Source: Phycisphaerales bacterium
GTDB taxonomy: Bacteria; Planctomycetota; Phycisphaerae; Phycisphaerales; UBA1924
DNA: 64,000 nucleotides
NCBI GenBank assembly: GCA_040221175.1
Contig: JAVJVK010000001.1
Coordinates: forward strand, 186,001-250,000
Direction of reading: 5' to 3'
Part shown: one piece after another, positions 1 to 64,000 of the stretch
Numbering within the stretch: the stretch's first letter is position 1
Layout: every line of letters begins with the position of its first letter
Notes under the pieces: model-generated
What the model saw: only the letters and a program-made list of their open reading frames with translations
Databases searched by the model: none
What the model was told of the DNA's origin: nothing
Program-made: the position numbers and the translations under genes

Positions 1-25
1 GCCCGGCTCGGACGGAGAGCGTCGA

Positions 26-298
26 TCAGTGGACGATGCGAAACCCTTCCTCGCCATCACGGACCGGCTGGTCGTGATGGTTGGCCTGGGCGATGCGACC
101 GTGCATCGCCTGCGAGAGGGCGTCCAGGAAGCCCTGGACGTCTTGCGGCTGGCCCTGCGCTTCGAGCCAGACCGTGCCGTCAGGCTCGTTGCGAACCAGA
201 CCCGTCACGGGTCGCGGCTGGGCAATGGACCTGGCGGTCGCTCGAAAGCCCACGCCCTGCACCTGCCCGAGATAGCGCACCGCCGTTCGGATCGCCAT
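26..298 (-). CDS. acyP: Acylphosphatase
   Basis: This 90-residue protein has the length of a classical acylphosphatase, a small cytoplasmic enzyme that hydrolyses the carboxyl-phosphate bond of acyl phosphates. The phosphate-binding loop VQGVGFR lies at about residues 13-19 with the catalytic Arg at 19. The second signature GLVRNEPDGTV follows, with the catalytic Asn at about 37. I chose the ATG at 298 because it starts directly at the first strand (MAIRTAVRYLGQVQG); the reading frame stays open upstream but shows no family similarity. The gene is divergent from the primase, with about 94 bases between them. The physiological substrate cannot be told from sequence. Confidence 0.93.
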   Translation of the reverse strand: MAIRTAVRYLGQVQGVGFRATARSIAQPRPVTGLVRNEPDGTVWLEAQGQPQDVQGFLDALSQAMHGRIAQANHHDQPVRDGEEGFRIVH

Positions 299-392
299 GA
301 TGGACAGCGTATCCATGCTGCGTGGGCCGGGTGGCCGTGGCCGGCGGATGAATGGCGTATCGTGTAGGGCGCGAGGCGAGCAACGGAGTGCC

Positions 393-2213
393 ATGAGCGA
401 TCGAGGGGACATCGAGCGGGTCTTGGCGGCCACCGACATCGTGCGGGTCGTCCGCGAGCGGGTGGAGCTTCGCGAGAAGGGCCGCGAGTGGGTCGGGCTG
501 TGCCCGTTCCACGATGATCGCTCGCCCTCGATGTTCGTGTCGCCGGCCAAGCAGATTTTCAAGTGCTTCGCCTGCGGGGCGGGTGGTGATGCGCTGTCGT
601 TTGTCCAGAAGTACGACGGCGTGGAGTTTCCGCAGGCCCTGGAGCACCTGGCCGAGGTCGCCGGCGTGGAACTCACGCCCAAAGGGCGTCGAGCGCCATC
701 GGGGCCTGGGCGGAGCGAACGCACCAGCGCGCTGGAAGCCAACGCCTTCGCGCAGGACTACTTCCGGCGATCGCTGGTCGATCCACGAGCGGGGCAAACA
801 GCCCGAGCGATGATCGAGCGCCGGGGCATTTCGCCCGAAATGGTCGAGGCCTTTGGCATCGGCGCCGCCCCGGAGGGCTGGGACGGGTTGGTGCAGTCGG
901 TGCTCCGTGCGAAGCGGCCCGTGGAGGCCTTTGCCGCGGCCCAACTCGTCAAGGCTCGCGAACAGGGCGGCGGACACTACGACGTGTTCCGTAACCGGCT
1001 GATGTTCCCTATCCACGATCAGGGGGGGCGTGTGATCGCCTTCGGCGGTCGGCGGCTCAACGACGATGACCCCGCCAAGTACCTGAACAGCCCCGAGAGC
1101 CCGGTCTTCAAGAAGTCGGGCGTCTTGTACGGTCTCTGGAAGGCTAATGCCGGCATCCGTCAGGCCGGCTTCTGCATCGTGACGGAGGGGTACACCGACA
1201 CCATCGCCTGCCACCAGGCCGGATTCACCAATACGGTGGCCACGCTCGGAACGGCATTTACGGCCGAGCACGCGGCGCTGCTCCGGCGCTTGTGCAGCCG
1301 GGTGGTGTTGCTGTTTGATGGCGACGAGGCGGGTCTCACGGCGGCCGACCGTGCGGTGGGCGTGTTGTTTGCCGAGCCGCTGGACGTGCAGATCGCGATC
1401 CTGGGCGAGAGCGACGATGCGAAGGACCCCGATGATCTGCTGAAGCAGCCGGGCGGCAAGGATCGGTTTGCCACCATGGTGCGCTCGGCCGCTGATCTGC
1501 TGACGTTTCGGTTCGAGCGATTGAGGCAGCGACTTGCCGGCCAGGGCCGCTCCGCGTTGCTGAAGGGCGTGGAGGACGAGGTGCGATGGCTGGGCGAGCA
1601 CGGCTTGCGCCAGATCGAGCCGGCAAGGCAGGACAGGATTCTGGCACAACTTGGCAACCTGAGCGGTCTGGACCAGTATCGCCTGCGTGAACTGGCCTTG
1701 AGCGTGCCTCGCCGCGCCCGGGCCGCGGGGACGGATGGCTCTTCCGTGGAGCCGGGAGGCCGTTCGGCGGCGATGTCGGCGGCGGATCGCCTGCTGGGCG
1801 TGGTTCTCCTGGAACCCAAGGCATGGGGATTGCTGAGTGAGGACGATGCCATCATGCTCCGCGATGCCGTTGCCGGCGGTCCGAGCGAGCCCGTCGCGGC
1901 GGCCGTGGATCACCTTGCCGCCGAGGGGGAAGCCATCTCGATGGCCGTGCTGCGAGGGGTTCTGGAGGAAGATGCCTTCCAGTGGGCCAGCACGCTGGTG
2001 GCGTGGGCCGAGCGCGGTTCGCTCCTGTCGAGCGATGGCGGGGGCGGAGGCGATGCGGATGGCGCCCTGGGGCCTTTGGTGGCCGGGCTCATGCGTCAGA
2101 TCCTGGGTCGCCAGACGAGCCAGGAGGTGGACCCGTTCGAGCGGATTCGGGCCCGCCGGGAGCAACTGGCCCGCTTTCAGCACGATCCGGGCCGCATCGC
2201 TCGCCCGTCGTAG
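393..2213 (+). CDS. dnaG: DNA primase DnaG
   Basis: This is bacterial replicative primase, which makes RNA primers with DnaB helicase at the fork. The protein has 606 residues from the ATG at 393, close to the usual length of about 600. The N-terminal CHC2 zinc ribbon is seen as CPFH (C37, H40) and CFAC (C58, C61). The TOPRIM catalytic core has E265 in VTEGYTD and D309/D311 in LLFDGDEAG. An ACGGAG Shine-Dalgarno-like sequence precedes this start; the frame is open further upstream but without family similarity. The C-terminal helicase-binding region is divergent. The sigma factor gene follows on the same strand, the classic dnaG-rpoD pairing, here without rpsU. Confidence 0.97.
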   Translation: MSDRGDIERVLAATDIVRVVRERVELREKGREWVGLCPFHDDRSPSMFVSPAKQIFKCFACGAGGDALSFVQKYDGVEFPQALEHLAEVAGVELTPKGRRAPSGPGRSERTSALEANAFAQDYFRRSLVDPRAGQTARAMIERRGISPEMVEAFGIGAAPEGWDGLVQSVLRAKRPVEAFAAAQLVKAREQGGGHYDVFRNRLMFPIHDQGGRVIAFGGRRLNDDDPAKYLNSPESPVFKKSGVLYGLWKANAGIRQAGFCIVTEGYTDTIACHQAGFTNTVATLGTAFTAEHAALLRRLCSRVVLLFDGDEAGLTAADRAVGVLFAEPLDVQIAILGESDDAKDPDDLLKQPGGKDRFATMVRSAADLLTFRFERLRQRLAGQGRSALLKGVEDEVRWLGEHGLRQIEPARQDRILAQLGNLSGLDQYRLRELALSVPRRARAAGTDGSSVEPGGRSAAMSAADRLLGVVLLEPKAWGLLSEDDAIMLRDAVAGGPSEPVAAAVDHLAAEGEAISMAVLRGVLEEDAFQWASTLVAWAERGSLLSSDGGGGGDADGALGPLVAGLMRQILGRQTSQEVDPFERIRARREQLARFQHDPGRIARPS

Positions 2214-2378
2214 GGTGTTCTCGGGCCACGACTTGGGTGTTTGCGGTGGTGGCGCATCGGGCCCGGCGCGTTGGGACCGGGTAGAGTTTGATTCCATCGC
2301 GGCATGGGTGTTCCCGATCGGGCGCTTCCGCGTCGGTTCATGCGAGGGAGGAATGGGCGAATCGGGCCCGGGCGTGCA

Positions 2379-4085
2379 ATGAGCGGACTTCCTCCTTCCA
2401 TAGCCGGCATGCTCGAAACGGCGGCGACCCGGCGATGGCTGAGCTTCGAGGAGATCAACGAGGCCGCCCCCGATGAATGGGTCGGCCCGCGCTCGCTGCA
2501 CGTGTTGCTGGCGCGCCTGGACGATCTGGGCGTGGAACTGGTCGATGAGCCCACGTATCGCGCTCGCACGCGGAACGACGTCGAAGGCCACGCGAGCAAG
2601 CAGGCCGCTCCGGCGGACGGGTCCGATGTCGATGACGGGTCCGATCTTGTCGTGAGCGATCGTTCGGTGGACGATCCCATTCGCAGCTACCTCACCCAGA
2701 TGGGCTCGATTCCGTTGCTCACGCGCGAGGGTGAGACGCGGCTGGCCAAGAAGATCGAACTGACGCGGATCATGTTCCGTCGCCGGTGCCTGCAGAGCGA
2801 CTACGTGGCGGCGCAGGCCGTCGACCTGCTTCGCCAGGTGCAGTCTCGCAAGCAGCCGTTTGATCGAACGCTCCGCGTGTCGACGATCACGCCCGAAGCC
2901 AAGGAACGCCTGGCGCGTCGGCTTCCCTCGAGCCTGCCGACGATCGAAGCGATGCTGGCGCGCAACCGCAAGGAATGGGCCCGGGCCGAGCGCGTCTGCC
3001 GGGAAGGGCGAGGCGAAGACGGCCGCCTGATGCCGCGGGCCGTGCAGCAGTTGGCGGCGATCGAGCGCTCACTTGCGGCCCGTCGTCGCCGTATGGCGGC
3101 GCTGATCGAGGAACTCGAACTGCGAACGAGCCGTCTGGTGCCGATGCTGCGGAAGCTGCGCGCCATCTCGGCCAAGATGCGCGAGATCGAGGCCATCCTG
3201 GGCGAGGTCCCGGTCGAAGCGAGCGTCAGTGAGTCGATCGACGAGGACGACCGACTGGTCATGCGAGACGAACTGGAGGGCCTGCGCGGTCTGGTGCTGG
3301 AAACGCCCGAGGCGCTCGCACGTCGCGTGGCGGAGCTCAACTGCGTGTTCTGGGAGTACGAGCAGGCCAAGCGAGACCTGTCCGGGGCCAACCTGCGTCT
3401 GGTCGTGTCGATCGCCAAGAAGTACCGCAATCGCGGGCTGGGCTTCCTCGACGTCATCCAGGAGGGCAACACCGGCCTGCTGCGCGCGGTCGATAAGTAC
3501 GAGTACAAGCGCGGCTACAAGTTCAGCACGTATGCCACGTGGTGGATCCGCCAGGCGATCACGCGTGCGCTGGCCGATCATGCCAGAACGATCCGTCTCC
3601 CCGTGCACATGATCGACACGATGAGCAAGATCCGGGCGATCCAGCGTCGGTACATCCAGGAACACGGCCAGGAGCCCACCGACGAACAGATCGCCGAGGT
3701 TGCCGGTTTTACCGCCGCGGAAGTGCGCAAGGTGATGAACCTGGCCCGCAGCCCGGCATCGCTGGACAAGCCGGTGGGCGACGATGAGGGGTCGATGATG
3801 GACGTGCTCGAGGACGGACGACACGGCGAGCCTTCGGAGGGCATGGCGCAGGAGATGCTGCGCGAGAAGCTCGAGCAGGTGCTGCGGACGCTGAGCTACC
3901 GCGAGCGCGAGATCATCAAGCTTCGCTACGGCATCGGCGACGGGTATACCTACACGCTCGAAGAGGTGGGGCGGATCTTCAAGGTCACGCGCGAGCGCGT
4001 GCGGCAGGTGGAGACCAAGGCGCTGCGGAAGCTGCAGCACCCGCTCCGATCACGCCGGCTGGAGGGTTTCGTCGACCGGGCGTGA
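2379..4085 (+). CDS. rpoD: Primary RNA polymerase sigma factor (RpoD/SigA)
   Basis: This is the housekeeping sigma-70. From the ATG at 2379 it has 568 residues. A region 1.1-like start ([14 protein letters not shown]) comes first and region 1.2 ([17 protein letters not shown]) lies at about 98-115. A long non-conserved charged stretch follows. Region 2 runs from [16 protein letters not shown] at about 338 and includes the -10 recognition segment [15 protein letters not shown]. Region 3 comes next, and region 4 ends with the helix-turn-helix [18 protein letters not shown]. An upstream in-frame start at 2304 would add 25 Arg-rich residues that look non-native. The gene is 165 bases after dnaG. 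Its last 36 bases overlap the 3' end of the convergent glycosyltransferase gene. Confidence 0.96.
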
Positions 4086-5741
4086 GGTCTTGGCGGTGAT
4101 GACCTCTTCGTAGATCGAATGCACCTCGTCGAGATGGGCCGGGTAGCTGGTCAGGTGCGGCGTGATGTCGTGGATGGTCTTGGCGCTCGGGATGGCCACG
4201 TCGCCGCGCACCAGGCTCGCGATGCATACGGCCAGTGCGCGGGCGTCTCCCGATGGGAAGAGCAGCCCGTTGGTGGCGCCGTCTTTCTCGACGATCCATT
4301 CGGGTGGTCCGCCCAGTCGGCTGGTGATGACCAGCTTGCCGGCGTGCAGGTGCTCGAGCAGGACGAGCGGGGAGTTCTCCATCCAGATGTGGGGGAGCAG
4401 GCCGACGTCGTACTCGGCGACCGAGGCGGCGCGCTGCAAGAGGTCGTACGCGCCGGCGAACTGGACCTGGGGGTAGCCGCTGAGCATCTTGCGGAAGGCC
4501 CAGTCTCCGCCCGAGGCGCGGACGTGGAACAGGCAGCGGCGGCGGACCTCGGCGGGCAGCAGCGTGATGGCGTCGGCCAAGACACGCAGGCCCTTGTTTG
4601 GGCGCACGGTGCCGAAGAAGGCAAGGCGGAGCGGGCGGTCGGCGTCCGGCGTCCAGGGCGACCGCTCGTAACCGGGCAGGGCGATGGCGGCGCGGTGCAT
4701 GCGGTCGAAGTGGGGCTGGCCCAGGCGCACGGTGCGGCGCTTGGAAGGGTCCAGGCCCATCGATTCGTGGACGCGTCCGAGGAAGTCGCTGGGTGGGGTG
4801 ACGAGGCTCGCGGCGTTGAGGGCGGCGATGCCGTCCTGCCGGCGGCGCCCGTAGTCGTTGAGGACCCTCAGGTGCACGTCGCTGTTGGCGAGCATGCGTT
4901 CGTTGGTGTCTTCAGGCAGTACGGGCGGGGGCTTGGGGAGTTCGCGGGGCTCGGCCCGCACGCCGTAGGTGCTGCCCTGGCCCTCGGCGTCTTGCGCCGA
5001 TTCGATCGCGCCGTTGTCGTAGCCAAGGAATCGCAACTCGTCGGCGGGCGCGGGCTCGGCGCCGCCGACCCGGCGTGTGTGGGCGATGAACTTGGCCGAG
5101 GCGCGGGCGTGGCCGACGATGGCCGGACCGATGACGGCCTGGGCTGATTGGCCCAGGCGCCGCTTGAAGCGGCGTTTCACGGGGTCGGGCGCGTCGAGGC
5201 AGGTGGCGCAGCGGTTGCCGCCGTCGTAGTCGAGGCATACCTCGTGCTCGCGGTGGAGCAGGTCGACCTGCGGGCAGACGCACGTGTAGTTGTGCGTGGT
5301 GGCGACGACGGGGATGCCGGCGGCCTCGATGGCGGGGATGAGGTCGAGGCTCAGCCCCTCGAGCGTGTGGACGTGTGCGACGTCGGCGTTGATATCGCGC
5401 AGCCATCGAAGGACGAGCCTCGTCGTGCGCTCGCAGCGGCGCTCGGTGTTGACGTTGCGCAGGTTGATGGCCGAGGGGGCAAGGTTGGGGCTGTTGACCA
5501 ATTCGAAGTTTCGGATGCCCTTCCACGGCTTGATCTCGCGGACGTGGGGCCCGGGGCGCAGGTCGTAGCGCAGGCCCGAGCCCAGGTAGTGCACGCGGTG
5601 GCCGAGTTGGGCGAGGCCGATGGCAAGCTCGGAGGCGTTGAGGTTGTAGCCCGAGCCTTCCTCGGCCTGCCGGCTGAGGGTGGCCCAGCCCAAGAGGGCG
5701 ATTGCGCGGGGGCGGTCGGTCTGGGGCGGGACGGTGCTCAT
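4050..5741 (-). CDS. Glycosyltransferase family 4-like protein (third gene of operon)
   Basis: This 563-residue protein is predicted to be a cytoplasmic GT-B fold glycosyltransferase for an envelope or exported glycan; acceptor and donor are unknown. The N-terminal Rossmann half shows the sugar-binding theme [22 protein letters not shown]. The C-terminal half carries [18 protein letters not shown] and the donor-site region [20 protein letters not shown] followed by GGPPEW. A cysteine-rich insert after strand HNYTCVCPQ has Cys at about 156, 169, 178 and 181, shared with the first gene of the operon. The ATG at 5741 overlaps the upstream stop as ATGA, which fixes the start and suggests translational coupling. 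The 3' end overlaps rpoD by 36 bases in convergent orientation. Confidence 0.87.
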
Positions 5742-7438
5742 CCGAAGGGGGCCGGGGGTCGCTGGGGCCGGTTGCGCAGGACGTACCACGCGGCGCGGCA
5801 GGCGGTGGCCGACCAACGGGCGAGGAAGGCCAGTCGCGATGGCACGCGGTCTTCTTCGACCTGACACTGCTCGGGCGTGCGATGGTCGACGTGCAGCGTG
5901 GCGGGGCAGCGGAGCAGAGGAAAGTCGTTGGTGTTGTTGAGCACGACGCACGCGTCGGGCGGGTTGGTGAGCATGGGGATCTGCCGGTAGATGCGCGACT
6001 TCGTGCTGGGGGCGTAGGTGATGTCGCCCGGGCCCGCGTCGTTGCGCGAGATGGTGACGAAGATGGGGCAGCGCGTTGTGAGGTGGTCGCGCAGGGCCGT
6101 CTTGATGGTGCGTGCCAGCTCGTGCTGATCTTCGGTCATGCAGAGCAAGGCGATGCGCGCATCGGGGCGGTTCAGGCCCAGGCGAACGATGGCGTCGAGC
6201 ACGGGCTCGTGGGGTGGTTCGGCCTGGTCGAGCTTGCCGGCGTGGTCGGCGACGGCGTCCAGCGCGGTGCGGCGGAGGATCTCGGCGTGGAAGCGCCGGC
6301 GGCGCAGCCCCGCGGCCAGGCTCTGGCGGAGGACCGAGACCATCCAACGCGCGGTGCTCTTGCGACGCGCGTTGCCCGAGAGGCCCTTGCGCATGGTCCA
6401 GATGGCGTTGCGCTGGGCGTAGTACAGACGCGTGGGCGTGAGCTTCTGGAACCAGGGCGTGTGGTAGACCACCGCGTCGAGATCGCACACGACGCGGTGC
6501 CCCGCGCGGCCGACGCGCAGGCACCAGTCGGCGTCGTCGCAGTAGATGAAGTAGCGGCTGTCCCAGTAGCCCACCTGCTGCACGACCGACCAGCGGGCGA
6601 GCATGCTGCACGCCGAGACGACGTCGACCTCGCGCACGCCGGTAAAGGGATGCGGGCCGCGGCTGTCGCCGACGTCGGCGATCCAGTCGGCGTGGGCCGC
6701 GTGCAGGCGGTGGCCGGCGTGGGGCGTCTCGGCCATGCGGCCCTGGGCGGGGTCGTAGTAGATCGTGGTCTCGTAGGTGGTGCGGCGGTCGGCGATGTCG
6801 ACGGCGCGCGAGCCGACGAGGCCGGCATCGGGGTCGTTCTTGGCGGTGCGCAGGAGCGAGGCGAGCGCGTTCGCGTCGGCGACGGCGTCGTCGTCGAGCA
6901 GCCAGAGGAAGCCGACGTCGGCGTCGGGCGTGAGGAGCTGCTCGACGACCTGGAAGCCCGTGTTGAAGCCGCCGGTGCCGCCCATGTTGGCGGCGTTGCG
7001 CACGAGGGTGACGCTGGCCAGGCCGGCGGTGTTTGCGTTGTCGGTGCTGGTGGCCTTGAACGCGGGCTCGTGGGCGCGGTCGGTGTCGTTGGCGACCAGG
7101 CGCTCGGGGATCAGCCACTCGGCGAGCGTGTCGGTGGTGCCATCGGTCGAGGCGTTGTCGACGACGACCAGGTGCACGTTCCCCAGGTCGACCCCGCGCT
7201 GGGCGAGCACCGACTCGATGGCCCGGCGAGCGTCGGCCGCGCGGTTCCAGGTCACCATGACCACGGCGACGGTGGCCGTCGAGGCGGGCGTGGTCGGCGT
7301 GGCGGGCGTGGGGGGCGCGGCGGCAGCCGATCGGCGCTGGTGGGCCTGCGTGGATGGATGGGCGTGTTGGGTCAAGATCTGGGGGTGGGTCTGGACGTGC
7401 TGGACGCGGGTCGGTTCGAGCGGGGCCTTCGGGGTCAC
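5738..7438 (-). CDS. Glycosyltransferase family 2 (rhamnosyltransferase-like)
   Basis: This 566-residue GT-A glycosyltransferase uses a nucleotide-sugar donor. After a Pro/Ala/Thr-rich N-terminus of about 55 residues comes VAVVMVTWNRAADARRAIESV, then VVVDNASTDGT, the metal-binding aspartates in LWLLDDDA, and DDADWCLRVGRAGHRV, which is typical of WbbL/RfbF-like enzymes. A second domain of about 170 residues after the catalytic part is unrecognised. The only start compatible with the domain is GTG at 7438, which overlaps the preceding stop as GTGA; the first in-frame ATG falls inside the catalytic strand. The gene is the middle one of a three-gene operon, with four-base overlaps on both sides. 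Confidence 0.87.
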   Translation of the reverse strand: MTPKAPLEPTRVQHVQTHPQILTQHAHPSTQAHQRRSAAAAPPTPATPTTPASTATVAVVMVTWNRAADARRAIESVLAQRGVDLGNVHLVVVDNASTDGTTDTLAEWLIPERLVANDTDRAHEPAFKATSTDNANTAGLASVTLVRNAANMGGTGGFNTGFQVVEQLLTPDADVGFLWLLDDDAVADANALASLLRTAKNDPDAGLVGSRAVDIADRRTTYETTIYYDPAQGRMAETPHAGHRLHAAHADWIADVGDSRGPHPFTGVREVDVVSACSMLARWSVVQQVGYWDSRYFIYCDDADWCLRVGRAGHRVVCDLDAVVYHTPWFQKLTPTRLYYAQRNAIWTMRKGLSGNARRKSTARWMVSVLRQSLAAGLRRRRFHAEILRRTALDAVADHAGKLDQAEPPHEPVLDAIVRLGLNRPDARIALLCMTEDQHELARTIKTALRDHLTTRCPIFVTISRNDAGPGDITYAPSTKSRIYRQIPMLTNPPDACVVLNNTNDFPLLRCPATLHVDHRTPEQCQVEEDRVPSRLAFLARWSATACRAAWYVLRNRPQRPPAPFG

Positions 7439-9045
7439 GATACGCCCCCCGCGGCGGATTGCTCCACGTAGAGCGGCTCCATCTCCTGGGCGTGCTGGGC
7501 CATGGTCTTGGGCGGGCGGACGTTGGAGCGCAGGCGGGCGACCAGCGCCGGCTCGTTGACGCAGCGGGCGATCGTGGCGGCCAGGGCGAAGCGGTCGTTG
7601 GCGGTGAAGAGCAGGCCGTTGGATTCGTGCCGGACGAAGTCGGGGATGCCCCCGGCCTCGGCCCCGATGACCGGCAGCCCGCTGGCCTGCATCTCCAGCA
7701 CGGTCTGGGGCCCGTTGTCCCACCAGACGCTGGGCACGACGCCCACGTCCATGCCGCCGCACATCCAGGGCAGGTCCTGCGGGCCATACTCGTAGCCGTA
7801 GCGGAGGCTGGCCAGGCGCGGCTCGAGACGGCGGAAGCGGTACTCGATGGTCTTGCCGCCCGCGGCGAACACCGACAGCGCGACGCGCGACAAGGCATCG
7901 GGGGTCATCATCTCCAGGCTGTCGGCCAGCATCGACAGGCCCTTGTACCAGTGGTTGACGCCCACGAACACCAGGCGGAGCGGGCGAGCGTCGACCCTTT
8001 CGCGCGGCGGTGGGTCGAAGGCCAGCTCGGCGTTGTGCTCGCGCAGGTGGTTGGCGATGGTGCCGATGGTGATCGTCTTGACACGCTCGGGCTGCACGCC
8101 GTGGGCGACGAACTTGCCGGCCACGAAGCTCGAGACCGCGTGCACGGCGTCGCACTTGTTGAGCTGCTCGATGAACGCGGCCCGGCGCGTGCCGTAGTCG
8201 GTGGGGGCGCCCCGGTGCAGCGGCTCGGCGCGCGGCACGTTGTCGAAGGGCTGCCAGGTCGGATCCTCGGGCGTGCACCAGCGGCGGGGCTCGTGCCACG
8301 AGCGCAAGAGGGCGCTCATGCCGCGCGGGTCGTCGGCGGGGTCGATGCTCGCGGGCGTTTCGCCAAGCTCGACGGGCAGCACGGGAAGCGGCACGCGCCT
8401 GGGCTCGGGCTGATCCTCGGGCGACGGCGCCTCGAAGGGCGGCGGCTCGTCGGGGTGGGCCGCGGCCCGGCGGCCGCGCTCGTGCTCGGGGTCGGGCGCG
8501 GGCACGCAGCCGGTGCAGGCCCGGCCGCCGTCGTAGTCGGTGCACACGGTGCGGTGGCCCTGCATCAGGTAGACCTGCGGGCACAGGGGATGGTAGTTGT
8601 GCAGGCTGTAGACCACGCGGCAGCCCAGGCGGCGGGCGGCGTCCAGGCAGCCGAGGCTGAAGCCCTCCATCGACTGCACGTGCAGCACGTCGGGCCGGAT
8701 GTCCTTGAGGACCTTCTCGAACACGGCCTCGAGCTCGGGGCTGCGCACCTCGGCGAGCGGGCCGTTGAGTTGCAGCAGGCTGGGGGCGAGCACCGGGCTG
8801 TTCACGATCTCGTAGACGCCCACGCCGAACCAGTCGGGGTGGCGGCGCGGGGCGCACGGGCTGGGGCGGTCCTTGTGGCGTGGCTTGTTCCGCCTGGCGG
8901 GGGTGTAGGTGGTGCCGCTGGCGATTGTGCTGACGCGGTGGCCGCGGGCGGTGAGCTCCAGGGCCAGGGCCTGCATGTAGCCGGCGATGCCGCCCTTGCG
9001 GGCGCCCTCGAAGACCATGGGCCAGTTGAGCATGCAGATGCGCAC
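7435..9045 (-). CDS. Glycosyltransferase family 4-like protein (first gene of operon)
   Basis: This is a GT-B fold glycosyltransferase of 536 residues from a GTG at 9045. That GTG is preferred because it begins the first strand (VRICMLNWP); an ATG four codons in is the alternative, and neither has a clear Shine-Dalgarno sequence. GGIAGYMQALALELTARGHRV marks the acceptor half. FVGVNHWYKGLSMLADSLEM and the ExxxxxxxE donor site (QTVLEMQASGLPVIGAEAGG) mark the donor half. Cys at about 155, 168, 177 and 180 form CPQ...C.DYDGG..C..C, as in the third gene, so the two are probably paralogues. An insert rich in Pro, Glu and Arg lies at about 185-260. A leader of roughly 360 bases with repeats lies upstream. 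Confidence 0.87.
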   Translation of the reverse strand: MRICMLNWPMVFEGARKGGIAGYMQALALELTARGHRVSTIASGTTYTPARRNKPRHKDRPSPCAPRRHPDWFGVGVYEIVNSPVLAPSLLQLNGPLAEVRSPELEAVFEKVLKDIRPDVLHVQSMEGFSLGCLDAARRLGCRVVYSLHNYHPLCPQVYLMQGHRTVCTDYDGGRACTGCVPAPDPEHERGRRAAAHPDEPPPFEAPSPEDQPEPRRVPLPVLPVELGETPASIDPADDPRGMSALLRSWHEPRRWCTPEDPTWQPFDNVPRAEPLHRGAPTDYGTRRAAFIEQLNKCDAVHAVSSFVAGKFVAHGVQPERVKTITIGTIANHLREHNAELAFDPPPRERVDARPLRLVFVGVNHWYKGLSMLADSLEMMTPDALSRVALSVFAAGGKTIEYRFRRLEPRLASLRYGYEYGPQDLPWMCGGMDVGVVPSVWWDNGPQTVLEMQASGLPVIGAEAGGIPDFVRHESNGLLFTANDRFALAATIARCVNEPALVARLRSNVRPPKTMAQHAQEMEPLYVEQSAAGGVS

Positions 9046-9068
9046 GGGCGAGGGTAGGGGGGCTTCCT

Positions 9069-9202
9069 TGACGCCTCGCCGGCGAGGCCTTGCGCCTAGG
9101 CATGCGCCCTGCGCCCGAAGACGGGCTGGTGCGGATGCCCCGTCGCGGGCTGGCTTGACGCTTTGCCGGCGGGGGGTGAACGTGTCGCCTCGCCGGCGGG
9201 GC
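9069..9202. repeat. Three copies of a 20-bp GC-rich motif in the glycosyltransferase leader
   Basis: A motif close to TGACGCCTCGCCGGCGAGGC occurs at 9069-9088, 9156-9175 and 9183-9202. The first copy contains a perfect 16-base palindrome (9073-9088); the other two are degenerate. They lie just upstream of the first glycosyltransferase gene, so they could be operator sites or leader hairpins. No protein is supported here. Confidence 0.5.
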
Positions 9203-9387
9203 CGCGCCCTTCGGGCGTGCGCTCGCGGGGCGAGCGTGTTTCGATGCGGAAGAGCCGGGGCCCCAACGTGCAACGGGCCACCGTTGGCTGCATCCCCATG
9301 CACGCCCGGCGACTTCCGTTGCGTCGATTGGTTGTCGAGCCGCGGGCGGGGGTGTTGGGCTGGTCCGGTGTTGGCCGGGGGCCGGTT

Positions 9388-9480
9388 GTGCCGCCTGTGC
9401 CTTGTGTATCGAATGGATCGGGACGCGACTTCAGTTGGTGGAGCGAAAAAAGTGAGAATCGCGACAAATCGGCCGCGGGG
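9388..9480. repeat. Dispersed 93-bp element, copy A
   Basis: This block aligns without gaps to 18524-18616. By hand count, 54 of 70 bases from TGTATCGA onward are identical, and the preceding GTGCCGCC sits at the same 17-base offset in both. On the minus strand both copies keep CTGAAG, 18 bases, then GATACA, which could be a sigma-70-type promoter reading toward the minus-strand genes below each copy. They also share an A/T-rich tract unusual for this genome. In copy A the element lies next to the 21-bp array at 9533-9769. Confidence 0.7.
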
Positions 9481-9532
9481 CGTGCTTGCGGCGAGCAGGG
9501 CGCGGCTCGCTGGCCGCCGGAAGCGGCCGACG

Positions 9533-9769
9533 ACCGCTCGGAAACAACTTTCGACTGCCCGGGAACGACTCCCGACCGCCCGGAAGTGGTTCCCCAGGGC
9601 ACGAGAATGATTCCCGAGGCCGCAGGGACGATTCCCGACCGCCCGGAAATGGCTCCCGAGGGCTCGGAAACGGTTCCGGAGGCCACGGAAACGATTTTCG
9701 TGGCCACGGAAATCATTTCCGACCGGTCGTCAGCCATTTTTCCGCGGGTCCGATCATGTTCGGCTGGCC
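9533..9769. repeat. 21-bp-period inverted-repeat array with conserved cap, copy A
   Basis: About ten degenerate 21-bp units run to 9741. Each unit is itself a small inverted repeat of the type CGGAA-n4-TTCCG on the minus strand. The array ends in a 28-bp cap at 9742-9769 that matches 20650-20677 at 25 of 28 positions. Inside the cap, CCGA-ACATGA-TCGG can form a hairpin. The array lies directly 3' of the minus-strand TPR gene, so it may be its 3' untranslated region. There are no unique spacers, so this is not CRISPR. The whole stretch 9046-9770 holds only these repeats and no credible gene. Confidence 0.72.
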
Positions 9770-9770
9770 G

Positions 9771-11060
9771 CTAGGCGATCGTCGTGGTGCTCGTGGGGGC
9801 GGGGTTCTCGGGCCCGGCGGCCGCGGCGCGGCGGCGTTTGATGCGGCGGTCGTGCCAGACGACGAGGGCGATGGGGCTGGCCAGCAGGAACAGGAGCACC
9901 CCGACCGCGACGAGCGCGGCCTGGGCGATCTGGGCGTCGTGGCCGCCCAGGCCGAAGAAGCCGTCGGGCAGCGCGGGCATGCTGCTGGGCTCGACCCAGG
10001 CGGCGAAGAAGTCCGGATGCGTGTCGGGGTGCTGGCCCTGCTCCAATCGGGTCGTGATGTAGGCGGTGCGGGCCTGGTGCCAGGCGTCGGCCTCGGCGCG
10101 GGCTTTCTTATAGAAGGCCTCGACCGGTTCGAGCGTGTTCAGGTGGTAAGGGTGCTCGCCGGCGTCGAAGGTGCTCAGGTCCATGTCCGGGTGCAGCGTG
10201 CCGCCGCCGCTGCCGGCGATCTCCTCGGCCCGCAGCCACGCGAGGTAGGCCAGCGACGAGTCGCGGCGGTCCTGGAGCGCAAGGGCGAGGGCGTGGAAGA
10301 CGTCGAAGCTGTTCCAGCCGTTGCCAAGGGCGACCAGGCCGGCGAAGCCCTCGGGGGCGTCGGCGTATCCGGCGTCGGCAAGGATGTCGTTGTACGAGCG
10401 GCCGTGCCAGCCATCGTCGGGGGTCAGCCCGGCCTCGATAATCGATGTCAGCTCGTAGGGCCACGCGCTCTCAACGTGCGTGGGCTCGAGGATCCACGCC
10501 AGCGCCATGAGCTGGTAGCGTTCGCGGCCGAAGTGGGCGTCGGGATTCAGCTCGATGGCCTGGGCGATCAGGTCGCGGGCGCGCTCGATGTCGGCCATGT
10601 CGGAGCGGTCCGCGCCCGCGGCGATCCAGCGGTGGGCGTGGAAGGTGCCCAAGTTGGCAAGGTAGCGGTACTCGTGTTCGGTCCGTTCCTCGGACGCCGG
10701 GAGCGCATCGAGGGCGGTGCGCTTCTTGGACATCCATTCGATGGCCTCGTCGTGGCGCCCCAATCGGTCGCACGCGACGCCGGCGTCGTCGTAGGCGGCC
10801 AGGTTCTTCGGGTGGTCGGTCGGATCGGCGTCGAGCTCCGTGGCGACGCGCTCGAGGCGCATCTCGTAATAGAGCGGCGGGTAGCGGTCGAAGCGGCCGA
10901 CGATCGTCTCGACCATGCCCGGCGCGCCGGTGGCCTCGGTCCGCAGCGTGTCGCTGTCCCAGAGGCAGCCGTTGGTGCTGGAGCCGCCGACCAGGAAGAG
11001 CGCGGCGGCGGTGGCCAGGGCGAGCAGCGTGGTGAGGCTCGTGCGTGCGGTGGTGGTCAT
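9771..11060 (-). CDS. Membrane-anchored TPR-like protein of unknown function
   Basis: I do not recognise a specific family. The 429-residue product begins with a hydrophobic segment (LTTLLALATAAALFLVGG, about 9-26) that could be a signal anchor. A second membrane segment lies near the C-terminus (AALVAVGVLLFLLASPIALVVW, about 391-412), followed by a basic tail. Between them are helical repeats such as NLAAYDDAGVACDRLGRHDEAIEWMSKK and a stretch IERARDLIAQAIELNPDAHFG typical of TPR units. The mass therefore probably faces the periplasm and mediates protein contacts. It stands alone on the minus strand, with the capped 21-bp array immediately after its stop. Confidence 0.7.
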   Translation of the reverse strand: MTTTARTSLTTLLALATAAALFLVGGSSTNGCLWDSDTLRTEATGAPGMVETIVGRFDRYPPLYYEMRLERVATELDADPTDHPKNLAAYDDAGVACDRLGRHDEAIEWMSKKRTALDALPASEERTEHEYRYLANLGTFHAHRWIAAGADRSDMADIERARDLIAQAIELNPDAHFGRERYQLMALAWILEPTHVESAWPYELTSIIEAGLTPDDGWHGRSYNDILADAGYADAPEGFAGLVALGNGWNSFDVFHALALALQDRRDSSLAYLAWLRAEEIAGSGGGTLHPDMDLSTFDAGEHPYHLNTLEPVEAFYKKARAEADAWHQARTAYITTRLEQGQHPDTHPDFFAAWVEPSSMPALPDGFFGLGGHDAQIAQAALVAVGVLLFLLASPIALVVWHDRRIKRRRAAAAGPENPAPTSTTTIA

Positions 11061-11111
11061 GCAGCCCGGTACGGGCCCGGGGCGTGGGGGGTTGCTGGTC
11101 CGGCCGCGTGC

Positions 11112-11783
11112 CTAGCCGTGGGCGCGCCTGGCGCGCTGGCCGTGGCCGTTATGGTGGCTCTGCTGGTGGCCCTCGGCCTGCACGAGCGGGTGCGGCTCTT
11201 CGCCCGGGTAATAGCAGGTGAGGATCGAGTCCATCGCCTCGCGGCCGGCGGCCACGCGATGCACGCGGGCCCACAGGGCCGGCTCGAGCAGCGGGCGCAG
11301 GGGCTGGTCGACCCGGGTGATGTCCGGCCAGGCCCGGCGGAGCTGGGCGTCCCAGACGGCGTGGTAGCGCGTCAGGTCGTCCGGGTAGACGGTGGTGCGC
11401 TGGCAGCCCTCGTCGACGGCCCGGAACGGGCGCTGGATGTTGAGGTAGCCGTAGTCGTCGGTGAGCTGCTCGCCCGCGGGGATGTCGCGGATGGCGATCT
11501 CGAAGTTGTACGCGGTCGTCATGCAGTTGGAGCGGAACGAGTGGTTGACGAAGCGGGCGTGGTCCCAGCAGAGGATCCAGTGCCCCCGCGGGTTGCGGAA
11601 GCAGTAGGTGTCCAGCTGCTCGAAGAAGAGCGGGCCCAGGGCGTCGACCTCGCCGGGGGTGAAGACCCGGTCCAGCTCGTCCTGTGCCCAGGTGATGGTG
11701 CCGCGTGGGATGTCCTTGGTCGCGACGACGCCGTGGCCGACGGTCTTGTCGATGAACTGCAGCCGCGTATCGGGGTGCATCAT
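11112..11783 (-). CDS. SET domain-containing protein
   Basis: This 223-residue protein has the SET lysine methyltransferase fold, which uses S-adenosylmethionine. The opening strand with VGHGVVATKDIPRG (about 15-28) corresponds to the usual GxGxFA motif. The pseudoknot motifs are ARFVNHSFRSNC (about 76-87) and GEQLTDDYG (about 104-112). A Cys-containing tail follows. The target is unknown; bacterial SET proteins may act on ribosomal or other proteins. I start it at the ATG pair at 11783 because the 56 residues upstream are Arg/Pro-rich and unlike the family. No clear ribosome binding site is seen. It lies 213 bases below the nitrilase-GNAT gene, on the same strand. Confidence 0.82.
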   Translation of the reverse strand: MMHPDTRLQFIDKTVGHGVVATKDIPRGTITWAQDELDRVFTPGEVDALGPLFFEQLDTYCFRNPRGHWILCWDHARFVNHSFRSNCMTTAYNFEIAIRDIPAGEQLTDDYGYLNIQRPFRAVDEGCQRTTVYPDDLTRYHAVWDAQLRRAWPDITRVDQPLRPLLEPALWARVHRVAAGREAMDSILTCYYPGEEPHPLVQAEGHQQSHHNGHGQRARRAHG

Positions 11784-11996
11784 TGGTTGTGCATGGCGGG
11801 CCGGTGCCCTGGGTGTCGACGCCGGCCTGCCCATGGATCGTTGCCCGTCGTGGTCCGGCCGCATTGGCCGGGGCGCGCGTCGGGTCGGGGCGCCGGTCGT
11901 CGAAGCGTCAATGATACATTGGTTTGCCGCGGTTGCATTCCGCCGGATCAAGATTTTTTTGGGCTTCGCCGCGCCGGTTGGCGGTCAGGCCGGCGG

Positions 11997-13601
11997 TCAG
12001 GTTGGCGGCGCGAAGCGCGGGTCGTACCGATCGTGGTCCTCGGGGTCGGCCACCTCGTCGTTGAGCCACTCGATGATGGCCGCGTAGCCCTCGCTCTCGG
12101 GGTCGCCCGAGAAGTAGTTGCCGATGACGGCGGTGACGCGGAAGCCCAGGTGCAGCTGGAAGGACAGCGTCGGGTCGTTGAGCCGGCCCTGGACGACCTC
12201 GACCACGTACTGCTCGGCGGTCAGGCGGTCGGCGTAGCGGTGGTAGCCGCGCAGGCGCGAGCCGGCGACGACGCGCCACAGCCCGAGCTGGCGGGCCAGG
12301 TCGAACCGGCCGCGCTGGTAGAGCGTGCGGCCGATGCCCTGGCCCTGGAAGCCCGGGCGGACCATGACGTCGGCGGCCAGGAGCGTGTTGCCGTTGACGG
12401 GGTCGTGGTTGGTGTAGTAGCCCTCGGCGGTCAGGGCGTTCCACGAGCTGGTGTCGGGCTGGGCGTCCCAGTCGATCACCAGGCCCGAGCAGGCGCCCAC
12501 GACCAGGCCCGAGGCCTGCTCGACGGCGACGAGTTGGCCCTGCGGGAAGGCCTTGAGGTGGCTGGCCAGGTACGCGTCGCTCCAGGGCGTCATGTCGGGG
12601 TAGATGAGCGCGGCCAGCTCGCCGATGCCGGCAAAGTGCTCGGGCGTGGTGTTGCGCACCACGATGCGGCGGCGCGGGCGCTTGGGCGTTGGTGGCGGCG
12701 CGGCCTGGCCGGCGGCGGGCAGGCTGATGCGTTCGAGCCTGGGCGCCTTGTAGTTGATGCTGTCGCGCAGCGGCCGGACGGTGCCGTGCTGGCGGTTGCG
12801 CTTGAGCACGTCGAGCGCGACCTCGCCGATGACCATGGTCTCCTGGTTGGGGATGCCCTCGGCCATCACGCCGTCGCGGGAGAAGGGGAAGTCGCTGGGG
12901 GTGAGGATGGAGGCCTGGCCGTAGTTGAGCGAGACGGCGGGGACCATGGGCAGCGAGCCGACGGTGGCGGCGTTGACCACGAACATCTGGTTCTCGATGG
13001 CGCGGGCCTGGGCGCAGTAGCGCACGCGGATGAAGCCCTGGCGGTCGTCGGTGTAGCTGGGCACAACCAGGATGACCGCGCCCGCCTGGGCGGCGGCGCG
13101 GCAGAGCTCGGGGAACTCCACGTCGTAGCAGATGGCGATGGCGATCAGGCCGATGGGCGTGTCGAAGAGGCGCAGCGTGTCGCGCGGGCTGACGCGCCAG
13201 AATTCCTTCTCGAAGCGGGTCATGTTGATCTTGCCCTGGCTGGCGTGCGTGCCGTCGGGGGCGAAGAAGAAGCTGTCGTTGTGGATGACGTCTGGCTTGG
13301 CAGCATCGGCGGTGGCGATGGTGCCGGCGATGACGTGGATGCCAAAGCGCCGCGACAGGGCCTCGAAGAGCTCGAGGTAGTCCGGCACGCGGGTGGTCAG
13401 GTCCCGCACCTGCTGGTCCATGGGCCGGCGGATGTCGCCCAGCGTGAGCAGCTGGACGGTGAAGTACTCGGGAAAGACCACCAGGTCGCAGTCGTAGTCG
13501 GCGGCGGTCTGCACCAGGCCGGTGACCTGATCGCGGAACTGGCCGAAATCGGCGATGGGGCGGACGAAGTACTGCAGGGCCGCGATGCGGGCTCGGTTCA
13601 T
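11997..13601 (-). CDS. Nitrilase-superfamily hydrolase fused to GNAT acetyltransferase
   Basis: This 534-residue protein has two catalytic domains. Residues 1-300 are a carbon-nitrogen hydrolase with the Glu-Lys-Cys triad: E45 in FPEYF, K124 in GKINM and C158 in AICYDVEFPE. A Pro/Arg linker (about 296-310) leads to a GNAT domain (about 312-530) with the acetyl-CoA pyrophosphate loop GFQGQGIGRTL. Hydrolase-acetyltransferase fusions are known; the reverse order (GNAT first) is the one I recall more often. The substrate is unknown, presumably an amide or acylated amine. The gene is divergent from the ABC-F gene with 76 bases between. A 12-bp tandem duplication (GGCGGTCAGG units) covers its stop codon. 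Confidence 0.88.
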   Translation of the reverse strand: MNRARIAALQYFVRPIADFGQFRDQVTGLVQTAADYDCDLVVFPEYFTVQLLTLGDIRRPMDQQVRDLTTRVPDYLELFEALSRRFGIHVIAGTIATADAAKPDVIHNDSFFFAPDGTHASQGKINMTRFEKEFWRVSPRDTLRLFDTPIGLIAIAICYDVEFPELCRAAAQAGAVILVVPSYTDDRQGFIRVRYCAQARAIENQMFVVNAATVGSLPMVPAVSLNYGQASILTPSDFPFSRDGVMAEGIPNQETMVIGEVALDVLKRNRQHGTVRPLRDSINYKAPRLERISLPAAGQAAPPPTPKRPRRRIVVRNTTPEHFAGIGELAALIYPDMTPWSDAYLASHLKAFPQGQLVAVEQASGLVVGACSGLVIDWDAQPDTSSWNALTAEGYYTNHDPVNGNTLLAADVMVRPGFQGQGIGRTLYQRGRFDLARQLGLWRVVAGSRLRGYHRYADRLTAEQYVVEVVQGRLNDPTLSFQLHLGFRVTAVIGNYFSGDPESEGYAAIIEWLNDEVADPEDHDRYDPRFAPPT

Positions 13602-13677
13602 CGCTGCAGTTTAGCGGGGCTGGGTCGGTTCGTGTGGCGGCGGGCGTGTATCGTTGTGGCCCGAGGAATTGAGACCC

Positions 13678-15498
13678 ATGCCCACGCTGCTGACCGCCCG
13701 CGAACTGACGAAGGTGTACCCGTCCAAGACGCTCTTCGAGGGCGTGTCGGTGCACGTGGAGGACGGCGAGCGGATCGGCCTGATCGGGCCCAACGGTGCG
13801 GGCAAGTCGACGCTGATGAAGATCCTCGCCGGCAGGCAGGCGCCCGACGCGGGCGACCTGACGCGGCGGCGCGGGCTGCGGGCGTTCTACATCGATCAGG
13901 ACGATCGGTTTGCCGAGGGCGCCACGCCGCTGACGGTGGTGCGCGAGAGCCTGGCGAGCGAGGATGAACATGGCACGGACGCGACCACGCGCGCGTCGAT
14001 CGCCCTGACCAAGCTGGGCTTCGAGGACCTGGAGCAGCCGGTGCAGACGCTCTCGGGCGGGTGGCGCAAGCGGCTGTCGATCGCCCGGGCGCTGGCGGGC
14101 GAACCGGAATTGCTCTTGCTCGATGAGCCGACGAACCACCTGGACCTGGAGGGCGTCGTGTGGCTCGAGTCGTTCGTCCGCGCCTCGCCCATCGCGATGG
14201 TGTTCGTGACGCACGACCGCCGCTTCCTCGAGAACACGGCGACCCGGATCATCGAGCTCTCGGCGGCCTACCCCGGCGGCGCGTTCGAGGCGGTGGGCAA
14301 CTACAGCACGTTCGTCAGGCGGAAGGACGCGTTCCTGGATGCCCAGCAGGCGGCCCAGTCTGCGATTTCAGGGAAGGTCCGGCGCGACACGGCCTGGCTG
14401 CACCAGGGCGTCAAGGGCCGCGGCACGCGCAACAAGAGCCAGGTGACCGCCGCGGCCGAGCGCAGGCAGGAACTCAAGGAGACCAGGGAGCGCAACCTCG
14501 CGCCGACGAAGACAACGACGATCGCCTTTAACGCCACGCAGCGGCAGACCAACAAGCTGCTGACGCTGCACGGCATCGCCAAGACGCTCGGAAGCAAGAA
14601 GCTGTTCGCCGGGCTCGACCTCACGCTGACCCCCGGCCAGCGCATCGGCCTCATGGGCGTCAACGGCTCGGGCAAGACGACGCTCATGCGGCTCATGTCC
14701 GGCGACATGGAGCCCGACGCGGGCACGATCAAGCGGGCGGACGAGCTCAGGGTCGTCACCTTCAGCCAGCACCGCGACGCGCTCGAGCAGGACCAAAGCC
14801 TGCGCGACGCGTTCAAGCCCGTGGGCGACTTCGTGCACTACCAGGGCTCGCGCGTGCACATCAGCGGCTGGGCCAAGCGGTTCCTGTTCGAGCCCGAGCA
14901 ATTGCCCATGAAGCTCAAGGACCTCTCCGGCGGCGAGCAGGCCCGCGTACTCATCGCCAACCTCATGCTCAACCCCGCCGACGTGCTGCTGCTGGACGAG
15001 CCGACGAACGATCTTGATATCCCGTCGCTGGAAGTGCTCGAGCAGGCGCTGATGGAGTTCCCCGGCGCCATCGTGCTGGTCAGCCACGACCGGTTCCTGC
15101 TCGAGCGCATCGCGACGGAGTACCTGGCGCTCGACGGCAAGGGCAACGCGAAGTGGTTCGCCTCGATGGAGCAGTGGCAGGCGGCGGTCTTGAAGGCCGA
15201 GAAGGCAGAGGCCGAGCAAGCCAAGCCCGAGCAGGCCGCGTCGACGTCAGCGAAGCCCAGCACCCCCAAGCCCGGCAAGCTCTCGTACAAGCTGCAGCGC
15301 GAGTACGACGGCATGGAGGAGGCGATCCTGGAAGCCGAGGCCGAGCTGGAGCACAAGCAGGCCGAGGCGGCCGACCCCGCGCTGGCCAATGACCACGCAA
15401 GGGCGGCGAAGATCTATGAACAACTCGGCGCGAGCCAGAAGAAGGTGAAGGATCTGTACGCGCGGTGGGCCGAGCTCGATGCGATGCGGGGCGGGTAA
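13678..15498 (+). CDS. uup: ABC-F family ATPase, Uup-like
   Basis: This 606-residue soluble protein has two ATP-binding cassettes and no membrane segment, the ABC-F architecture of ribosome-associated factors that relieve stalled or misfolded translation states. Cassette 1 has GPNGAGKST and LSGGWRKR with LLLDEPTNHLD. Cassette 2 has GVNGSGKTT and LSGGEQARV with LLLDEPTNDLD. The linker between them is Arg/Lys-rich. The C-terminal 90 residues form a Lys/Glu-rich coiled coil (EEAILEAEAELEHKQAEAAD), as in Uup. The ATG at 13678 begins the first strand; an in-frame TTG at 13654 is less likely. A GAGGA sequence lies upstream. Confidence 0.92.
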   Translation: MPTLLTARELTKVYPSKTLFEGVSVHVEDGERIGLIGPNGAGKSTLMKILAGRQAPDAGDLTRRRGLRAFYIDQDDRFAEGATPLTVVRESLASEDEHGTDATTRASIALTKLGFEDLEQPVQTLSGGWRKRLSIARALAGEPELLLLDEPTNHLDLEGVVWLESFVRASPIAMVFVTHDRRFLENTATRIIELSAAYPGGAFEAVGNYSTFVRRKDAFLDAQQAAQSAISGKVRRDTAWLHQGVKGRGTRNKSQVTAAAERRQELKETRERNLAPTKTTTIAFNATQRQTNKLLTLHGIAKTLGSKKLFAGLDLTLTPGQRIGLMGVNGSGKTTLMRLMSGDMEPDAGTIKRADELRVVTFSQHRDALEQDQSLRDAFKPVGDFVHYQGSRVHISGWAKRFLFEPEQLPMKLKDLSGGEQARVLIANLMLNPADVLLLDEPTNDLDIPSLEVLEQALMEFPGAIVLVSHDRFLLERIATEYLALDGKGNAKWFASMEQWQAAVLKAEKAEAEQAKPEQAASTSAKPSTPKPGKLSYKLQREYDGMEEAILEAEAELEHKQAEAADPALANDHARAAKIYEQLGASQKKVKDLYARWAELDAMRGG

Positions 15499-15560
15499 GC
15501 GAAGCGACCGCCGGCGTCGTTGGACGCCATGGCGGCCGGGCGTGGCGACGACGTCGGTGG

Positions 15561-17534
15561 CTACTCGATGGTGTGGTTGCCGCCGGTGGTGGTGATGGTG
15601 ACCGTCGTGACGTTGTCGGCCGAGACGGTGATCTTGTTCTTGACCGCGTCGTAGCTGGCGGTGACGCCCGGCAGGTTGTTGAGCCAGTCGGCCAGGTCGT
15701 TGCCGGTGTCTTCTTCGCTGGTGTCGCCCTTGTAGGTTGCCTTGCGGGTGTGGGTGGTCTTGGAGCCGTCGGGGTTGGTGATGACGACGACGACCTTCTG
15801 CGTGTCGCCGCGCTGGGCGTGGCCGCTGACCTTCCAGCAGTGGGGCACGCCGGTCTTGACCGTCTCGGTCGACAGGTCGACGTCGGAAAAGATCGACAGG
15901 GCGCCCAGACGCATGGCGTCGGCCTTGACGTTGAAGGCCGCCAGGGTCATGTCGTCGAAGACGTCGCTGGTGAAGGGCGGCGGGTCGATCGCTTCGCCGA
16001 TGGAGACTACGACCGCGTCGCCGCTGCCCACGCCCTCGGTCTCGGGCAGGCGGACGCGCAGCTCGGTGGGCGAGACGCGGAGGATCTCCGCCTCCACCCC
16101 GCCGCGGCCGGCGTCGTCGGCGCCGAGCATGACGCGGATCTCGTCAGCGGACTCACCGAAGCCCGAGCCGAAGATGCTCAGCTCTTCGCCCGGCCTGGCC
16201 TCGTCGGGCTCGACGGCGTCGATGGCGATGGCCGCGCCCGGGCAGCCGGCGTCGAAGGCGTTCTGAAAGCAGAGGAAGTCGAAGAGGTTCAGCTCGCCCG
16301 AGCCGTCGCAATCGGCGGCCGGGTCGCCCGTGTCGAAGAAGTTCTGGAAGGCCAGGAAGTCGAACAGCGTGAGGACGCCGTCGCCGTCCAGGTCGGGGTA
16401 GCAGCCGGCCTCTTCGTATCCAAGCAACTGGACGCCCAGGCTCAGGCCGAAGCCCAGGTCCCGGATGTCGACGGGTTCTTCGATGCCGCAGGGGCCCGAA
16501 GAGAAGTAGCTGGGCGTGGGCTGGTCGAGCGTGTTGCCGCCAATGAAGAACCGCCCGCCCAGTGCCGTGCCGGGGGCGCCCGGGCTCGAGCCGTCGTCGG
16601 ACTGGACCTCCATCACCAGCGTCGCGCCGGCGGGCAGGCGGGCGCTGATGGGCAGGCTGATGGTCGACAGCTCCATGTCGTCGGCGGCCACGCCCGCGGC
16701 GGCCAGCAGTTCGAGGTCGTCGATGCCCGGGGCGCCGCCGTCGCGGTCGAGGTAGAGCCGGACTGTGACGGCCTGGGAGCCGTCGGGGTGGGCGGCGGCC
16801 TCCACGGGAATGATGGCCTCGGTGGCGACGAAGCCGCCGACGATGCCCATGTCCGCGAGCGGGAAGCTGCGCCACCAGCTCGTGGGAGCGGTGGTGAAGG
16901 GCTCGCTGCCGGTGTAGGCGCAGGCCACGCTGGCGAAGGGCTCGATGAACGCCGGGTCGGTGGCCGGCGAGAGCAGCACGTCGCCCGTGCGGGTTGGCGG
17001 GTCGGCCGAGACGGTGGCGGCCAGGTGGCCCTCCTTGCCGTGGTCGGTGAGCGTCTCTTCTGACTGGTCGTTGGAGGTCAGGTGGTCGCCGTCCTCGGTG
17101 GTGTAGAGCTCGGTCTTCTGGCTTGCCTTCGTGCCCCACTTGTAGTCCTCGCCCTCGCCGCTGTTGTCGATGGTGAGCTTGATGGTGGTCTTGCCGGTGG
17201 GGATCTCGCCGTCGGGCGAGTAGACGTTGACCTTGCCGTTGCGCACGTCGACGACCCAGCCGTCCAGCTCCATGCCGTCCTCGGTCTTGACCTCGACCTC
17301 GAGGTTTTCAAAGCCTTCGGGAAGGCCGCCGCGGGCGAAGTGCAGGTCTCGCACGGGCGTGTCCAGTTCGCTGTCGCGGTCGACGGTGAAGGTCAGGCAC
17401 TGCTTCATCTTCTTGTCGACCTGGCCGGTGACGTCGGTGTCGGCCAGCGAGAGCGTCGACCCGGCCAGCACGGCCAGGCCTGCGATGAGGCGTGCGGGGC
17501 GCGGAAAGACGGCGTCGTTCGGGCGCGGTTGCAT
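15561..17534 (-). CDS. Secreted protein with internal GC-type dockerin and IPT/TIG domain
   Basis: This 657-residue exported protein has a signal peptide (LIAGLAVLAGSTLSLAD, about 16-32). Residues 33-375 form an unrecognised beta-rich part resembling a reprolysin-free cell-surface module. A two-loop dockerin lies at about 378-431 (DLDGDGVLTLFDFL... then DCDGSGELNLFDFL, ending FDAGC). An IPT/TIG-like immunoglobulin domain follows at about 432-530 (AVEPDEARPGEELSIFGSGF), and then a C-terminal beta domain. The dockerin is normally C-terminal in these proteins, so its internal place is odd, and its second Ca loop is altered (GDG to GSG). A good AAGGAAGG ribosome binding site precedes the ATG. Role and binding partner are unknown. 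Confidence 0.8.
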   Translation of the reverse strand: MQPRPNDAVFPRPARLIAGLAVLAGSTLSLADTDVTGQVDKKMKQCLTFTVDRDSELDTPVRDLHFARGGLPEGFENLEVEVKTEDGMELDGWVVDVRNGKVNVYSPDGEIPTGKTTIKLTIDNSGEGEDYKWGTKASQKTELYTTEDGDHLTSNDQSEETLTDHGKEGHLAATVSADPPTRTGDVLLSPATDPAFIEPFASVACAYTGSEPFTTAPTSWWRSFPLADMGIVGGFVATEAIIPVEAAAHPDGSQAVTVRLYLDRDGGAPGIDDLELLAAAGVAADDMELSTISLPISARLPAGATLVMEVQSDDGSSPGAPGTALGGRFFIGGNTLDQPTPSYFSSGPCGIEEPVDIRDLGFGLSLGVQLLGYEEAGCYPDLDGDGVLTLFDFLAFQNFFDTGDPAADCDGSGELNLFDFLCFQNAFDAGCPGAAIAIDAVEPDEARPGEELSIFGSGFGESADEIRVMLGADDAGRGGVEAEILRVSPTELRVRLPETEGVGSGDAVVVSIGEAIDPPPFTSDVFDDMTLAAFNVKADAMRLGALSIFSDVDLSTETVKTGVPHCWKVSGHAQRGDTQKVVVVITNPDGSKTTHTRKATYKGDTSEEDTGNDLADWLNNLPGVTASYDAVKNKITVSADNVTTVTITTTGGNHTIE

Positions 17535-17642
17535 GGTGCACCTTCCTTCTGGACGGCGTGTCGCCGGAGCATCGCACGGCCGCGGCCACGTTGCCGCCGG
17601 CCGTGGATGACGGTCGCGCGCCGACTGGGAGGGGGGAGCGTG

Positions 17643-17668
17643 AAAAACCCCGCGTACTCACGCGGGGT
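17643..17668 (-). terminator. Rho-independent terminator of the FN3-like gene
   Basis: On the minus strand ACCCCGCG pairs perfectly with CGCGGGGT around a six-base loop, and TTTTT follows. It lies about 50 bases beyond the stop of the gene at 17718-18443. Confidence 0.85.
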
Positions 17669-17717
17669 GGGCTATTTCTTTGGGTACTGGCTGGGGCCCG
17701 CCGCCGGGGCGACTGGA

Positions 17718-18443
17718 TCAGCCCGCGTCCTTCTGGTCTTCGCTCTTCACCGGCTCGATGCTGCCGGCGGTCTGGGTCGAACTCGCCTGGTTGCTCTGGC
17801 TGCCAAACGGCACCGTCCGCGTGACGCTCCAGCCGCTCTGGGGGCCGGTGCTCAGGCGGGCGGCCACGCGGTAGCCCACGCTGCGGACGCCCTCGGGCAC
17901 GGCGTTATCGACGAAGGTCTTGTCGTCCTCGGCGAAGCCCAGAAAGACGTAGGGCGACTCGAGGCCCTCGGTGCTCGTCGTGCGGCGCTGGACGAGGTAG
18001 GTGGCGCCGCCGCCGGTCGTTGCCTTGAAGCTCAGGGTGATCGAGCCGTCGGTGTCGACGGTGGTGCGCAGGTCGGTGGGCGCGGGCGGGGCGGTGCGCT
18101 CGCTGGGGGTCTTGGGGGCGGGGATGCCGGCCTTGGGGTAGACGCCCGGGTCGCCCGTGGTGGTGGCGAACGCGTCGATGCGCGCCAGGTCGGCGCTCGC
18201 TTCGGCCCGCAGCGCGGCGAAGGTCGCGTCCTTGAGAGCAGTCGCATCGCGAGATGCCTGGCGTGCCGCGAGCATGGCGGTGTATGCCGCCTCTGCAGCG
18301 GCCGTTTTTTCTTCGAACGAGGCGATTTCAAGATTATCGAGACCGATCACCGGCGGCGTGCCCCCGCCGGCCCAGAGGTCGGCGTGGATGCGGGACCAGT
18401 CGATGAAGGAGGCGTCGTCCTTGGGGATCCGTCCGTTTGTCAT
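17718..18443 (-). CDS. Fibronectin type III-like protein, paralogue of 48030-48791
   Basis: The 241-residue product starts with a helical domain of about 95 residues (FIDWSRIHADLW..., then an Ala-rich helix ending IDAFATTTGDPGVYP). A Pro-rich hinge and an FN3-like beta sandwich at about 118-205 (PPAPTDLRTTVDTDGSITLSF) follow. The N-terminal pattern, including ATTTGDPGVY versus ASSTGDPGVY, is shared with the gene at 48030-48791. There is no signal peptide. Function is unknown; the layout resembles structural or adhesion-type proteins. A GGAG sequence nine bases before the ATG supports the start. A terminator follows the gene, and the 93-bp element copy B lies 80-170 bases upstream, where it could serve as its promoter. 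Confidence 0.75.
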   Translation of the reverse strand: MTNGRIPKDDASFIDWSRIHADLWAGGGTPPVIGLDNLEIASFEEKTAAAEAAYTAMLAARQASRDATALKDATFAALRAEASADLARIDAFATTTGDPGVYPKAGIPAPKTPSERTAPPAPTDLRTTVDTDGSITLSFKATTGGGATYLVQRRTTSTEGLESPYVFLGFAEDDKTFVDNAVPEGVRSVGYRVAARLSTGPQSGWSVTRTVPFGSQSNQASSTQTAGSIEPVKSEDQKDAG

Positions 18444-18523
18444 AATGAGTCGCTCCGATGCCCGCGGCCCGCCTCATGCAGCGCCGCGGAAGTCCCGAGT
18501 CGGCCGCCGGCTCCGTGCCGATC

Positions 18524-18616
18524 GTGCCGCCCGCAGGGGATGTATCGAGTGGTTCGGGGGGCGACTTCAGCTGGTGAACGGGAAAATCTGAAAATCGTTG
18601 GAAATCGGCCATGGGG
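18524..18616. repeat. Dispersed 93-bp element, copy B
   Basis: This is the second copy of the element at 9388-9480, in the same orientation and without gaps. It lies between the start of the FN3-like gene and the stop of the nuclease-like gene. On the minus strand CTGAAG and GATACA, 18 bases apart, are retained. Beyond this copy comes a 1.6-kb gene and only then the 21-bp array, whereas in copy A the array follows after about 50 bases. Confidence 0.7.
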
Positions 18617-18650
18617 TGGCGTGGAGGGGGTCTGGAGCCCCGGATCGTGC

Positions 18651-20225
18651 TCAGCGATTGCCTCGATGTGCCGCTGGCAACAGAGAATCCAGTATTGGAT
18701 CGGCCCATATTGAAGCGGTCGAGCTGATCCCGTCTGTCGCGACGTGCCTGCCGTACCGACCGGGGAACATGCCGTCTTCCTCCTCGCTGAGCGTCCGAAC
18801 AACCTTCGCGAGATCGAATCGCCGCTCCGCCAACCGAAGCAGCGTGTCGAACTCGTTGACCGAGAGCAAGAGATAGGGAATCGGAGTGCATTTCTTCTCG
18901 GCAAGCCGCTTGGCCACGCGATCTCGGAGCAATGTGCCCTGAACCCCGAGCACCTGCCCGAAGCTCACGACGATGCCCACGCACGGCTTTGCGGGGATGC
19001 CATACGCGGCCCACTCGCCCCGGCCGATCGATGCGGCGTGCTGGCACACCTGCTCCATCGCGCCGGCAAGTCGCTCTGCGATGTAGTCAACGTCCTTCTT
19101 TCGACCGAGCGACAAGAGGCGCTTGCTAGCCTGCAACGCCTTGCACTCGATGAGCGCGTGGCATCCGGGGCCGGTGACGATCACGTCGGCGCTCTTCGTG
19201 CCAATCTTCTGGCCAATCTTGTCTGGCAGGTCGTGCTCCTGGATCACTCGCTTCCGTCCAATGGACGCAGTGGCAATCCGGCCCACCAGGTTTTGGAAGC
19301 GGAACCCAAAGGCGCTTCGGAAGGCCTTGCCTCTTGCCGCATTCGCGTCGTGCCACATGCTCCGTGTGATGCGTGCGGCGACGTAATCGGGGACCGGCGC
19401 GATCCACTCGCGGTCGCCGACCTGGATGAAGGGGCGATCCTTGAGCGGGTTGAACGCGTAGAGCCAGTAGCGATCGTCGCCGAGTTCGTTGATCTCTGCC
19501 TCGGCCTTCGCGCGGAAGTCTTCCGGTGTGCACGCCAGCCGCTGGGTCACAGTCCGCCAGTAGCGTTCCATATTCTCGCCGAGCATGTGCAGATGGCCGT
19601 CGACGTAGTCCTCTCTCACGATGCCCGACATGCCAATCCCCCCGGGCGTCTGCTTGGCTTGGAGAGCCATCGAAACCAGACCCGCCCGCATGTACTCAAT
19701 GGCGGGAAAGCCGAGGGCGGCGTCGAGGCACGCCGGGATGTCGAGCGTCTCGCCTGGGCCGACCGGCATGGAGTCGGTGAACAACCCGGCGGCCAGGCCG
19801 ATGGCTTGTTTCTTGTTGTCCGCGCGCTCTGTTTGGGCGGAGACAAGCTGGATGATGAAGCCGAGCAGGTCGGCCTCGCCAGAAGCCAACTCCGCGGACG
19901 CCGGGGGATGCTGTTCGGTCTCCCAGATCAAACGCACGACGCGGACGAGGGTGTCGCCGTCCATTGGCCTGCCCCCTTGCTCCGCGCAATGCAGGACGAT
20001 GACGCGAGCGAGGTTCGCTCCGTGGAAGATGGGCTGTACCGGCACTTCTGTGGCTTCCAGCAATCCCCGCATGTAGTCATCGCAGGGCTCGCCCTGCCAG
20101 AAGGCCTGCGCATGACGGCAGGTCAGGAGCGCGTGCTTCAGATCGATGGGCTGCAAGAGCTCGGCGATCTTGTCGGACACAGCTCGGTAGTCAAAGGCGG
20201 GTGGCGGCGGAAGCTCATTTGCCAT
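18651..20225 (-). CDS. PD-(D/E)XK nuclease-like protein of unknown function
   Basis: This 524-residue protein is not assigned to a named family. Its C-terminal half contains an apparent PD-(D/E)XK core: KSADVIVTGPG (D347), ALIECKA (E360, K362), with a Lys/Arg-rich helix after it. Such cores cut DNA or RNA in restriction, repair and defence proteins. The N-terminal 300 residues are mainly helical. No membrane segment is seen. The ATG at 20225 was chosen because the upstream extension is Pro-rich; no strong ribosome binding site is seen. By eye the GC content is near 57-60%, well below the neighbours, and codon use is more relaxed, suggesting transfer. The gene lies between the two halves of a dispersed repeat module. 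Confidence 0.72.
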   Translation of the reverse strand: MANELPPPPAFDYRAVSDKIAELLQPIDLKHALLTCRHAQAFWQGEPCDDYMRGLLEATEVPVQPIFHGANLARVIVLHCAEQGGRPMDGDTLVRVVRLIWETEQHPPASAELASGEADLLGFIIQLVSAQTERADNKKQAIGLAAGLFTDSMPVGPGETLDIPACLDAALGFPAIEYMRAGLVSMALQAKQTPGGIGMSGIVREDYVDGHLHMLGENMERYWRTVTQRLACTPEDFRAKAEAEINELGDDRYWLYAFNPLKDRPFIQVGDREWIAPVPDYVAARITRSMWHDANAARGKAFRSAFGFRFQNLVGRIATASIGRKRVIQEHDLPDKIGQKIGTKSADVIVTGPGCHALIECKALQASKRLLSLGRKKDVDYIAERLAGAMEQVCQHAASIGRGEWAAYGIPAKPCVGIVVSFGQVLGVQGTLLRDRVAKRLAEKKCTPIPYLLLSVNEFDTLLRLAERRFDLAKVVRTLSEEEDGMFPGRYGRHVATDGISSTASIWADPILDSLLPAAHRGNR

Positions 20226-20406
20226 GATCGGGTCACGATAGGGTGGGGGGATCGCGGCAGGACCATCAGACTTGAGACGCCTCATTTCATGCAGTGGCGA
20301 CGCAGGTCAAGATCGAGCAACCCGAAGTGCTCACGAGCGTTGTTTGGTCGTCGTTGCAGGGTCGGAGCCTGCTTCCGATCGGCGAGGAGCGACATATGAC
20401 CCTTTG

Positions 20407-20677
20407 CGAACGACTGAGGACCGCTTCCGTGTAACCCAGCAGCGCTCCCGAACGACCCGGGACCGCTCCCGGAACACTCGGAAGGGCTCCCCAATGACTC
20501 TTGACCGCTCCCGAACAACCCGGAAGCCTTTCCGGATGACCGGGAAGGGCTCCTGAATGGCTCGGGGCCGCTCCTGAACGATTCGGAAGGGCTCCCGAAC
20601 GATTCGGGACGGCTTCCGAACGACCGAGGACCGCTCCCGAGTCGTTCGGCCGCGGGTCCAATCATGTTTGGCCGGCC
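20407..20677. repeat. 21-bp-period inverted-repeat array with conserved cap, copy B
   Basis: About eleven 21-bp units close to CGTTCGGGAGCGGTCCCGAGT (minus strand) run from 20407 to 20649. The cap at 20650-20677 follows. Each unit is partly self-complementary. In the cap the hairpin stem is CCAA-ACATGA-TTGG, where copy A has CCGA and TCGG, so both arms changed together. The hutI stop codon falls inside the loop of this cap. The adjoining 20226-20406 is lower-GC upstream sequence of the nuclease-like gene; a TTGACC is present but no convincing -10. No gene is supported in 20226-20661. Confidence 0.75.
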
Positions 20678-21906
20678 CGTTCTCGGGCCTTTTCGTGCTC
20701 CACGCCCGCCACCCAGACCCGATCGACGGGGTTGGCGCCGAAGGTGTGGGCGAGCTCGCGTTCGTTGGTGTGGGCGAGGAGGATGGCGTCGGCCTGCGAG
20801 CCCGGGGTGAGGGTGCCGCGATCGTGCAGGCCGAGCATGCGGGCGGGCGTGCGCGTCGTGGCGAGGACGGCCTCTTCGGGCGTGACTGGTGGGTTGGCGG
20901 GGGGGCCGTTGAAGCGGCAGGCGAGGGCGATGGCCATGGGGATGCTGGGGCAGGGGGCGCTGCCGGGGTTCATGTTCGTGGCGATGCACACGCGGCCGCC
21001 GTGGTCGAGGAGCGTTCGCGCGTCGGCGTAGCGGCGATCGACATGGAAGCCGCTGCACGGGAGGACGACGGCGTGGGTGTCGCTCTGCGCGACGCGTTGG
21101 AGCAACTCCGTTGAACTGGCCTCGAGGTGGTCGACGCTCAGGAAGTTGCGTTCGAGGGCGGCCTCGACCATGCCCATCGACGTGAACTGGTCGGCGTGCA
21201 CGCGGCAGGGGTGGCCGGCGGCCTGGGCCTTGTCGAACAGCTCGAGGCATTCTTCGAGATGCCACGCGGCGGGCTCGGCGTAGGCGTCGATGGCGATGCC
21301 GGGAAACTCGCTCGTGACGGCGGGGAGGGTTTCGTCGATGGTGGTGCGGATGAAGCGTTCGCGATCAACGTCGGGGTCGAGGGCGTGGCCGATGCAGGCG
21401 GTCGCGATCACCGTGCCGGGGAAGCGGTCGTTGGCTTCGTGGATCGCGCGGAGCATCTTGAGTTCGACTTGCGTGCGCAGGCCGTAGCCAGACTTCACCT
21501 CGACGGCGGTCGTGCCAAGCGAGAGCATGGTGTGCAGGCGTTCGAGGAGCCGGTCGGTGAGCTCGCCTTGCGAGGCCGCGCGCACGGCGCGGACGGTGGA
21601 CATGATGCCGCCGCCGGCCTCGAGCAGTTCGAGGTACGAGGCCCCGGCCAGGCGTGCGGCCCACTCGTCGGTTCGGTCGCCGGCCCAGCAGGCATGGGTG
21701 TGGCAATCGGTGAAGGCGGGCATGAGGACGCGGCCGTTCGCGTCCAGCGCGTCGACGCCGGCGGGCGGGTCGCCGGCGCGAACTTCGTCGACGCGGCCGT
21801 TCTTGAAGCGGATCCAGCCGCGCTCGATGAGGCCGAGGGGGCCCTCGCCCAGGCGCTCATCCAGCGTCAGGATGCGGGCGTTGGCGATGAGGGTGGGGGG
21901 AGTCAT
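20662..21906 (-). CDS. hutI: Imidazolonepropionase
   Basis: This enzyme opens 4-imidazolone-5-propanoate to N-formimino-L-glutamate, the third step of histidine degradation. The 414-residue length fits the family. It is an amidohydrolase with the metal motif CHTHACWAGDR (H69, H71), the family signature GGGIMSTVRAVR, VEVKSGYGL, CRVHADQF and the active-site stretch VVLPCSGF. The C-terminal layer has IATNMNPGSAPCPS. It overlaps hutG by four bases (ATGA), so the two are co-translated. The last codons and the TGA stop lie within the conserved cap of the 21-bp array, an unusual place for a coding end. Confidence 0.94.
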   Translation of the reverse strand: MTPPTLIANARILTLDERLGEGPLGLIERGWIRFKNGRVDEVRAGDPPAGVDALDANGRVLMPAFTDCHTHACWAGDRTDEWAARLAGASYLELLEAGGGIMSTVRAVRAASQGELTDRLLERLHTMLSLGTTAVEVKSGYGLRTQVELKMLRAIHEANDRFPGTVIATACIGHALDPDVDRERFIRTTIDETLPAVTSEFPGIAIDAYAEPAAWHLEECLELFDKAQAAGHPCRVHADQFTSMGMVEAALERNFLSVDHLEASSTELLQRVAQSDTHAVVLPCSGFHVDRRYADARTLLDHGGRVCIATNMNPGSAPCPSIPMAIALACRFNGPPANPPVTPEEAVLATTRTPARMLGLHDRGTLTPGSQADAILLAHTNERELAHTFGANPVDRVWVAGVEHEKARERAGQT

Positions 21907-22811
21907 GCGGGGCGGCCTTCAAGCTGCTCAATGATGGCCAGCACGATGTAGGCCGCAAGCCGGGCCGTGCGATCGCGATCGTCGTTGGGCGGGCTGAGCT
22001 CCATGACGTCGAAGCAGCGGACGTGGGGCGAGGCGGCCATGCGTTTCGCCCACGCGACGGCCTGGCGGGGCGTCAGGCCGCACGGGTTCATCGCGCTCAC
22101 GCCCGGCGCGTGGGCGGCGTCGATGGCGTCCATGTCGAGGCTGGCGAAGAAGGGGGCGTCGGGCGGCGGGGCGTCCAGATCGACCAGTTCCCCGCCGTGC
22201 TCCCAGAACCAGTCCAGGTGCGCGACGCTGTTGGCGAGCGGGTCGAAGCCTGCCAGCGCGAGCGAGCGGACGCCGCAGTCCTCGATCAGTCGACGGAAGG
22301 GCATGCCCGAGCCGGTGGTCTCGCGGACGTCCAGGTGCGGGTCCAGGTAGACACCCTGCCTCGGCTTCTGATCGTCGGTCAGCCCGTCGATCACGCCGCG
22401 GACGAAGGCGAAGGTCAGGTCGTGACCACCGCCCAGGCCGATCGGGAAGAGCCCGGCGCTCGCCAGAGCAGCCGATGCCTCGCTCACGCGGCGGTGGGTC
22501 TCGTCGATGTCGTCGCCCCCCACGCCCGCGGGCAGCACGTCGCCGGCGTCGTACACCACCGGCCAGTCGAACTGCGGGCGATCGACGCCCATCTTCGTGA
22601 GCACGCGGCGGATGGCGCCCGGGCCGTCCTTCGCGCCGGGCCGGCCGTTGTTGAGCGCGATGCCCGTGTCGTCGGGCATGCCCAGGAGGGCCACGGCCTG
22701 CCGGTTGTTCCGCGGCGGCTCGAAGCGATCGATGGGACGAACGTTGTTCGAGAAGCGACCGCTGGTGCGCTCGATGGGCGTATGCGGTGGCGTGGCGTAG
22801 GGCACTTCCAT
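21903..22811 (-). CDS. hutG: Formimidoylglutamase/arginase-family hydrolase
   Basis: This 302-residue ureohydrolase-fold enzyme probably converts N-formimino-glutamate to glutamate and formamide, directly following HutI. The binuclear manganese ligands are visible as GLGGGHDLT, DPHLDVRE and SLDMDAIDAAHAPGV. GMPDDTGIALNNGRPGA resembles formimidoylglutamases more than agmatinases. An AAGGA sequence precedes the ATG at 22811, which lies nine bases after the stop of the transporter gene, and the 3' end overlaps hutI. The substrate is inferred mainly from context. An arginase-type activity on a related compound is the alternative. Confidence 0.87.
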   Translation of the reverse strand: MEVPYATPPHTPIERTSGRFSNNVRPIDRFEPPRNNRQAVALLGMPDDTGIALNNGRPGAKDGPGAIRRVLTKMGVDRPQFDWPVVYDAGDVLPAGVGGDDIDETHRRVSEASAALASAGLFPIGLGGGHDLTFAFVRGVIDGLTDDQKPRQGVYLDPHLDVRETTGSGMPFRRLIEDCGVRSLALAGFDPLANSVAHLDWFWEHGGELVDLDAPPPDAPFFASLDMDAIDAAHAPGVSAMNPCGLTPRQAVAWAKRMAASPHVRCFDVMELSPPNDDRDRTARLAAYIVLAIIEQLEGRPA

Positions 22812-22820
22812 GGGCGTTCC

Positions 22821-24596
22821 TTACGGCGTGAAGTACGTCTCGGCCCCCGGGCCCACCGGCCAACCCAGGGCGAACACCCAGACGTAGAACAGGATCATCC
22901 AGCCGATGAGGAAGGCGATCGAGTAGGGCAGCATCGTGGCGATCATCGTGCCGATGCCCAGCTTCTTGTCGTAGCGGGCGGCGACGGCCAGGATCAGGCC
23001 GAAGTAGCTCATCATGGGCGTGATGATGTTGGTCGTGCTGTCGCCGATGCGGTAGGCGGCCTGGATGACCTCGGGCGAATAGCCCACGCCCATGAGCATG
23101 GGCACGAAGATGGGCGCGGTGGCGGCCCACTGGGCGCTCGCGCTGCCCAGCATCAGGTTGATGAAGCAGCACATCAGGATGAAGGGGATGAAGACGATGG
23201 GCGAGTCGATGCCCAGGGCCCGGATGCCATCGGCGCCGACGACCGCGAGCATGCGGCCGAGGCCCGAGTAGTTGAACATCGCCACGAACTGGGCGGCGAA
23301 GAAGACCAGCACGATGTACAGCCCCAGCGTGCTCATGCCATGGGCCATCGCGTCGATGATGTCGCGGTCGTTCTTCATCGTGCCCACGGCCCGTCCGTAG
23401 ACGAAGCCGGGGACGATGAAGAAGACGAAGATCATGGCGACGACGCCCTTGAGGAAGGGGCTTGGCATGAGCCCGCCGGTGTCCTGGTTGCGCAGGACGC
23501 CGTAGGCGGGCAGGGCGTCGAGCTTGTTCACCGGCGAGCCCGTGGGCACGCGGAGGACGCGCTTGTCGACCGGGCCCTCGGCCTGCTGCACAAACTCGGC
23601 CTGCTGCTCGGGCGTGGCCTGCACGTACTGGGTGATGGTGACGGTGGGGGGGACCTCGACCTTCTTCGTCAACAGCGGCCCGGCGAGGTAGGCGAACGCC
23701 AGGATGGTCACGAAGGCCGCGACGGCGGCGTGCCTGAGGCCGCGCCACTCCTGGGGCGTGAGCCTGCTGAGGCTCGGATCCTTCTCGACGGACTCGTCGG
23801 CGTTGGCGGGGTTGTACTTCCCGAGGCGCGGCTCGACGATGAAGGTGGTGACGGCCCAGCCCAGGATGGTGACCATGCCCACGCTTGCCTGCATGAAGAA
23901 CAGGTTGACCGCGGCGTGGACCTCGTAGCCCGGGGCGACGATCTGGGCGGCCTCCTGCGTGATGCCGGCGAGCAGGGGGTCGATGGTGCCCAGCAGCAGG
24001 TTGGCGCTGTAGCCGCCGCTGACGCCTGCAAAGGCGGCGGCGAGACCGGCGTATGGATGGCGACCCAGCGAGTGGAAGACGACCATGGCAAGGGGAATGA
24101 GCACGACGTAGCCCATCTCGCTGGCGATGTTGCTCTGCACGCCGGCGAAGACGACGACGAGCGTGACGAGCTTGGGCGGGGCCCCGAGCACCATGGCTCG
24201 GATCACGGCGCTCAGCAGGCCGCTGCGCTCGGCCACCGCCACGCCCAGCAGCGCGACGAGCACGGTGCCCAGGGGGGCGAAGCTGGTGAAGTTGGTGACC
24301 AGGTTCTGGACGAGCCAGCGGAAGCCGTCACCGGAGATGATGTTGGTGGCCACGATGGTCTCGGCCTCGACGCCCCCGCCGGGCAAGGGGCGCTCGAACG
24401 TGACCTGCCAGCCGGCCCACGCCGCGATGCCGCTGACCAGGGCGACGGCCAGGGCGAGCAACGCGAACAGCGTGACGGGGTGGGGCAGGCAGTTGCCCAA
24501 CCACTCGACGATGCGGAGGAACGTGGCGAACGCCCGGCCGGGGGCGGCCAGCAGGTTCCTGGGGCGTCCGTTCCGGCTGGCGGGTGGTTCGGGCAT
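22821..24596 (-). CDS. AbgT-family transporter
   Basis: This 591-residue inner-membrane protein with many hydrophobic segments belongs to the AbgT family (p-aminobenzoyl-glutamate and related transporters). Family hallmarks are the HPVTLFALLALAV first helix, SNIASEMGYVVLIPLAMVVF, GGYSANLLLGTIDPLLAG, SPFLKGVVAMIFVFFIVPGF, and the C-terminal SASAQWAATAPIFVPM with GDSTTNIITPMMSYF. It is longer than typical members (about 510) because of a hydrophilic insert of roughly 65 residues (about 305-370) before the SPFLKG segment. It heads an operon with hutG and hutI, so an N-acyl or formimino amino acid substrate is an inference. An in-frame start 18 bases upstream is possible. Confidence 0.88.
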   Translation of the reverse strand: MPEPPASRNGRPRNLLAAPGRAFATFLRIVEWLGNCLPHPVTLFALLALAVALVSGIAAWAGWQVTFERPLPGGGVEAETIVATNIISGDGFRWLVQNLVTNFTSFAPLGTVLVALLGVAVAERSGLLSAVIRAMVLGAPPKLVTLVVVFAGVQSNIASEMGYVVLIPLAMVVFHSLGRHPYAGLAAAFAGVSGGYSANLLLGTIDPLLAGITQEAAQIVAPGYEVHAAVNLFFMQASVGMVTILGWAVTTFIVEPRLGKYNPANADESVEKDPSLSRLTPQEWRGLRHAAVAAFVTILAFAYLAGPLLTKKVEVPPTVTITQYVQATPEQQAEFVQQAEGPVDKRVLRVPTGSPVNKLDALPAYGVLRNQDTGGLMPSPFLKGVVAMIFVFFIVPGFVYGRAVGTMKNDRDIIDAMAHGMSTLGLYIVLVFFAAQFVAMFNYSGLGRMLAVVGADGIRALGIDSPIVFIPFILMCCFINLMLGSASAQWAATAPIFVPMLMGVGYSPEVIQAAYRIGDSTTNIITPMMSYFGLILAVAARYDKKLGIGTMIATMLPYSIAFLIGWMILFYVWVFALGWPVGPGAETYFTP

Positions 24597-24681
24597 GCCC
24601 GCAGGGTACGCCAAGAGGATCGGCGGGCGAATAAACTCCTGCCAGCGCAGCGTCTTGATTCGTAGAACCCCGGAGTCGTGT

Positions 24682-26205
24682 ATGCCCAGCGAGCGTCGGC
24701 CCGTCGATCAGCCATCCGCCCAGAGCATGGACCGCGTGAGCGAGATCCTGCACGCCGCCGCCGATCTGGCCGCCGAGTACCTGCGTCGCAGCGACGACCC
24801 CGACACGCCCGTCACGCTGAACCCCCCGCCCAGTGCGATCCACCAGCGGGTGCCGCTGAAGCTCGACGGGCCGGCGGTGGCGGTGGACGAGCTGATGGAG
24901 CAGGCCCGCGACCTGATGGAGCTGTCGGTCCGCACGGGCAGCGCGAACTTCTCGAACCAGCTCTTCAGCGGCTTCGACCCGGTCGCCATCGTGGGTGAGT
25001 GGCTGACGGCGGTGATGAACGCCTCGATGTACACCTATGAGGTGGCGCCGGCGATGACGCTCGTGGAGCGCGAGGTGATCGCCCGCATGGGCAGGGCCGC
25101 GGGCTGGACCGGCTGCGAGGGACTGTTTACGCCCGGGGGCAGCCTCTCGAACCTCATGGCGATGCTGATGGCTCGCCAGCGGGCGCTTCCGAAGGTGAAG
25201 AGCCGGGGCTTGCAGGACAGCAAGCCCGTCGTCTTCACGTCGGCCGAGTCGCACTACTCGGTCGAGCGGGCGGCGGTCATCCTGGGCCTGGGCACCGACG
25301 GCGTCGTGCAGATCGGCCAGGACCGCTACGGCCGGATGCGGCCCGATGCGCTCGCGTACGAGGTGAAGAAGGCCCGGACCGAGGGCCGCCAGCCGATGAT
25401 GGTGGTGGCGACGGCCGGCTCGACGGTGCTGGGCACGTTCGATCCGATTGCCCAGGTTGCCGACATCGCCGAGCGAGAAGGCCTGTGGCTGCACGTGGAT
25501 GGGGCCTACGGCGGCAGTGCGCTGCTGAGCGAGAAGCGCAAGGGCTTGCTCGAGGGCGTGGCGCGTGCGGACTCGCTGACGTGGTGTGCGCACAAGATGC
25601 TGAACGTGCCGCTGAGCGCCTCGGTGATCATCGTGCGCGAGCCCGGGCTGCTGCACCAGTGCAACGCGGTGCACGCCGAGTACCTGTACCACGCCGACAA
25701 CGACGCGCCCGACCTGGACACCGGCGAGATGAGCATCCAGTGCGGGCGACGCGTGGATGCGCTCAAGGTATGGATGGCGTGGAAGGCACGCGGCGACGCG
25801 GGGATGGCGAAGATCGTGGACCGCAAGTTCGAACTCGCCACGAAGATGCGCGAGCTGGTGCGAGAGCGCGAACGCTTCGAGTTGCTCAGTGATCCCGACG
25901 AGGTCGGCGGCGGCTGCAATACCTGCTTCGTCTATCACGCGCCGTCGCTCGATGGGCTGCCCCCCGAGAAGAAGCTGCGGGCGCTGGACGCGAGCACGCA
26001 CGTGCTGCGTGAGCGTGTTCGGCTGCGTGGGCGGGTGCTGACCAACTATGCACCGGTGTTCGGCGTCCGAGCGTTCAGGCACGTATCTGCAAACGATCAT
26101 GCGACCGAGGCAGAACTGGCGCTGATCCTCGACGAGATCGAAGCGGTGGGGCATGACCTCGATCTGCGACCGCTGGCCGAGGCCGAGACCCGGCCAACCC
26201 CCTGA
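24682..26205 (+). CDS. PLP-dependent group II amino acid decarboxylase
   Basis: This 507-residue enzyme of the glutamate/cysteine-sulfinate/aromatic amino acid decarboxylase group uses pyridoxal phosphate. The PLP lysine is K305 in TWCAHKMLNVPLSAS. The cofactor-stacking His is H191 in ESHYSVERA, and the PLP-nitrogen Asp is D273 in HVDGAYGGSA. ATAGSTVLGTFDPI and GLGTDGVVQI are closest to glutamate and cysteine-sulfinate decarboxylases. The residues before HK are CA rather than the usual NP, which may affect specificity. The substrate cannot be named. The ATG at 24682 lies 85 bases from the divergent transporter gene. Confidence 0.87.
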   Translation: MPSERRPVDQPSAQSMDRVSEILHAAADLAAEYLRRSDDPDTPVTLNPPPSAIHQRVPLKLDGPAVAVDELMEQARDLMELSVRTGSANFSNQLFSGFDPVAIVGEWLTAVMNASMYTYEVAPAMTLVEREVIARMGRAAGWTGCEGLFTPGGSLSNLMAMLMARQRALPKVKSRGLQDSKPVVFTSAESHYSVERAAVILGLGTDGVVQIGQDRYGRMRPDALAYEVKKARTEGRQPMMVVATAGSTVLGTFDPIAQVADIAEREGLWLHVDGAYGGSALLSEKRKGLLEGVARADSLTWCAHKMLNVPLSASVIIVREPGLLHQCNAVHAEYLYHADNDAPDLDTGEMSIQCGRRVDALKVWMAWKARGDAGMAKIVDRKFELATKMRELVRERERFELLSDPDEVGGGCNTCFVYHAPSLDGLPPEKKLRALDASTHVLRERVRLRGRVLTNYAPVFGVRAFRHVSANDHATEAELALILDEIEAVGHDLDLRPLAEAETRPTP

Positions 26206-26225
26206 TATCGACCTCGCATGGCGCG

Positions 26226-26248
26226 TTCGCGTGTGATAACCACGCGAA
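26226..26248. promoter_or_regulatory. Inverted repeat downstream of the decarboxylase gene
   Basis: TTCGCGTG and CACGCGAA are perfect 8-base arms around a 7-base loop. There is no T-run after it on either strand, so an operator or attenuating hairpin is as likely as a terminator. It lies just upstream of the promoter at 26265. Confidence 0.45.
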
Positions 26249-26264
26249 AAGCGTCGATGGGCTG

Positions 26265-26293
26265 TTGCGCCGGCCGCGTTGTTGCTGTATGCT
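26265..26293 (+). promoter_or_regulatory. Putative sigma-70 promoter of the dockerin hydrolase gene
   Basis: TTGCGC at 26265-26270 and TATGCT at 26288-26293 are separated by 17 bases. They lie 79 bases before the ATG at 26372. The -10 is followed by GGGG, as at two other genes in the window. Confidence 0.5.
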
Positions 26294-26371
26294 GGGGTAC
26301 GGACGCGTGGGAATCCCGCATTCCCCGCAGCGTGCACGACCGATCCCGACGAGAGCAGAGGAGATGAGTTG

Positions 26372-29300
26372 ATGCCCAGCACGACGACCGCGCCGACGGC
26401 GCGCCCGTGGAAGTTGTTCCTTGCCGCCGGCATGGCGCTCGGCCTTGCGGCCGGCGCCGCGACGGCCACGCCCGAATGCCCGCCCGACATCGATGGCGAC
26501 GGCGCGTTGACCATCTTCGACTTCCTGGAGTTCCAGAACCTCTTCGCGGCGGGTGACCCCGCGGCCGATTTCGACGGCGACGGCTCGCTGACGCTCTTTG
26601 ACTTCCTCGAATTCCAGAATCAGTTCGACGCGGGTTGCCCGGTGGGCGGCGTGATCGAGACCCAATTGGCCGCGACGATCGTCGGCGGCTACCCGTTCTC
26701 GAGCCACGTCGACGCGTACAACACCGGCACGACCGTGAACATCGCGATCGATCCGGGCCTGTTCCCCAGCGTGGCGGGCCAGACGGCCGACGTCTACGTC
26801 GTGGCGAACAAGAGCCGGGCCGAGTGGGACGCCGATCCGAGCCTGACCGACGTGCGCGGCATTGCGCAATCGGCGGGCTTCGTGGCGGGCACGATCCAGG
26901 ACAACACGTTCGCGCTCAATGACTCCGCGACGCTCGCCGGCCCGACGGGCGACGACATCGCGGGCGTGTACGACCTGGTTGTCGACCTCGACGGCGACGG
27001 GATGCTGGGCGACGGCGACCTGATCGACGGGCGCGGCGATCTGGGCGGCTTTGCGATCTTCAAGAACCTGACCGAGCTCGGCCCCTACGCGACGGCGCCC
27101 GGGCTCGACTACGCGGTGAGCTGGCCGGGCATCGTCTCGACGCGCAACCGCCAGTTGACGGTGTACCCCGAGAACATCGCCGACCTGCCGCCGCTGCCGC
27201 TGGTGGTGATCAGCCACGGCAACGGGCACGATTATCGGTGGTACGACTTCCTGCAGCAGCAGCTTGCCAGCCACGGCTTCGTGGTGATGTGCAACCAGAA
27301 CGACACGGTGCCGGGCATCGAGACGGCCAGCACCACGACGTACCTGCACACCGACGCGTTCCTGGGCTCGCTGGACACCATCGGCGGGGGCGTGCTGCAG
27401 GGCCAGATCGACACCAGCCGCATCATGTGGATCGGCCACAGCCGCGGCGGCGAGGGCGTGGCCCGCGCCTACACCCGCGTGCGCGACGGGCTGGTGACCA
27501 CGCAGAACTACGACGCCGACGACATTACGCTGGTCTCGAGCATCGCGCCCAACAACTCGCTCGGCGCGGGCAGCACCGAGCCGGGGCTGGTGAACTTCCA
27601 CCTGCTTTGGGGCTCGGCCGACGGCGACATCTCGGGCGCTCCCTCGGCGGGCGTGAGCTCGTTCGCGATTCACGACCGAGCCGAGGGCAACCGCTACAGC
27701 ACGTACCTGCACGGGGCCGACCACAACGACTTCAACTGCTGCGGCTTCAACGACTTCACCGGCCCGGCGGGCACGGAGATCGGTCGGGCCGAGGCCCAGC
27801 GTGTGCAGATGGCCGTCTACCTGGTGCTCGCGAAGCTGCATGCTGAGGAGAGCATCGGCGGGCGGATGGCGACCGAGTACCTGTGGCGTCAGGCCGAGAG
27901 CCTGGAGAGCCTGAGCGTGAGCCAGAGCACGACCGTGGTGCGTGAATATCGCGAGACGCTCGACGGAGACGACTTCTACATCGATGACTTCCAGACTAAC
28001 GAGGCGGTCGACCAGAGCAGTTCGGGCGGACCGGTGATGTTCACCGTGAACAACCTGGCCGAAGTGCTGCAGAGCGACTCGGATGGCTCCTACTCGTGGA
28101 CGGGCACCCAGCCCAGCAACGGTATGACGCGCGCCACGGGCGGCGATGATTCGCGGGGCGTCGTGTTCGACTGGACGAGCGACAGCTTCATCGAGTTCGG
28201 CATCATCCCCAGCGAGCGCGACTTCAGCGACGACTTCTTCCTGAGCTTCCGCGCCGCTCAGGGCACGCGGCACCCGCAGACGGTGGCCGAGCTTGGAGAC
28301 CTGACCTTCACCGTGAGCCTGCGCGACGGCGACGGCAACAGCAGTTCGATCCAGACGGGCGTCTTCGGCGGCGGCGTCGAGGAGCCATACCAGCGAGGCG
28401 GCGCCGGCACGGGCGCCGGCTGGCAGAACGAGTATGAGACCACCCGCATCCGCCTTGCCGACTTCCTGGTCAACGGCAGCGGGCTCGACCTGACCAACAT
28501 CGAGGCCGTTCGCTTCGACTTTGGTCCCAGTTTTGGCTCGGGGCAGGGGCGGCTGGGGCTCGACGACATCTACGTGAACAACAACCGCGCGCCCTTGGGC
28601 ATCGACTTCGACATCGAGACGGCGTTGCCCGACATCGTGGCGCCCGGCGAGCCGGTGACGTTCGAGGTCGAGATCAAGGCCAAGGACGGCGAGGCGATGG
28701 TCGGCGGCTCGGAGGTCCTGCGGTATCGCCTGAGCGGTGGGTCGTTCATCGATGCGCCGCTGACGAGCCTGGGCGGCGACCTGTACGAGGCGACGGTGCC
28801 GGCGGCGGCGTGCGGCCACAACCCCGAGTTCTACCTGGCGGCCGAGGGCACGGTGAGCGGCGAGGTGGTGTTCCCGCCGGCGGCTCCGAGCGACGTGTTC
28901 ACGTATCAGGTGATCAACCAGACCTTCATCGTCGACCTGGACTTCGAGACGGCCGTGGGCTGGACGGTGGAGAACATCGAGCTGACCGACGGCCAGTGGG
29001 ACCGCGGCGTCCCGGCGGCGGGCGGTCGCGGCGATCCGCCCACCGACTTCGACGGCTCGGGCCAGGCCTGGGTGACCGACAACGTGGCGGGCAACAGCGA
29101 CGTGGACGGCGGGCCGACGATCCTGACCTCGCCGGTGTACGACCTGAGCGCCACGCCCGATGCACAGCTCAGCTACGCCCGTTGGTTTACCAACGACGAC
29201 CTGGACATCGACACCATGGACGTGCAGGTGTCCAACAACGGCGGGCTGGACTGGGTGACCATCGAGAGCACGGGCGACTCGATCGGCTGGATCCGCAAGA

Positions 29301-29434
29301 TCTGGACGATCAGCGACTTCGTGCCGGTGACCAGCCAGATGCGGTTCCGCTTCCTGGCCACGGACAATCCCAATGATTCGGTGACCGAGGCGGGCCTGGA
29401 CGCATTCCAGATCTTCACCGCCGACTGCCCGTAA
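26372..29434 (+). CDS. Secreted alpha/beta hydrolase with N-terminal GC-type dockerin
   Basis: This is a 1020-residue exported protein. A signal peptide (about 14-33, LFLAAGMALGLAAGAATA) is followed at once by a dockerin at about 36-89 with two Ca loops and the end FDAGC. The hydrolase domain (about 250-480) has VVISHGNGHDYRWYDF, the nucleophile motif GHSRGGEG (S357) and a late His in LHGADHNDF, pointing to an esterase, lipase or polymer hydrolase. Residues 520-1020 contain several beta-sandwich segments, the last resembling a carbohydrate-binding or jelly-roll domain (WTVENIELTDGQW). The dockerin is usually C-terminal, so its N-terminal place is odd. An AGAGGAGAT ribosome binding site supports the ATG at 26372. 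Confidence 0.85.
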   Translation: MPSTTTAPTARPWKLFLAAGMALGLAAGAATATPECPPDIDGDGALTIFDFLEFQNLFAAGDPAADFDGDGSLTLFDFLEFQNQFDAGCPVGGVIETQLAATIVGGYPFSSHVDAYNTGTTVNIAIDPGLFPSVAGQTADVYVVANKSRAEWDADPSLTDVRGIAQSAGFVAGTIQDNTFALNDSATLAGPTGDDIAGVYDLVVDLDGDGMLGDGDLIDGRGDLGGFAIFKNLTELGPYATAPGLDYAVSWPGIVSTRNRQLTVYPENIADLPPLPLVVISHGNGHDYRWYDFLQQQLASHGFVVMCNQNDTVPGIETASTTTYLHTDAFLGSLDTIGGGVLQGQIDTSRIMWIGHSRGGEGVARAYTRVRDGLVTTQNYDADDITLVSSIAPNNSLGAGSTEPGLVNFHLLWGSADGDISGAPSAGVSSFAIHDRAEGNRYSTYLHGADHNDFNCCGFNDFTGPAGTEIGRAEAQRVQMAVYLVLAKLHAEESIGGRMATEYLWRQAESLESLSVSQSTTVVREYRETLDGDDFYIDDFQTNEAVDQSSSGGPVMFTVNNLAEVLQSDSDGSYSWTGTQPSNGMTRATGGDDSRGVVFDWTSDSFIEFGIIPSERDFSDDFFLSFRAAQGTRHPQTVAELGDLTFTVSLRDGDGNSSSIQTGVFGGGVEEPYQRGGAGTGAGWQNEYETTRIRLADFLVNGSGLDLTNIEAVRFDFGPSFGSGQGRLGLDDIYVNNNRAPLGIDFDIETALPDIVAPGEPVTFEVEIKAKDGEAMVGGSEVLRYRLSGGSFIDAPLTSLGGDLYEATVPAAACGHNPEFYLAAEGTVSGEVVFPPAAPSDVFTYQVINQTFIVDLDFETAVGWTVENIELTDGQWDRGVPAAGGRGDPPTDFDGSGQAWVTDNVAGNSDVDGGPTILTSPVYDLSATPDAQLSYARWFTNDDLDIDTMDVQVSNNGGLDWVTIESTGDSIGWIRKIWTISDFVPVTSQMRFRFLATDNPNDSVTEAGLDAFQIFTADCP

Positions 29435-29455
29435 GCGGCACGGCATCCAGACTGG

Positions 29456-29488
29456 AGCGGGGTCGTGCACGAGGCGGCCCCGCTTTTC
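29456..29488 (+). terminator. Rho-independent terminator after the dockerin hydrolase
   Basis: AGCGGGGTC pairs with GGCCCCGCT (one G-U) around an 11-base loop and TTTTC follows. It lies 22 bases after the stop at 29434. Confidence 0.8.
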
Positions 29489-29520
29489 TGTTTGCCATTA
29501 CTGATTGCCAGGCTCGTTTG

Positions 29521-30294
29521 TCAGATGGCTTCGGCCACGATCGACTGCACGCCCAGCGTGCGTCGGGCGCGCTCGGCGTCATTCTGGGTCCGAAAGCGAC
29601 CGACGTGGACGAGGTAGAGCACGCGTCCGTCTCGGGTGGCGATCTCGACGCGCGGCTCGCCCAGGCCGCTGGAGCGCGTGGCCGAGCTGATCTCGGTGAG
29701 TCGCTGTGCGGCGCGGCTGCGTGTGCTGTACGCGCCGACCTGGAGCGTGTAGCCGCCCGAGACCGAAGCGACGCCGGCTGAGCCGGACGGTTCGTACATG
29801 CCCGCCGCCCGGCGGCGCATGCGTTCGGCATCGTCGGCGCGCCCGGCTCGGTCGTATGCAACGGCCGCGACGCGCGCGGCCTCGCGGGCATCGTTTCCAG
29901 TGAGCCGGGCGCCGGCGGCCTCGAGCTGGCGGGCGGCTTGGAGCGGATCGCCCGTGCGAAGCTCGATGAGGGCCAGGCCGGCTTGGGCACGGGCGGCCCG
30001 GTCTCCCGATCCTCGGGCGATGGGCCCGAGCCAGGCGCGAGCGGTGGCGTCGTCTCGCATGGCTTCGGCGCTCAGGCCCGCTACCAGGGCCGCGTCGCTG
30101 TCTCCGCCGGGTCGGCCGGCGGTGGCGCGGGCCTGGGCCAGGGCAGTGGAGTACTGGCCGGCCTCGTAGGACGCTCGATAGCCCGATTGGCCGCCCGAGG
30201 AGGCGCACGCACCGAGCGGCCCAGCAGCCAGGAGCAAGATGATCAGGGTGAACCACCGGGCCCGCCCAGAGGTTGTTAGTGATTGGTCTACCAT
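29521..30294 (-). CDS. SPOR-domain lipoprotein
   Basis: This 257-residue protein has a lipoprotein signal with the lipobox LGAC (Cys at about 30), so it is probably anchored to a membrane. The middle (about 38-165) is made of helical TPR-like repeats. The C-terminal SPOR domain (about 181-255, YTLQVGAYSTRSRAAQRL ... VYLVHVGRF-type strand) binds denuded peptidoglycan glycan strands, typically at the division site. A cell-wall or division role is inferred from the domain. The gene is divergent from the acyl-CoA synthetase with a 39-base inverted repeat between them. Confidence 0.87.
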   Translation of the reverse strand: MVDQSLTTSGRARWFTLIILLLAAGPLGACASSGGQSGYRASYEAGQYSTALAQARATAGRPGGDSDAALVAGLSAEAMRDDATARAWLGPIARGSGDRAARAQAGLALIELRTGDPLQAARQLEAAGARLTGNDAREAARVAAVAYDRAGRADDAERMRRRAAGMYEPSGSAGVASVSGGYTLQVGAYSTRSRAAQRLTEISSATRSSGLGEPRVEIATRDGRVLYLVHVGRFRTQNDAERARRTLGVQSIVAEAI

Positions 30295-30308
30295 ACCTCG
30301 ATCCTTCG

Positions 30309-30347
30309 CCTCTCGCGGACGCCGGGCAGGAATCCGGCCGCGAGAGG
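30309..30347. promoter_or_regulatory. Long inverted repeat between divergent genes
   Basis: CCTCTCGCGG and CCGCGAGAGG form a perfect 10-bp stem, with a smaller GCCGG/CCGGC pairing possible inside. It lies between the SPOR lipoprotein start and the acyl-CoA synthetase start, 20 bases upstream of the latter. It could be an operator or an mRNA leader hairpin. Confidence 0.55.
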
Positions 30348-30366
30348 TTACCAGGGGGCCTGAACC

Positions 30367-31863
30367 TTGAGCATCCAGTGGTCATTGCTTCGGAGCCTGA
30401 TCCGCCACGGTCGCAAGACGCTCGTGGTCGACGACCGCACGAGCTACTCGGGGCTGAAGATCCTGGCGGGCAGCTACTTCGTGGCTTCGGAGATCGAGCG
30501 TCGCAGCACGACCGACACGGTGGGCGTGATGTTGCCCACCAGCGGTGGCTTTCCCATCGCCGCCCTGGCCGGCTGGATGCTCGGAAAGACCGTGGTGCCG
30601 CTGAACTACCTGCTGAAGAAGGAAGAACTCCAGTACGTCATCGACCACTGTGGCTGCGACACGATCGTGACGGCGGGCCCGATGCTCGACTTCCTGGGCT
30701 GCGAGCCGCGATGCCGGCACCTGATCAAGCTCGAGGAGATGAACTTCAAGGGCGTGCCCGAGTTGCGGTGGCCCGCTCGTTCCGAGATGGACGACCTCGC
30801 CGTGCTTCTGTACACCTCGGGCACCAGCGGGCGGCCCAAGGGTGTCATGCTGACGCATGGCAACCTGCTGAGCAACATCCGCCAGATCGATCACTTCGTG
30901 CAATTCACGCGGGACAACCACACGTTCCTGAGCGTCTTGCCCCAGTTCCACAGCTTCGGGCTGACGGTGATGACGCTGCTGCCGCTGCTGCTGGGGCAGC
31001 GCGTGGTGTATACGGCACGCTTCGTGCCCCAGCAGGTCGTGCGTCTGTTCAAGCAGCACAGGCCCACGGTGTTCGTCGCCATTCCGTCGATGTATGGCGC
31101 GCTGCTCTCGGTGAAGAGTGCAGATCCGGAGGACTTCTCGCAGATCCGCTACGCGGTCTCGGGCGGCGAACCGCTGCCCGAAGACATCTTCCGACGCTTC
31201 CAGGAGCGGTTCGGCATCGCCATCCACGAGGGTTACGGACTGACGGAAACCAGCCCGGTGACCCACTGGTGCCGGCCTTCGGAGTTTCGGGCCCATTGCG
31301 TGGGGCTTCCGCTGCCCGAGGTCGAGCAGCGAATCACCTGCGTCGAGCGCGGGCGCACGCTCCGGCCGGGCGAGGACGGCGAAATCCGCGTGCGCGGCCC
31401 CAACGTCATGAAGGGCTACTTCAAGCAGGAAGAGGAAACAGCACGCGTGTTCGACGGCGAGGGCTTCTTCCGTACGGGCGATATCGGCCACGTCGATGAT
31501 GTGGGGCGGCTGCTCATCACGGGCCGGCTGAAGGAGATGATGATCGTCGGCGGCGAGAACGTCTTCCCGCGAGAGATCGAGGAAGTGCTCAATCACCATC
31601 CCGACGTACTGGCCTCGGGCGTCACGAGCCGGATGTGTCCCACGCGCGGCGAGGAGATCGTGGCCTTCGTCGAGCCCGAGGAGGGCGCCTCGCCCGACCC
31701 CAAGGCCCTGAAGGGCTGGTGCAAGGAGCGGCTGGCGGGCTACAAGGTTCCGCGCGAGATCCGGGTCATCGAGGCGTTGCCGCGGAACCCGACGGGCAAG
31801 ATCATGCGCCGAGAGCTCAAGGCCATGCTTGCGCGGGAACTCGAGGCTACGGTTTCCAGCTGA
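30367..31863 (+). CDS. Acyl-CoA/acyl-ACP synthetase, AMP-forming
   Basis: This 498-residue member of the ANL superfamily activates a carboxylic acid as acyl-adenylate and transfers it to CoA or a carrier protein. The P-loop motif is LLYTSGTSGRPKGV, followed by the GYGLTETSPVT core, the FFRTGDIG hinge region, GRLKEMMIVGGENVFP, and the C-terminal catalytic Lys in NPTGKIMRRE. The start is a TTG at 30367 that follows an in-frame TGA by one codon. The next in-frame ATG is 54 codons in and would cut the fold, so a TTG start is nearly forced. An AGGGGG sequence lies upstream. The substrate is probably a medium or long fatty acid, which is not certain. Confidence 0.88.
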   Translation: MSIQWSLLRSLIRHGRKTLVVDDRTSYSGLKILAGSYFVASEIERRSTTDTVGVMLPTSGGFPIAALAGWMLGKTVVPLNYLLKKEELQYVIDHCGCDTIVTAGPMLDFLGCEPRCRHLIKLEEMNFKGVPELRWPARSEMDDLAVLLYTSGTSGRPKGVMLTHGNLLSNIRQIDHFVQFTRDNHTFLSVLPQFHSFGLTVMTLLPLLLGQRVVYTARFVPQQVVRLFKQHRPTVFVAIPSMYGALLSVKSADPEDFSQIRYAVSGGEPLPEDIFRRFQERFGIAIHEGYGLTETSPVTHWCRPSEFRAHCVGLPLPEVEQRITCVERGRTLRPGEDGEIRVRGPNVMKGYFKQEEETARVFDGEGFFRTGDIGHVDDVGRLLITGRLKEMMIVGGENVFPREIEEVLNHHPDVLASGVTSRMCPTRGEEIVAFVEPEEGASPDPKALKGWCKERLAGYKVPREIRVIEALPRNPTGKIMRRELKAMLARELEATVSS

Positions 31864-31874
31864 TTCGCAGTGGA

Positions 31875-31903
31875 CCCCGGGCTCGCCCCCGGGGCTCGTT
31901 TTT
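31875..31903 (+). terminator. Rho-independent terminator after the acyl-CoA synthetase
   Basis: CCCCGGG pairs with CCCGGGG around a short loop and CTCGTTTTT follows. It lies 11 bases after the stop codon and separates this gene from the transaldolase gene. Confidence 0.82.
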
Positions 31904-31939
31904 CCCGGTATTTCCCACATCATTGAAGGAATCGCCAGC

Positions 31940-32584
31940 GTGGAACTCTACATCGACACGGCCAACCTCGACCAGATCCGCCAGGCCCACGACATGGGCG
32001 TGCTCGACGGCGTGACCACCAACCCCACGCTCATCGCCAAGGAGGGCGTGGACTACGGCAAGCGGCTGAAGGACATCTGCGAGGTCGTGTCTGGCCCGGT
32101 ATCGGCCGAGGTCATCGCGACTAAGTTCGAGGAGATGCTGGCCGAGGGCAAGGATCGCGCGAGCATTGCCGACAACATCGTGGTGAAGCTGCCCAGCACG
32201 GTCGACGGCCTGCGCGCATGCAAGGCGCTCAGCGACGAGGGCATCCGTACGAACATGACGCTGTGCTTCCAGTCGCTCCAGGCGCTGATGGTCGCCAAGG
32301 CGGGCGCCTATCTGGTGAGCCCGTTCATCGGCCGCATCGACGACATCGGTGAGGACGGCATGGAGCTGATCGTCAAGATCCGCCAGATCTACGACAACTA
32401 CGGGCTTGCCACCAAGATCCTCGCGGCGTCCATTCGCCACCCCAACCACCTGTTGCAGTGCGCGATGGTGGGGGCCGACGTGGCGACGGTGCCCTTCGAC
32501 GTCATCGGCAAGGTCATGAATCATCCGCTGACCGACTCGGGGCTCGAGCGATTCCTCGCCGATTACAAGAAGGCGTTCGGCTAA
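31940..32584 (+). CDS. Transaldolase / fructose-6-phosphate aldolase-like
   Basis: This 214-residue TIM-barrel class I aldolase of the short TalC/Fsa type moves a dihydroxyacetone unit between sugars in the non-oxidative pentose phosphate pathway. YIDTANLDQI opens the barrel, GVTTNPTLIAKE follows, and the Schiff-base Lys is K83 in NIVVKLPST. MTLCFQSLQALMVAKAGA and ILAASIRHP complete the family pattern. The start is GTG at 31940, nine bases after AAGGA; upstream codons show no similarity. Whether it acts as transaldolase or F6P aldolase cannot be decided here. The stop overlaps the stop of ridA by a CTAA tetramer. Confidence 0.91.
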   Translation: MELYIDTANLDQIRQAHDMGVLDGVTTNPTLIAKEGVDYGKRLKDICEVVSGPVSAEVIATKFEEMLAEGKDRASIADNIVVKLPSTVDGLRACKALSDEGIRTNMTLCFQSLQALMVAKAGAYLVSPFIGRIDDIGEDGMELIVKIRQIYDNYGLATKILAASIRHPNHLLQCAMVGADVATVPFDVIGKVMNHPLTDSGLERFLADYKKAFG

Positions 32585-33051
32585 ACAGCATCGCGCAGGC
32601 GCGCGAGCACCTCGACCTCGACGGGCGCCGCAAGCGGCAGCGACGAGCAGCCCACCGCCGCCCGGGCGTGGCGGCCGGCGTCGCCGAAGACCTGTTGCAT
32701 CAGCTCGCTGGCGCCATTGCCCACCTTGGGATGGTCGGCGAAGTCGGGCCCGCAGGCGACGAAGATGCCCAGGCGCACGATGCCGGCGATGTTGTCCAGC
32801 CCGCCGGCGTATTCGTGCAGGGCCGCCAGCGCGTTGATCGCGCAGGTGCGTGCCAGGCCCTGGGCCTGCTCCAGGCCCACGTCGACGCCCACCAGGCCGG
32901 TGTGGGGGAGCTTACCGTCGACGAAGGGGAGCTGCCCGCTCACGTAGGCCAGCGTGGCGTCGACGCGAACGGGGACGTACGAGGCGACGGCCGGCGGGGG
33001 CGTGGGCAGGTCGATGCCGAGGTTCTTGAGGGTTTGGGTTGTGCTTGGCAT
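32581..33051 (-). CDS. RidA/YjgF-family protein
   Basis: This 156-residue protein belongs to the Rid family, trimeric enzymes or stress proteins; RidA itself hydrolyses reactive enamine/imine intermediates. Typical segments are SYVPVRVDATLAYVSGQLPF, EQAQGLARTCAINALAAL, IVRLGIFVACGPDFADHP and the C-terminal VGCSSLPLAAPVEVE. The usual Arg before the terminal strand is not obvious in this last segment, so it may be a non-canonical subgroup. I chose the ATG at 33051, with GGGGTCAG before it; an ATG at 33063 would add four residues. It is convergent with the transaldolase gene. Confidence 0.87.
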   Translation of the reverse strand: MPSTTQTLKNLGIDLPTPPPAVASYVPVRVDATLAYVSGQLPFVDGKLPHTGLVGVDVGLEQAQGLARTCAINALAALHEYAGGLDNIAGIVRLGIFVACGPDFADHPKVGNGASELMQQVFGDAGRHARAAVGCSSLPLAAPVEVEVLARLRDAV

Positions 33052-33140
33052 TTCTGACCCCATGGGCTTTTGATAGGCATTTAATTGGGTAAAAATGATC
33101 CGATTTTTATGGAAATCAGGTCCGATCGCAACCGGCGGGC

Positions 33141-33168
33141 TTGACTGGCGAATCGATTCCAGTAATCT
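33141..33168 (+). promoter_or_regulatory. Putative sigma-70 promoter for the prepilin-like gene
   Basis: TTGACT at 33141-33146 and TAATCT at 33163-33168 are 16 bases apart. The surrounding 33060-33165 is the most A/T-rich stretch of the area. It would give a leader of about 340 bases before the ATG at 33521. Confidence 0.6.
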
Positions 33169-33173
33169 GTACG

Positions 33174-33187
33174 CGCTACGCGTAGCG
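33174..33187. promoter_or_regulatory. Perfect 14-bp palindrome at the predicted transcription start
   Basis: CGCTACGCGTAGCG is fully self-complementary and begins six bases after the -10 hexamer. The position fits a repressor operator overlapping the transcription start. The remaining 33188-33520 is a long leader with no clear gene; a minus-strand frame of 108 codons (33081-33407) is open but unrecognised. Confidence 0.55.
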
Positions 33188-33520
33188 GGAAGGGGATGCA
33201 AGCGGGTATACGCAACACCGTTCTGATGGGACGACTTCGCTCGCCCAACGTCATCAGCACTCGCTTGGACCACTCTTCCGACATCTTGACGATCGCTCCG
33301 GCCGGCTCCATTGGGGCCATCATCAGGCCGCCGGCGGTCAGCCCCGCCCAGGTGTCGCGTTCGCGCGGCGCTCCTGGCATAGCCGAGACCAGGGTCGGCG
33401 GGTGCATGAAGCATGACTCGGCTCCGCCTGGTCCGCACGGTATTGCGGATCGCTGATGATGTCCGATTGCGTCGTGCTCTGGTGCGCGGGGTGAATCGGA
33501 AGAGTTTGGAGCAACGTTCC

Positions 33521-34549
33521 ATGAAGACGATTAAGAACCGCAAGGCGTTCACGCTGATCGAGCTGCTGGTGGTCATCGCGATCATCGCGCTGCTGATCGG
33601 CATCCTGCTGCCGGCCCTGGGCAAGGCTCGCGCCACCGCCCGCCAGCTGAAGGACTCGACCCAGGTCCGTGGCATCGTTCAGGCCATGGCCATCTGGGCC
33701 CAGAACAACCAGGAGCAGTACCCCATCCCCAGCCGCGTCGACCGCAACGGCGACACCCTGGGCGGCCCCTCGACGACTCCCGACTTCAGCAAGGACACCA
33801 CGGGCAACGCCCTGTCGCTGCTGATCTTCAACGGGTTCTTCCCCGTTGAGCTCGCCGTCAGCCCGGCCGAGGCCGGCGCCGTCGAGCAGAAGGAGAACTA
33901 CGAGAGCGCCAACCCCCAGCAGGCTGAGACTCCCGAGTCGGCCCTGTGGGACCCGACCTTCAAGGGCACGCCCTTCGATGACAACGACGGCGTGAGCTAC
34001 CCGCCCGAGTACAACGGCCTGAGCAACAACTCGTACGCCCAGGTCCCCTACTTCGGCGCCCGCAACCGCATCTGGAGCAACACGTTCAGCTCCACCGACG
34101 CCATCCTGGGCAACCGTGGTCCGGCTTACGAGCTCGAGGGCTCGGGCGAGACCGGCACCTGGCGCCTGGTCGAGGACAGCGACTTCGGCGATCGCTCGAA
34201 GACCCTGCTGATCCACGGCTCGAAGACCACCTGGGCCGGCAACACGGGTTACAACGACCAGCACGTCGAGTTCCACACCCGTCCTGACCCCGAGAACCTG
34301 ACCTTCACGTTCACGGGCAGCGGCGGCGGCTCGAGCAGCGCCTTCACCCGTCCGGACAACCTGTTCGTGTCGGAGAACGACGAGAACGGCCAGCAGGCCG
34401 GCACCGTGCCCTCCAGCACCGAGTACATCATGCGCTCGACCAGCACCGGTGGCACGCAGGCCCTGGACATGAACAACGCGTTCCTCCGCCCGATCGGCGA
34501 GGTCCAGCGCGCCGGCATCACCTACACGGTGACCGGTTGGGTCGACTAA
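33521..34549 (+). CDS. Type IV prepilin-like protein (first of a tandem pair)
   Basis: This 342-residue protein has a class III prepilin leader: KNRKAFTLIELLVVIAIIAL, with cleavage expected before the Phe and Glu at mature position +5. The hydrophobic helix continues into ALGKARATARQLKDSTQVRG. The rest is a large beta-rich head with no known catalytic motif. Such proteins form or prime type II secretion or type IV pilus fibres, and planctomycetes carry many of them. It starts at an ATG preceded by GGAG. It aligns along its length with the next gene (LLVSPAEV/LAVSPAEA, LLGNRGPTY/ILGNRGPAY, DNLFVNEDD/DNLFVSEND). A strong terminator follows. Confidence 0.88.
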   Translation: MKTIKNRKAFTLIELLVVIAIIALLIGILLPALGKARATARQLKDSTQVRGIVQAMAIWAQNNQEQYPIPSRVDRNGDTLGGPSTTPDFSKDTTGNALSLLIFNGFFPVELAVSPAEAGAVEQKENYESANPQQAETPESALWDPTFKGTPFDDNDGVSYPPEYNGLSNNSYAQVPYFGARNRIWSNTFSSTDAILGNRGPAYELEGSGETGTWRLVEDSDFGDRSKTLLIHGSKTTWAGNTGYNDQHVEFHTRPDPENLTFTFTGSGGGSSSAFTRPDNLFVSENDENGQQAGTVPSSTEYIMRSTSTGGTQALDMNNAFLRPIGEVQRAGITYTVTGWVD

Positions 34550-34609
34550 GTTCGATTTTCTGATCGGACGTTCAGGTACGAGATTCTCGGCCTGACAGCT
34601 TGATTCCTG

Positions 34610-34642
34610 ACGCCACGGGCCCCCTGGGTCCGCGGCGTTTTT
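34610..34642 (+). terminator. Rho-independent terminator between the two prepilin-like genes
   Basis: ACGCC and CGGGCCC pair with GGGTCCG and GGCGT, with only one unpaired base on each arm, and TTTTT follows. The stem has 12 pairs. It implies that the second prepilin-like gene has its own promoter. Confidence 0.9.
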
Positions 34643-34737
34643 CGTGCGCCGCCGGTACGGATCGGAACCAGGCCGGGCCCAGGCCGTAAAGTTGATGGTC
34701 GGGACAGGGGGGCTTGCTCGTGCAACGAGAACGACAC

Positions 34738-35691
34738 ATGGCACAACTGACGGTCCGTCGCGCTTTCACGCTCATCGAGTTGCTGGTGGTCATTGCGGTC
34801 ATCGCGCTGCTCATTGGCATCCTGCTGCCGGCGCTCGGTCAGGCCCGGCTGGTGGCGCGTCAGGTGAAGGACGCCACCCAGGTTCGCGGCGTTGCGCAGG
34901 GCATGGCCGTGTGGGCGCAGTCGCACGACGAGACGTATCCCAGGCCCAGCCAGGTGGATCGCAACGACGCGACGGTGGCGGCCACCGAGGACGAGATCAA
35001 GGACAACACGGGCAACATCCTGTCGCTGATGATCTACAACGGGCTGATCCCGGTCGATCTGCTGGTGAGCCCGGCCGAGGTGAGCAACCGCATCGAGGTC
35101 GATCGCGGCTACGAAGACGCGTTTCCTTCGGCGGCGATCGATCCGGAGCTTGCCGTGTTCGATCCGGGCTTTGCGGGCGTGCCGAGCGAGCGTTCGGGCA
35201 GCGCGGGCGGCGCGGTCCGTCGGCTGGACGGGCAGATCGGCTTCACGTCGTATGCCCACTCGGCGCCGTTCGGCGATCGCGAGAAGATCTGGGCGTCGAC
35301 GAACGAGTCCGGACAGGCTCTGCTGGGCAACCGCGGGCCGACGTATGGCGGCGATCCGGGCGACTGGTACCTGGCGCCCGGGCTCTTCGGCAAGGAGAGC
35401 AAGACGCTGCAGATCCACGGCCGGAAGAACGAGTGGTCGGGCAACATCGCGTACAACGACCTGCGGGTGGTGTACGAGCTTCGGCCCGATCCGAAGACGC
35501 TGACGTTCGTGTTCCGCGACTACGACAAGCCCACGCAGGCCGACAACCTGTTCGTGAACGAGGACGACGTGCGTGGGACGCCGGCCCAGCCCGACCAGCG
35601 GGTGGGCGTGGGCGAGAATGCCTTCCTGCGTGCGTACAAGAACGTGCGGCGTGAGGGCTCGCAGTTCGTGGTCGATCCGTTCTGGGACTGA
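34738..35691 (+). CDS. Type IV prepilin-like protein (second of a tandem pair)
   Basis: This 317-residue paralogue of the preceding gene has leader RRAFTLIELLVVIAVIALL and the same continuation into a long helix (ALGQARLVARQVKDATQVRG). The head domain keeps SLMIYNGLIPVDLLVSPAEV, KTLQIHGRKNEWSGNIAYND and the Phe-Trp-Asp end. The start at 34738 places the prepilin motif seven residues in. The upstream ribosome site is weak (ACGAGAAC). It is an independent unit, because a terminator lies between the two genes. The protein is expected in the inner membrane before processing by a prepilin peptidase, which is not in the window. Confidence 0.88.
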   Translation: MAQLTVRRAFTLIELLVVIAVIALLIGILLPALGQARLVARQVKDATQVRGVAQGMAVWAQSHDETYPRPSQVDRNDATVAATEDEIKDNTGNILSLMIYNGLIPVDLLVSPAEVSNRIEVDRGYEDAFPSAAIDPELAVFDPGFAGVPSERSGSAGGAVRRLDGQIGFTSYAHSAPFGDREKIWASTNESGQALLGNRGPTYGGDPGDWYLAPGLFGKESKTLQIHGRKNEWSGNIAYNDLRVVYELRPDPKTLTFVFRDYDKPTQADNLFVNEDDVRGTPAQPDQRVGVGENAFLRAYKNVRREGSQFVVDPFWD

Positions 35692-35710
35692 CCGGCTCGC
35701 CCGGGCGTTC

Positions 35711-37141
35711 TTAGCTCTCGACCTTAAAGGCCTTCAGGGCTCGATCGCGCGCCTCGTGGTGGTCGACGATGCGCTCGGGGTAGCCGGTGTCGTCGAGCAG
35801 GCCCTCGTGCTCCCACGGAGCGTGGATTTCGTCGCCCTTGACGCTTGAGAGTTCGTCGACGAACGTGCGGATGTAGTCGCCATCGGGATCGAACTTCTTG
35901 CTCTGGCTGATGGGGTTGAAGATGCGGAAGTAGGGGGCGGCATCGGTGCCGGTGGCGGCCGACCATTGCCAGCCGCCGTTGTTGCTCGCGAGGTCACCGT
36001 CGACCAAGTGCTGCATGAAGTACTTCTCGCCCCAGCGCCAGTCAATGAGCAGGTCCTTGGAGAGGAACATCGCCACGGCCATGCGCGAGCGGTTGTGCAT
36101 CCAGCCGGTCTGGTTGAGCTGGCGCATGGCGGCATCGACGATGGGGTAGCCGGTCTTGCCCTGGCACCAGGCCGAGAACTGGCCCTTGGCCTCGTCGTCG
36201 TTTCGCCAGTCGATATCGTACTTGGGGTTGAAAGCCCGGTGCTTGCTGACGCGTGGAAAGGCAAGCAGGATCTGGCGATAGAACTCTCGCCAGATGACCT
36301 CGCTCATCCAGTGCACGGCTCCCTTGCTTCCGCCGTCGATCTTGCCGCTGTTGGCCTCCAGCGCGGCCTCGATGCATTGGCGGGGTGAGATGGCGCCGAT
36401 CGCCAGGTACGGGCTGATGGTGCTGGTGCCGTTGATGGCGGGGTAGTCGCGGTCTTCCTTGTAGGGGGTCAGGCGATCCTTGATGAAGCTGCGCAGGCGT
36501 GAAAGGGCGTGGTCCTCGCCGGCTTTCCAGAGGTCGGGTCGGCCGGCATTGGGGTCGAAGTCGCCGAGTTTGTCGGGCACGGCATCGGACGACGACACCA
36601 TCTCGGGCTGCTTCTTGGCAAGGCCCTGGGCCCTGGGCACGTGCCCGTCCTTAAAGTGCTGGTACCACTTGCGTTTGAAGGGCGAGTAGACGGTGTAGGG
36701 CTTGTCTTCCTGCGTGCGCAGCTCGCCAGGAGGGACACAGGTCTGGTCGTGGAAGCTGCGGACGCTCAGGCCGGCCTTGGCGAACGCGGCGGCGACGGCC
36801 GCGTCACGCTTGCGTTCGTTGGCCTCGTACTCCTCGTTGAAGAAGAGCGCGGTGCAGTGGTGCTCCTTGGCGAGCTTCAGCAGGTCTTTCTCAACGCCGT
36901 CAAACGAGTCTCGCTCGATGAACTTGAGTGCGATGTTGCGAGACTTGAGCCCGTCGCTCAGCTCCTCAAGGTTTCGGCGCAAGAAGTCGACCTTCATGTC
37001 ACCCCAGTCGTGCTCGCGCCACTGCTTGGGGCAGATGGTGAAGACCGCGAGCACGCCCTGGGAGGCGGCCGTGCATGCGGCGCTCAGGGCGGTGTTGTCG
37101 CGGGTGCGCAGGTCGGCGCGGAACCACATCATGGGTCGCAT
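35711..37141 (-). CDS. phrB: Class I CPD photolyase
   Basis: This 476-residue deoxyribodipyrimidine photolyase uses FAD and light to split cyclobutane pyrimidine dimers. The N-terminal antenna domain begins MMWFRADLRTRDNTAL, very close to the E. coli enzyme (472 residues). The FAD domain shows MSEVIWREFYRQIL, GKTGYPIVDAAMRQL, TGWMHNRSRMAVAMFL and GGWQWSAATGTDAAPYFRIF, including the aromatic residues used for electron transfer. The start follows ten bases after the stop of the second photolyase gene, so the two form an operon. The pair suggests a habitat with strong light exposure. Confidence 0.94.
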   Translation of the reverse strand: MRPMMWFRADLRTRDNTALSAACTAASQGVLAVFTICPKQWREHDWGDMKVDFLRRNLEELSDGLKSRNIALKFIERDSFDGVEKDLLKLAKEHHCTALFFNEEYEANERKRDAAVAAAFAKAGLSVRSFHDQTCVPPGELRTQEDKPYTVYSPFKRKWYQHFKDGHVPRAQGLAKKQPEMVSSSDAVPDKLGDFDPNAGRPDLWKAGEDHALSRLRSFIKDRLTPYKEDRDYPAINGTSTISPYLAIGAISPRQCIEAALEANSGKIDGGSKGAVHWMSEVIWREFYRQILLAFPRVSKHRAFNPKYDIDWRNDDEAKGQFSAWCQGKTGYPIVDAAMRQLNQTGWMHNRSRMAVAMFLSKDLLIDWRWGEKYFMQHLVDGDLASNNGGWQWSAATGTDAAPYFRIFNPISQSKKFDPDGDYIRTFVDELSSVKGDEIHAPWEHEGLLDDTGYPERIVDHHEARDRALKAFKVES

Positions 37142-37151
37142 GGGACGTGCC

Positions 37152-38771
37152 TCACTTCTCGATGTCGCCGATGCCGAACTTCTTGCGCACGGAGGTGGCG
37201 CTGACGCGTATGGAGATCTTTTCTTCCCTGGGCATGTTCTTGACGTTCTTCATGATCAGCGCCATGCGATTGTTGCCGGCAAAGCGGTCTTCGTTGCGGA
37301 TGAGAAAGTCCCAGTAGAACGTATTGAAGGGGCAGGCCTGGCCCTTGTCGGTTTCGCCCGTGCGGGCGGTGTGGTCGTAGGGACACTTCTTGCAGTAGTT
37401 GGACATCTTGTTGATGTAGTTGGCGCTGCCGGCGTAGGGCTTGGTGGCGACGACCGGACCGCCCTCTTCCGTGCCGTCGGCGTACATGGCCATGCCGATG
37501 GTGTTGGGCGTGGTGGCCCAATCGACACTGTCGGCGTACATGCCGAAGTACCAGTCGCCGATCTTGCGCGGATGCACGCCGGCGATGAGGGCGAAGTTGC
37601 CCGTCACCATGAGCCGGGGGATGTGGTGCATCCAGGCGTAGTCGAGGACGGGGTCGATGCACTCCTTCATGCAGCGCATGTCGGTGTTGCCGGTCCAGTA
37701 GAAATCGGGCAGGTCGCCGTGCTGGTCGAGGTAGTTCCGGTCGCGGTAGTCGGGGCCTTCGCGCCAGTAGACGCCCCGGATGTACTCGCGCCAGCCGATG
37801 AGCTGGCGGACGAACCCCTCGACGGAGTTGATCGGTGCGCTTCCCTTTTCGTATGCCTCGATCGCCGCGTCGATGCACTTGGTGGGGTCGAGCAGCTTCA
37901 GGTTCAGCGGCACGCTGAGGAGGCTGTGGTAGAGCCACGGTCGGCCCGTCCACATCGCGTCTTCGTAGGGGCCGAACTCGCGCAGGCGGTACGTGATAAA
38001 GTGGTCCAGGGCCTTCCTGGCGTCCGAGCCCGTGACGGGCCATCCGAAGTCCTCGAGGTTGCCCGGGGCGTCGGGGTAGCGCTTCTTGACCAGTTCGATG
38101 ACTTCCTTGGTGACCTCGTCGGGATCGAATCGAAGCGGCGGGGGCGCGTCGGGCCCGCCCTTGCCGAAGGACTTGCGGTTGTCGTGGTCGTAGTTCCATT
38201 GCCCGCCTTCGGGCTTGCCGTCGCCGTCGACGAGGATGCCCAACGCCTTGCGACGCTCGCGATAGAAGTACTCCATCGTGAGTTCTTTGCGGCCGTCGGC
38301 CCAATCGTTGAATTCTTCGAGCGTGCATGTGAAGTGCGTGTCGTCGAGGATCTCGGTCTCGACGCCGGTGGCGTCTTGCCAGCCCTGGGCTGCTTCGTAC
38401 ACGCGCCAGTCGCCGGGATGGACGACGACGATGCGGTCGGGCTTGAGGGCCTTGGCGGCTCGCTTGACCTCGCCCGTCAGGCTGTGGGTGTTGCCGCGCT
38501 GGTCGACGGGCGTGTAGCGAACGCGATAGCCCTTATCGTGCAGGCCGAGGGCGAAGTGACGCATGGCCGAGAAGAAGACGGCCGTCCGTTGGCGGTGGCT
38601 TGGGCCGAGGGAGGCTTCCTCATCGACCTCCATCATGAGCACGGCGTCGGCCTTCTTATCGAGCCGGCGGAGGGCCGGGCTCCGCGGATCGAGTTGGTCG
38701 CCCAGGATGACCGCCAGCGTGCCAACGGCGCCGCTGACGTCGCTGGGCTGCATGTCGAAGGCGGAGGCCAT
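37152..38771 (-). CDS. FeS-BCP type photolyase (prokaryotic (6-4) photolyase/cryptochrome)
   Basis: This 539-residue flavoprotein belongs to the iron-sulfur bacterial cryptochrome/photolyase class, whose studied members repair (6-4) photoproducts. It starts with LAVILGDQLDPRSPALRRLD rather than the WFRxDLR of class I. Four cysteines for a [4Fe-4S] cluster are present: one in the CMKEC pair (C367/C371), then C460 and C463 in NYCKKCPYD and C480 in GQACPFN. IGWREYIRGVYW and HHIPRLMVTGNFALIAGVHP are class hallmarks. The ATG at 38771 was chosen because sequence upstream is unrelated. It is first in a two-gene photoreactivation operon. Confidence 0.93.
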   Translation of the reverse strand: MASAFDMQPSDVSGAVGTLAVILGDQLDPRSPALRRLDKKADAVLMMEVDEEASLGPSHRQRTAVFFSAMRHFALGLHDKGYRVRYTPVDQRGNTHSLTGEVKRAAKALKPDRIVVVHPGDWRVYEAAQGWQDATGVETEILDDTHFTCTLEEFNDWADGRKELTMEYFYRERRKALGILVDGDGKPEGGQWNYDHDNRKSFGKGGPDAPPPLRFDPDEVTKEVIELVKKRYPDAPGNLEDFGWPVTGSDARKALDHFITYRLREFGPYEDAMWTGRPWLYHSLLSVPLNLKLLDPTKCIDAAIEAYEKGSAPINSVEGFVRQLIGWREYIRGVYWREGPDYRDRNYLDQHGDLPDFYWTGNTDMRCMKECIDPVLDYAWMHHIPRLMVTGNFALIAGVHPRKIGDWYFGMYADSVDWATTPNTIGMAMYADGTEEGGPVVATKPYAGSANYINKMSNYCKKCPYDHTARTGETDKGQACPFNTFYWDFLIRNEDRFAGNNRMALIMKNVKNMPREEKISIRVSATSVRKKFGIGDIEK

Positions 38772-38868
38772 GTGACGAGCGTACCACGGCGATGGATGTT
38801 CGGGGGTGGCCCGGTCGAGACGGCTGGGGTCTGCCCGTATCGGCCTCGGGAAGGCGATATGCTGGGCC

Positions 38869-39960
38869 ATGGACGCCCACGCACCCGCGGAAAAGCCCGA
38901 ACTGGCCATCTCGGCCTCGCGACACCTGATCGAATGGATGGCTTCGCGGTCGGTGAGCCTCGGCCTGAGCACGTATCAAGCGGGCAAGCTCTTCCTCGTC
39001 GGCGTGCAGCCCAACGGCCGGCTGAGCGTGTACGAGCGGACGTTCAACCGCTGCATGGGCCTACACGCCTCGGCCGATGGGCAGACGCTGTGGATGGCCT
39101 CGCTCTACCAACTCTGGCGGCTTGAGAACTACGTGCCCAAGGGGCAGGCGACGCCTGATGGCTACGACGCTCTCTACGTGCCGACGATGGGCTACACGAC
39201 CGGCGACGTGGACGTGCACGACATCGTGGTGCCGAAGGGCAAGCCGCCGGTGTTCTGTGTCACGGCGTTTAATTGCCTTGCGACGGTGAGCCAGACGCAC
39301 AGCTTCAAGCCGGTGTGGACGCCTCCGTTCATCAGTGCACCGCTTGAGGCGCCGGTGGGCGAGGACCGCTGCCACCTGAATGGCCTAGCGTCCGATCCTT
39401 CAACCGGCGAGCCCCTTTACGCCACGGCGGTCAGCAGGAGCGACGTGGCCGACGGCTGGAGGGATCGGCGGCACGGCGGGGGCGTGCTGATCGACGTGCG
39501 CACCAGCGAGATCGTGGCCGAGGGGCTGAGCATGCCGCACTCGCCGCGCATGCACCCGGACTACCCGGGCCGGGTGTGGCTGGTGAACGCGGGCACGGGG
39601 TTCTTCGGCTACGTCGACCTGGAGCGAGGGTCGTTCGAGGAGGTTGCCTTCTGCCCTGGGTTCGCGCGCGGGCTGACGTTCGAGGGCCAGCACGCCGTCG
39701 TCGGCCTCTCGGCCGCACGCGAGAACCGGACGTTCGAGGGCCTGCCATTGCAGGACAACCTGAAGGCCAAGGACGCCGAGGCCCGGTGCGCGTTGCACGT
39801 GATCAACCTGGAGACCGGCACGACCGATCACTGGCTGCGGCTGGAGGGCGTGGTGCGCGAGCTGTACGACGCCATCGTGCTGCCCGGCGTGCGGCGGCCG
39901 ATGCTGCTTGGCTTCAAGACCGACGAGATCCGGCGGATGCTGCGGATCGAGGAGCCCTGA
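38869..39960 (+). CDS. TIGR03032-like beta-propeller family protein
   Basis: This 363-residue protein resembles the TIGR03032 family of unknown function, recognised from TYQAGKLFLVGVQPNGRLSV, GLHASADGQTLWMASLYQLWRLEN, DVDVHDIV, HLNGLASDPSTGEPLYATA and SMPHSPRMHPDYPGRVWLVNAG. The repeated His and Trp motifs suggest a propeller-type fold with a metal or sugar site. No signal peptide is seen. In other bacteria members have been found beside glycan or sulfotransferase genes, which I do not see here. The ATG at 38869 lies only six bases after a TATGCT that could be a -10, giving a very short leader. Confidence 0.8.
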   Translation: MDAHAPAEKPELAISASRHLIEWMASRSVSLGLSTYQAGKLFLVGVQPNGRLSVYERTFNRCMGLHASADGQTLWMASLYQLWRLENYVPKGQATPDGYDALYVPTMGYTTGDVDVHDIVVPKGKPPVFCVTAFNCLATVSQTHSFKPVWTPPFISAPLEAPVGEDRCHLNGLASDPSTGEPLYATAVSRSDVADGWRDRRHGGGVLIDVRTSEIVAEGLSMPHSPRMHPDYPGRVWLVNAGTGFFGYVDLERGSFEEVAFCPGFARGLTFEGQHAVVGLSAARENRTFEGLPLQDNLKAKDAEARCALHVINLETGTTDHWLRLEGVVRELYDAIVLPGVRRPMLLGFKTDEIRRMLRIEEP

Positions 39961-39961
39961 G

Positions 39962-40141
39962 TTAGCAACCCGCGTCGAACTCGTTCTGGAAGGCCAGGAA
40001 GTCGAAGATCGTGAGTGAGCCGTCCTCGTCGAAGTCGGCGGCCAGATCGCCGGCATCGAAGGCATTCTGGAATGCGAGGAAGTCGAAGATGGTCAATTCC
40101 CCGTCGCCGTCGAAGTCGGCCCGGCAGTCGCCCACGGGGCC
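39962..40141 (-). pseudogene. Dockerin module separated from its protein by one in-frame UGA
   Basis: After the TGA at 40142-40144 the same frame continues for 59 codons to TAA at 39962. It encodes GPVGDCRADFDGDGELTIFD, a complete second loop DFDEDGSLTIFDFL, and the terminal FDAGC. This is an intact GC-type dockerin with no other stop or frameshift. It has no start codon or ribosome site of its own. Either a recent nonsense mutation detached it, or the UGA is read through, or the base call is wrong. The second Ca loop carries Glu instead of the usual Gly. Confidence 0.85.
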
Positions 40142-41359
40142 TCAGAACGCTCGGATGTCTGACCCGACACCGGCGATCACCAGCGTCCCGTCGGCGCCGA
40201 TGGCAGGGCCGCCGATGTTGACGTTGCGAACGGGCACGCTCCAGCGCTCCTGCAGATCGGCGGAGAAGCTGAACACGCGGCCGGTGGCGAACTCGCCATT
40301 GACGACGTAGAGGTTGCCGTCGCGATCGCTGGCCATGCGGGCTCCGCCCGCGCCGCCGTCCAGGGGCGGGCTGGTGCTCAGCACATCGCCGGTGGCCGGG
40401 TCGAGCCGCATGATGGCGTAATCGCGATCGATGGCGTACACGCTGCCGTCGGGGCCAATCGTGAATTCGCTGGAGGTCGTCCAGCCCGCCTCGACGCTCC
40501 AGCGGATGGAGATGTCGCTGCCGTTGTCGTCCAGGGCGTAGAAGAAGTCGACGGTGGGGTTGTTCTGCGTGCGCTGGACGTAGATCGTGCCGTCGGGGCC
40601 GATCATGGGCGTGGTCTGGATCGTAAAGCCGGGCATCAGTTCGCTCTCGACCTCGAAGGCGCCGGTGGCCAGGTCGAACCGCTTGACGCGGTGCCCGCCG
40701 GGCGCGGCGTCGATGACGTAGACCTTGCCGTTATAGATCGCTCCGCCGCAGGTGCCGCTGACCGAGCAGGAGCGGTCGGCGGACCACACGAGCGCGCCGG
40801 TTTCGGCGTCGAAGCGCTTGATGGTCCGGAAGTCGGCGGCGATCAGGTCGCCATCGCCGGCGAACACCGCGCCGTCGTAGAAGCCGATGGTGGTTTCTTC
40901 GGCCGAGACCCAGAACGTGTCGCCGGTCTCGGCGTCGAGCGCGTAGACCGGGGCCGAGACGCTCGAGCCATTGCCGGCGCGCGTGGCGAACACGCGTCCG
41001 TCCATGACGCCCAGCACGCTGGTGGTCCAGTGGTCCGGGTCGGCGGGGATGTGGCGAAACCAGAGTTCGTCGCCCGTGTCCAGGTCCATCGCGACGACCG
41101 GGCTGCGGTCGCTCTCGGGCGGGAAGGCCGCCTGGCGGACTATGAACACGCGGCGTCCCTCGATCACCGGCTGCCAGGCGATGAGGCTCGTTCGGCCGCC
41201 TTCCCACAGGATATCGGGTGAGGACGGACCAGCTTCCGAGGTCTGGCCGTTCCGCTGGGCGTTGCCGCCCGAGTTGGACCAGTCCTGGGCGAGGGCGGGC
41301 ATCGCCAGGCCGGAGGCCACCGTGATCGACAAGGGCGCAAGGATAACTCGGGGCATCAT
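40142..41359 (-). CDS. Secreted PQQ/WD-like beta-propeller protein
   Basis: The 405-residue product has a signal peptide (VILAPLSITVASGLAMPALA) and then repeats of about 45-50 residues with the pattern YALDAETGDTFWVSAE, KRFDAETGALVWSADR, MRLDPATGDVLSTSPP, typical of PQQ-like quinoprotein propellers. No catalytic residues are evident; such proteins often serve as binding scaffolds (BamB-like) or dehydrogenases. A strong GGAGGAGATC site precedes the ATG pair at 41359. The frame ends in TGA directly before an in-frame dockerin, so the full-length ancestor had 465 residues. The gene is divergent from the transglutaminase-like gene. Confidence 0.83.
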   Translation of the reverse strand: MMPRVILAPLSITVASGLAMPALAQDWSNSGGNAQRNGQTSEAGPSSPDILWEGGRTSLIAWQPVIEGRRVFIVRQAAFPPESDRSPVVAMDLDTGDELWFRHIPADPDHWTTSVLGVMDGRVFATRAGNGSSVSAPVYALDAETGDTFWVSAEETTIGFYDGAVFAGDGDLIAADFRTIKRFDAETGALVWSADRSCSVSGTCGGAIYNGKVYVIDAAPGGHRVKRFDLATGAFEVESELMPGFTIQTTPMIGPDGTIYVQRTQNNPTVDFFYALDDNGSDISIRWSVEAGWTTSSEFTIGPDGSVYAIDRDYAIMRLDPATGDVLSTSPPLDGGAGGARMASDRDGNLYVVNGEFATGRVFSFSADLQERWSVPVRNVNIGGPAIGADGTLVIAGVGSDIRAF

Positions 41360-41468
41360 GATCTCCTCCGGCGTGCGATACGCGTCGTGCAGTTCGCGGT
41401 TGCTCATGGTAACCAACGGCCCAGAACGTGCAATGATGTGGCTGGGCCAGTCGAGCGGAGGTGTCACG

Positions 41469-43247
41469 ATGCGAGTTGGACTCTGGCGGATCGTGTGGGT
41501 TTGGGCCCTGCTCGGGCTCGCGGCGGGCGCATATGCCCAGACGCCGCTGTCCGAGCAAGCCTCGCAGCGCTTAATCGAGATCCGTGCGGGCGTACCCAAC
41601 GTGCTGGCCGACGAAGAACTGCATGCCAAGACGATGGGCGACCTGGACGCTCTGCTGGCCGCTATGGCGGTGGGGGGAACCAGGCGCGATGAGCGCGTGC
41701 TGGTCGACGTTGCCGCAACCCGGCGGATCGCGGGGTTGGCCGCGGCCGCCCCGGCGGGCGAGCGTGCCGAGTGGTGGGCGTACCTCACCAACGGCGATGG
41801 GCCGGGCCGAACGCTGGCGTTTGCGCTGGTCGGCGGCGACGCGCCCGGTGGCGTGCTGCGTGTCCTGGGGGAGCTTCGGCAACGCTTCGGCGACGAGAAG
41901 GTTGGTCGATATCCAGCGCTCGTCACCGCCCTCTGCGTCGTGCATGACGGCGAGGAGCCGTTCTCCCGCCGCGTCAACGAGAACCGGGCGATGTCGCCCG
42001 GGCCTGCGGCGCTCTTCGAGTACTACACGAGCAACGAGCGGCAGATGCTCTTCGGCGTGCGCAGCGTGCCGCCGGCGTTGCTGGTCTTCGTGGTCGACGC
42101 GGCGGCGAGCATCGATGAACTGGCATGGGCGCTCGACAAGCACCGCGGCGACCGCGCGGTTGGCGAGCGGTTCTTCGACATCAGCTACGACCACGAGCAC
42201 GCGCGCAGCGGCCGGCCGAAGCAGGTGACCGAGAAGGGCTTCAGCGTGCAGAACATCGCCCGCTACGGCGGGGTGTGCGCCGACCAGTGCCACTACGCCG
42301 TCACGGTGGGCAAGGCCATCGGCGTGCCCACGGCCTACGTCACCGGCCGCGGTGGCGAGGTGGGGCACGCGTGGGTGGGATACCTGGAGGCCAAGGGCCG
42401 GGGCGCAACGTGGAACTTCGACGTCGGGCGGTACGAGGAGTACCAGGGCGTCCGCGGCGACCTGCTCGATCCACAAACGAAGAAAACCATCGGCGACGAC
42501 GAGCTTGGCTTGCTTGCCAAGCTGACCACCGTCAGCGAGCGGCAGCGGTTCGCCGCGGCCGCGTGGATCGACGCGGCGCAGGCTCTCAATGCTGGCGTGC
42601 AACCAGCGGACATGGACCGGCCACGGCGTGGCCGCGAGCGATCGGGCCGCGAGGGCGTGCTGGATCTGGCCGAGCTCGCGCTGCGGCAGAACCCCGCGGA
42701 TCGGCGCGGCTGGGCCCTGGTTCGGCAAGCCGTGACCGATCCGGCGATGACCCGGGGCGAGCGCGTGCGCTGGTCGCAGGTCATCATCCGCCTGTGCGAG
42801 GACGCGGGCGCCGAACACTTCATGGTGGGCATGCTCGAGCCGATGGTGGCCTCGATGGACAACCCGCTGGACCGCATCGCCGCGTGGGAGCGCGTGCTCG
42901 AGCACGTGAAGACCAAGAAGGACCTGCGGGCCCGCATCCGCATGACCCAGGCGGCCGACGCCATCGACCGCGGCGACAAGCACGGGGCGTACCTGGCCTA
43001 CCAGGACGTCATCGACACCTCGCTCAACGACACGCGGCTGTCGCGCTACGCCGTGGCCGGGGCGGTGAAGATGCTCGAGGACGCCGGTAAGCACCGCGAG
43101 GCCGCCGAACTGCTCGGGGGCGTGCTCCGGCGGGTCGAACGCCCCAGCGCGGCGGCGGCGTTTTCCAGCAGCAGCAACTACAACGCCATCCGGGCCATGG
43201 CCGAGGGCTACTCGGCCAAGCACGGCGTGCCGGTGGCGGGGCTCTGA
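41469..43247 (+). CDS. Secreted transglutaminase-like cysteine protein
   Basis: This 592-residue exported protein has signal peptide WRIVWVWALLGLAAGAYAQ. A transglutaminase-like core has the likely triad C270 (YGGVCADQCHYAV), H300 (GEVGHAWVGY) and D318 (TWNFDVGRY). Transglutaminase-like proteins act as proteases, amidases or cross-linkers. The C-terminal 230 residues are helical with TPR-like repeats. The usual small residue after the catalytic Cys is replaced by Ala-Asp. Substrate and partner are unknown. It precedes kbl by 44 bases on the same strand, but nothing connects their functions. Confidence 0.8.
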   Translation: MRVGLWRIVWVWALLGLAAGAYAQTPLSEQASQRLIEIRAGVPNVLADEELHAKTMGDLDALLAAMAVGGTRRDERVLVDVAATRRIAGLAAAAPAGERAEWWAYLTNGDGPGRTLAFALVGGDAPGGVLRVLGELRQRFGDEKVGRYPALVTALCVVHDGEEPFSRRVNENRAMSPGPAALFEYYTSNERQMLFGVRSVPPALLVFVVDAAASIDELAWALDKHRGDRAVGERFFDISYDHEHARSGRPKQVTEKGFSVQNIARYGGVCADQCHYAVTVGKAIGVPTAYVTGRGGEVGHAWVGYLEAKGRGATWNFDVGRYEEYQGVRGDLLDPQTKKTIGDDELGLLAKLTTVSERQRFAAAAWIDAAQALNAGVQPADMDRPRRGRERSGREGVLDLAELALRQNPADRRGWALVRQAVTDPAMTRGERVRWSQVIIRLCEDAGAEHFMVGMLEPMVASMDNPLDRIAAWERVLEHVKTKKDLRARIRMTQAADAIDRGDKHGAYLAYQDVIDTSLNDTRLSRYAVAGAVKMLEDAGKHREAAELLGGVLRRVERPSAAAAFSSSSNYNAIRAMAEGYSAKHGVPVAGL

Positions 43248-43291
43248 GCGACTGGGCCCCTATCCTGCCCGAGCAGACCGAGGAGACGCCC

Positions 43292-44554
43292 ATGACCGCG
43301 ACGAGCACCGTGAACAAGACTGCCCGCCCCTTCGACGCCCGCACCGACCAGATCCTGGCCGAATTGGAAAAGGGCGGGCAGTACAAGCACCTCCAGATGC
43401 TCACCGGGCCGATGGGGCCGACGGTGATGCTGCGTGATAGCTCTGGGAAATCCAAAGAAGTCATCTGCATGTGCTCGAACAACTATCTGGGCCTGGCCAA
43501 CCACCCCGAAGTGGTCGAGGCGGGCATCGAGGGGCTGCGGAAGTACGGCGCGGGCACGGCGTCGGTCCGCTTCATCTGCGGCACGTTCAATTGCCACGAG
43601 ACGATCGAGAACACGATCGCGAAGTACATGGGGACCGAAAGCAGCTACACCTTCGTGAGCTGCTGGACGGCCAACGAGGCGCTCTACCCCACGTTCGCCG
43701 AGCCGGGCGACATGCTGCTGTCCGACGAGCTCAACCACGCGTGCATCATCGATGGCATCCGCCTGGCCGCGGTCATCAAGAAGGGCGTCCATAAGGGCGT
43801 CTACAAGCACAACGACCTGGACAGCCTGCGCGAGAAGCTCGAAGCGGCGCGGAGCAACCCCGACGTCACCGGCCAGATCTGGGTCGTCACCGACGGCGTG
43901 TTCAGCATGGAGGGCGACATCGCTGATCTGCCGGCGCTGCGGAAGCTCTGCGACGAGTTCGACGCGATGCTGGTGGTCGACGACAGCCACGCCCACGGCG
44001 TCATGGGCGCGACCGGCCGCGGCACCCACGAGCACTTCAACATGTGCCCCGGCGCGGATGGGCACGATGCGAGCCTGGGCGAGGTCGACTTCTTCACCGG
44101 CACGCTGGGCAAGGGCCTGGGCGGCGGCGCGGGCGGCTTCATCGCCGGCAGCAAGCGCGGCACGGAGCTCATCGTCCAGCGCGGCCGGCCGACGCTGTTC
44201 AGCAACGCCCTGCCCTGCACGATCGCGTGCAGCGCGAACAAGGCCATCGAGATCGTGCTGCGCGAGCCGGAGAGAGTGCAGGCCCTGCGCGACATCACCG
44301 CCTACGCGCGACAGCAGATCGGCGGCGCGGGCTTCGAGGTCATCGACTCGCCCACGGCCATCTGCCCGATCATCGTGGGCGAGACGAGCAAGGCCATCGC
44401 CATGAGCAAAAAGCTCCTGGAACTGGGCGTCTTCGTGATCGGCTTTGGCTACCCCGTCGTGCCCGAGGGCGCGGCCCGGCTGCGGCTGCAGTTGTCGGCG
44501 GCGCACACGAAGGGGCACGTGGACCAGGTCGTCGACGCGCTCAAGAAGCTCTAG
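43292..44554 (+). CDS. kbl: Glycine C-acetyltransferase / alpha-oxoamine synthase
   Basis: This 420-residue PLP enzyme of the alpha-oxoamine synthase family is most like 2-amino-3-ketobutyrate CoA ligase, which cleaves the threonine-derived ketoacid to glycine and acetyl-CoA. Hallmarks are CSNNYLGLANHPEV, YGAGTASVRFICGTF, LVVDDSHAHGVMGATGRGT and the PLP Lys in TGTLGKGLGGGAGG. The other family reactions (8-amino-7-oxononanoate, 5-aminolevulinate or serine palmitoyl synthesis) are less likely from the RFICGTFNCHE signature. A GAGGAG ribosome site supports the start. No threonine dehydrogenase gene is nearby. The stop is one base from the stop of the convergent gene. Confidence 0.87.
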   Translation: MTATSTVNKTARPFDARTDQILAELEKGGQYKHLQMLTGPMGPTVMLRDSSGKSKEVICMCSNNYLGLANHPEVVEAGIEGLRKYGAGTASVRFICGTFNCHETIENTIAKYMGTESSYTFVSCWTANEALYPTFAEPGDMLLSDELNHACIIDGIRLAAVIKKGVHKGVYKHNDLDSLREKLEAARSNPDVTGQIWVVTDGVFSMEGDIADLPALRKLCDEFDAMLVVDDSHAHGVMGATGRGTHEHFNMCPGADGHDASLGEVDFFTGTLGKGLGGGAGGFIAGSKRGTELIVQRGRPTLFSNALPCTIACSANKAIEIVLREPERVQALRDITAYARQQIGGAGFEVIDSPTAICPIIVGETSKAIAMSKKLLELGVFVIGFGYPVVPEGAARLRLQLSAAHTKGHVDQVVDALKKL

Positions 44555-44555
44555 C

Positions 44556-45497
44556 TCAGTTCTCCGGCCACCGCACCCGCGCCGTCACCGGGAAGTGGTC
44601 CGACGGCGCCCGACCGGTCTCCCCCGGCACCGAATCCCGCACGATCGTGGCTTCCAAAACCGTCGTGCCCGGCTCGACGAACACGTGGTCGATCTTCTCG
44701 CCGCCGGTCTTCGCCGGGTCGAAGCCGCAGAAGGTGCCCACGTCGGTCGCGTCGGGATTGGCCACGCGAAAGCTGTCGACCAGCGGCGCGGGCGTGCGCT
44801 CGCCCTGGACGTCCGCCTCGCCGCGCAGGTACGCGATGGCGGGGTTGCTCTCGCCGGCGTTGAAGTCGCCCATGAGCACGACCGGCTCGCCCGTGTTCGC
44901 GCGGCCGTCGATGCGCCGGGCGACCAGGGCCGCGCTGCGCTCGCGCGAGGGCTGGCTGCGGTGGTCGAAGTGCGTGTTGAAGATCCACACGGCCTTCGGC
45001 TCGCCGTCGTCCTTCTTCGGGCCGATCCGCTCGAAGCGGGCGTACGTGCAGATGCGGGTGATGCCGTTGCCCCAGTTCTTCGAGGCCACGACCCCGGGCG
45101 TGTCGCTCAGCCAGAACGTGCCGGCGTGCTCGGGGTCGGGCGTCCACGCGTTCGTGTCGTACAGGATCGCGCAGAACTCGCCCGCGTCCACCCCGTCATC
45201 GCGCCCCACACCCACGAACGCGTACCGCGGCACGCCCGAAACAACCTCGTCGATCTGGAACCGCAGCGCCTCCTGCAGCCCCACGAACTCCTCGCCCCGG
45301 CGATCGATCAGGTCGATCACCGCCTCGCGCCGATGGTCCCAGTGGTTGGGCCCGTCGCTGGCGGCGCCGTAGCGGATGTTGAAACTCATGACGCCAATGG
45401 CGGTAGGAACATCGGCGGTGCGAGGACTTCCGGGGTCTGCGACGCCATGGGCGTCCAGGGCCAGCAGCAGGGCGGCGAAGAGCGCGAGAAGTTTCAT
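44556..45497 (-). CDS. Secreted endonuclease/exonuclease/phosphatase-family protein
   Basis: This 313-residue protein has a signal peptide (LLALFAALLLALDAHG) and an EEP (DNase I-like) fold: VMSFNIRYGAASDG, FVGLQEALRFQ (catalytic Glu), IFNTHFDH, VLMGDFNAGE and the final IDHVFV...PSDHFPV. Members of this form act on phosphodiesters of nucleic acids, lipids or sugars outside the cytoplasm. All metal and catalytic positions expected for activity are present. The substrate is unknown. The gene is divergent from the repeat-rich dockerin protein at 45556. Confidence 0.87.
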   Translation of the reverse strand: MKLLALFAALLLALDAHGVADPGSPRTADVPTAIGVMSFNIRYGAASDGPNHWDHRREAVIDLIDRRGEEFVGLQEALRFQIDEVVSGVPRYAFVGVGRDDGVDAGEFCAILYDTNAWTPDPEHAGTFWLSDTPGVVASKNWGNGITRICTYARFERIGPKKDDGEPKAVWIFNTHFDHRSQPSRERSAALVARRIDGRANTGEPVVLMGDFNAGESNPAIAYLRGEADVQGERTPAPLVDSFRVANPDATDVGTFCGFDPAKTGGEKIDHVFVEPGTTVLEATIVRDSVPGETGRAPSDHFPVTARVRWPEN

Positions 45498-45555
45498 GAA
45501 TCAGCCTATGCGATCTGCCCGTATCGCGTTATGCTGGGCACCGAGGGGAGGATCA

Positions 45556-48021
45556 ATGTTCACCGAACGTTCACGCCGGGGGATGCCGATCCCATTCGCT
45601 CGATGGCTCGTGGTCGCGGCCTGTGCGATCCTGTCCTCGGCGGTCCGCGCGCCGGGCCAGGCGTGCGACCCGCAGTGGGCCGAGGGCGTCTTCGGGCTGC
45701 CGGGGGTGAATCGCGACGTCCATGCGGCAACAACGTGGGACGATGGTCGGGGCCAGGCCCTCTACATCTGTGGCAACTTCGATACGGTCGGCTCGATCGA
45801 GGCCAACAACATCGCGCGGTGGGACGGCCAGAATTGGGAATCCCTTGGCGCGGGGCCCGACCTTTTTGCCTATGCCATGTGCGCGTTCGATGACGGCACG
45901 GGCGAGAAGCTGTACGTTGGAGGCAACTTCTATCGCGCCGGCGGCCGTGACGTCAGGAACATCGCGCGATGGGACGGCGACGCATGGGAGCCGGTGGGTG
46001 CGGGCTTCTTCGGGGCGGTGGACTCGCTGGCGGTGTACGACGATGGCTCGGGTCCCGCGCTGTACGCCGGTGGCAACCTCAATCGCTCGACCGGCGGGGC
46101 ATACTCGCTCAAGGGCGTCGCGAGGTGGGATGGATCCCGGTGGAACCCCGTCGGCGTCGGCCTGGGGCTCTACTTCGTTCAGGTGCACGCCATGGTGGCC
46201 TTCGATGATGGCACCGGCCCCGCCCTGTTCGCGGCCGGTGAATTCGGCATCCTGGGCGATGGCCGCGTGGCGAACCACATCGCCAAGTGGAACGGCGTGT
46301 CGTGGAAGCCGCTCGAAGGGCCCGGTGGCATCGGGCTTGACGACACCGCCTTCTCCCTGGCGGTGTATGACGACGGTAGCGGCCCGGCGCTGTTCGTGGG
46401 TGGGCGATTCCAGAACGCTGGCGGCGTCCCGGCGCGCGGCGTGGCGCGGTGGGATGGCTTCACCTGGTCGGGCCTGGAGGATGGCTTCGACGGCGTCGCC
46501 CTCGACATGCGGGTCTACGACGATGGCTCTGGCCCGGCGCTCTTCGTGGGCGGTCGACTGGCGTCCACCGGCGAACCCGTCGAGTCGGCAGCCAAGTGGG
46601 ACGGCGAGCGCTGGATTACGCTTGACGCAAGGATGGACGAGCGCGTGGACGCCATGGAGGTCTACGACGATGGCTCGGGCGAGAAGCTCTTCGTGGGCGG
46701 TCGATTCGAGACCGCCGGCGACGCGTTCGTGGGCGCGCTGGCGACCTGGGACGGCGACGCCTGGGCGCCGGTGGCCGCCCCTGGACGGGGCGCGGGCATG
46801 GATAGCGAGGTGCGCGTATTGACCACCCACGACGACGGCGGGGGCCAAGCGCTCTACGCCGGCGGCTTCTTCGAGTTCGCCGGCGGCGTGCGGGCCAACC
46901 ACGTGGCGCGGTGGGACGGCCTGCGCTGGTCGGCGCTCGGCCAGGGGCTGGACGCGGGCGCCCTCGCCCTGGCCAGCTTCGACGACGGCTCGGGCCCGGC
47001 GCTCTACGCGGGCGGCTACTTTGCCACGGCCGGCGGCCAGCCCGCCCGGGGCGTGGCGCGATGGGGCGGCGCGGCGTGGTCGGCGGTGGGCACGGGCGAG
47101 GGCTTCGACGGGCTGGTGAACGCCCTGGCGGTCTTCGACGACGGCTCGGGCCCGGCCCTCTACGCCGGCGGCGACTTCCTGCGCGTCGATGGCCGCACCG
47201 CCAAGCACGTCGCGCGCTGGGATGGATCAGCGTGGACGCCCGTGGGCAGCGGCGTTCCGGCGGAAGTCTTCTGCCTGCACGTCTTCGACGACGGTAAGGG
47301 CCCGGCGTTGTACGCGGGCGGGGACGACTTCACGCCTCCGGGCGTGCCCAACAACTGCGTGCTGAAGTGGGACGGGCGCGCGTGGTCGGACCTCTCGACG
47401 CCCTTGAACGGCGAGGCCCTCGACATGGCCACCTACGACGACGGCCGCGGGCCGGCGCTCTTCATCGTCGGCAGGCTGGGCGTGGTTGGCCGGCCAGAGA
47501 CCAGCGGCGCGGTCCGCTGGGATGGTGCACGCTTCGAGCCGCTCGGCGGGGGACTCTCGAACGTCGCGTACGCCGCCCACGTGTTCGACGCGGGCGGAGG
47601 CAACGGCCCGGACCTGGTCGTCGGTGGTGGGTTCTCCAGCAGGTACGGCGGGCCGGGCAATTACGTGGCCCGGTGGGACGGCCGCACGTGGTGGCCGCTG
47701 GGCTCGGGCATGGATGGCTCGACGCCACGGGTCTACGCGCTGCACGCCCACGACGACGGCTCGGGCCCGGCCCTCTTTGCTGGTGGTCGCTTCAGCAGCG
47801 CCGGCGGCCACGCCTCCAGCCGCATCGCGCGCTACGGGTGCGTCCTCCCGCCGTGCGCCGCCGACCTGGACGGCGACGGCGAGCTGACGGCGATGGACTT
47901 CCTGGCGTTCCAGACGCTCTTCGATGCGGGCGATGCGCGGGCCGACTTCGATGGCGATGGGGCGCTGACGCTGTTCGACTTTCTCGTGTACCAGAACGCG
48001 TTCCAGGCGGGCTGCGGATAG
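45556..48021 (+). CDS. Secreted multi-repeat protein with C-terminal GC-type dockerin
   Basis: This 821-residue exported protein has a signal peptide (WLVVAACAILSSAVRAPGQA, about 17-36). It is built of roughly 13 repeats of about 50-55 residues with the consensus VYDDGSGPALYAGG.F...GG....VARWDG..W..LG. These are probably blades of one or two beta-propellers. The dockerin at about 768-820 (DLDGDGELTAMDFLAFQ, then DFDGDGALTLFDFLVYQ) ends AGCG, one residue longer than usual, and its first loop has TAMD instead of TIFD. A GGGGAGGATC ribosome site precedes the ATG. A TATGCT -10-like element lies at 45530. The protein is likely displayed on the cell surface. Confidence 0.87.
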   Translation: MFTERSRRGMPIPFARWLVVAACAILSSAVRAPGQACDPQWAEGVFGLPGVNRDVHAATTWDDGRGQALYICGNFDTVGSIEANNIARWDGQNWESLGAGPDLFAYAMCAFDDGTGEKLYVGGNFYRAGGRDVRNIARWDGDAWEPVGAGFFGAVDSLAVYDDGSGPALYAGGNLNRSTGGAYSLKGVARWDGSRWNPVGVGLGLYFVQVHAMVAFDDGTGPALFAAGEFGILGDGRVANHIAKWNGVSWKPLEGPGGIGLDDTAFSLAVYDDGSGPALFVGGRFQNAGGVPARGVARWDGFTWSGLEDGFDGVALDMRVYDDGSGPALFVGGRLASTGEPVESAAKWDGERWITLDARMDERVDAMEVYDDGSGEKLFVGGRFETAGDAFVGALATWDGDAWAPVAAPGRGAGMDSEVRVLTTHDDGGGQALYAGGFFEFAGGVRANHVARWDGLRWSALGQGLDAGALALASFDDGSGPALYAGGYFATAGGQPARGVARWGGAAWSAVGTGEGFDGLVNALAVFDDGSGPALYAGGDFLRVDGRTAKHVARWDGSAWTPVGSGVPAEVFCLHVFDDGKGPALYAGGDDFTPPGVPNNCVLKWDGRAWSDLSTPLNGEALDMATYDDGRGPALFIVGRLGVVGRPETSGAVRWDGARFEPLGGGLSNVAYAAHVFDAGGGNGPDLVVGGGFSSRYGGPGNYVARWDGRTWWPLGSGMDGSTPRVYALHAHDDGSGPALFAGGRFSSAGGHASSRIARYGCVLPPCAADLDGDGELTAMDFLAFQTLFDAGDARADFDGDGALTLFDFLVYQNAFQAGCG

Positions 48022-48029
48022 CCGGGCCC

Positions 48030-48791
48030 TTACGCGCTTCGCGAAGTTCGTTCGCTGGGCGGCGCGGCCGCGCACCATTGCCCGCCGTGCAGGCGCGCGG
48101 TGGCGGCGAAGCCCTGGACCGTCCGGCCGTTCTTGGTCGCGCTGACCAGGTAGGTGACCTCGGCCGTGCCCGGGGGGATGGTCGTGTCGACGAAGCGGCG
48201 CTCGCTCACGGCGGCGATGAACGCCCAGCCCCGGTTCGGGCCCGCGCCGTGCGATGCGCCCGCGCCCGCGGCCGCTGGTCCCGCCGGTTCCGCCGCGCTC
48301 ACCAGCCGGCGCCGGATCGAGTAGACCGTGCCCGGCCGCGTGCGCCCGCCCCAGGTCAGCACCATCTCGCTGGCGTCGACGTTGAAGCGCAGGCGCGGGT
48401 CGCGCGGGGCGACGGGCCCGCGCGGCGTGCGCCGCGAGCCGGTCTTGCGGGCGTCCAGCCGGGCCCGCTCGTACACGCCCGGGTCGCCGGTGCTGCTGGC
48501 GTAGGCGGTGATGGTGGCGATGTCGGCCCCCAGGGCCTTCTTGAACTCGGCGAAGGCCAGCCGCTTGGCCCGCGTGGCCGAGCGGGCCCGCACCATCGCC
48601 TCGCGCTGGCGCAGGTGGGCCTGGTAGGCCGCCTCGAAGAGTTCGGCCGCCCTGCTTGCCTGCTCGTCGCTCAGGCCGATGTCGGGCACGCCGGTCGAGC
48701 CGCCGCCGGGCTGCCAGCCGGTCCACACGCGGGTGATGACGCGGGCCCAAGCGAGGAAGCGGCCGTCGGCCTTGGGGTAGCGGGGGGGCAT
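48030..48791 (-). CDS. FN3-like protein, paralogue of 17718-18443
   Basis: This 253-residue protein shows the same plan as the gene at 17718-18443. A short helical start (ADGRFLAWARVITRVWTGW) is followed by a long Ala/Arg-rich helix ending ITAYASSTGDPGVYERARLD. A hinge and a beta-sandwich of FN3 type then follow (RLRFNVDASEMVLTWGGRTR). The C-terminal tail is basic. There is no signal peptide or membrane segment. Function is unknown. AGAGGA eight bases upstream supports the ATG at 48791. It is convergent with the dockerin repeat protein, with eight bases between the stops. Confidence 0.75.
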   Translation of the reverse strand: MPPRYPKADGRFLAWARVITRVWTGWQPGGGSTGVPDIGLSDEQASRAAELFEAAYQAHLRQREAMVRARSATRAKRLAFAEFKKALGADIATITAYASSTGDPGVYERARLDARKTGSRRTPRGPVAPRDPRLRFNVDASEMVLTWGGRTRPGTVYSIRRRLVSAAEPAGPAAAGAGASHGAGPNRGWAFIAAVSERRFVDTTIPPGTAEVTYLVSATKNGRTVQGFAATARLHGGQWCAAAPPSERTSRSA

Positions 48792-48951
48792 GGCGGGGGT
48801 CCTCTCGATGCGCGTGCCCGCGGGCCGGGCCGCTCGGTTCTGGTTGCTTCGTGGCGGTCCCGCCGCTCGCGGGGCGATGCCCCATCCATCGGCCGCCCGG
48901 CCCCGCCGCTCGAGCAAAAACCCGTCGCTGCACGCGATGCGCCCCCGGATC

Positions 48952-49120
48952 CGCGGTTCTTGCGCATCGGACCGCGGCCGCGCCCGGCCCAACCCGGCTC
49001 CGAGCGGCTGGGACCCTGGTTCCGGCCGCCCAAACCGCGGATCGAGCGGCCCGAGCGGTGGCCCGGGCCACGCGGTCCGTGGATCGGGCGGCTCGCGCCG
49101 TGTGGCGACGCGGGCCCGGC
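48952..49120. repeat. Degenerate 21-bp-period array, third site
   Basis: Eight consecutive 21-base units starting near CCGCGGTTCTTGCGCATCGGA can be laid out (other units begin CCGCGGATCGAGCGG, CCGTGGATCGGGCGG). Identity between units is modest. As at the other two arrays, it sits directly 3' of a minus-strand gene. I do not see the conserved cap here. The flanking 48792-48951 is GC-rich upstream sequence of the FN3-like gene without a recognisable gene. Confidence 0.45.
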
Positions 49121-49136
49121 CGGCGGGCGGCCCCGC

Positions 49137-49526
49137 TCACCGCAGGTGGGGCGGCACGCGCCGCTCGAGCAGCTCGATGAGGGCCGGGTCCATCTCGCGG
49201 TAGCGGTCGGGGATGTTCAGGCAGACCACGCGCGTATTTGCGAGGTGGTCGCGGAAGCGCGCGGCGAGTTTGGTCTTGTGCACCGGCTCCATCACGAATA
49301 TCAGGTCGGCCCACTGGACCAGCTCGACCGAGACGTGCGTGGGCGATTCGGGGCTCAGGCCGGCCGAGAGGCACTCGATGCCCGGGTGGTCGGGGTTGCC
49401 GGCGAAGACCTGCTCGGCGGTGGGGCTGCGCCACCTGTTCTTGCCGCACACGAAGAGGACGCGGGTGGTGGGGGTGGTGGGGGTGGTGGACGGGGTGGGC
49501 GGTGGCGGGGGGGAAGGAACTTCCAT
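49137..49526 (-). CDS. Low-molecular-weight tyrosine phosphatase-like protein
   Basis: This 129-residue protein has the CX5R active-site loop at C27-R33 (CGKNRWRS) directly after a beta strand (RVLFVC), and PTAEQVF after it, as in low-molecular-weight protein tyrosine phosphatases. The likely general acid is the Asp in NIPDRY. It is shorter than typical members (about 150). The N-terminal 21 residues are a low-complexity Pro/Thr stretch from a GGT/GGG-rich DNA tract, so the true start may be internal. Related short proteins may be phosphatases or arsenate-reductase-like. It lies upstream of the FN3-like gene and next to the dockerin block. Confidence 0.75.
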   Translation of the reverse strand: MEVPSPPPPPTPSTTPTTPTTRVLFVCGKNRWRSPTAEQVFAGNPDHPGIECLSAGLSPESPTHVSVELVQWADLIFVMEPVHKTKLAARFRDHLANTRVVCLNIPDRYREMDPALIELLERRVPPHLR

Positions 49527-49541
49527 GTGGTGCGCGATGCG

Positions 49542-50852
49542 TCAGCAGCCCGCGTCGAAGCGGTTCTGGAAGGCCAGCAGGTCGAAGATGGTCAGGATGC
49601 TGTCGCCGTCGAAGTCGGCGATCATGTCGCCCGTGTCGAAGGCGTCCTGGAACGCCAGGAAGTCGAAGACGGTCAGCGCGCCGTCGCCGTCGAAGTCGGC
49701 CGGGCAGTCGCAGCGGTTGAGCAGCACGCCGACGCTGCGGCTCCGGACATTGGTCACGGCCAGATCGGGGTCGCCGTCGCCGTCCAGATCATCGACCGCG
49801 GCGGATCCGGTCCAGCCCCCCGCGTCGTAGGCCACGCCTCGATCGAAGACGCCGCCGCCGTCGTTCAGCAGCGCGGTGACGCCCGGCCCAAGGCTCAGAT
49901 CGCTGTTCGTCACGAGCAGATCGTTGTCGCCGTCGCGGTCCAGATCGGCGATCGCCACGGACCGCGACTCCATGCGCGGGCCGTACGAGACGGCGGGCGC
50001 GAACGTGCCGTCGCCGTTGTTGAGCAGCACCATGGTGCCGTCCCCGGAGGTATTGGCCGCGGCAAGGTCGGCGTCACCGTCGCCATCGAGGTCGCCCATC
50101 GCCAGGCCAAGGGGCTCATGGCCCGCAAAATAGTTCACGGGGGACGCGAGGGTGCCGTCCCCCCGGTTCAGCAGCACGCTCACGCTGTCGAAGAGGCGGG
50201 TCCGGTTGGCCACCGCCACGTCGGCGTCGCCGTCGCCATCCAGGTCGCCGATGCAGACCGATACGGGGCCCTGTTCCACGATGTACCGCACCTCGGGCGC
50301 GAAGGTGGCGTCCCCGTTGTTCATCAGGATGCTGATGTCGTCCCTCCGCGCGTTCGTCACGACCAGGTCGCCGTCGCCATCGCCGTCCAGGTCGCCGATC
50401 GCGACGGAATAGGCCCATTCGCCCGCGTCGTAGAGCACGGCGTCCGCGAACGCGCCGTCGCCGTCGTTGAGCAGCACGGCCACGGCGCTCAGCCCCTGGT
50501 CGGCCACGGCCAGGTCATTGTCGCCGTCGCCGTCGAGGTCACCGATCGCCACGGACCGGGGCAGCCCGTGCGGGCCGTAGCGCACCTCGGTCGCGAAGCC
50601 GCCATCGCCGTCGTTGAGCAGCACGCTGACGTCCTGGCTCACGAAGTTGGCCACGGCCAGGTCGGCGAGGCCGTCGCCGTTGAGGTCGCCCGTCGCCACC
50701 GAGACCGGTTCGGATCCCACCCCGTACGCCGCCTGGGGCGTGAAGATCTGCGTGGGACCGCACGCCTGCCCGATCGCGACGGCGGGGACCAGTGTGGTCG
50801 CGGCAATGGCGAGCGTGGTGCGTGCGGCGGTGCTTGTGCGAAGCGACTGCAT
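49542..50852 (-). CDS. Secreted VCBS/FG-GAP repeat protein with C-terminal dockerin
   Basis: This 436-residue exported protein has a signal peptide (TLAIAATTLVPAVAIGQA). Seven or so repeats of about 45 residues follow with the pattern SVAIGDLDGDGDNDLAVAN...VSVLLNDGDG.F, the Ca-binding VCBS/FG-GAP blades of an integrin-like beta-propeller. The GC-type dockerin occupies the last 55 residues (DCPADFDGDGALTVFDFL ... DFDGDSILTIFDLL), ending FDAGC, with one atypical second loop (GDS). A GGAGGA site precedes the ATG. It is the last gene of a five-gene minus-strand dockerin block. Confidence 0.88.
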   Translation of the reverse strand: MQSLRTSTAARTTLAIAATTLVPAVAIGQACGPTQIFTPQAAYGVGSEPVSVATGDLNGDGLADLAVANFVSQDVSVLLNDGDGGFATEVRYGPHGLPRSVAIGDLDGDGDNDLAVADQGLSAVAVLLNDGDGAFADAVLYDAGEWAYSVAIGDLDGDGDGDLVVTNARRDDISILMNNGDATFAPEVRYIVEQGPVSVCIGDLDGDGDADVAVANRTRLFDSVSVLLNRGDGTLASPVNYFAGHEPLGLAMGDLDGDGDADLAAANTSGDGTMVLLNNGDGTFAPAVSYGPRMESRSVAIADLDRDGDNDLLVTNSDLSLGPGVTALLNDGGGVFDRGVAYDAGGWTGSAAVDDLDGDGDPDLAVTNVRSRSVGVLLNRCDCPADFDGDGALTVFDFLAFQDAFDTGDMIADFDGDSILTIFDLLAFQNRFDAGC

Positions 50853-50993
50853 GGCATGGTCCTCCCCGGAATTCGGCGTGGGACACCGCGTCCCCGCATC
50901 AGCGTTGTAACGCCTCGGGAGCGGCCGGTTGCGGCAGGGGGCTCTCCTCTGGCTTCGGGCGGCTCTGGGCTTCTGCTGGCCGCCCGGTCTACC

Positions 50994-51068
50994 AAAAACG
51001 CGGGCGGACGGCCAACGCTTTCTTCCAGCGTCACCGGCGGGGCGTCGACCCCTGGCCGGTCCGCCCGC
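50994..51068 (-). terminator. Large branched hairpin with T-run, probable terminator
   Basis: On the minus strand GCGGGCGGACCGGCCA at 51068-51053 pairs with TGGCCGTCCGCCCGC at 51014-51000 with one bulged base, and GTTTTTGG follows. The 38-base internal region holds its own ACGCT/AGCGT hairpin. It lies 66 bases beyond the stop of the gene at 51134-52510. A second small hairpin (GGGGTGC/GCACCCC) lies between them. Confidence 0.7.
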
Positions 51069-51133
51069 TTGAGATCAGCGTCGCGGCCGGCGGGGGTGCT
51101 GGCGCGGCACCCCTCCCCCGAACCGCCAGCGTC

Positions 51134-52510
51134 CTAGCACCCGGCGTCGAACGCGTTCTGGAAGGCCAGGAAGTCAAACAGGGTCAGGCTGCCGTCGCCG
51201 TCGAAGTCGGCGGCCGGGTCGCCCGCGTCGAAGAGGTTCTGGAAGGCAAGGAAATCAAAGATCGTCGGTTCGCCATCGCCGTCCAGGTCGGCGCGGCACG
51301 CGGCGGCGTAGAGGTACGCCGAGCCCGCGCGGTCGCCGGCGACCTCGGCCTGGGGGGCGCCGACGGCCAGGTCGCGGCCGGTGAGGTCCAGGCTCGTGCC
51401 GAAGCCGGCCGCGAAGCTTGGCGCATCGGCGGCGATGGCGCCCGTGGCCGCGCCCGTGGCGGCGTCGTAGACGTACACGATGCCGGAGTTGGGCGCGCCC
51501 CCGTCGTGGTTCGGTGCGCCCACGAGCACGGCGGCGCCATCGGTGGCGACCGACAGCCCGAAGTTGCCCAGCACGCCCGCGTCGGGCTCGCCCAGCACGG
51601 CGACCTCCTGCGGGTTGGCGGGATCGCTGATATCGAAGATGTACGCCGCGCCCGCGCCGCTGACCTCCGGCTGGTCGGCGTCGGGCGCGCCCACGACGGC
51701 GACCGTGCCGTGCAGCGCCACGGACTTTCCGAAGAAGTCGAACGGCTCGGCGTCGCTGGCGGTGAGCCTGGCGACCTGCGCGGGCCGCAGCGGGTCGGAC
51801 ACGTCGAAGAGGTAGGCCGCGCCGGCCGAGGGCGCCAGGGCGCTCTCGCGGGGGGCGCCCACGAGCGCGTACCCGCCGTGCAACGCGACGGCGAAGCCAA
51901 AGCCGGCCCCCTGCGAGCCGTCGACGGCGCCCAGCCGGCCGAGCTGCGCGACGGCCCGGGGCACGCCGACGTCCAGCAGGATGGCCGCCCCGGTCGCCGG
52001 GGACACGCCGTCGGCATTGGGTGCGCCTGCGATCGCCAGGTCGCCGTCGGTGTCCAGCGAGAAGCCGAACCGATCGCCGCTGCCCAGACCGACGGGGGCG
52101 TAGGCGTCAAGAAGATTGCCGGTGCCCGGGTCGTACAGGTAGATGGCCCCGCCGCCCGAGCCACCGCCCCACGCCGACACGATCGCCGCGGCGGGCCCCA
52201 TCGCGCAGGCGTCGCCGTAGCGATCGCTGCCCACCAGGCCCGGCTCGCCCAGCGTGCGCACGAGCGTGCCGGTGGCGGCGTCGTAGAGGAACGCCAGCCC
52301 TGCCTCGGGCGCAATGTCGTCGTCGGCCGGCGCGGTGACGAGTACACGGTCGCCCCGCACCGCCACGCCCGACCCGAAGCCGTCGAATGGGGCCGGCTGC
52401 GGCGGCCTGATGCGCTCGACGGGCGTGAACTGGGCCCGAGCGGTGGTGCTGGCCAGCAGGGCCAGGCCGGCGGCTACGAGCAGCACGCGTGCAGGGGAAT
52501 TCGGGGTCAT
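51134..52510 (-). CDS. Secreted FG-GAP repeat protein with C-terminal dockerin
   Basis: This 458-residue exported protein has signal peptide VLLVAAGLALLASTTARAQ. Its repeats are of the FG-GAP type that tracks objects such as GSGVAVRGDRVLVTAPADDD, GFAVALHGGYALVGAPRE, GKSVALHGTVAVVGAPDAD and GLSVATDGAAVLVGAPNHD. These are blades of an integrin alpha-like propeller, distinct from the VCBS type of its neighbours. The dockerin follows YLYAAACRADLDGDGEPTIFD and ends FDAGC. The ATG at 52510 is 27 bases downstream of the -10 of a promoter (52537-52564). A probable terminator follows the gene. Confidence 0.87.
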   Translation of the reverse strand: MTPNSPARVLLVAAGLALLASTTARAQFTPVERIRPPQPAPFDGFGSGVAVRGDRVLVTAPADDDIAPEAGLAFLYDAATGTLVRTLGEPGLVGSDRYGDACAMGPAAAIVSAWGGGSGGGAIYLYDPGTGNLLDAYAPVGLGSGDRFGFSLDTDGDLAIAGAPNADGVSPATGAAILLDVGVPRAVAQLGRLGAVDGSQGAGFGFAVALHGGYALVGAPRESALAPSAGAAYLFDVSDPLRPAQVARLTASDAEPFDFFGKSVALHGTVAVVGAPDADQPEVSGAGAAYIFDISDPANPQEVAVLGEPDAGVLGNFGLSVATDGAAVLVGAPNHDGGAPNSGIVYVYDAATGAATGAIAADAPSFAAGFGTSLDLTGRDLAVGAPQAEVAGDRAGSAYLYAAACRADLDGDGEPTIFDFLAFQNLFDAGDPAADFDGDGSLTLFDFLAFQNAFDAGC

Positions 52511-52536
52511 CGATCCAGGCCCTCTTGTGTGCTGCG

Positions 52537-52564
52537 AGTATACATCATGCTCGCGGGCATGCAA
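52537..52564 (-). promoter_or_regulatory. Putative sigma-70 promoter of the FG-GAP dockerin gene
   Basis: On the minus strand TTGCAT (52564-52559) and TATACT (52542-52537) are 16 bases apart. The region is A/T-rich for this genome, and the ATG at 52510 follows 27 bases after the -10. Confidence 0.65.
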
Positions 52565-52587
52565 TACGGTTCCCGGACTCGGCCGCC

Positions 52588-53898
52588 TCAGCACCCCGCG
52601 TCGAAGGCGTTCTGGAAGGCCAGGAAGTCGAAGATCGTCAGCGAGCCGTCGCCGTCGAAGTCGGCGGCCGGGTCGCCGGCGTCGAACAGGTTCTGGAAGC
52701 TCAGGAAGTCGAAGATCGTCAGCTCGCCGTCGCCGTCCAGGTCGGCCTGGCAGGGCGGGGCGCACCGGTTCAGCAGCACGTTCACGGACTGATCGAAGCG
52801 GCTGGCGACGATCAGGTCGGGCCGGCCGTCGCCGTCCATGTCGCCCATCGCCAAGTCCGAGGGGCCCGCGCCCGCGCCGAAGCCCACGGGCGGCTCGTAT
52901 ACCAGCGGGTCGGCCGTTTGGCGCACGGCCATGCGGACCTCGCCCAGGTCGAAGAGGCCGGTGAAGAGCTCGGCCACGCCATCGCCGTTCGCGTCCGCGG
53001 CCAGCACCGATCGCAGGCTCGAGCCGTCGCCGGCGGTCCACCGCTCCCCGAACTGCACCAGCTCGCCCCCCTGCCATGCGAAGGTCCACAGCCGCGAGCG
53101 ATCGCTGACGTCCGAGTAAGCGCCGATCACCACGTCGTCGCGTCCATCGCTATCGACGTCGGCGATGGTCACCGCGTGGGTCTCGTTCGCGAAGCGGCGC
53201 GGCGTGACCAAGTCGAACGTGCCGTCGCCGCGACCGAGGAGCAGCACGTCGTCCTTGCCCACCGGGCGGCGGACTTCCTTGGTCACGTAGACGTCGGTGT
53301 GGCCATCGTGGTTGATGTCGCCCACGGCCAGGTCGGTCCACGCGATGTCGGTGAAGCCGTCGAAGGTCTGCGAGGTGACCAGCCCGCCCGCGCCGTCGTT
53401 GAGCAGCACGGCGATCGTGTCGTCGCCCCTGCTCGCCGCCACCAGGTCGGGCGACCCATCGTGGTTGAAGTCGGCGATGCCCAGCGGGAGCGGGTCGACG
53501 CCGGTGGTGTAGATGACCGCGGGATCGAAGCGCAGCGCGCCGCGGTTGATGAGCACCGCCACGCCGAAGGTCGTGCCCGTCACGATGTCGGCCAGGCCGT
53601 CGCCGTTCATGTCGGCGATGGCCATGTCGGCGCCGCGCAGGCCGGGCTCGGGCTCGAAGGCGGGGCCCAGCGTGCCGTCGCCGTTGCCCGGCAGGATGAC
53701 CAGGTGCGAGAAGTACCCCCCGGCCACGACGTCGAGCGCGCCGTCGCCGTCGAGGTCGCCCACGCTTACGTGCCACGGAATCACCACGGGGTGCTCGATG
53801 GGCTCGCCGAAGAGATCTGGCCCCAGGCAGTCCTGGGCGAGGGCGCCGCTCGCCAGCGCGAGCACGATGGATGCGGGGAGCAGTTGCTTGGTGTTCAT
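52588..53898 (-). CDS. Secreted VCBS repeat protein with C-terminal dockerin (paralogue A)
   Basis: This 436-residue exported protein has a signal peptide (LLPASIVLALASGALAQ). VCBS-type repeats such as VSVGDLDGDGALDVVAGG, MAIADMNGDGLADIVTG and LAMGDMDGDGRPDLIVAS form an expected beta-propeller. The C-terminal dockerin follows the conserved linker LLNRCAPPCQADLDGDGELT and ends FDAGC. It is the tandem paralogue of the gene at 53944-55248: the mature starts match (QDCLGPDLFGEP versus QDCTGPDLFAAP), as do the linkers. AAGGAG before the ATG supports the start. No enzymatic motif is seen; adhesion or display is the likely role. Confidence 0.88.
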   Translation of the reverse strand: MNTKQLLPASIVLALASGALAQDCLGPDLFGEPIEHPVVIPWHVSVGDLDGDGALDVVAGGYFSHLVILPGNGDGTLGPAFEPEPGLRGADMAIADMNGDGLADIVTGTTFGVAVLINRGALRFDPAVIYTTGVDPLPLGIADFNHDGSPDLVAASRGDDTIAVLLNDGAGGLVTSQTFDGFTDIAWTDLAVGDINHDGHTDVYVTKEVRRPVGKDDVLLLGRGDGTFDLVTPRRFANETHAVTIADVDSDGRDDVVIGAYSDVSDRSRLWTFAWQGGELVQFGERWTAGDGSSLRSVLAADANGDGVAELFTGLFDLGEVRMAVRQTADPLVYEPPVGFGAGAGPSDLAMGDMDGDGRPDLIVASRFDQSVNVLLNRCAPPCQADLDGDGELTIFDFLSFQNLFDAGDPAADFDGDGSLTIFDFLAFQNAFDAGC

Positions 53899-53943
53899 TG
53901 CGGAGTCTCCTTTGGGTCTGGTCCGAAGTTCGTTTTCTTGTGC

Positions 53944-55248
53944 TTAGCAGCCGGCGTCGAATGCGTTCTGGAACGCCAGGAAGTCGAAGATGGTCAGTGC
54001 GCCTTCGCCGTCGAAGTCGGCGGCGGGATCGCCGGCGTCGAACAGGTTCTGGTAGCTCAGGAAGTCGAAGATCGTGAGTTCGCCGTCGCCGTCCAGGTCG
54101 GCTTGGCAGGGCGGGGCGCACCGATTCAGCAGCACGCCGACGCCGCCGGGAAACCAGTTGGCAACGACCAGGTCGGGCCGGCCGTCGCCGTTCAGGTCGC
54201 CCGAGCCCACGTCCGAGGTGGCCGGGCCTGTGTCCAGCACGATGGGCGCTGCGAACACCAGCGGTGCGGCGCGCAGGCCGGGCAAGACCTGGACCTGGTT
54301 CCTGCCCGGCAGGGCGGCGAACACGTCCACGAGCCCATCGCCGTCGAAATCCGCCGCCGAGGGCGAGCGGGCCGACGCGCCCAGGCCGAGGTTCTGCGCG
54401 GCGAGCAGGCTGCGGAACGACGTGCCATCCCAGGTGTAGAACGCCATGAGCGCCCGGGTCACCGTCGAGTCCTGGACGCGGACGGCCAGCAGCAGGTCGT
54501 TGCGGCCGTCGCCATTCAGGTCGGTGATGCGCACACCATCGGTGAGGCTCCACTCGCCCGGGATGTCCACGGCGTCGAACTGGCCATCGCCCCGGCCGGT
54601 GTAGAACACGTCCTCGAAGGCCATCGGGTCGATCTGCGTCGCGTAGATGTCGGCGTTGCCGTCGTGGTCCAGATCGCCGACGGCGACATCCGAGAGGGCG
54701 ATGTCCGTCTCCAGGACGGTCGCCGTGGCGAGCGCCCCGCCGCCATCGTTCAGGAAGACCGTGATGCGTCCGGAAAAGCCGATGGACACCACGTCGGGCG
54801 CGCCGTCGTTGTTGACGTCGGCGATGTCCAGGGCCACTGGGCTGATTCCCGCGTCGTACAGGGCCGCCGGCTCGAATTGCAGGCCGCCGCGGTTGAGCAG
54901 CACTGCGACCGCGTCGCGCGTGAGCGAGACGATGTCGGGCATGCCATCGCCGTTCATGTCGAAGATCGTCGCGTCGCCGCCGCCCAGGCGCGGCTGGGGC
55001 TCGATGGACGCGCCGAGCGTGCCGTCGCCGTTGCCGGGCAGGATCCACAGGCCCGTGCCGCTGCTGCCCACAACAGCATCGAGCGCGCCGTCACCGTCGA
55101 GGTCGCCCAGATCCAACTCGCGGGCGCCGCCGCCGGCGGCGTAGGCCTCCGGGGCGGCGAACAGGTCGGGGCCGGTGCAGTCTTGCGCTGCGCCAGCGCA
55201 GGCCAGGATCAAGATGGGTGACGAGGTCAGAAGCAATCTGGCGTTCAT
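53944..55248 (-). CDS. Secreted VCBS repeat protein with C-terminal dockerin (paralogue B)
   Basis: This 434-residue tandem paralogue of the preceding entry has signal peptide LLLTSSPILILACAGAAQ. The repeats are LDLGDLDGDGALDAVVGS, IFDMNGDGMPDIVSL, LDIADVNNDGAPDVVSIG and VGSGDLNGDGRPDLVVAN. The dockerin has loops DLDGDGELTIFDFLSYQ and DFDGEGALTIFDFLAFQ; the second carries GEG for GDG. It ends FDAGC. The two copies have diverged in the propeller but are nearly identical across the last 60 residues. A GGAGACC sequence lies before the ATG. A shared 34-bp motif lies about 80-110 bases upstream. Confidence 0.87.
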   Translation of the reverse strand: MNARLLLTSSPILILACAGAAQDCTGPDLFAAPEAYAAGGGARELDLGDLDGDGALDAVVGSSGTGLWILPGNGDGTLGASIEPQPRLGGGDATIFDMNGDGMPDIVSLTRDAVAVLLNRGGLQFEPAALYDAGISPVALDIADVNNDGAPDVVSIGFSGRITVFLNDGGGALATATVLETDIALSDVAVGDLDHDGNADIYATQIDPMAFEDVFYTGRGDGQFDAVDIPGEWSLTDGVRITDLNGDGRNDLLLAVRVQDSTVTRALMAFYTWDGTSFRSLLAAQNLGLGASARSPSAADFDGDGLVDVFAALPGRNQVQVLPGLRAAPLVFAAPIVLDTGPATSDVGSGDLNGDGRPDLVVANWFPGGVGVLLNRCAPPCQADLDGDGELTIFDFLSYQNLFDAGDPAADFDGEGALTIFDFLAFQNAFDAGC

Positions 55249-55324
55249 TTCCAAGGTCTCCGTGCGATCAGGTTCGTCGGTAAGGGCCCCTGCCCACGAG
55301 CGGCGACACACGAGCCACCCGTCC

Positions 55325-55365
55325 CGGAACGCGACGACCGCCGCCGGAACCGGCAACGGTCGTCG
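55325..55365. promoter_or_regulatory. Shared upstream motif with inverted repeat, copy 1
   Basis: CGGAACGCGACGAC ... ACCGGCAACG matches 57185-57218 at most positions. Here it also forms a perfect inverted repeat, CGACGACCG with CGGTCGTCG (55332-55365). Both copies lie 70-110 bases upstream of a minus-strand dockerin gene, which suggests a common regulatory site. Confidence 0.45.
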
Positions 55366-55395
55366 AAAAAAGGGGAGTCCGGCAAGGCTTCGGGT

Positions 55396-57114
55396 TCAGC
55401 AGCCGGCGTCGAAGGCGTTCTGGAAGGCCAGGAAGTCAAACAAGGTCAGGCTGCCATCGCCGTCGAAGTCGGCGGCCGGGTCGCCCGTGTCGAAGAGGTT
55501 CTGGAATTCCAGGAAATCGAAGATGGTCAGGCTGCCGTCGCCGTCGAGGTCGGCACGGCACTGGCACTCGTCAGGGATGTTGTCGAAGTTCAGATCGAGG
55601 CTGTCGCCATTCGCGATGTCCACCAGGTCGTGCACGCCGTTGGCGTTGCAGTCGATGGGGATGACGCCGGTGGACTCGATCGGGCCGCGCGTTTGCAGCT
55701 GCGTGCCCGCCGATCCGCCGGGTGCTCCGCCGCTGCCGGGATCGCCGAGGTCGTAGCTCGCGTCGACGAGGTCGACGGCCGGCCCGGTGACCCAGATCCC
55801 GATGCTCGGCCCACCCGCGCCGCCACCGCCTCGACCGCCGTTGCCGCCTCGACCGCCATTGCCGCCCATGCCGCCGTTGGAGCCGTCGTCCTGCTGGCTG
55901 TCGCCGCCGTAGAAGTTGCCCGCCGTGCATGTGGGCAGGGCACGACCGCCGAGGCCGCCGTCCCCGCCCTGCCCGCCGTTGCCGCCGTTGCCGCCATTCC
56001 CGCCGCCGCCGGTGGCGAAACTCGCACCGTTGATGGCGACGTTCGCCGACGCCGCGACGACCAGGCCGATCGAAGCGCCACCGCCGAGCCCGCCCTGTCC
56101 GCCGCGGCCACCGCCGCCGCCCGAGCCACCGCCCGCGCCGCCGGCGCCGAAGCTGTTGCAGCTCGCGGTGCCACCGCCGCCACCGCCACCGCCACCCCCG
56201 CCAGCGCCGCCCTGGCCGTCGGCGCCCTGCCCGCTGCGCTGCGGCACGTAGAGGCCATCTGCAGCGAGCGAGCCCTCGCCGCCGGCCGGCCCGTTTACGC
56301 CGTTGGATCCGGGAAAGCCGTCGCCGCCGATGGAGTCTCGCCCGCCGAAGAAGAAGGGGCACCAGTTGCCAAGGCCGGGGAAGGTCCCTTCGCCGCCGCG
56401 CCCGCCGCCGGGGCCCTCACCCGCTTCGCCGGGCCTGCCGAAGTCGCCATCGCGTCCCGGTCGCCCTCCGACGCCGCCGGGAAAACCGCCGCCGGTGCCC
56501 GCGACGCCGCCGAGTGGCCACAGGCCACGCGTGCAGAGCGGGATGCTGGTGCCCGGGATGGTCTGATCATCGCTTTCAATGCCTGGCATGCCGAGCCCGC
56601 CGTTGCCGCCGCGGGCGCCGTTCGCGCCGGTCGCCCCGTTCGCGCCGCCCATGGCCGCCTCGGCCACGAACTCGCAGTTGCTGGCAAAGAATTCTTCGAC
56701 ACCATCCAGCACGAGCCCGTATCGGCTGGCGTCCGAGGAACTCGTCATGGTGAAGCGCACGCCGTCTGCGACGATGCCGGTGGTTGCCCGCGTGGGCTCG
56801 CTTGTCCGCACGATGGTCGTGTTCGAGGCGGCGTCGCGGGTCCACCCGCTCGAAGCATCGAAGCCGCCCATGATGGCCCAGCCGCCGAAGAGGGTCGTAT
56901 CGCTGTACTCGCCCGCATCGAGATAGATCACACCCGAGTCGCCCAGCGCTCGCGCCGCGGCCAGCGTGGCGACGGGCATGTCGGCGGTGCCCGGGTTGGC
57001 GTCGTCGCCAAGGGTGGCCGAGACGTAGATGGGAGCTTGGGCGAGTGCATTGGTCGCCGCGAATGCCGTGAGAATGCAGGCAACGGTCCGGGAAGTCTTG
57101 ATGGTCGGGCGCAT
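55396..57114 (-). CDS. Secreted glycine-rich (PGRS-like) protein with C-terminal dockerin
   Basis: This 572-residue exported protein has signal peptide TVACILTAFAATNALAQ. Residues 27-150 resemble the start of a right-handed beta-helix (VSATLGDDANPGTADMPV, then VIYLDAGEYSDTTLFGGW). Residues 150-460 are dominated by Gly-Gly-X repeats (GGNGGNGGNGGQGGDGGLGG), similar in appearance to mycobacterial PE_PGRS sequence and to collagen-like tracts. A dockerin closes the protein after IPDECQCRADLDGDGSLT and ends FDAGC. AGGAG seven bases before the ATG supports the start at 57114. Such tracts are prone to slippage. A structural surface role is likely, but no partner is visible. Confidence 0.86.
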   Translation of the reverse strand: MRPTIKTSRTVACILTAFAATNALAQAPIYVSATLGDDANPGTADMPVATLAAARALGDSGVIYLDAGEYSDTTLFGGWAIMGGFDASSGWTRDAASNTTIVRTSEPTRATTGIVADGVRFTMTSSSDASRYGLVLDGVEEFFASNCEFVAEAAMGGANGATGANGARGGNGGLGMPGIESDDQTIPGTSIPLCTRGLWPLGGVAGTGGGFPGGVGGRPGRDGDFGRPGEAGEGPGGGRGGEGTFPGLGNWCPFFFGGRDSIGGDGFPGSNGVNGPAGGEGSLAADGLYVPQRSGQGADGQGGAGGGGGGGGGGGTASCNSFGAGGAGGGSGGGGGRGGQGGLGGGASIGLVVAASANVAINGASFATGGGGNGGNGGNGGQGGDGGLGGRALPTCTAGNFYGGDSQQDDGSNGGMGGNGGRGGNGGRGGGGAGGPSIGIWVTGPAVDLVDASYDLGDPGSGGAPGGSAGTQLQTRGPIESTGVIPIDCNANGVHDLVDIANGDSLDLNFDNIPDECQCRADLDGDGSLTIFDFLEFQNLFDTGDPAADFDGDGSLTLFDFLAFQNAFDAGC

Positions 57115-57184
57115 GGTCGTGCTCCTGGGGTACGATGTTCGAGATTCGCTCGGTCGGCAGGGCATCCACGCGTGCGCTGCCCAG

Positions 57185-57218
57185 CCGAAACGCGACGACG
57201 GCGGCACAGACCGGCAAC
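57185..57218. promoter_or_regulatory. Shared upstream motif, copy 2
   Basis: CGAAACGCGACGAC ... ACCGGCAACG is the second copy of the motif at 55325. It lies 71-104 bases upstream of the glycine-rich dockerin gene and within the divergent interval to the sigma factor gene. The inverted repeat of copy 1 is not conserved here. Confidence 0.4.
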
Positions 57219-57284
57219 GAAAATCTGAGGAAACTCGACATCGAGCCCAACGCCGACCAACCAGGCCCGGAACGCGAGCCCACG

Positions 57285-57848
57285 ATGCTGCTGCTGGCCG
57301 CGGCGGACGGCGATTCTCGCGCAGCCGAGCAACTTGCGCCCATGGTCTACGACAAACTGCGTCGCCTCGCCGCCGCTCGGCTGGGCGGCGCGGGCCAGGC
57401 CGACTGGACCTGCCAGCCGACCGCCATCGTGCACGAGGCGTACATGCGCATGGCCGATCAGCACAAGGTCGACTGGCAGGGACGCACGCACTTCTTTGCG
57501 ATTGGGGCCGAGATGGTCCGTCGCGTGATCGCCGACGAGGCCAAGCGTCGCGGCCGACGGAAGCGCGGCGGCGGCTGGGGCCGGGTGACGCTCGACGGCG
57601 CGGCGCTCGATGCCAGTTCGGCGGCCATCGACCCGCTCGACCTCGACGACGCCCTTACGAAACTGGCCGACGTCGACGAGCGCGCCGCCCGCGTGGTGTC
57701 GCTGCGTTTCTTTGGCGGGCTGACCGAGCCGGAGATTGCCGCGGTGCTGGACGTCAGCGAACGAACGGTCCGCGGAGACTGGCGCAGCGCGAAGGCGTTC
57801 CTGCGTCGCACGCTGGCCGAAGCGGGTGATGACGATGACGAACGCTGA
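57285..57848 (+). CDS. ECF-type RNA polymerase sigma factor
   Basis: This 187-residue sigma-70 of the extracytoplasmic-function group resembles the planctomycete/acidobacterial type (TIGR02999-like). Region 2 contains LAPMVYDKLRRLAAARLGG, QPTAIVHEAYMRMA and THFFAIGAEMVRRVIADEAKRR. Region 4 is ARVVSLRFFGGLTEPEIAAV followed by LDVSERTVRGDWRSAKAFL. The ATG at 57285 begins the conserved part; an in-frame ATG at 57135 would leave only 20 bases to the divergent gene. The kinase gene starts 20 bases before its stop, so both are made together and the kinase is the likely regulator. No anti-sigma factor is present. Confidence 0.88.
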   Translation: MLLLAAADGDSRAAEQLAPMVYDKLRRLAAARLGGAGQADWTCQPTAIVHEAYMRMADQHKVDWQGRTHFFAIGAEMVRRVIADEAKRRGRRKRGGGWGRVTLDGAALDASSAAIDPLDLDDALTKLADVDERAARVVSLRFFGGLTEPEIAAVLDVSERTVRGDWRSAKAFLRRTLAEAGDDDDER

Positions 57849-60381
57849 TCTCTACCAACGCGCGAAAGATGCGTTCTTGCGCGTCTGCGATGCGGAGCCC
57901 GCCGATCGCGTGGCGCTGTTGGAAGAGATCTGCGCTGGTGATGAAGCCCTTCGGGCCGAGGTGCTGAGCCTGCTCAGCCACGACCTGGACGACGGAGCCT
58001 TTGGCGATCACCTGCCGCCGGGCTCGAAGCTCGGTGACTTCGAGATCGTCCGCGTTCTGGGCGAGGGCGCCATGGGCGTGGTGTACGAGGCTCGGCAGGC
58101 CAACCCGGAGCGATCGGTGGCGCTGAAGGTGGTCCGTGGTGGGGCTGCGTCCGCGTCGTTGCGGCGTCGCTTCGAGCACGAATCAGCGGCCCTGGCGCGA
58201 CTGCAGCACCCCGGCATCGCCGCGGTCTACGAGGCCGGCTTCGATCGTGCGACCGGAGCGCCGTTCTTCGCCATGGAGCTCGTACAAGGCGAGCCGCTGG
58301 CGACGCATGCCGAGCGACTGACCATTGCCCAACGCGTCGAGTTGCTCGCACAGATCGCCGAGGCTGTCCACCACGCCCACCAGCGCGGCGTCGTGCACCG
58401 TGACCTCAAGCCGGGAAACATCCTCGTCGATGCTGATGGCAGGCCTCGGGTGCTCGACTTTGGCATCGCACGGCTGACCGCCGAAGACGGCACCGCCGCG
58501 ACGATTCGCACCCTGCCGGGCCAGATCGTCGGCACGCTCGCGTACATGAGCCCCGAGCAGGCCGCGGGCAATCGTTCCGCCATCGATGCACGCACGGATA
58601 TCTACTCGCTCGGAGCGCTCGGGTATCAGATGCTCAGCGGCCACTTGCCGCTGGATGTTCGCGAGAAGCCGCTGGCCGCGGCGATCCTTGCCATACAGCA
58701 GGAAGAGCCGCGTCGGCTTGGTGCACTCGATCGGCGGCTCCGCGGCGACCTGGAAACCATCATCGCACGGGCGATGGAGAAAGAGCCCGAACGCCGATAT
58801 GCGTCCGCTGCCGCATTGGCCGATGATCTCCGACGCACGCGCCGCGATGAACCGATTGCCGCTCGTCCTGCGACGACGCTCTACCAACTCCGCAAGTTCG
58901 CCCGGCGTCGCAAGGGACCGGTGATCGCGACGGCCGTGATCGCCGTCGCCCTGGTGCTGGCAAGCGTGATCAGCGTCGCATTCGGGCTGCACGCCCAGCG
59001 ACAGCGCGCACTGGCAGAGCAACGCCTGACCGATGTCAGGAGCCTTGCCAATACCATGTTGTTCGACCTGCACGACCTGATCGAGCCGCTCCCCGGCGCG
59101 ATCGAGGCTCGGCGGCAACTCGTGCGAACGGGGCTGGAGTACCTCGATCGACTCGCGCAAGACGCGGACGACAACCCGGAATTGCTCGAAGAACTGGCCG
59201 AGGCCTACTTTCGCATCGGCGACATCCAGGGCAATCCGAGACGCGCGAATCTGGGTGACGCCGAGCGGGCCCTGGAGAGCTACCAGCGGAGCATCGATCT
59301 TCGCGAGCGACTGGCGGTGGTCGCGCCATCCGAGAGCTCGAAGATCGCGCTGGCGCGCACGCAGCTGGCTATCGCCGAGACGCTGACGAGTACGCCCCGA
59401 GCGGAGGAATCTTCCGACTTGGCCGCTCGTTCGCTCGCTACGCTCGATGGTTTGGAGACCAGCCAGGCGGACGAGGTGCGTGTCATGGCCGAGCAGCGCC
59501 TGGGCTCTGCGATGCTCAACCGGGGGAAGCCCGAAGTTGCACTCGAGCACTTTGGCCGTGCCCTGGAAGCTTCAGAGCGATTGGCCGCGGAAGGCGACCC
59601 GGTACTTGTGCGTCGGCTGACGATCGGCCTGAACGAGATGGGTTTAACGCTCGCTCGCCTGGGGCGGCCCGAAGACGCATTGCCGTATCTGGATCGATCG
59701 ATGCAGATTCGACGGCGAACTGCGGAGCAGCAGCCCGGCAACATTCGTGCCCAGCGAGACCTGGCGCTGGTACGCCACCGGCTGGGAGACGTTCGCGGAG
59801 ACCTTGGCGACAAGGGTGAAGCGGTCGATCTCTACGCGCTGGCGCGCGACACGCTGGCTGCGATCGCGAAAGCCGACGCGAGCGACGCGAGAGCACACTT
59901 CGATTGGTCAGTTGCCGAGGAGAAACTCGCCAATGCGCTGCTCGAAGTCGATCGCGTGTCCGAGGCTCGGGAGGGCTTCCGTGCCGCCGGCGACCTGCGT
60001 CGTCAGCTCGCAATCGAGAACCCGGCCAACCAGTTGTACCGTATGGCTTCGGCCATCGCCGTCGAGCGTGTCGCCCACTGCTCGCGGCTGCTGGGCGAAC
60101 ATGAGCGGGCCCGGGATGGATACGCCAGCGCCATGGCCGTCGCACAGGAAGGACTGGCCGAAGACGCGACCGACGTTCGGCTCTGGACGGTGCTCGGGAC
60201 GTGCCAGCGCGGCATGGGCGAGAGCTACCTCGATGACGATCCCGCCGATCTAGGAGAAGCGCGGCGATGGCTGGAGGCCGCCAACGACACGCTTGCGACG
60301 ATGGCCGAGAAAGGCATCACGCCCACTCGATCGACGCTGAACGAAGAGGCGATCGAGGCGCTGCTGGCGCGCTGCCGGTAG
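57829..60381 (+). CDS. Ser/Thr protein kinase with TPR domain
   Basis: This 850-residue membrane-bound Hanks-type kinase has an N-terminal 70-residue helical domain. The kinase domain (about 71-340) has GEGAMGVVY, the ATP Lys K100 (VALKVV), catalytic D192 in HRDLKPGN, DFG at 210-212 and SPEQ, so it looks active. A single membrane helix lies at about 365-388 (VIATAVIAVALVLASVISVAF). The 450-residue C-terminal part has many TPR-like repeats (YFRIGDIQGNPR, ALPYLDRSMQIRRR) and should face the periplasm as sensor or scaffold. ATG codons at 57829 and 57835 are both possible. The pairing with an overlapping ECF sigma gene is a recurrent planctomycete arrangement. Confidence 0.9.
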   Translation: MTMTNADLYQRAKDAFLRVCDAEPADRVALLEEICAGDEALRAEVLSLLSHDLDDGAFGDHLPPGSKLGDFEIVRVLGEGAMGVVYEARQANPERSVALKVVRGGAASASLRRRFEHESAALARLQHPGIAAVYEAGFDRATGAPFFAMELVQGEPLATHAERLTIAQRVELLAQIAEAVHHAHQRGVVHRDLKPGNILVDADGRPRVLDFGIARLTAEDGTAATIRTLPGQIVGTLAYMSPEQAAGNRSAIDARTDIYSLGALGYQMLSGHLPLDVREKPLAAAILAIQQEEPRRLGALDRRLRGDLETIIARAMEKEPERRYASAAALADDLRRTRRDEPIAARPATTLYQLRKFARRRKGPVIATAVIAVALVLASVISVAFGLHAQRQRALAEQRLTDVRSLANTMLFDLHDLIEPLPGAIEARRQLVRTGLEYLDRLAQDADDNPELLEELAEAYFRIGDIQGNPRRANLGDAERALESYQRSIDLRERLAVVAPSESSKIALARTQLAIAETLTSTPRAEESSDLAARSLATLDGLETSQADEVRVMAEQRLGSAMLNRGKPEVALEHFGRALEASERLAAEGDPVLVRRLTIGLNEMGLTLARLGRPEDALPYLDRSMQIRRRTAEQQPGNIRAQRDLALVRHRLGDVRGDLGDKGEAVDLYALARDTLAAIAKADASDARAHFDWSVAEEKLANALLEVDRVSEAREGFRAAGDLRRQLAIENPANQLYRMASAIAVERVAHCSRLLGEHERARDGYASAMAVAQEGLAEDATDVRLWTVLGTCQRGMGESYLDDDPADLGEARRWLEAANDTLATMAEKGITPTRSTLNEEAIEALLARCR

Positions 60382-60385
60382 GCGC

Positions 60386-60728
60386 TTACGGGTAGCCGGC
60401 GGCGAAGGCGATCTAGAAGCAGAAGAAGTCGAAAAGCGCGTGGGCATCAATGGTCGCGCGATACCAGTCGAGATGCTCGCCGTGGTCGGCCACCCCCAAG
60501 ACCGAGATCTTGCGCGTCGGCAGCCTGAAGCTGGACAGGAAGGGGATGTTCACGCCACGACCGGAACTGCGCCTGCGTATCCCGCTCGAACACGAACTGA
60601 CTGCCGACGCCTTCGTCCGCGGCGGACTGGCCGGCGTAGGTGGTCAGCATGGCGATCGCCGTGCTGGTAGCGAACAGCGAATTGGGCACGCGATGGGGCG
60701 GGAGCACTGCCGAGCGAGCTATTTTCAT
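60386..60728 (-). pseudogene. Decayed secreted dockerin protein gene
   Basis: An ATG at 60728 begins a frame with a hydrophobic N-terminal stretch (LFATSTAIAMLTTYAGQSAA) and about 50 further codons. After a frameshift near 60555 another frame continues (VNIPFLSSFRLPTRKISVL) and ends DAHALFDFFCF-stop-IAFAAGYP-stop. This is recognisable as the second half of a GC-type dockerin (LTLFDFLxFQNAFDAGC) with a stop codon in place of Gln and Tyr in place of the terminal Cys. The dockerin's first half is lost. The gene is therefore broken by at least one frameshift and one nonsense codon. Confidence 0.75.
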
Positions 60729-60875
60729 CTTCCGTTCGGGCCCGGGGCGTGTCGTGAGTCTTTCCTATTTGGAGCGCAAACTGCATTCGCAGCCCGTTTC
60801 CGGTGCGCTGGCACCGGTGCTTGCCGCGGAACTTGGTCGCGCCCTCGCGCCACGGCCTTCGCCGTAGAATCAGTC

Positions 60876-61382
60876 ATGCCGGCCCGACGCCGACGAGAGC
60901 GACCGTCCGAGAAGCGGCCATCCGTCCCGCAGCGGGAACAGCGTTCCGACCGGGGTGGTTCGCCGCAAGCCATGCCGGACCGTTCTCTGGACATCGTGGA
61001 CTCGGACGACTGGTGGTCTCCCCAGGATGCCGACCTTGCTGTGGGCAGGACCCACGACATCGATGATGAAGAGGGACGACCCATCCCGGGCCGCCGCCTC
61101 CTTATCGCCGGGGTGCTCATCTTCGCCCTGACCACGATCACCGTGGTCTTCCTGCCCGACATCGTCGCCGTGCTCACGCCCATGGGCGCCATGGTCGCGT
61201 TCGGCGCCATCGTCGCATCGGCCGTCGTCACGGCGGCGCCCAAGCGCGAGCCGCAGAGATCGCGCGAGGTCGATGGCAAGGCCGTGACGTGCGGCGGTCC
61301 GAGGCCCGTTGGAGAGTTGTCCCGCCGGATGGCAGGGAAGAACCGTAACGATGGCGGCTGCGGTCCTTCGTGTGGCTGCTGA
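60876..61382 (+). CDS. Small membrane protein with CGPSCGC tail
   Basis: I do not recognise the family. The 168-residue product has an Arg/Glu-rich N-terminus and an acidic stretch (IVDSDDWWSPQDADLAVG). Two adjacent membrane helices (LLIAGVLIFALTTITVVFL and LTPMGAMVAFGAIVASAVVTA) form a hairpin, followed by a basic region and the Cys-rich end GGCGPSCGC. The terminal cysteines could bind metal or form disulfides. An internal ATG at 60972 is an alternative start. It precedes an unrelated gene by 27 bases on the same strand. Confidence 0.6.
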   Translation: MPARRRRERPSEKRPSVPQREQRSDRGGSPQAMPDRSLDIVDSDDWWSPQDADLAVGRTHDIDDEEGRPIPGRRLLIAGVLIFALTTITVVFLPDIVAVLTPMGAMVAFGAIVASAVVTAAPKREPQRSREVDGKAVTCGGPRPVGELSRRMAGKNRNDGGCGPSCGC

Positions 61383-61409
61383 ATCCACGCCGGCGCGCTA
61401 TGACTGGCG

Positions 61410-62258
61410 ATGGAGAACGCATTTGATGTGGTCATAGCTTGCGACTGGTCGGCGGCCAAGGGTCGAAAGCCCGAGCCGGGCGAAGACCGTTGCTGGCTGG
61501 CATGGCGCACGCTCGACGATCCAACGCCCGATCCCGAGTACATGCCAACCCGCCTGGAGGCCGAGGAGCGCATCCGTGCGCTGTTGATTGACAACCCAAC
61601 GGCGCGCGTGCTCGTCGGCTTCGACTTCGCCATCGGCTATCCGGTTTCCGACCAGGGCGAGCCGGTGCTGCCCGTGGGACGCGACCTCTGTGCGCTGCTC
61701 GCTCGGCACGTGACCGACGATCCATCGGGCGTGAACAATCGATTCGAGGTGGCCCAGGAGCTGAACGCCCTCATCACGCAGCAGACCGGTGCGCCGCACG
61801 GGCCGTTCTGGGGCAGGCCGAAGGAACTCAAGCACCTGACTGGCCTCCCCATGGGGCGGGAAAAGCCGACGGGCGTGCCCCAGTTCCGCGCCGCCGAGGA
61901 AGCGGCGCGCGGCGGCGGCGGGGCGCGTCCGCAGTCTCCATGGAAGCTGGCAGGCAACGGAAGCGTGGGCTCGCAGAGCCTGATGGGCCTGCCGGTCATC
62001 CATCGCCTGCTGACCGATCCATCGCTTGCCGGCCGGACGCACCTTTGGCCGTTCGAACCCGTGCCCGAACATCAAGGCGCCATCAGCATCGCCGAGATCT
62101 ATCCCAGCCTGTTTCCGCAGCGAGCCCCGAAGCACTGGTATCGCGACGCTCGACAGGTCGTGGATGCACGCGACGCCATGTGGGCCCTGCCGGGTCTGGC
62201 TCAACCCAGCCACGAGCGAGCGGCCCTCGAGGGATGGATCCTCGGCGTGGAGAGTTGA
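61410..62258 (+). CDS. RNase H-fold-like protein of unknown function (DUF429-like)
   Basis: This 282-residue protein begins with VVIACDWSAAKGRKPEPGE and later has VLVGFDFAIGYP and AISIAEIYPSLFP. The DWS, DFAIG and EIYPS motifs recall RNase H-fold proteins of the DUF429 type, in which the acidic residues bind a metal. Similar proteins are sometimes labelled as cobalamin-related, for which I see no support. It lies directly before a methyltransferase gene, separated by two bases, so the three genes to the window end look like one operon. Function is uncertain. Confidence 0.65.
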   Translation: MENAFDVVIACDWSAAKGRKPEPGEDRCWLAWRTLDDPTPDPEYMPTRLEAEERIRALLIDNPTARVLVGFDFAIGYPVSDQGEPVLPVGRDLCALLARHVTDDPSGVNNRFEVAQELNALITQQTGAPHGPFWGRPKELKHLTGLPMGREKPTGVPQFRAAEEAARGGGGARPQSPWKLAGNGSVGSQSLMGLPVIHRLLTDPSLAGRTHLWPFEPVPEHQGAISIAEIYPSLFPQRAPKHWYRDARQVVDARDAMWALPGLAQPSHERAALEGWILGVES

Positions 62259-62260
62259 TC

Positions 62261-62968
62261 ATGCCCCGCAGGCTCGTGGGTGAATTGATGGATGATCCCT
62301 CCCTCGATGCGGCGCAGCACGCGCATGCATTGGCGGGACTCGCGCGGCTCAATGCCCTCAGCGGGGTGTCGAGGCAGTTCTACCGCATCCTCGCCCGCGA
62401 AGCTAGCCTCGTTGACCGATCCCTCACCATCGTTGACGTCGCCACCGGAAGCGCCGACTTGCCCGTGGCAATCCTGCGGCAGGCTCGGCGCGACGGCGTG
62501 AGCCTTCGGTTCACGGCATGCGATATCAGTTCGGTCGCACTCGCGCAGGCTCGTGAGCGAGCCGCGAAGGCAGGCGTCGAGTTGGAGACACGCCAACTGG
62601 ACATCCTGCATGAGGCGCCACCCCCCGCCGACGTCGCCATGTGCTCGCTCTTCCTGCACCATCTCCAGGACGAGTACATCCGGTCGGTGCTCGGCAAGAT
62701 GGCTTCCGCCGGCAGGCAGGTCGTCATCAGCGATCTCTGCCGCGGGCCCTGGGGCTTGGCCCTGGCGGCCATCATCCCCAGGCTGGTCACGCGGTCCAGG
62801 GTCGTGCACGTCGATGCCGTTCGCTCGGTACGGGCGGCTTTGACGATCGGGGAGGCCCGCTCGATCACACGGGGAATCGCCGACGAGTCGGCGTGGCAGA
62901 TCGATCGGGCCTTTCCCGCGCGTATGCTCATCCGATGGCCGGCAAGCGCCAGTACGACGCGATCGTGA
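62261..62968 (+). CDS. Class I SAM-dependent methyltransferase
   Basis: This 235-residue methyltransferase has the SAM motif IVDVATGSADLPVAIL, the second motif FTACDISSVALAQARERA, and LELETRQLDIL-type and CSLFLHHLQDE segments. The N-terminus ARLNALSGVSRQFYRIL resembles methyltransferases found with type III polyketide synthases and FAD oxidoreductases. The substrate is inferred only from that context. A GGAGAG site precedes the ATG at 62261. Its end overlaps the start of the next gene by 34 bases. Confidence 0.82.
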   Translation: MPRRLVGELMDDPSLDAAQHAHALAGLARLNALSGVSRQFYRILAREASLVDRSLTIVDVATGSADLPVAILRQARRDGVSLRFTACDISSVALAQARERAAKAGVELETRQLDILHEAPPPADVAMCSLFLHHLQDEYIRSVLGKMASAGRQVVISDLCRGPWGLALAAIIPRLVTRSRVVHVDAVRSVRAALTIGEARSITRGIADESAWQIDRAFPARMLIRWPASASTTRS

Positions 62969-64000
62969 TCGGAGCTGGTCCGGCGGGTGCACTCGCCGCC
63001 GGTACGCTCGCCGCCCGGGATGTTCGAACGCTCATGGTCGACAAATCGGTCCAGGGGCGTTGGAAAGTATGCGGTTGTTGCCTGGGCGAACTGGGCCAGC
63101 GCGTGCTGTCCGATCTTGGTCTTTCCGATCGTGTGCTCAGGGCCGCAGAACCGCTTCGGCGAATCATGCTCGCCGCTGGCGGCAAGCAGGTCGACCTTGG
63201 GTTGCCCGGCTTCGTGTCAATCTCACGAGAGTCGCTCGATGCGGCGCTCGTCGCGGTTGCGCAAGAGCGAGGCGTGGAAACTCGATGGAACACGACCGCC
63301 ACCATCCACGCGGATGGACGCGTCCAAGCCGGCGGCGAAGAACTGCTCGCCGGCGTCGTGATCGATGCCTCGGGGCTGAGGTCTCACGCACGCCGGGTCG
63401 CCAAGTCCGGGCGCATCGGCCTGGGCATGACGGCCGAGGTTGCAGGCGGCATCTCCGACGTGCTGACGATGGCCGTGGCGCGTGGCGGCTATGTGGGGCG
63501 TGTCGAATTGCCCGATGGTCGCACGGACTTCGCCATGGCTGCAACGCCGGCCTTCGTTCGGCAAGCCGGCTCACCGACCGAGGCCGCCCGGTCCATCTAT
63601 CGGCATGCCGGACTCGATCCCGCAGAGGTACCCGATGGTCGCTGGCATGGCACGCCCGTGCTCACCCGCCAAGCCCGAGCCCAGGAGGGACGCATCCTGC
63701 GTGTGGGTGACGCGGCCGGATACGTCGAACCGTTCACGGGTGAAGGCATGTCGTGGGCGCTGCTCGGCGGCTCACGCATTGCCGACGACGCGATGGCATG
63801 CGCAGAACACGGCCCGGACGCATCGAATTGGCCAGCAAAGCTCCATTCGCTGCTCGCGGCACGACAGGCCCGGTGTCGAGCGGTGTCGATCGCCGTCCGC
63901 TCGCCGGGTCTCCTGCGCACCGCGATCGGGTTAGCGTCGATGTCGCCCGGCATCGGTACGGCAGGGGCAGGCATGCTCAGCGGTTCGCGTCGGAGCGTCG
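62935..64000 (+). CDS. FAD-dependent oxidoreductase (geranylgeranyl reductase-like), partial
   Basis: The gene runs off the end; 355 codons are visible. The N-terminus AIVIGAGPAGALAAGTLAAR is an FAD-binding Rossmann motif. VVIDASGLRSHARR and GDAAGYVEPFTGEGMSWAL are the second FAD motifs of group A flavoprotein monooxygenase/geranylgeranyl-reductase-type proteins. CGCCLGEL follows the first strand region, as in many members. The ATG at 62935 overlaps the methyltransferase end, so translation is coupled. It probably reduces or hydroxylates the product of a neighbouring biosynthetic enzyme outside the window. Confidence 0.85.
   Translation, partial: MAGKRQYDAIVIGAGPAGALAAGTLAARDVRTLMVDKSVQGRWKVCGCCLGELGQRVLSDLGLSDRVLRAAEPLRRIMLAAGGKQVDLGLPGFVSISRESLDAALVAVAQERGVETRWNTTATIHADGRVQAGGEELLAGVVIDASGLRSHARRVAKSGRIGLGMTAEVAGGISDVLTMAVARGGYVGRVELPDGRTDFAMAATPAFVRQAGSPTEAARSIYRHAGLDPAEVPDGRWHGTPVLTRQARAQEGRILRVGDAAGYVEPFTGEGMSWALLGGSRIADDAMACAEHGPDASNWPAKLHSLLAARQARCRAVSIAVRSPGLLRTAIGLASMSPGIGTAGAGMLSGSRRSV

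Follow-up and report, generated by a model that had tools for sequence, protein, structure and literature searches.

A gene for an exported beta-propeller in a Phycisphaerales bacterium is interrupted by an in-frame UGA directly in front of its C-terminal dockerin. Sequence comparison indicates that this stop codon is probably a recent, unprogrammed nonsense allele (estimated probability about 0.7), which would give rise to an exported propeller without dockerin.

The interrupted propeller-dockerin gene

The gene is located on the minus strand of the window, that is, the whole stretch of 64,000 nucleotides that was analyzed, and it is read in a single frame from 41359 to 39962 with the translation M...DIRAF*GPVGDCRADFDGDGELTIFDFLAFQNAFDAGDLAADFDEDGSLTIFDFLAFQNEFDAGC* (Table 1). 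The original prediction had described an in-frame UGA that splits the propeller from the dockerin, and this is what was found at 40144-40142. The 405 residues upstream of the stop carry an N-terminal signal peptide and match PQQ_2/BamB with 54 bits. The prediction of an in-frame tail of 59 codons that keeps both calcium-binding loops and a terminal FDAGC was also borne out: the translated tail contains both D-x-D-x-D-G-x-L-T-I-F-D loops and the FDAGC end, and it matches the NCBIfam model NF041540 "GC-type dockerin" over its full length (model positions 1-67) with 48.3 bits, the curated cut-off being 29 bits. It also lies narrowly above the threshold of Pfam Dockerin_1 (PF00404; 23.5 bits, cut-off 22.9). 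Under the standard code the UGA ends the product 59 codons early, and the translated protein has no C-terminal dockerin. A terminator scan at the 3' end of the gene found none.

Table 1. Positions of the interrupted gene, its neighbors, and two further interrupted genes of the same genome (G000); positions refer to the window unless a locus is named.
Feature	Position	Strand	Remark
Exported beta-propeller (PQQ_2/BamB-like), complete fold, 405 codons	41359-40145	minus	ends at UGA
In-frame TGA (TCA on the plus strand)	40144-40142	minus	between propeller and dockerin
GC-type dockerin, 59 codons, two Ca-binding loops, untranslated if the UGA terminates	40141-39965	minus	profile matches and selection test
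TAA, ancestral stop of the gene	39964-39962	minus	
DUF4915 gene	38806-39960		neighbor
Photolyase gene	35711-37141		neighbor
Aminotransferase gene	43292-44554		neighbor
Second propeller-dockerin gene, in-frame TAG	L039 1610-1612 (G000 contig 7, about 266109-266111)		inside last blade
Third propeller-dockerin (FG-GAP-like) gene, TAA	L073 3984-3986 (G000 contig 4, about 253983-253985)		between the two Ca loops

In an AlphaFold2 model of the protein (mean pLDDT 82) the last propeller strand is formed by residues 402-405, the stop codon is at position 406, and the dockerin helices comprise residues 424-435 and 451-462. Because the last strand ends right before the stop, truncation at the UGA is predicted to spare the whole propeller and to remove the whole dockerin.

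The window contains seven further dockerins, which reside in open frames of 451-1064 amino acids, in agreement with the earlier statement that they are continuous. Five dockerin-bearing genes follow one another on one strand (49542-57654, minus), and the two of them that were tested encode FG-GAP proteins.

Orthologous genes and the age of the stop codon

A search for homologues in 61 genomes revealed orthologues that are 85% identical in the genomes G001 and G003 and 80% identical in G002; further homologues are more distant, and two are also present in metagenome bins of Phycisphaerae/Phycisphaeraceae. Judged from their surroundings, the genes of G001 and G003 are true orthologues, because counterparts of the DUF4915, photolyase, and aminotransferase neighbors flank them and because the interrupted gene is present in a single copy in G000. 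The comparison of orthologues, which the original prediction had proposed as a check, gave a uniform result. Every homologue found is uninterrupted at the site, and all 13 aligned homologues have a sense codon there, which specifies arginine in 11 cases and tyrosine and tryptophan in one case each. The usual sequence is DIRA[F/Y]R, with CGA, CGC, or CGG as arginine codon. At the DNA level the nearest homologue is that of G001 (84% nucleotide identity), and it has CGA at the site; therefore, a single C-to-T transition accounts for the TGA.

The alignment also indicates that the reading frame of the tail is not a chance feature, because the codons after the stop align one by one with those of the intact orthologues. 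An in-frame GTG at codon 3 past the stop might serve as the start of a separate small gene made up of the 59 codons, but this explanation is scarcely credible, given that the dockerin is fused to the propeller in the orthologues, and that the product would have no signal peptide, unlike nearly all other sampled proteins with a GC-type dockerin, which possess an N-terminal hydrophobic segment.

The age of the stop was approached via changes specific to this genome, defined as sites that are identical in G001 and G003 but different in this genome. Upstream of the stop there are 44 synonymous and 18 nonsynonymous changes of this kind, downstream there are seven synonymous and no clearly nonsynonymous ones. 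One flagged change after the stop, at codon 42, is ambiguous, as a serine codon is present here and in two relatives. For a freely drifting tail the probability of seven synonymous changes out of seven is about 2.5e-5 to 2.3e-4, and that of seven out of eight is 1.6e-4 to 1.3e-3. Assuming 2.3-3.5 nonsynonymous changes for each synonymous one under neutrality, some 16-25 nonsynonymous changes would be expected in a tail that had been neutral over the whole branch. The 7:0 pattern points to dockerin codons that were under selection until very recently, the stop having arisen late on the branch, or else to a tail that is still translated or to a wrong base. A nonsense allele is in line with the first possibility; the intactness of the tail is also compatible with ongoing synthesis of some full-length protein.

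If the base is wrong, the TGA is an error of the consensus or assembly, or a minority strain variant, and the cells carry an ordinary arginine codon and a continuous dockerin protein. This option, which the original prediction had named as a sequencing error, is rather unlikely, yet several points are in its favor: TGA is only one base away from CGA, the tail is devoid of decay, and each of the three interruptions known in this genome (see below) could have arisen from a C-to-T or G-to-A change. C-to-T and G-to-A are a common direction of miscalls.

Genetic code, readthrough, and further interrupted genes

The genome uses the standard genetic code. Reassignment of UGA to an amino acid was rejected, since release factor RF2 is present (402 bits), 119 of the 222 confident genes within 464 kb end with TGA, and the tRNA-Trp with CCA anticodon has a full, normal anticodon stem. 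Selenocysteine insertion and suppression by a tRNA were likewise rejected: tRNA-Sec and SelB were sought in the genome and gave no match above the cut-off, the tRNA-Sec-like matches turned out to be tRNAs for Ser, Leu, Cys, Tyr, and Asp, and a UCA anticodon was absent from all 45 typed tRNA matches.

Programmed or leaky readthrough of the UGA, which would produce mostly the free protein and, to a minor extent, the one with its dockerin, had been among the options of the original prediction. The intact and recently constrained frame after the stop would suit it, and UGA is generally the leakiest stop codon (PMC5289835). However, the stop is present in no orthologue, the base at position +4 is G and not the C of the documented leaky bacterial context (PMC5289835), no special RNA structure was found around the stop (its fold is unremarkable compared with shuffled sequences, z = -1.15), and neither a suppressor tRNA nor a selenocysteine tRNA was found. 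In addition, the sister dockerin genes are interrupted by UAG and UAA. This option thus found no support and is very improbable.

In the first of the sister genes, on contig 7, the in-frame TAG is followed by the remaining part of the blade and then by a dockerin that is intact. In the second, on contig 4, most homologues have glutamine at the position of the TAA. Three different stop codons at three different positions in three genes speak against a release device that is tied to UGA or to a fixed position. A broader version, in which leaky termination at UGA, UAG, and UAA of the three genes yields mixtures of free and dockerin-bearing propellers, so that display is tuned by weak nonsense alleles, is highly speculative.

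Interruptions were also sought by a scan based on codon usage, which covered the window and 20 sampled stretches (464 kb, 347 called genes; a dockerin-rich sample that does not include the TAG of contig 7). It revealed two in-frame interruptions, those of the window gene and of the contig 4 gene, both in dockerin genes and near the 3' end; the remaining same-frame neighbors were, read by eye, ordinary adjacent genes. An excess of UGA-interrupted genes was not observed in the 464 kb, and the other interrupted dockerin genes have UAG and UAA. Random errors would be expected along whole genes, whereas both interruptions in the 464 kb lie in the last 85 or so codons of dockerin genes, which constitute about 4% of the coding codons. 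This positional argument carries little weight against an error, since dockerin-rich stretches had been selected for the sample and the window case was known beforehand; with this proviso, the clustering at 3' ends fits tolerance of tail loss better than random errors.

Among the dockerins listed for this genome only two have an open frame below 100 amino acids, namely the window case with 59 and a contig 7 dockerin with 85. Two of 150 here compared to none of 152 listed in three well-assembled relatives is not a significant difference (P = 0.25). An open frame on contig 7 (L081 8725-10314) resembled a fourth nonsense case in that a signal peptide is missing from its frame, but it was rejected as such, because a signal-bearing start is found in another frame, which indicates a frameshift or indel. 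The respective dockerin protein (L081, about 8488-10314) thus has a start out of frame with its dockerin, likely due to a frameshift, either real or from assembly.

Probable loss of the dockerin and its meaning

The preferred explanation, a recent nonsense allele, implies the following course of events. The TGA, presumably a real base in the cells, would have arisen by a C-to-T transition that converted the conserved arginine codon CGA between propeller and dockerin. Translation would terminate there, most likely by RF2 and presumably with high efficiency, and the product would be a Sec-exported, fully folded beta-propeller of 405 residues without dockerin. Devoid of the tag, it could probably not reach the place to which GC-type dockerins take their proteins and might be mislocalized. 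The orphaned dockerin codons would be relics that have not yet decayed, consistent with a recent and unprogrammed change.

The original prediction had also envisaged that a recent nonsense mutation releases the protein from its anchor. Of the three options offered, the mutation itself fits best, given the CGA-to-TGA change at a conserved arginine, the intact orthologues, and the selection on the tail until very recently. Release from an anchor is only an assumption, because no Pfam cohesin is found in this genome. Of 224 candidates 150 were scored, and the genome accordingly encodes 150 or more GC-type dockerins, versus no match to the cohesin family PF00963 at E <= 0.001. A literature search for "GC-type dockerin" retrieved no paper. 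For other planctomycetes a cohesin-dockerin complex, the "planctosome", has been hypothesized (PMC6461901). The dockerin proteins described here resemble it in being non-cellulosomal and planctomycetal, but the missing Pfam cohesin sets them apart from a planctosome or cellulosome-type cohesin-dockerin system.

The gene resembles those of other proteins of the NF041540 type in that it encodes an exported protein and a C-terminal domain with tandem calcium loops that ends with Gly-Cys; unlike in those proteins, an in-frame UGA cuts the domain off. With UGA recoding by selenocysteine insertion or programmed readthrough it shares an in-frame UGA that has a conserved coding frame behind it; in the window gene, however, the stop is not conserved, and Sec machinery above the cut-off, a suppressor tRNA, and notable downstream structure are all lacking. 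The closest resemblance is to bacterial nonsense alleles and truncating pseudogenes, with which it shares a single transition, species specificity, intact orthologues, and a remnant in frame. It differs from them in that the main domain is complete and the C-terminal tag alone is lost.

The window gene is thus an ordinary recent truncating allele that matters little by itself. Automatic annotation would list a propeller without dockerin and overlook the remnant of 59 codons. Provided that the base is real, this natural allele, which is distinguished from those of its relatives mainly by the absence of the tag, could be used in these bacteria, in whose genome no Pfam cohesin was detected, to probe the role of GC-type dockerins.
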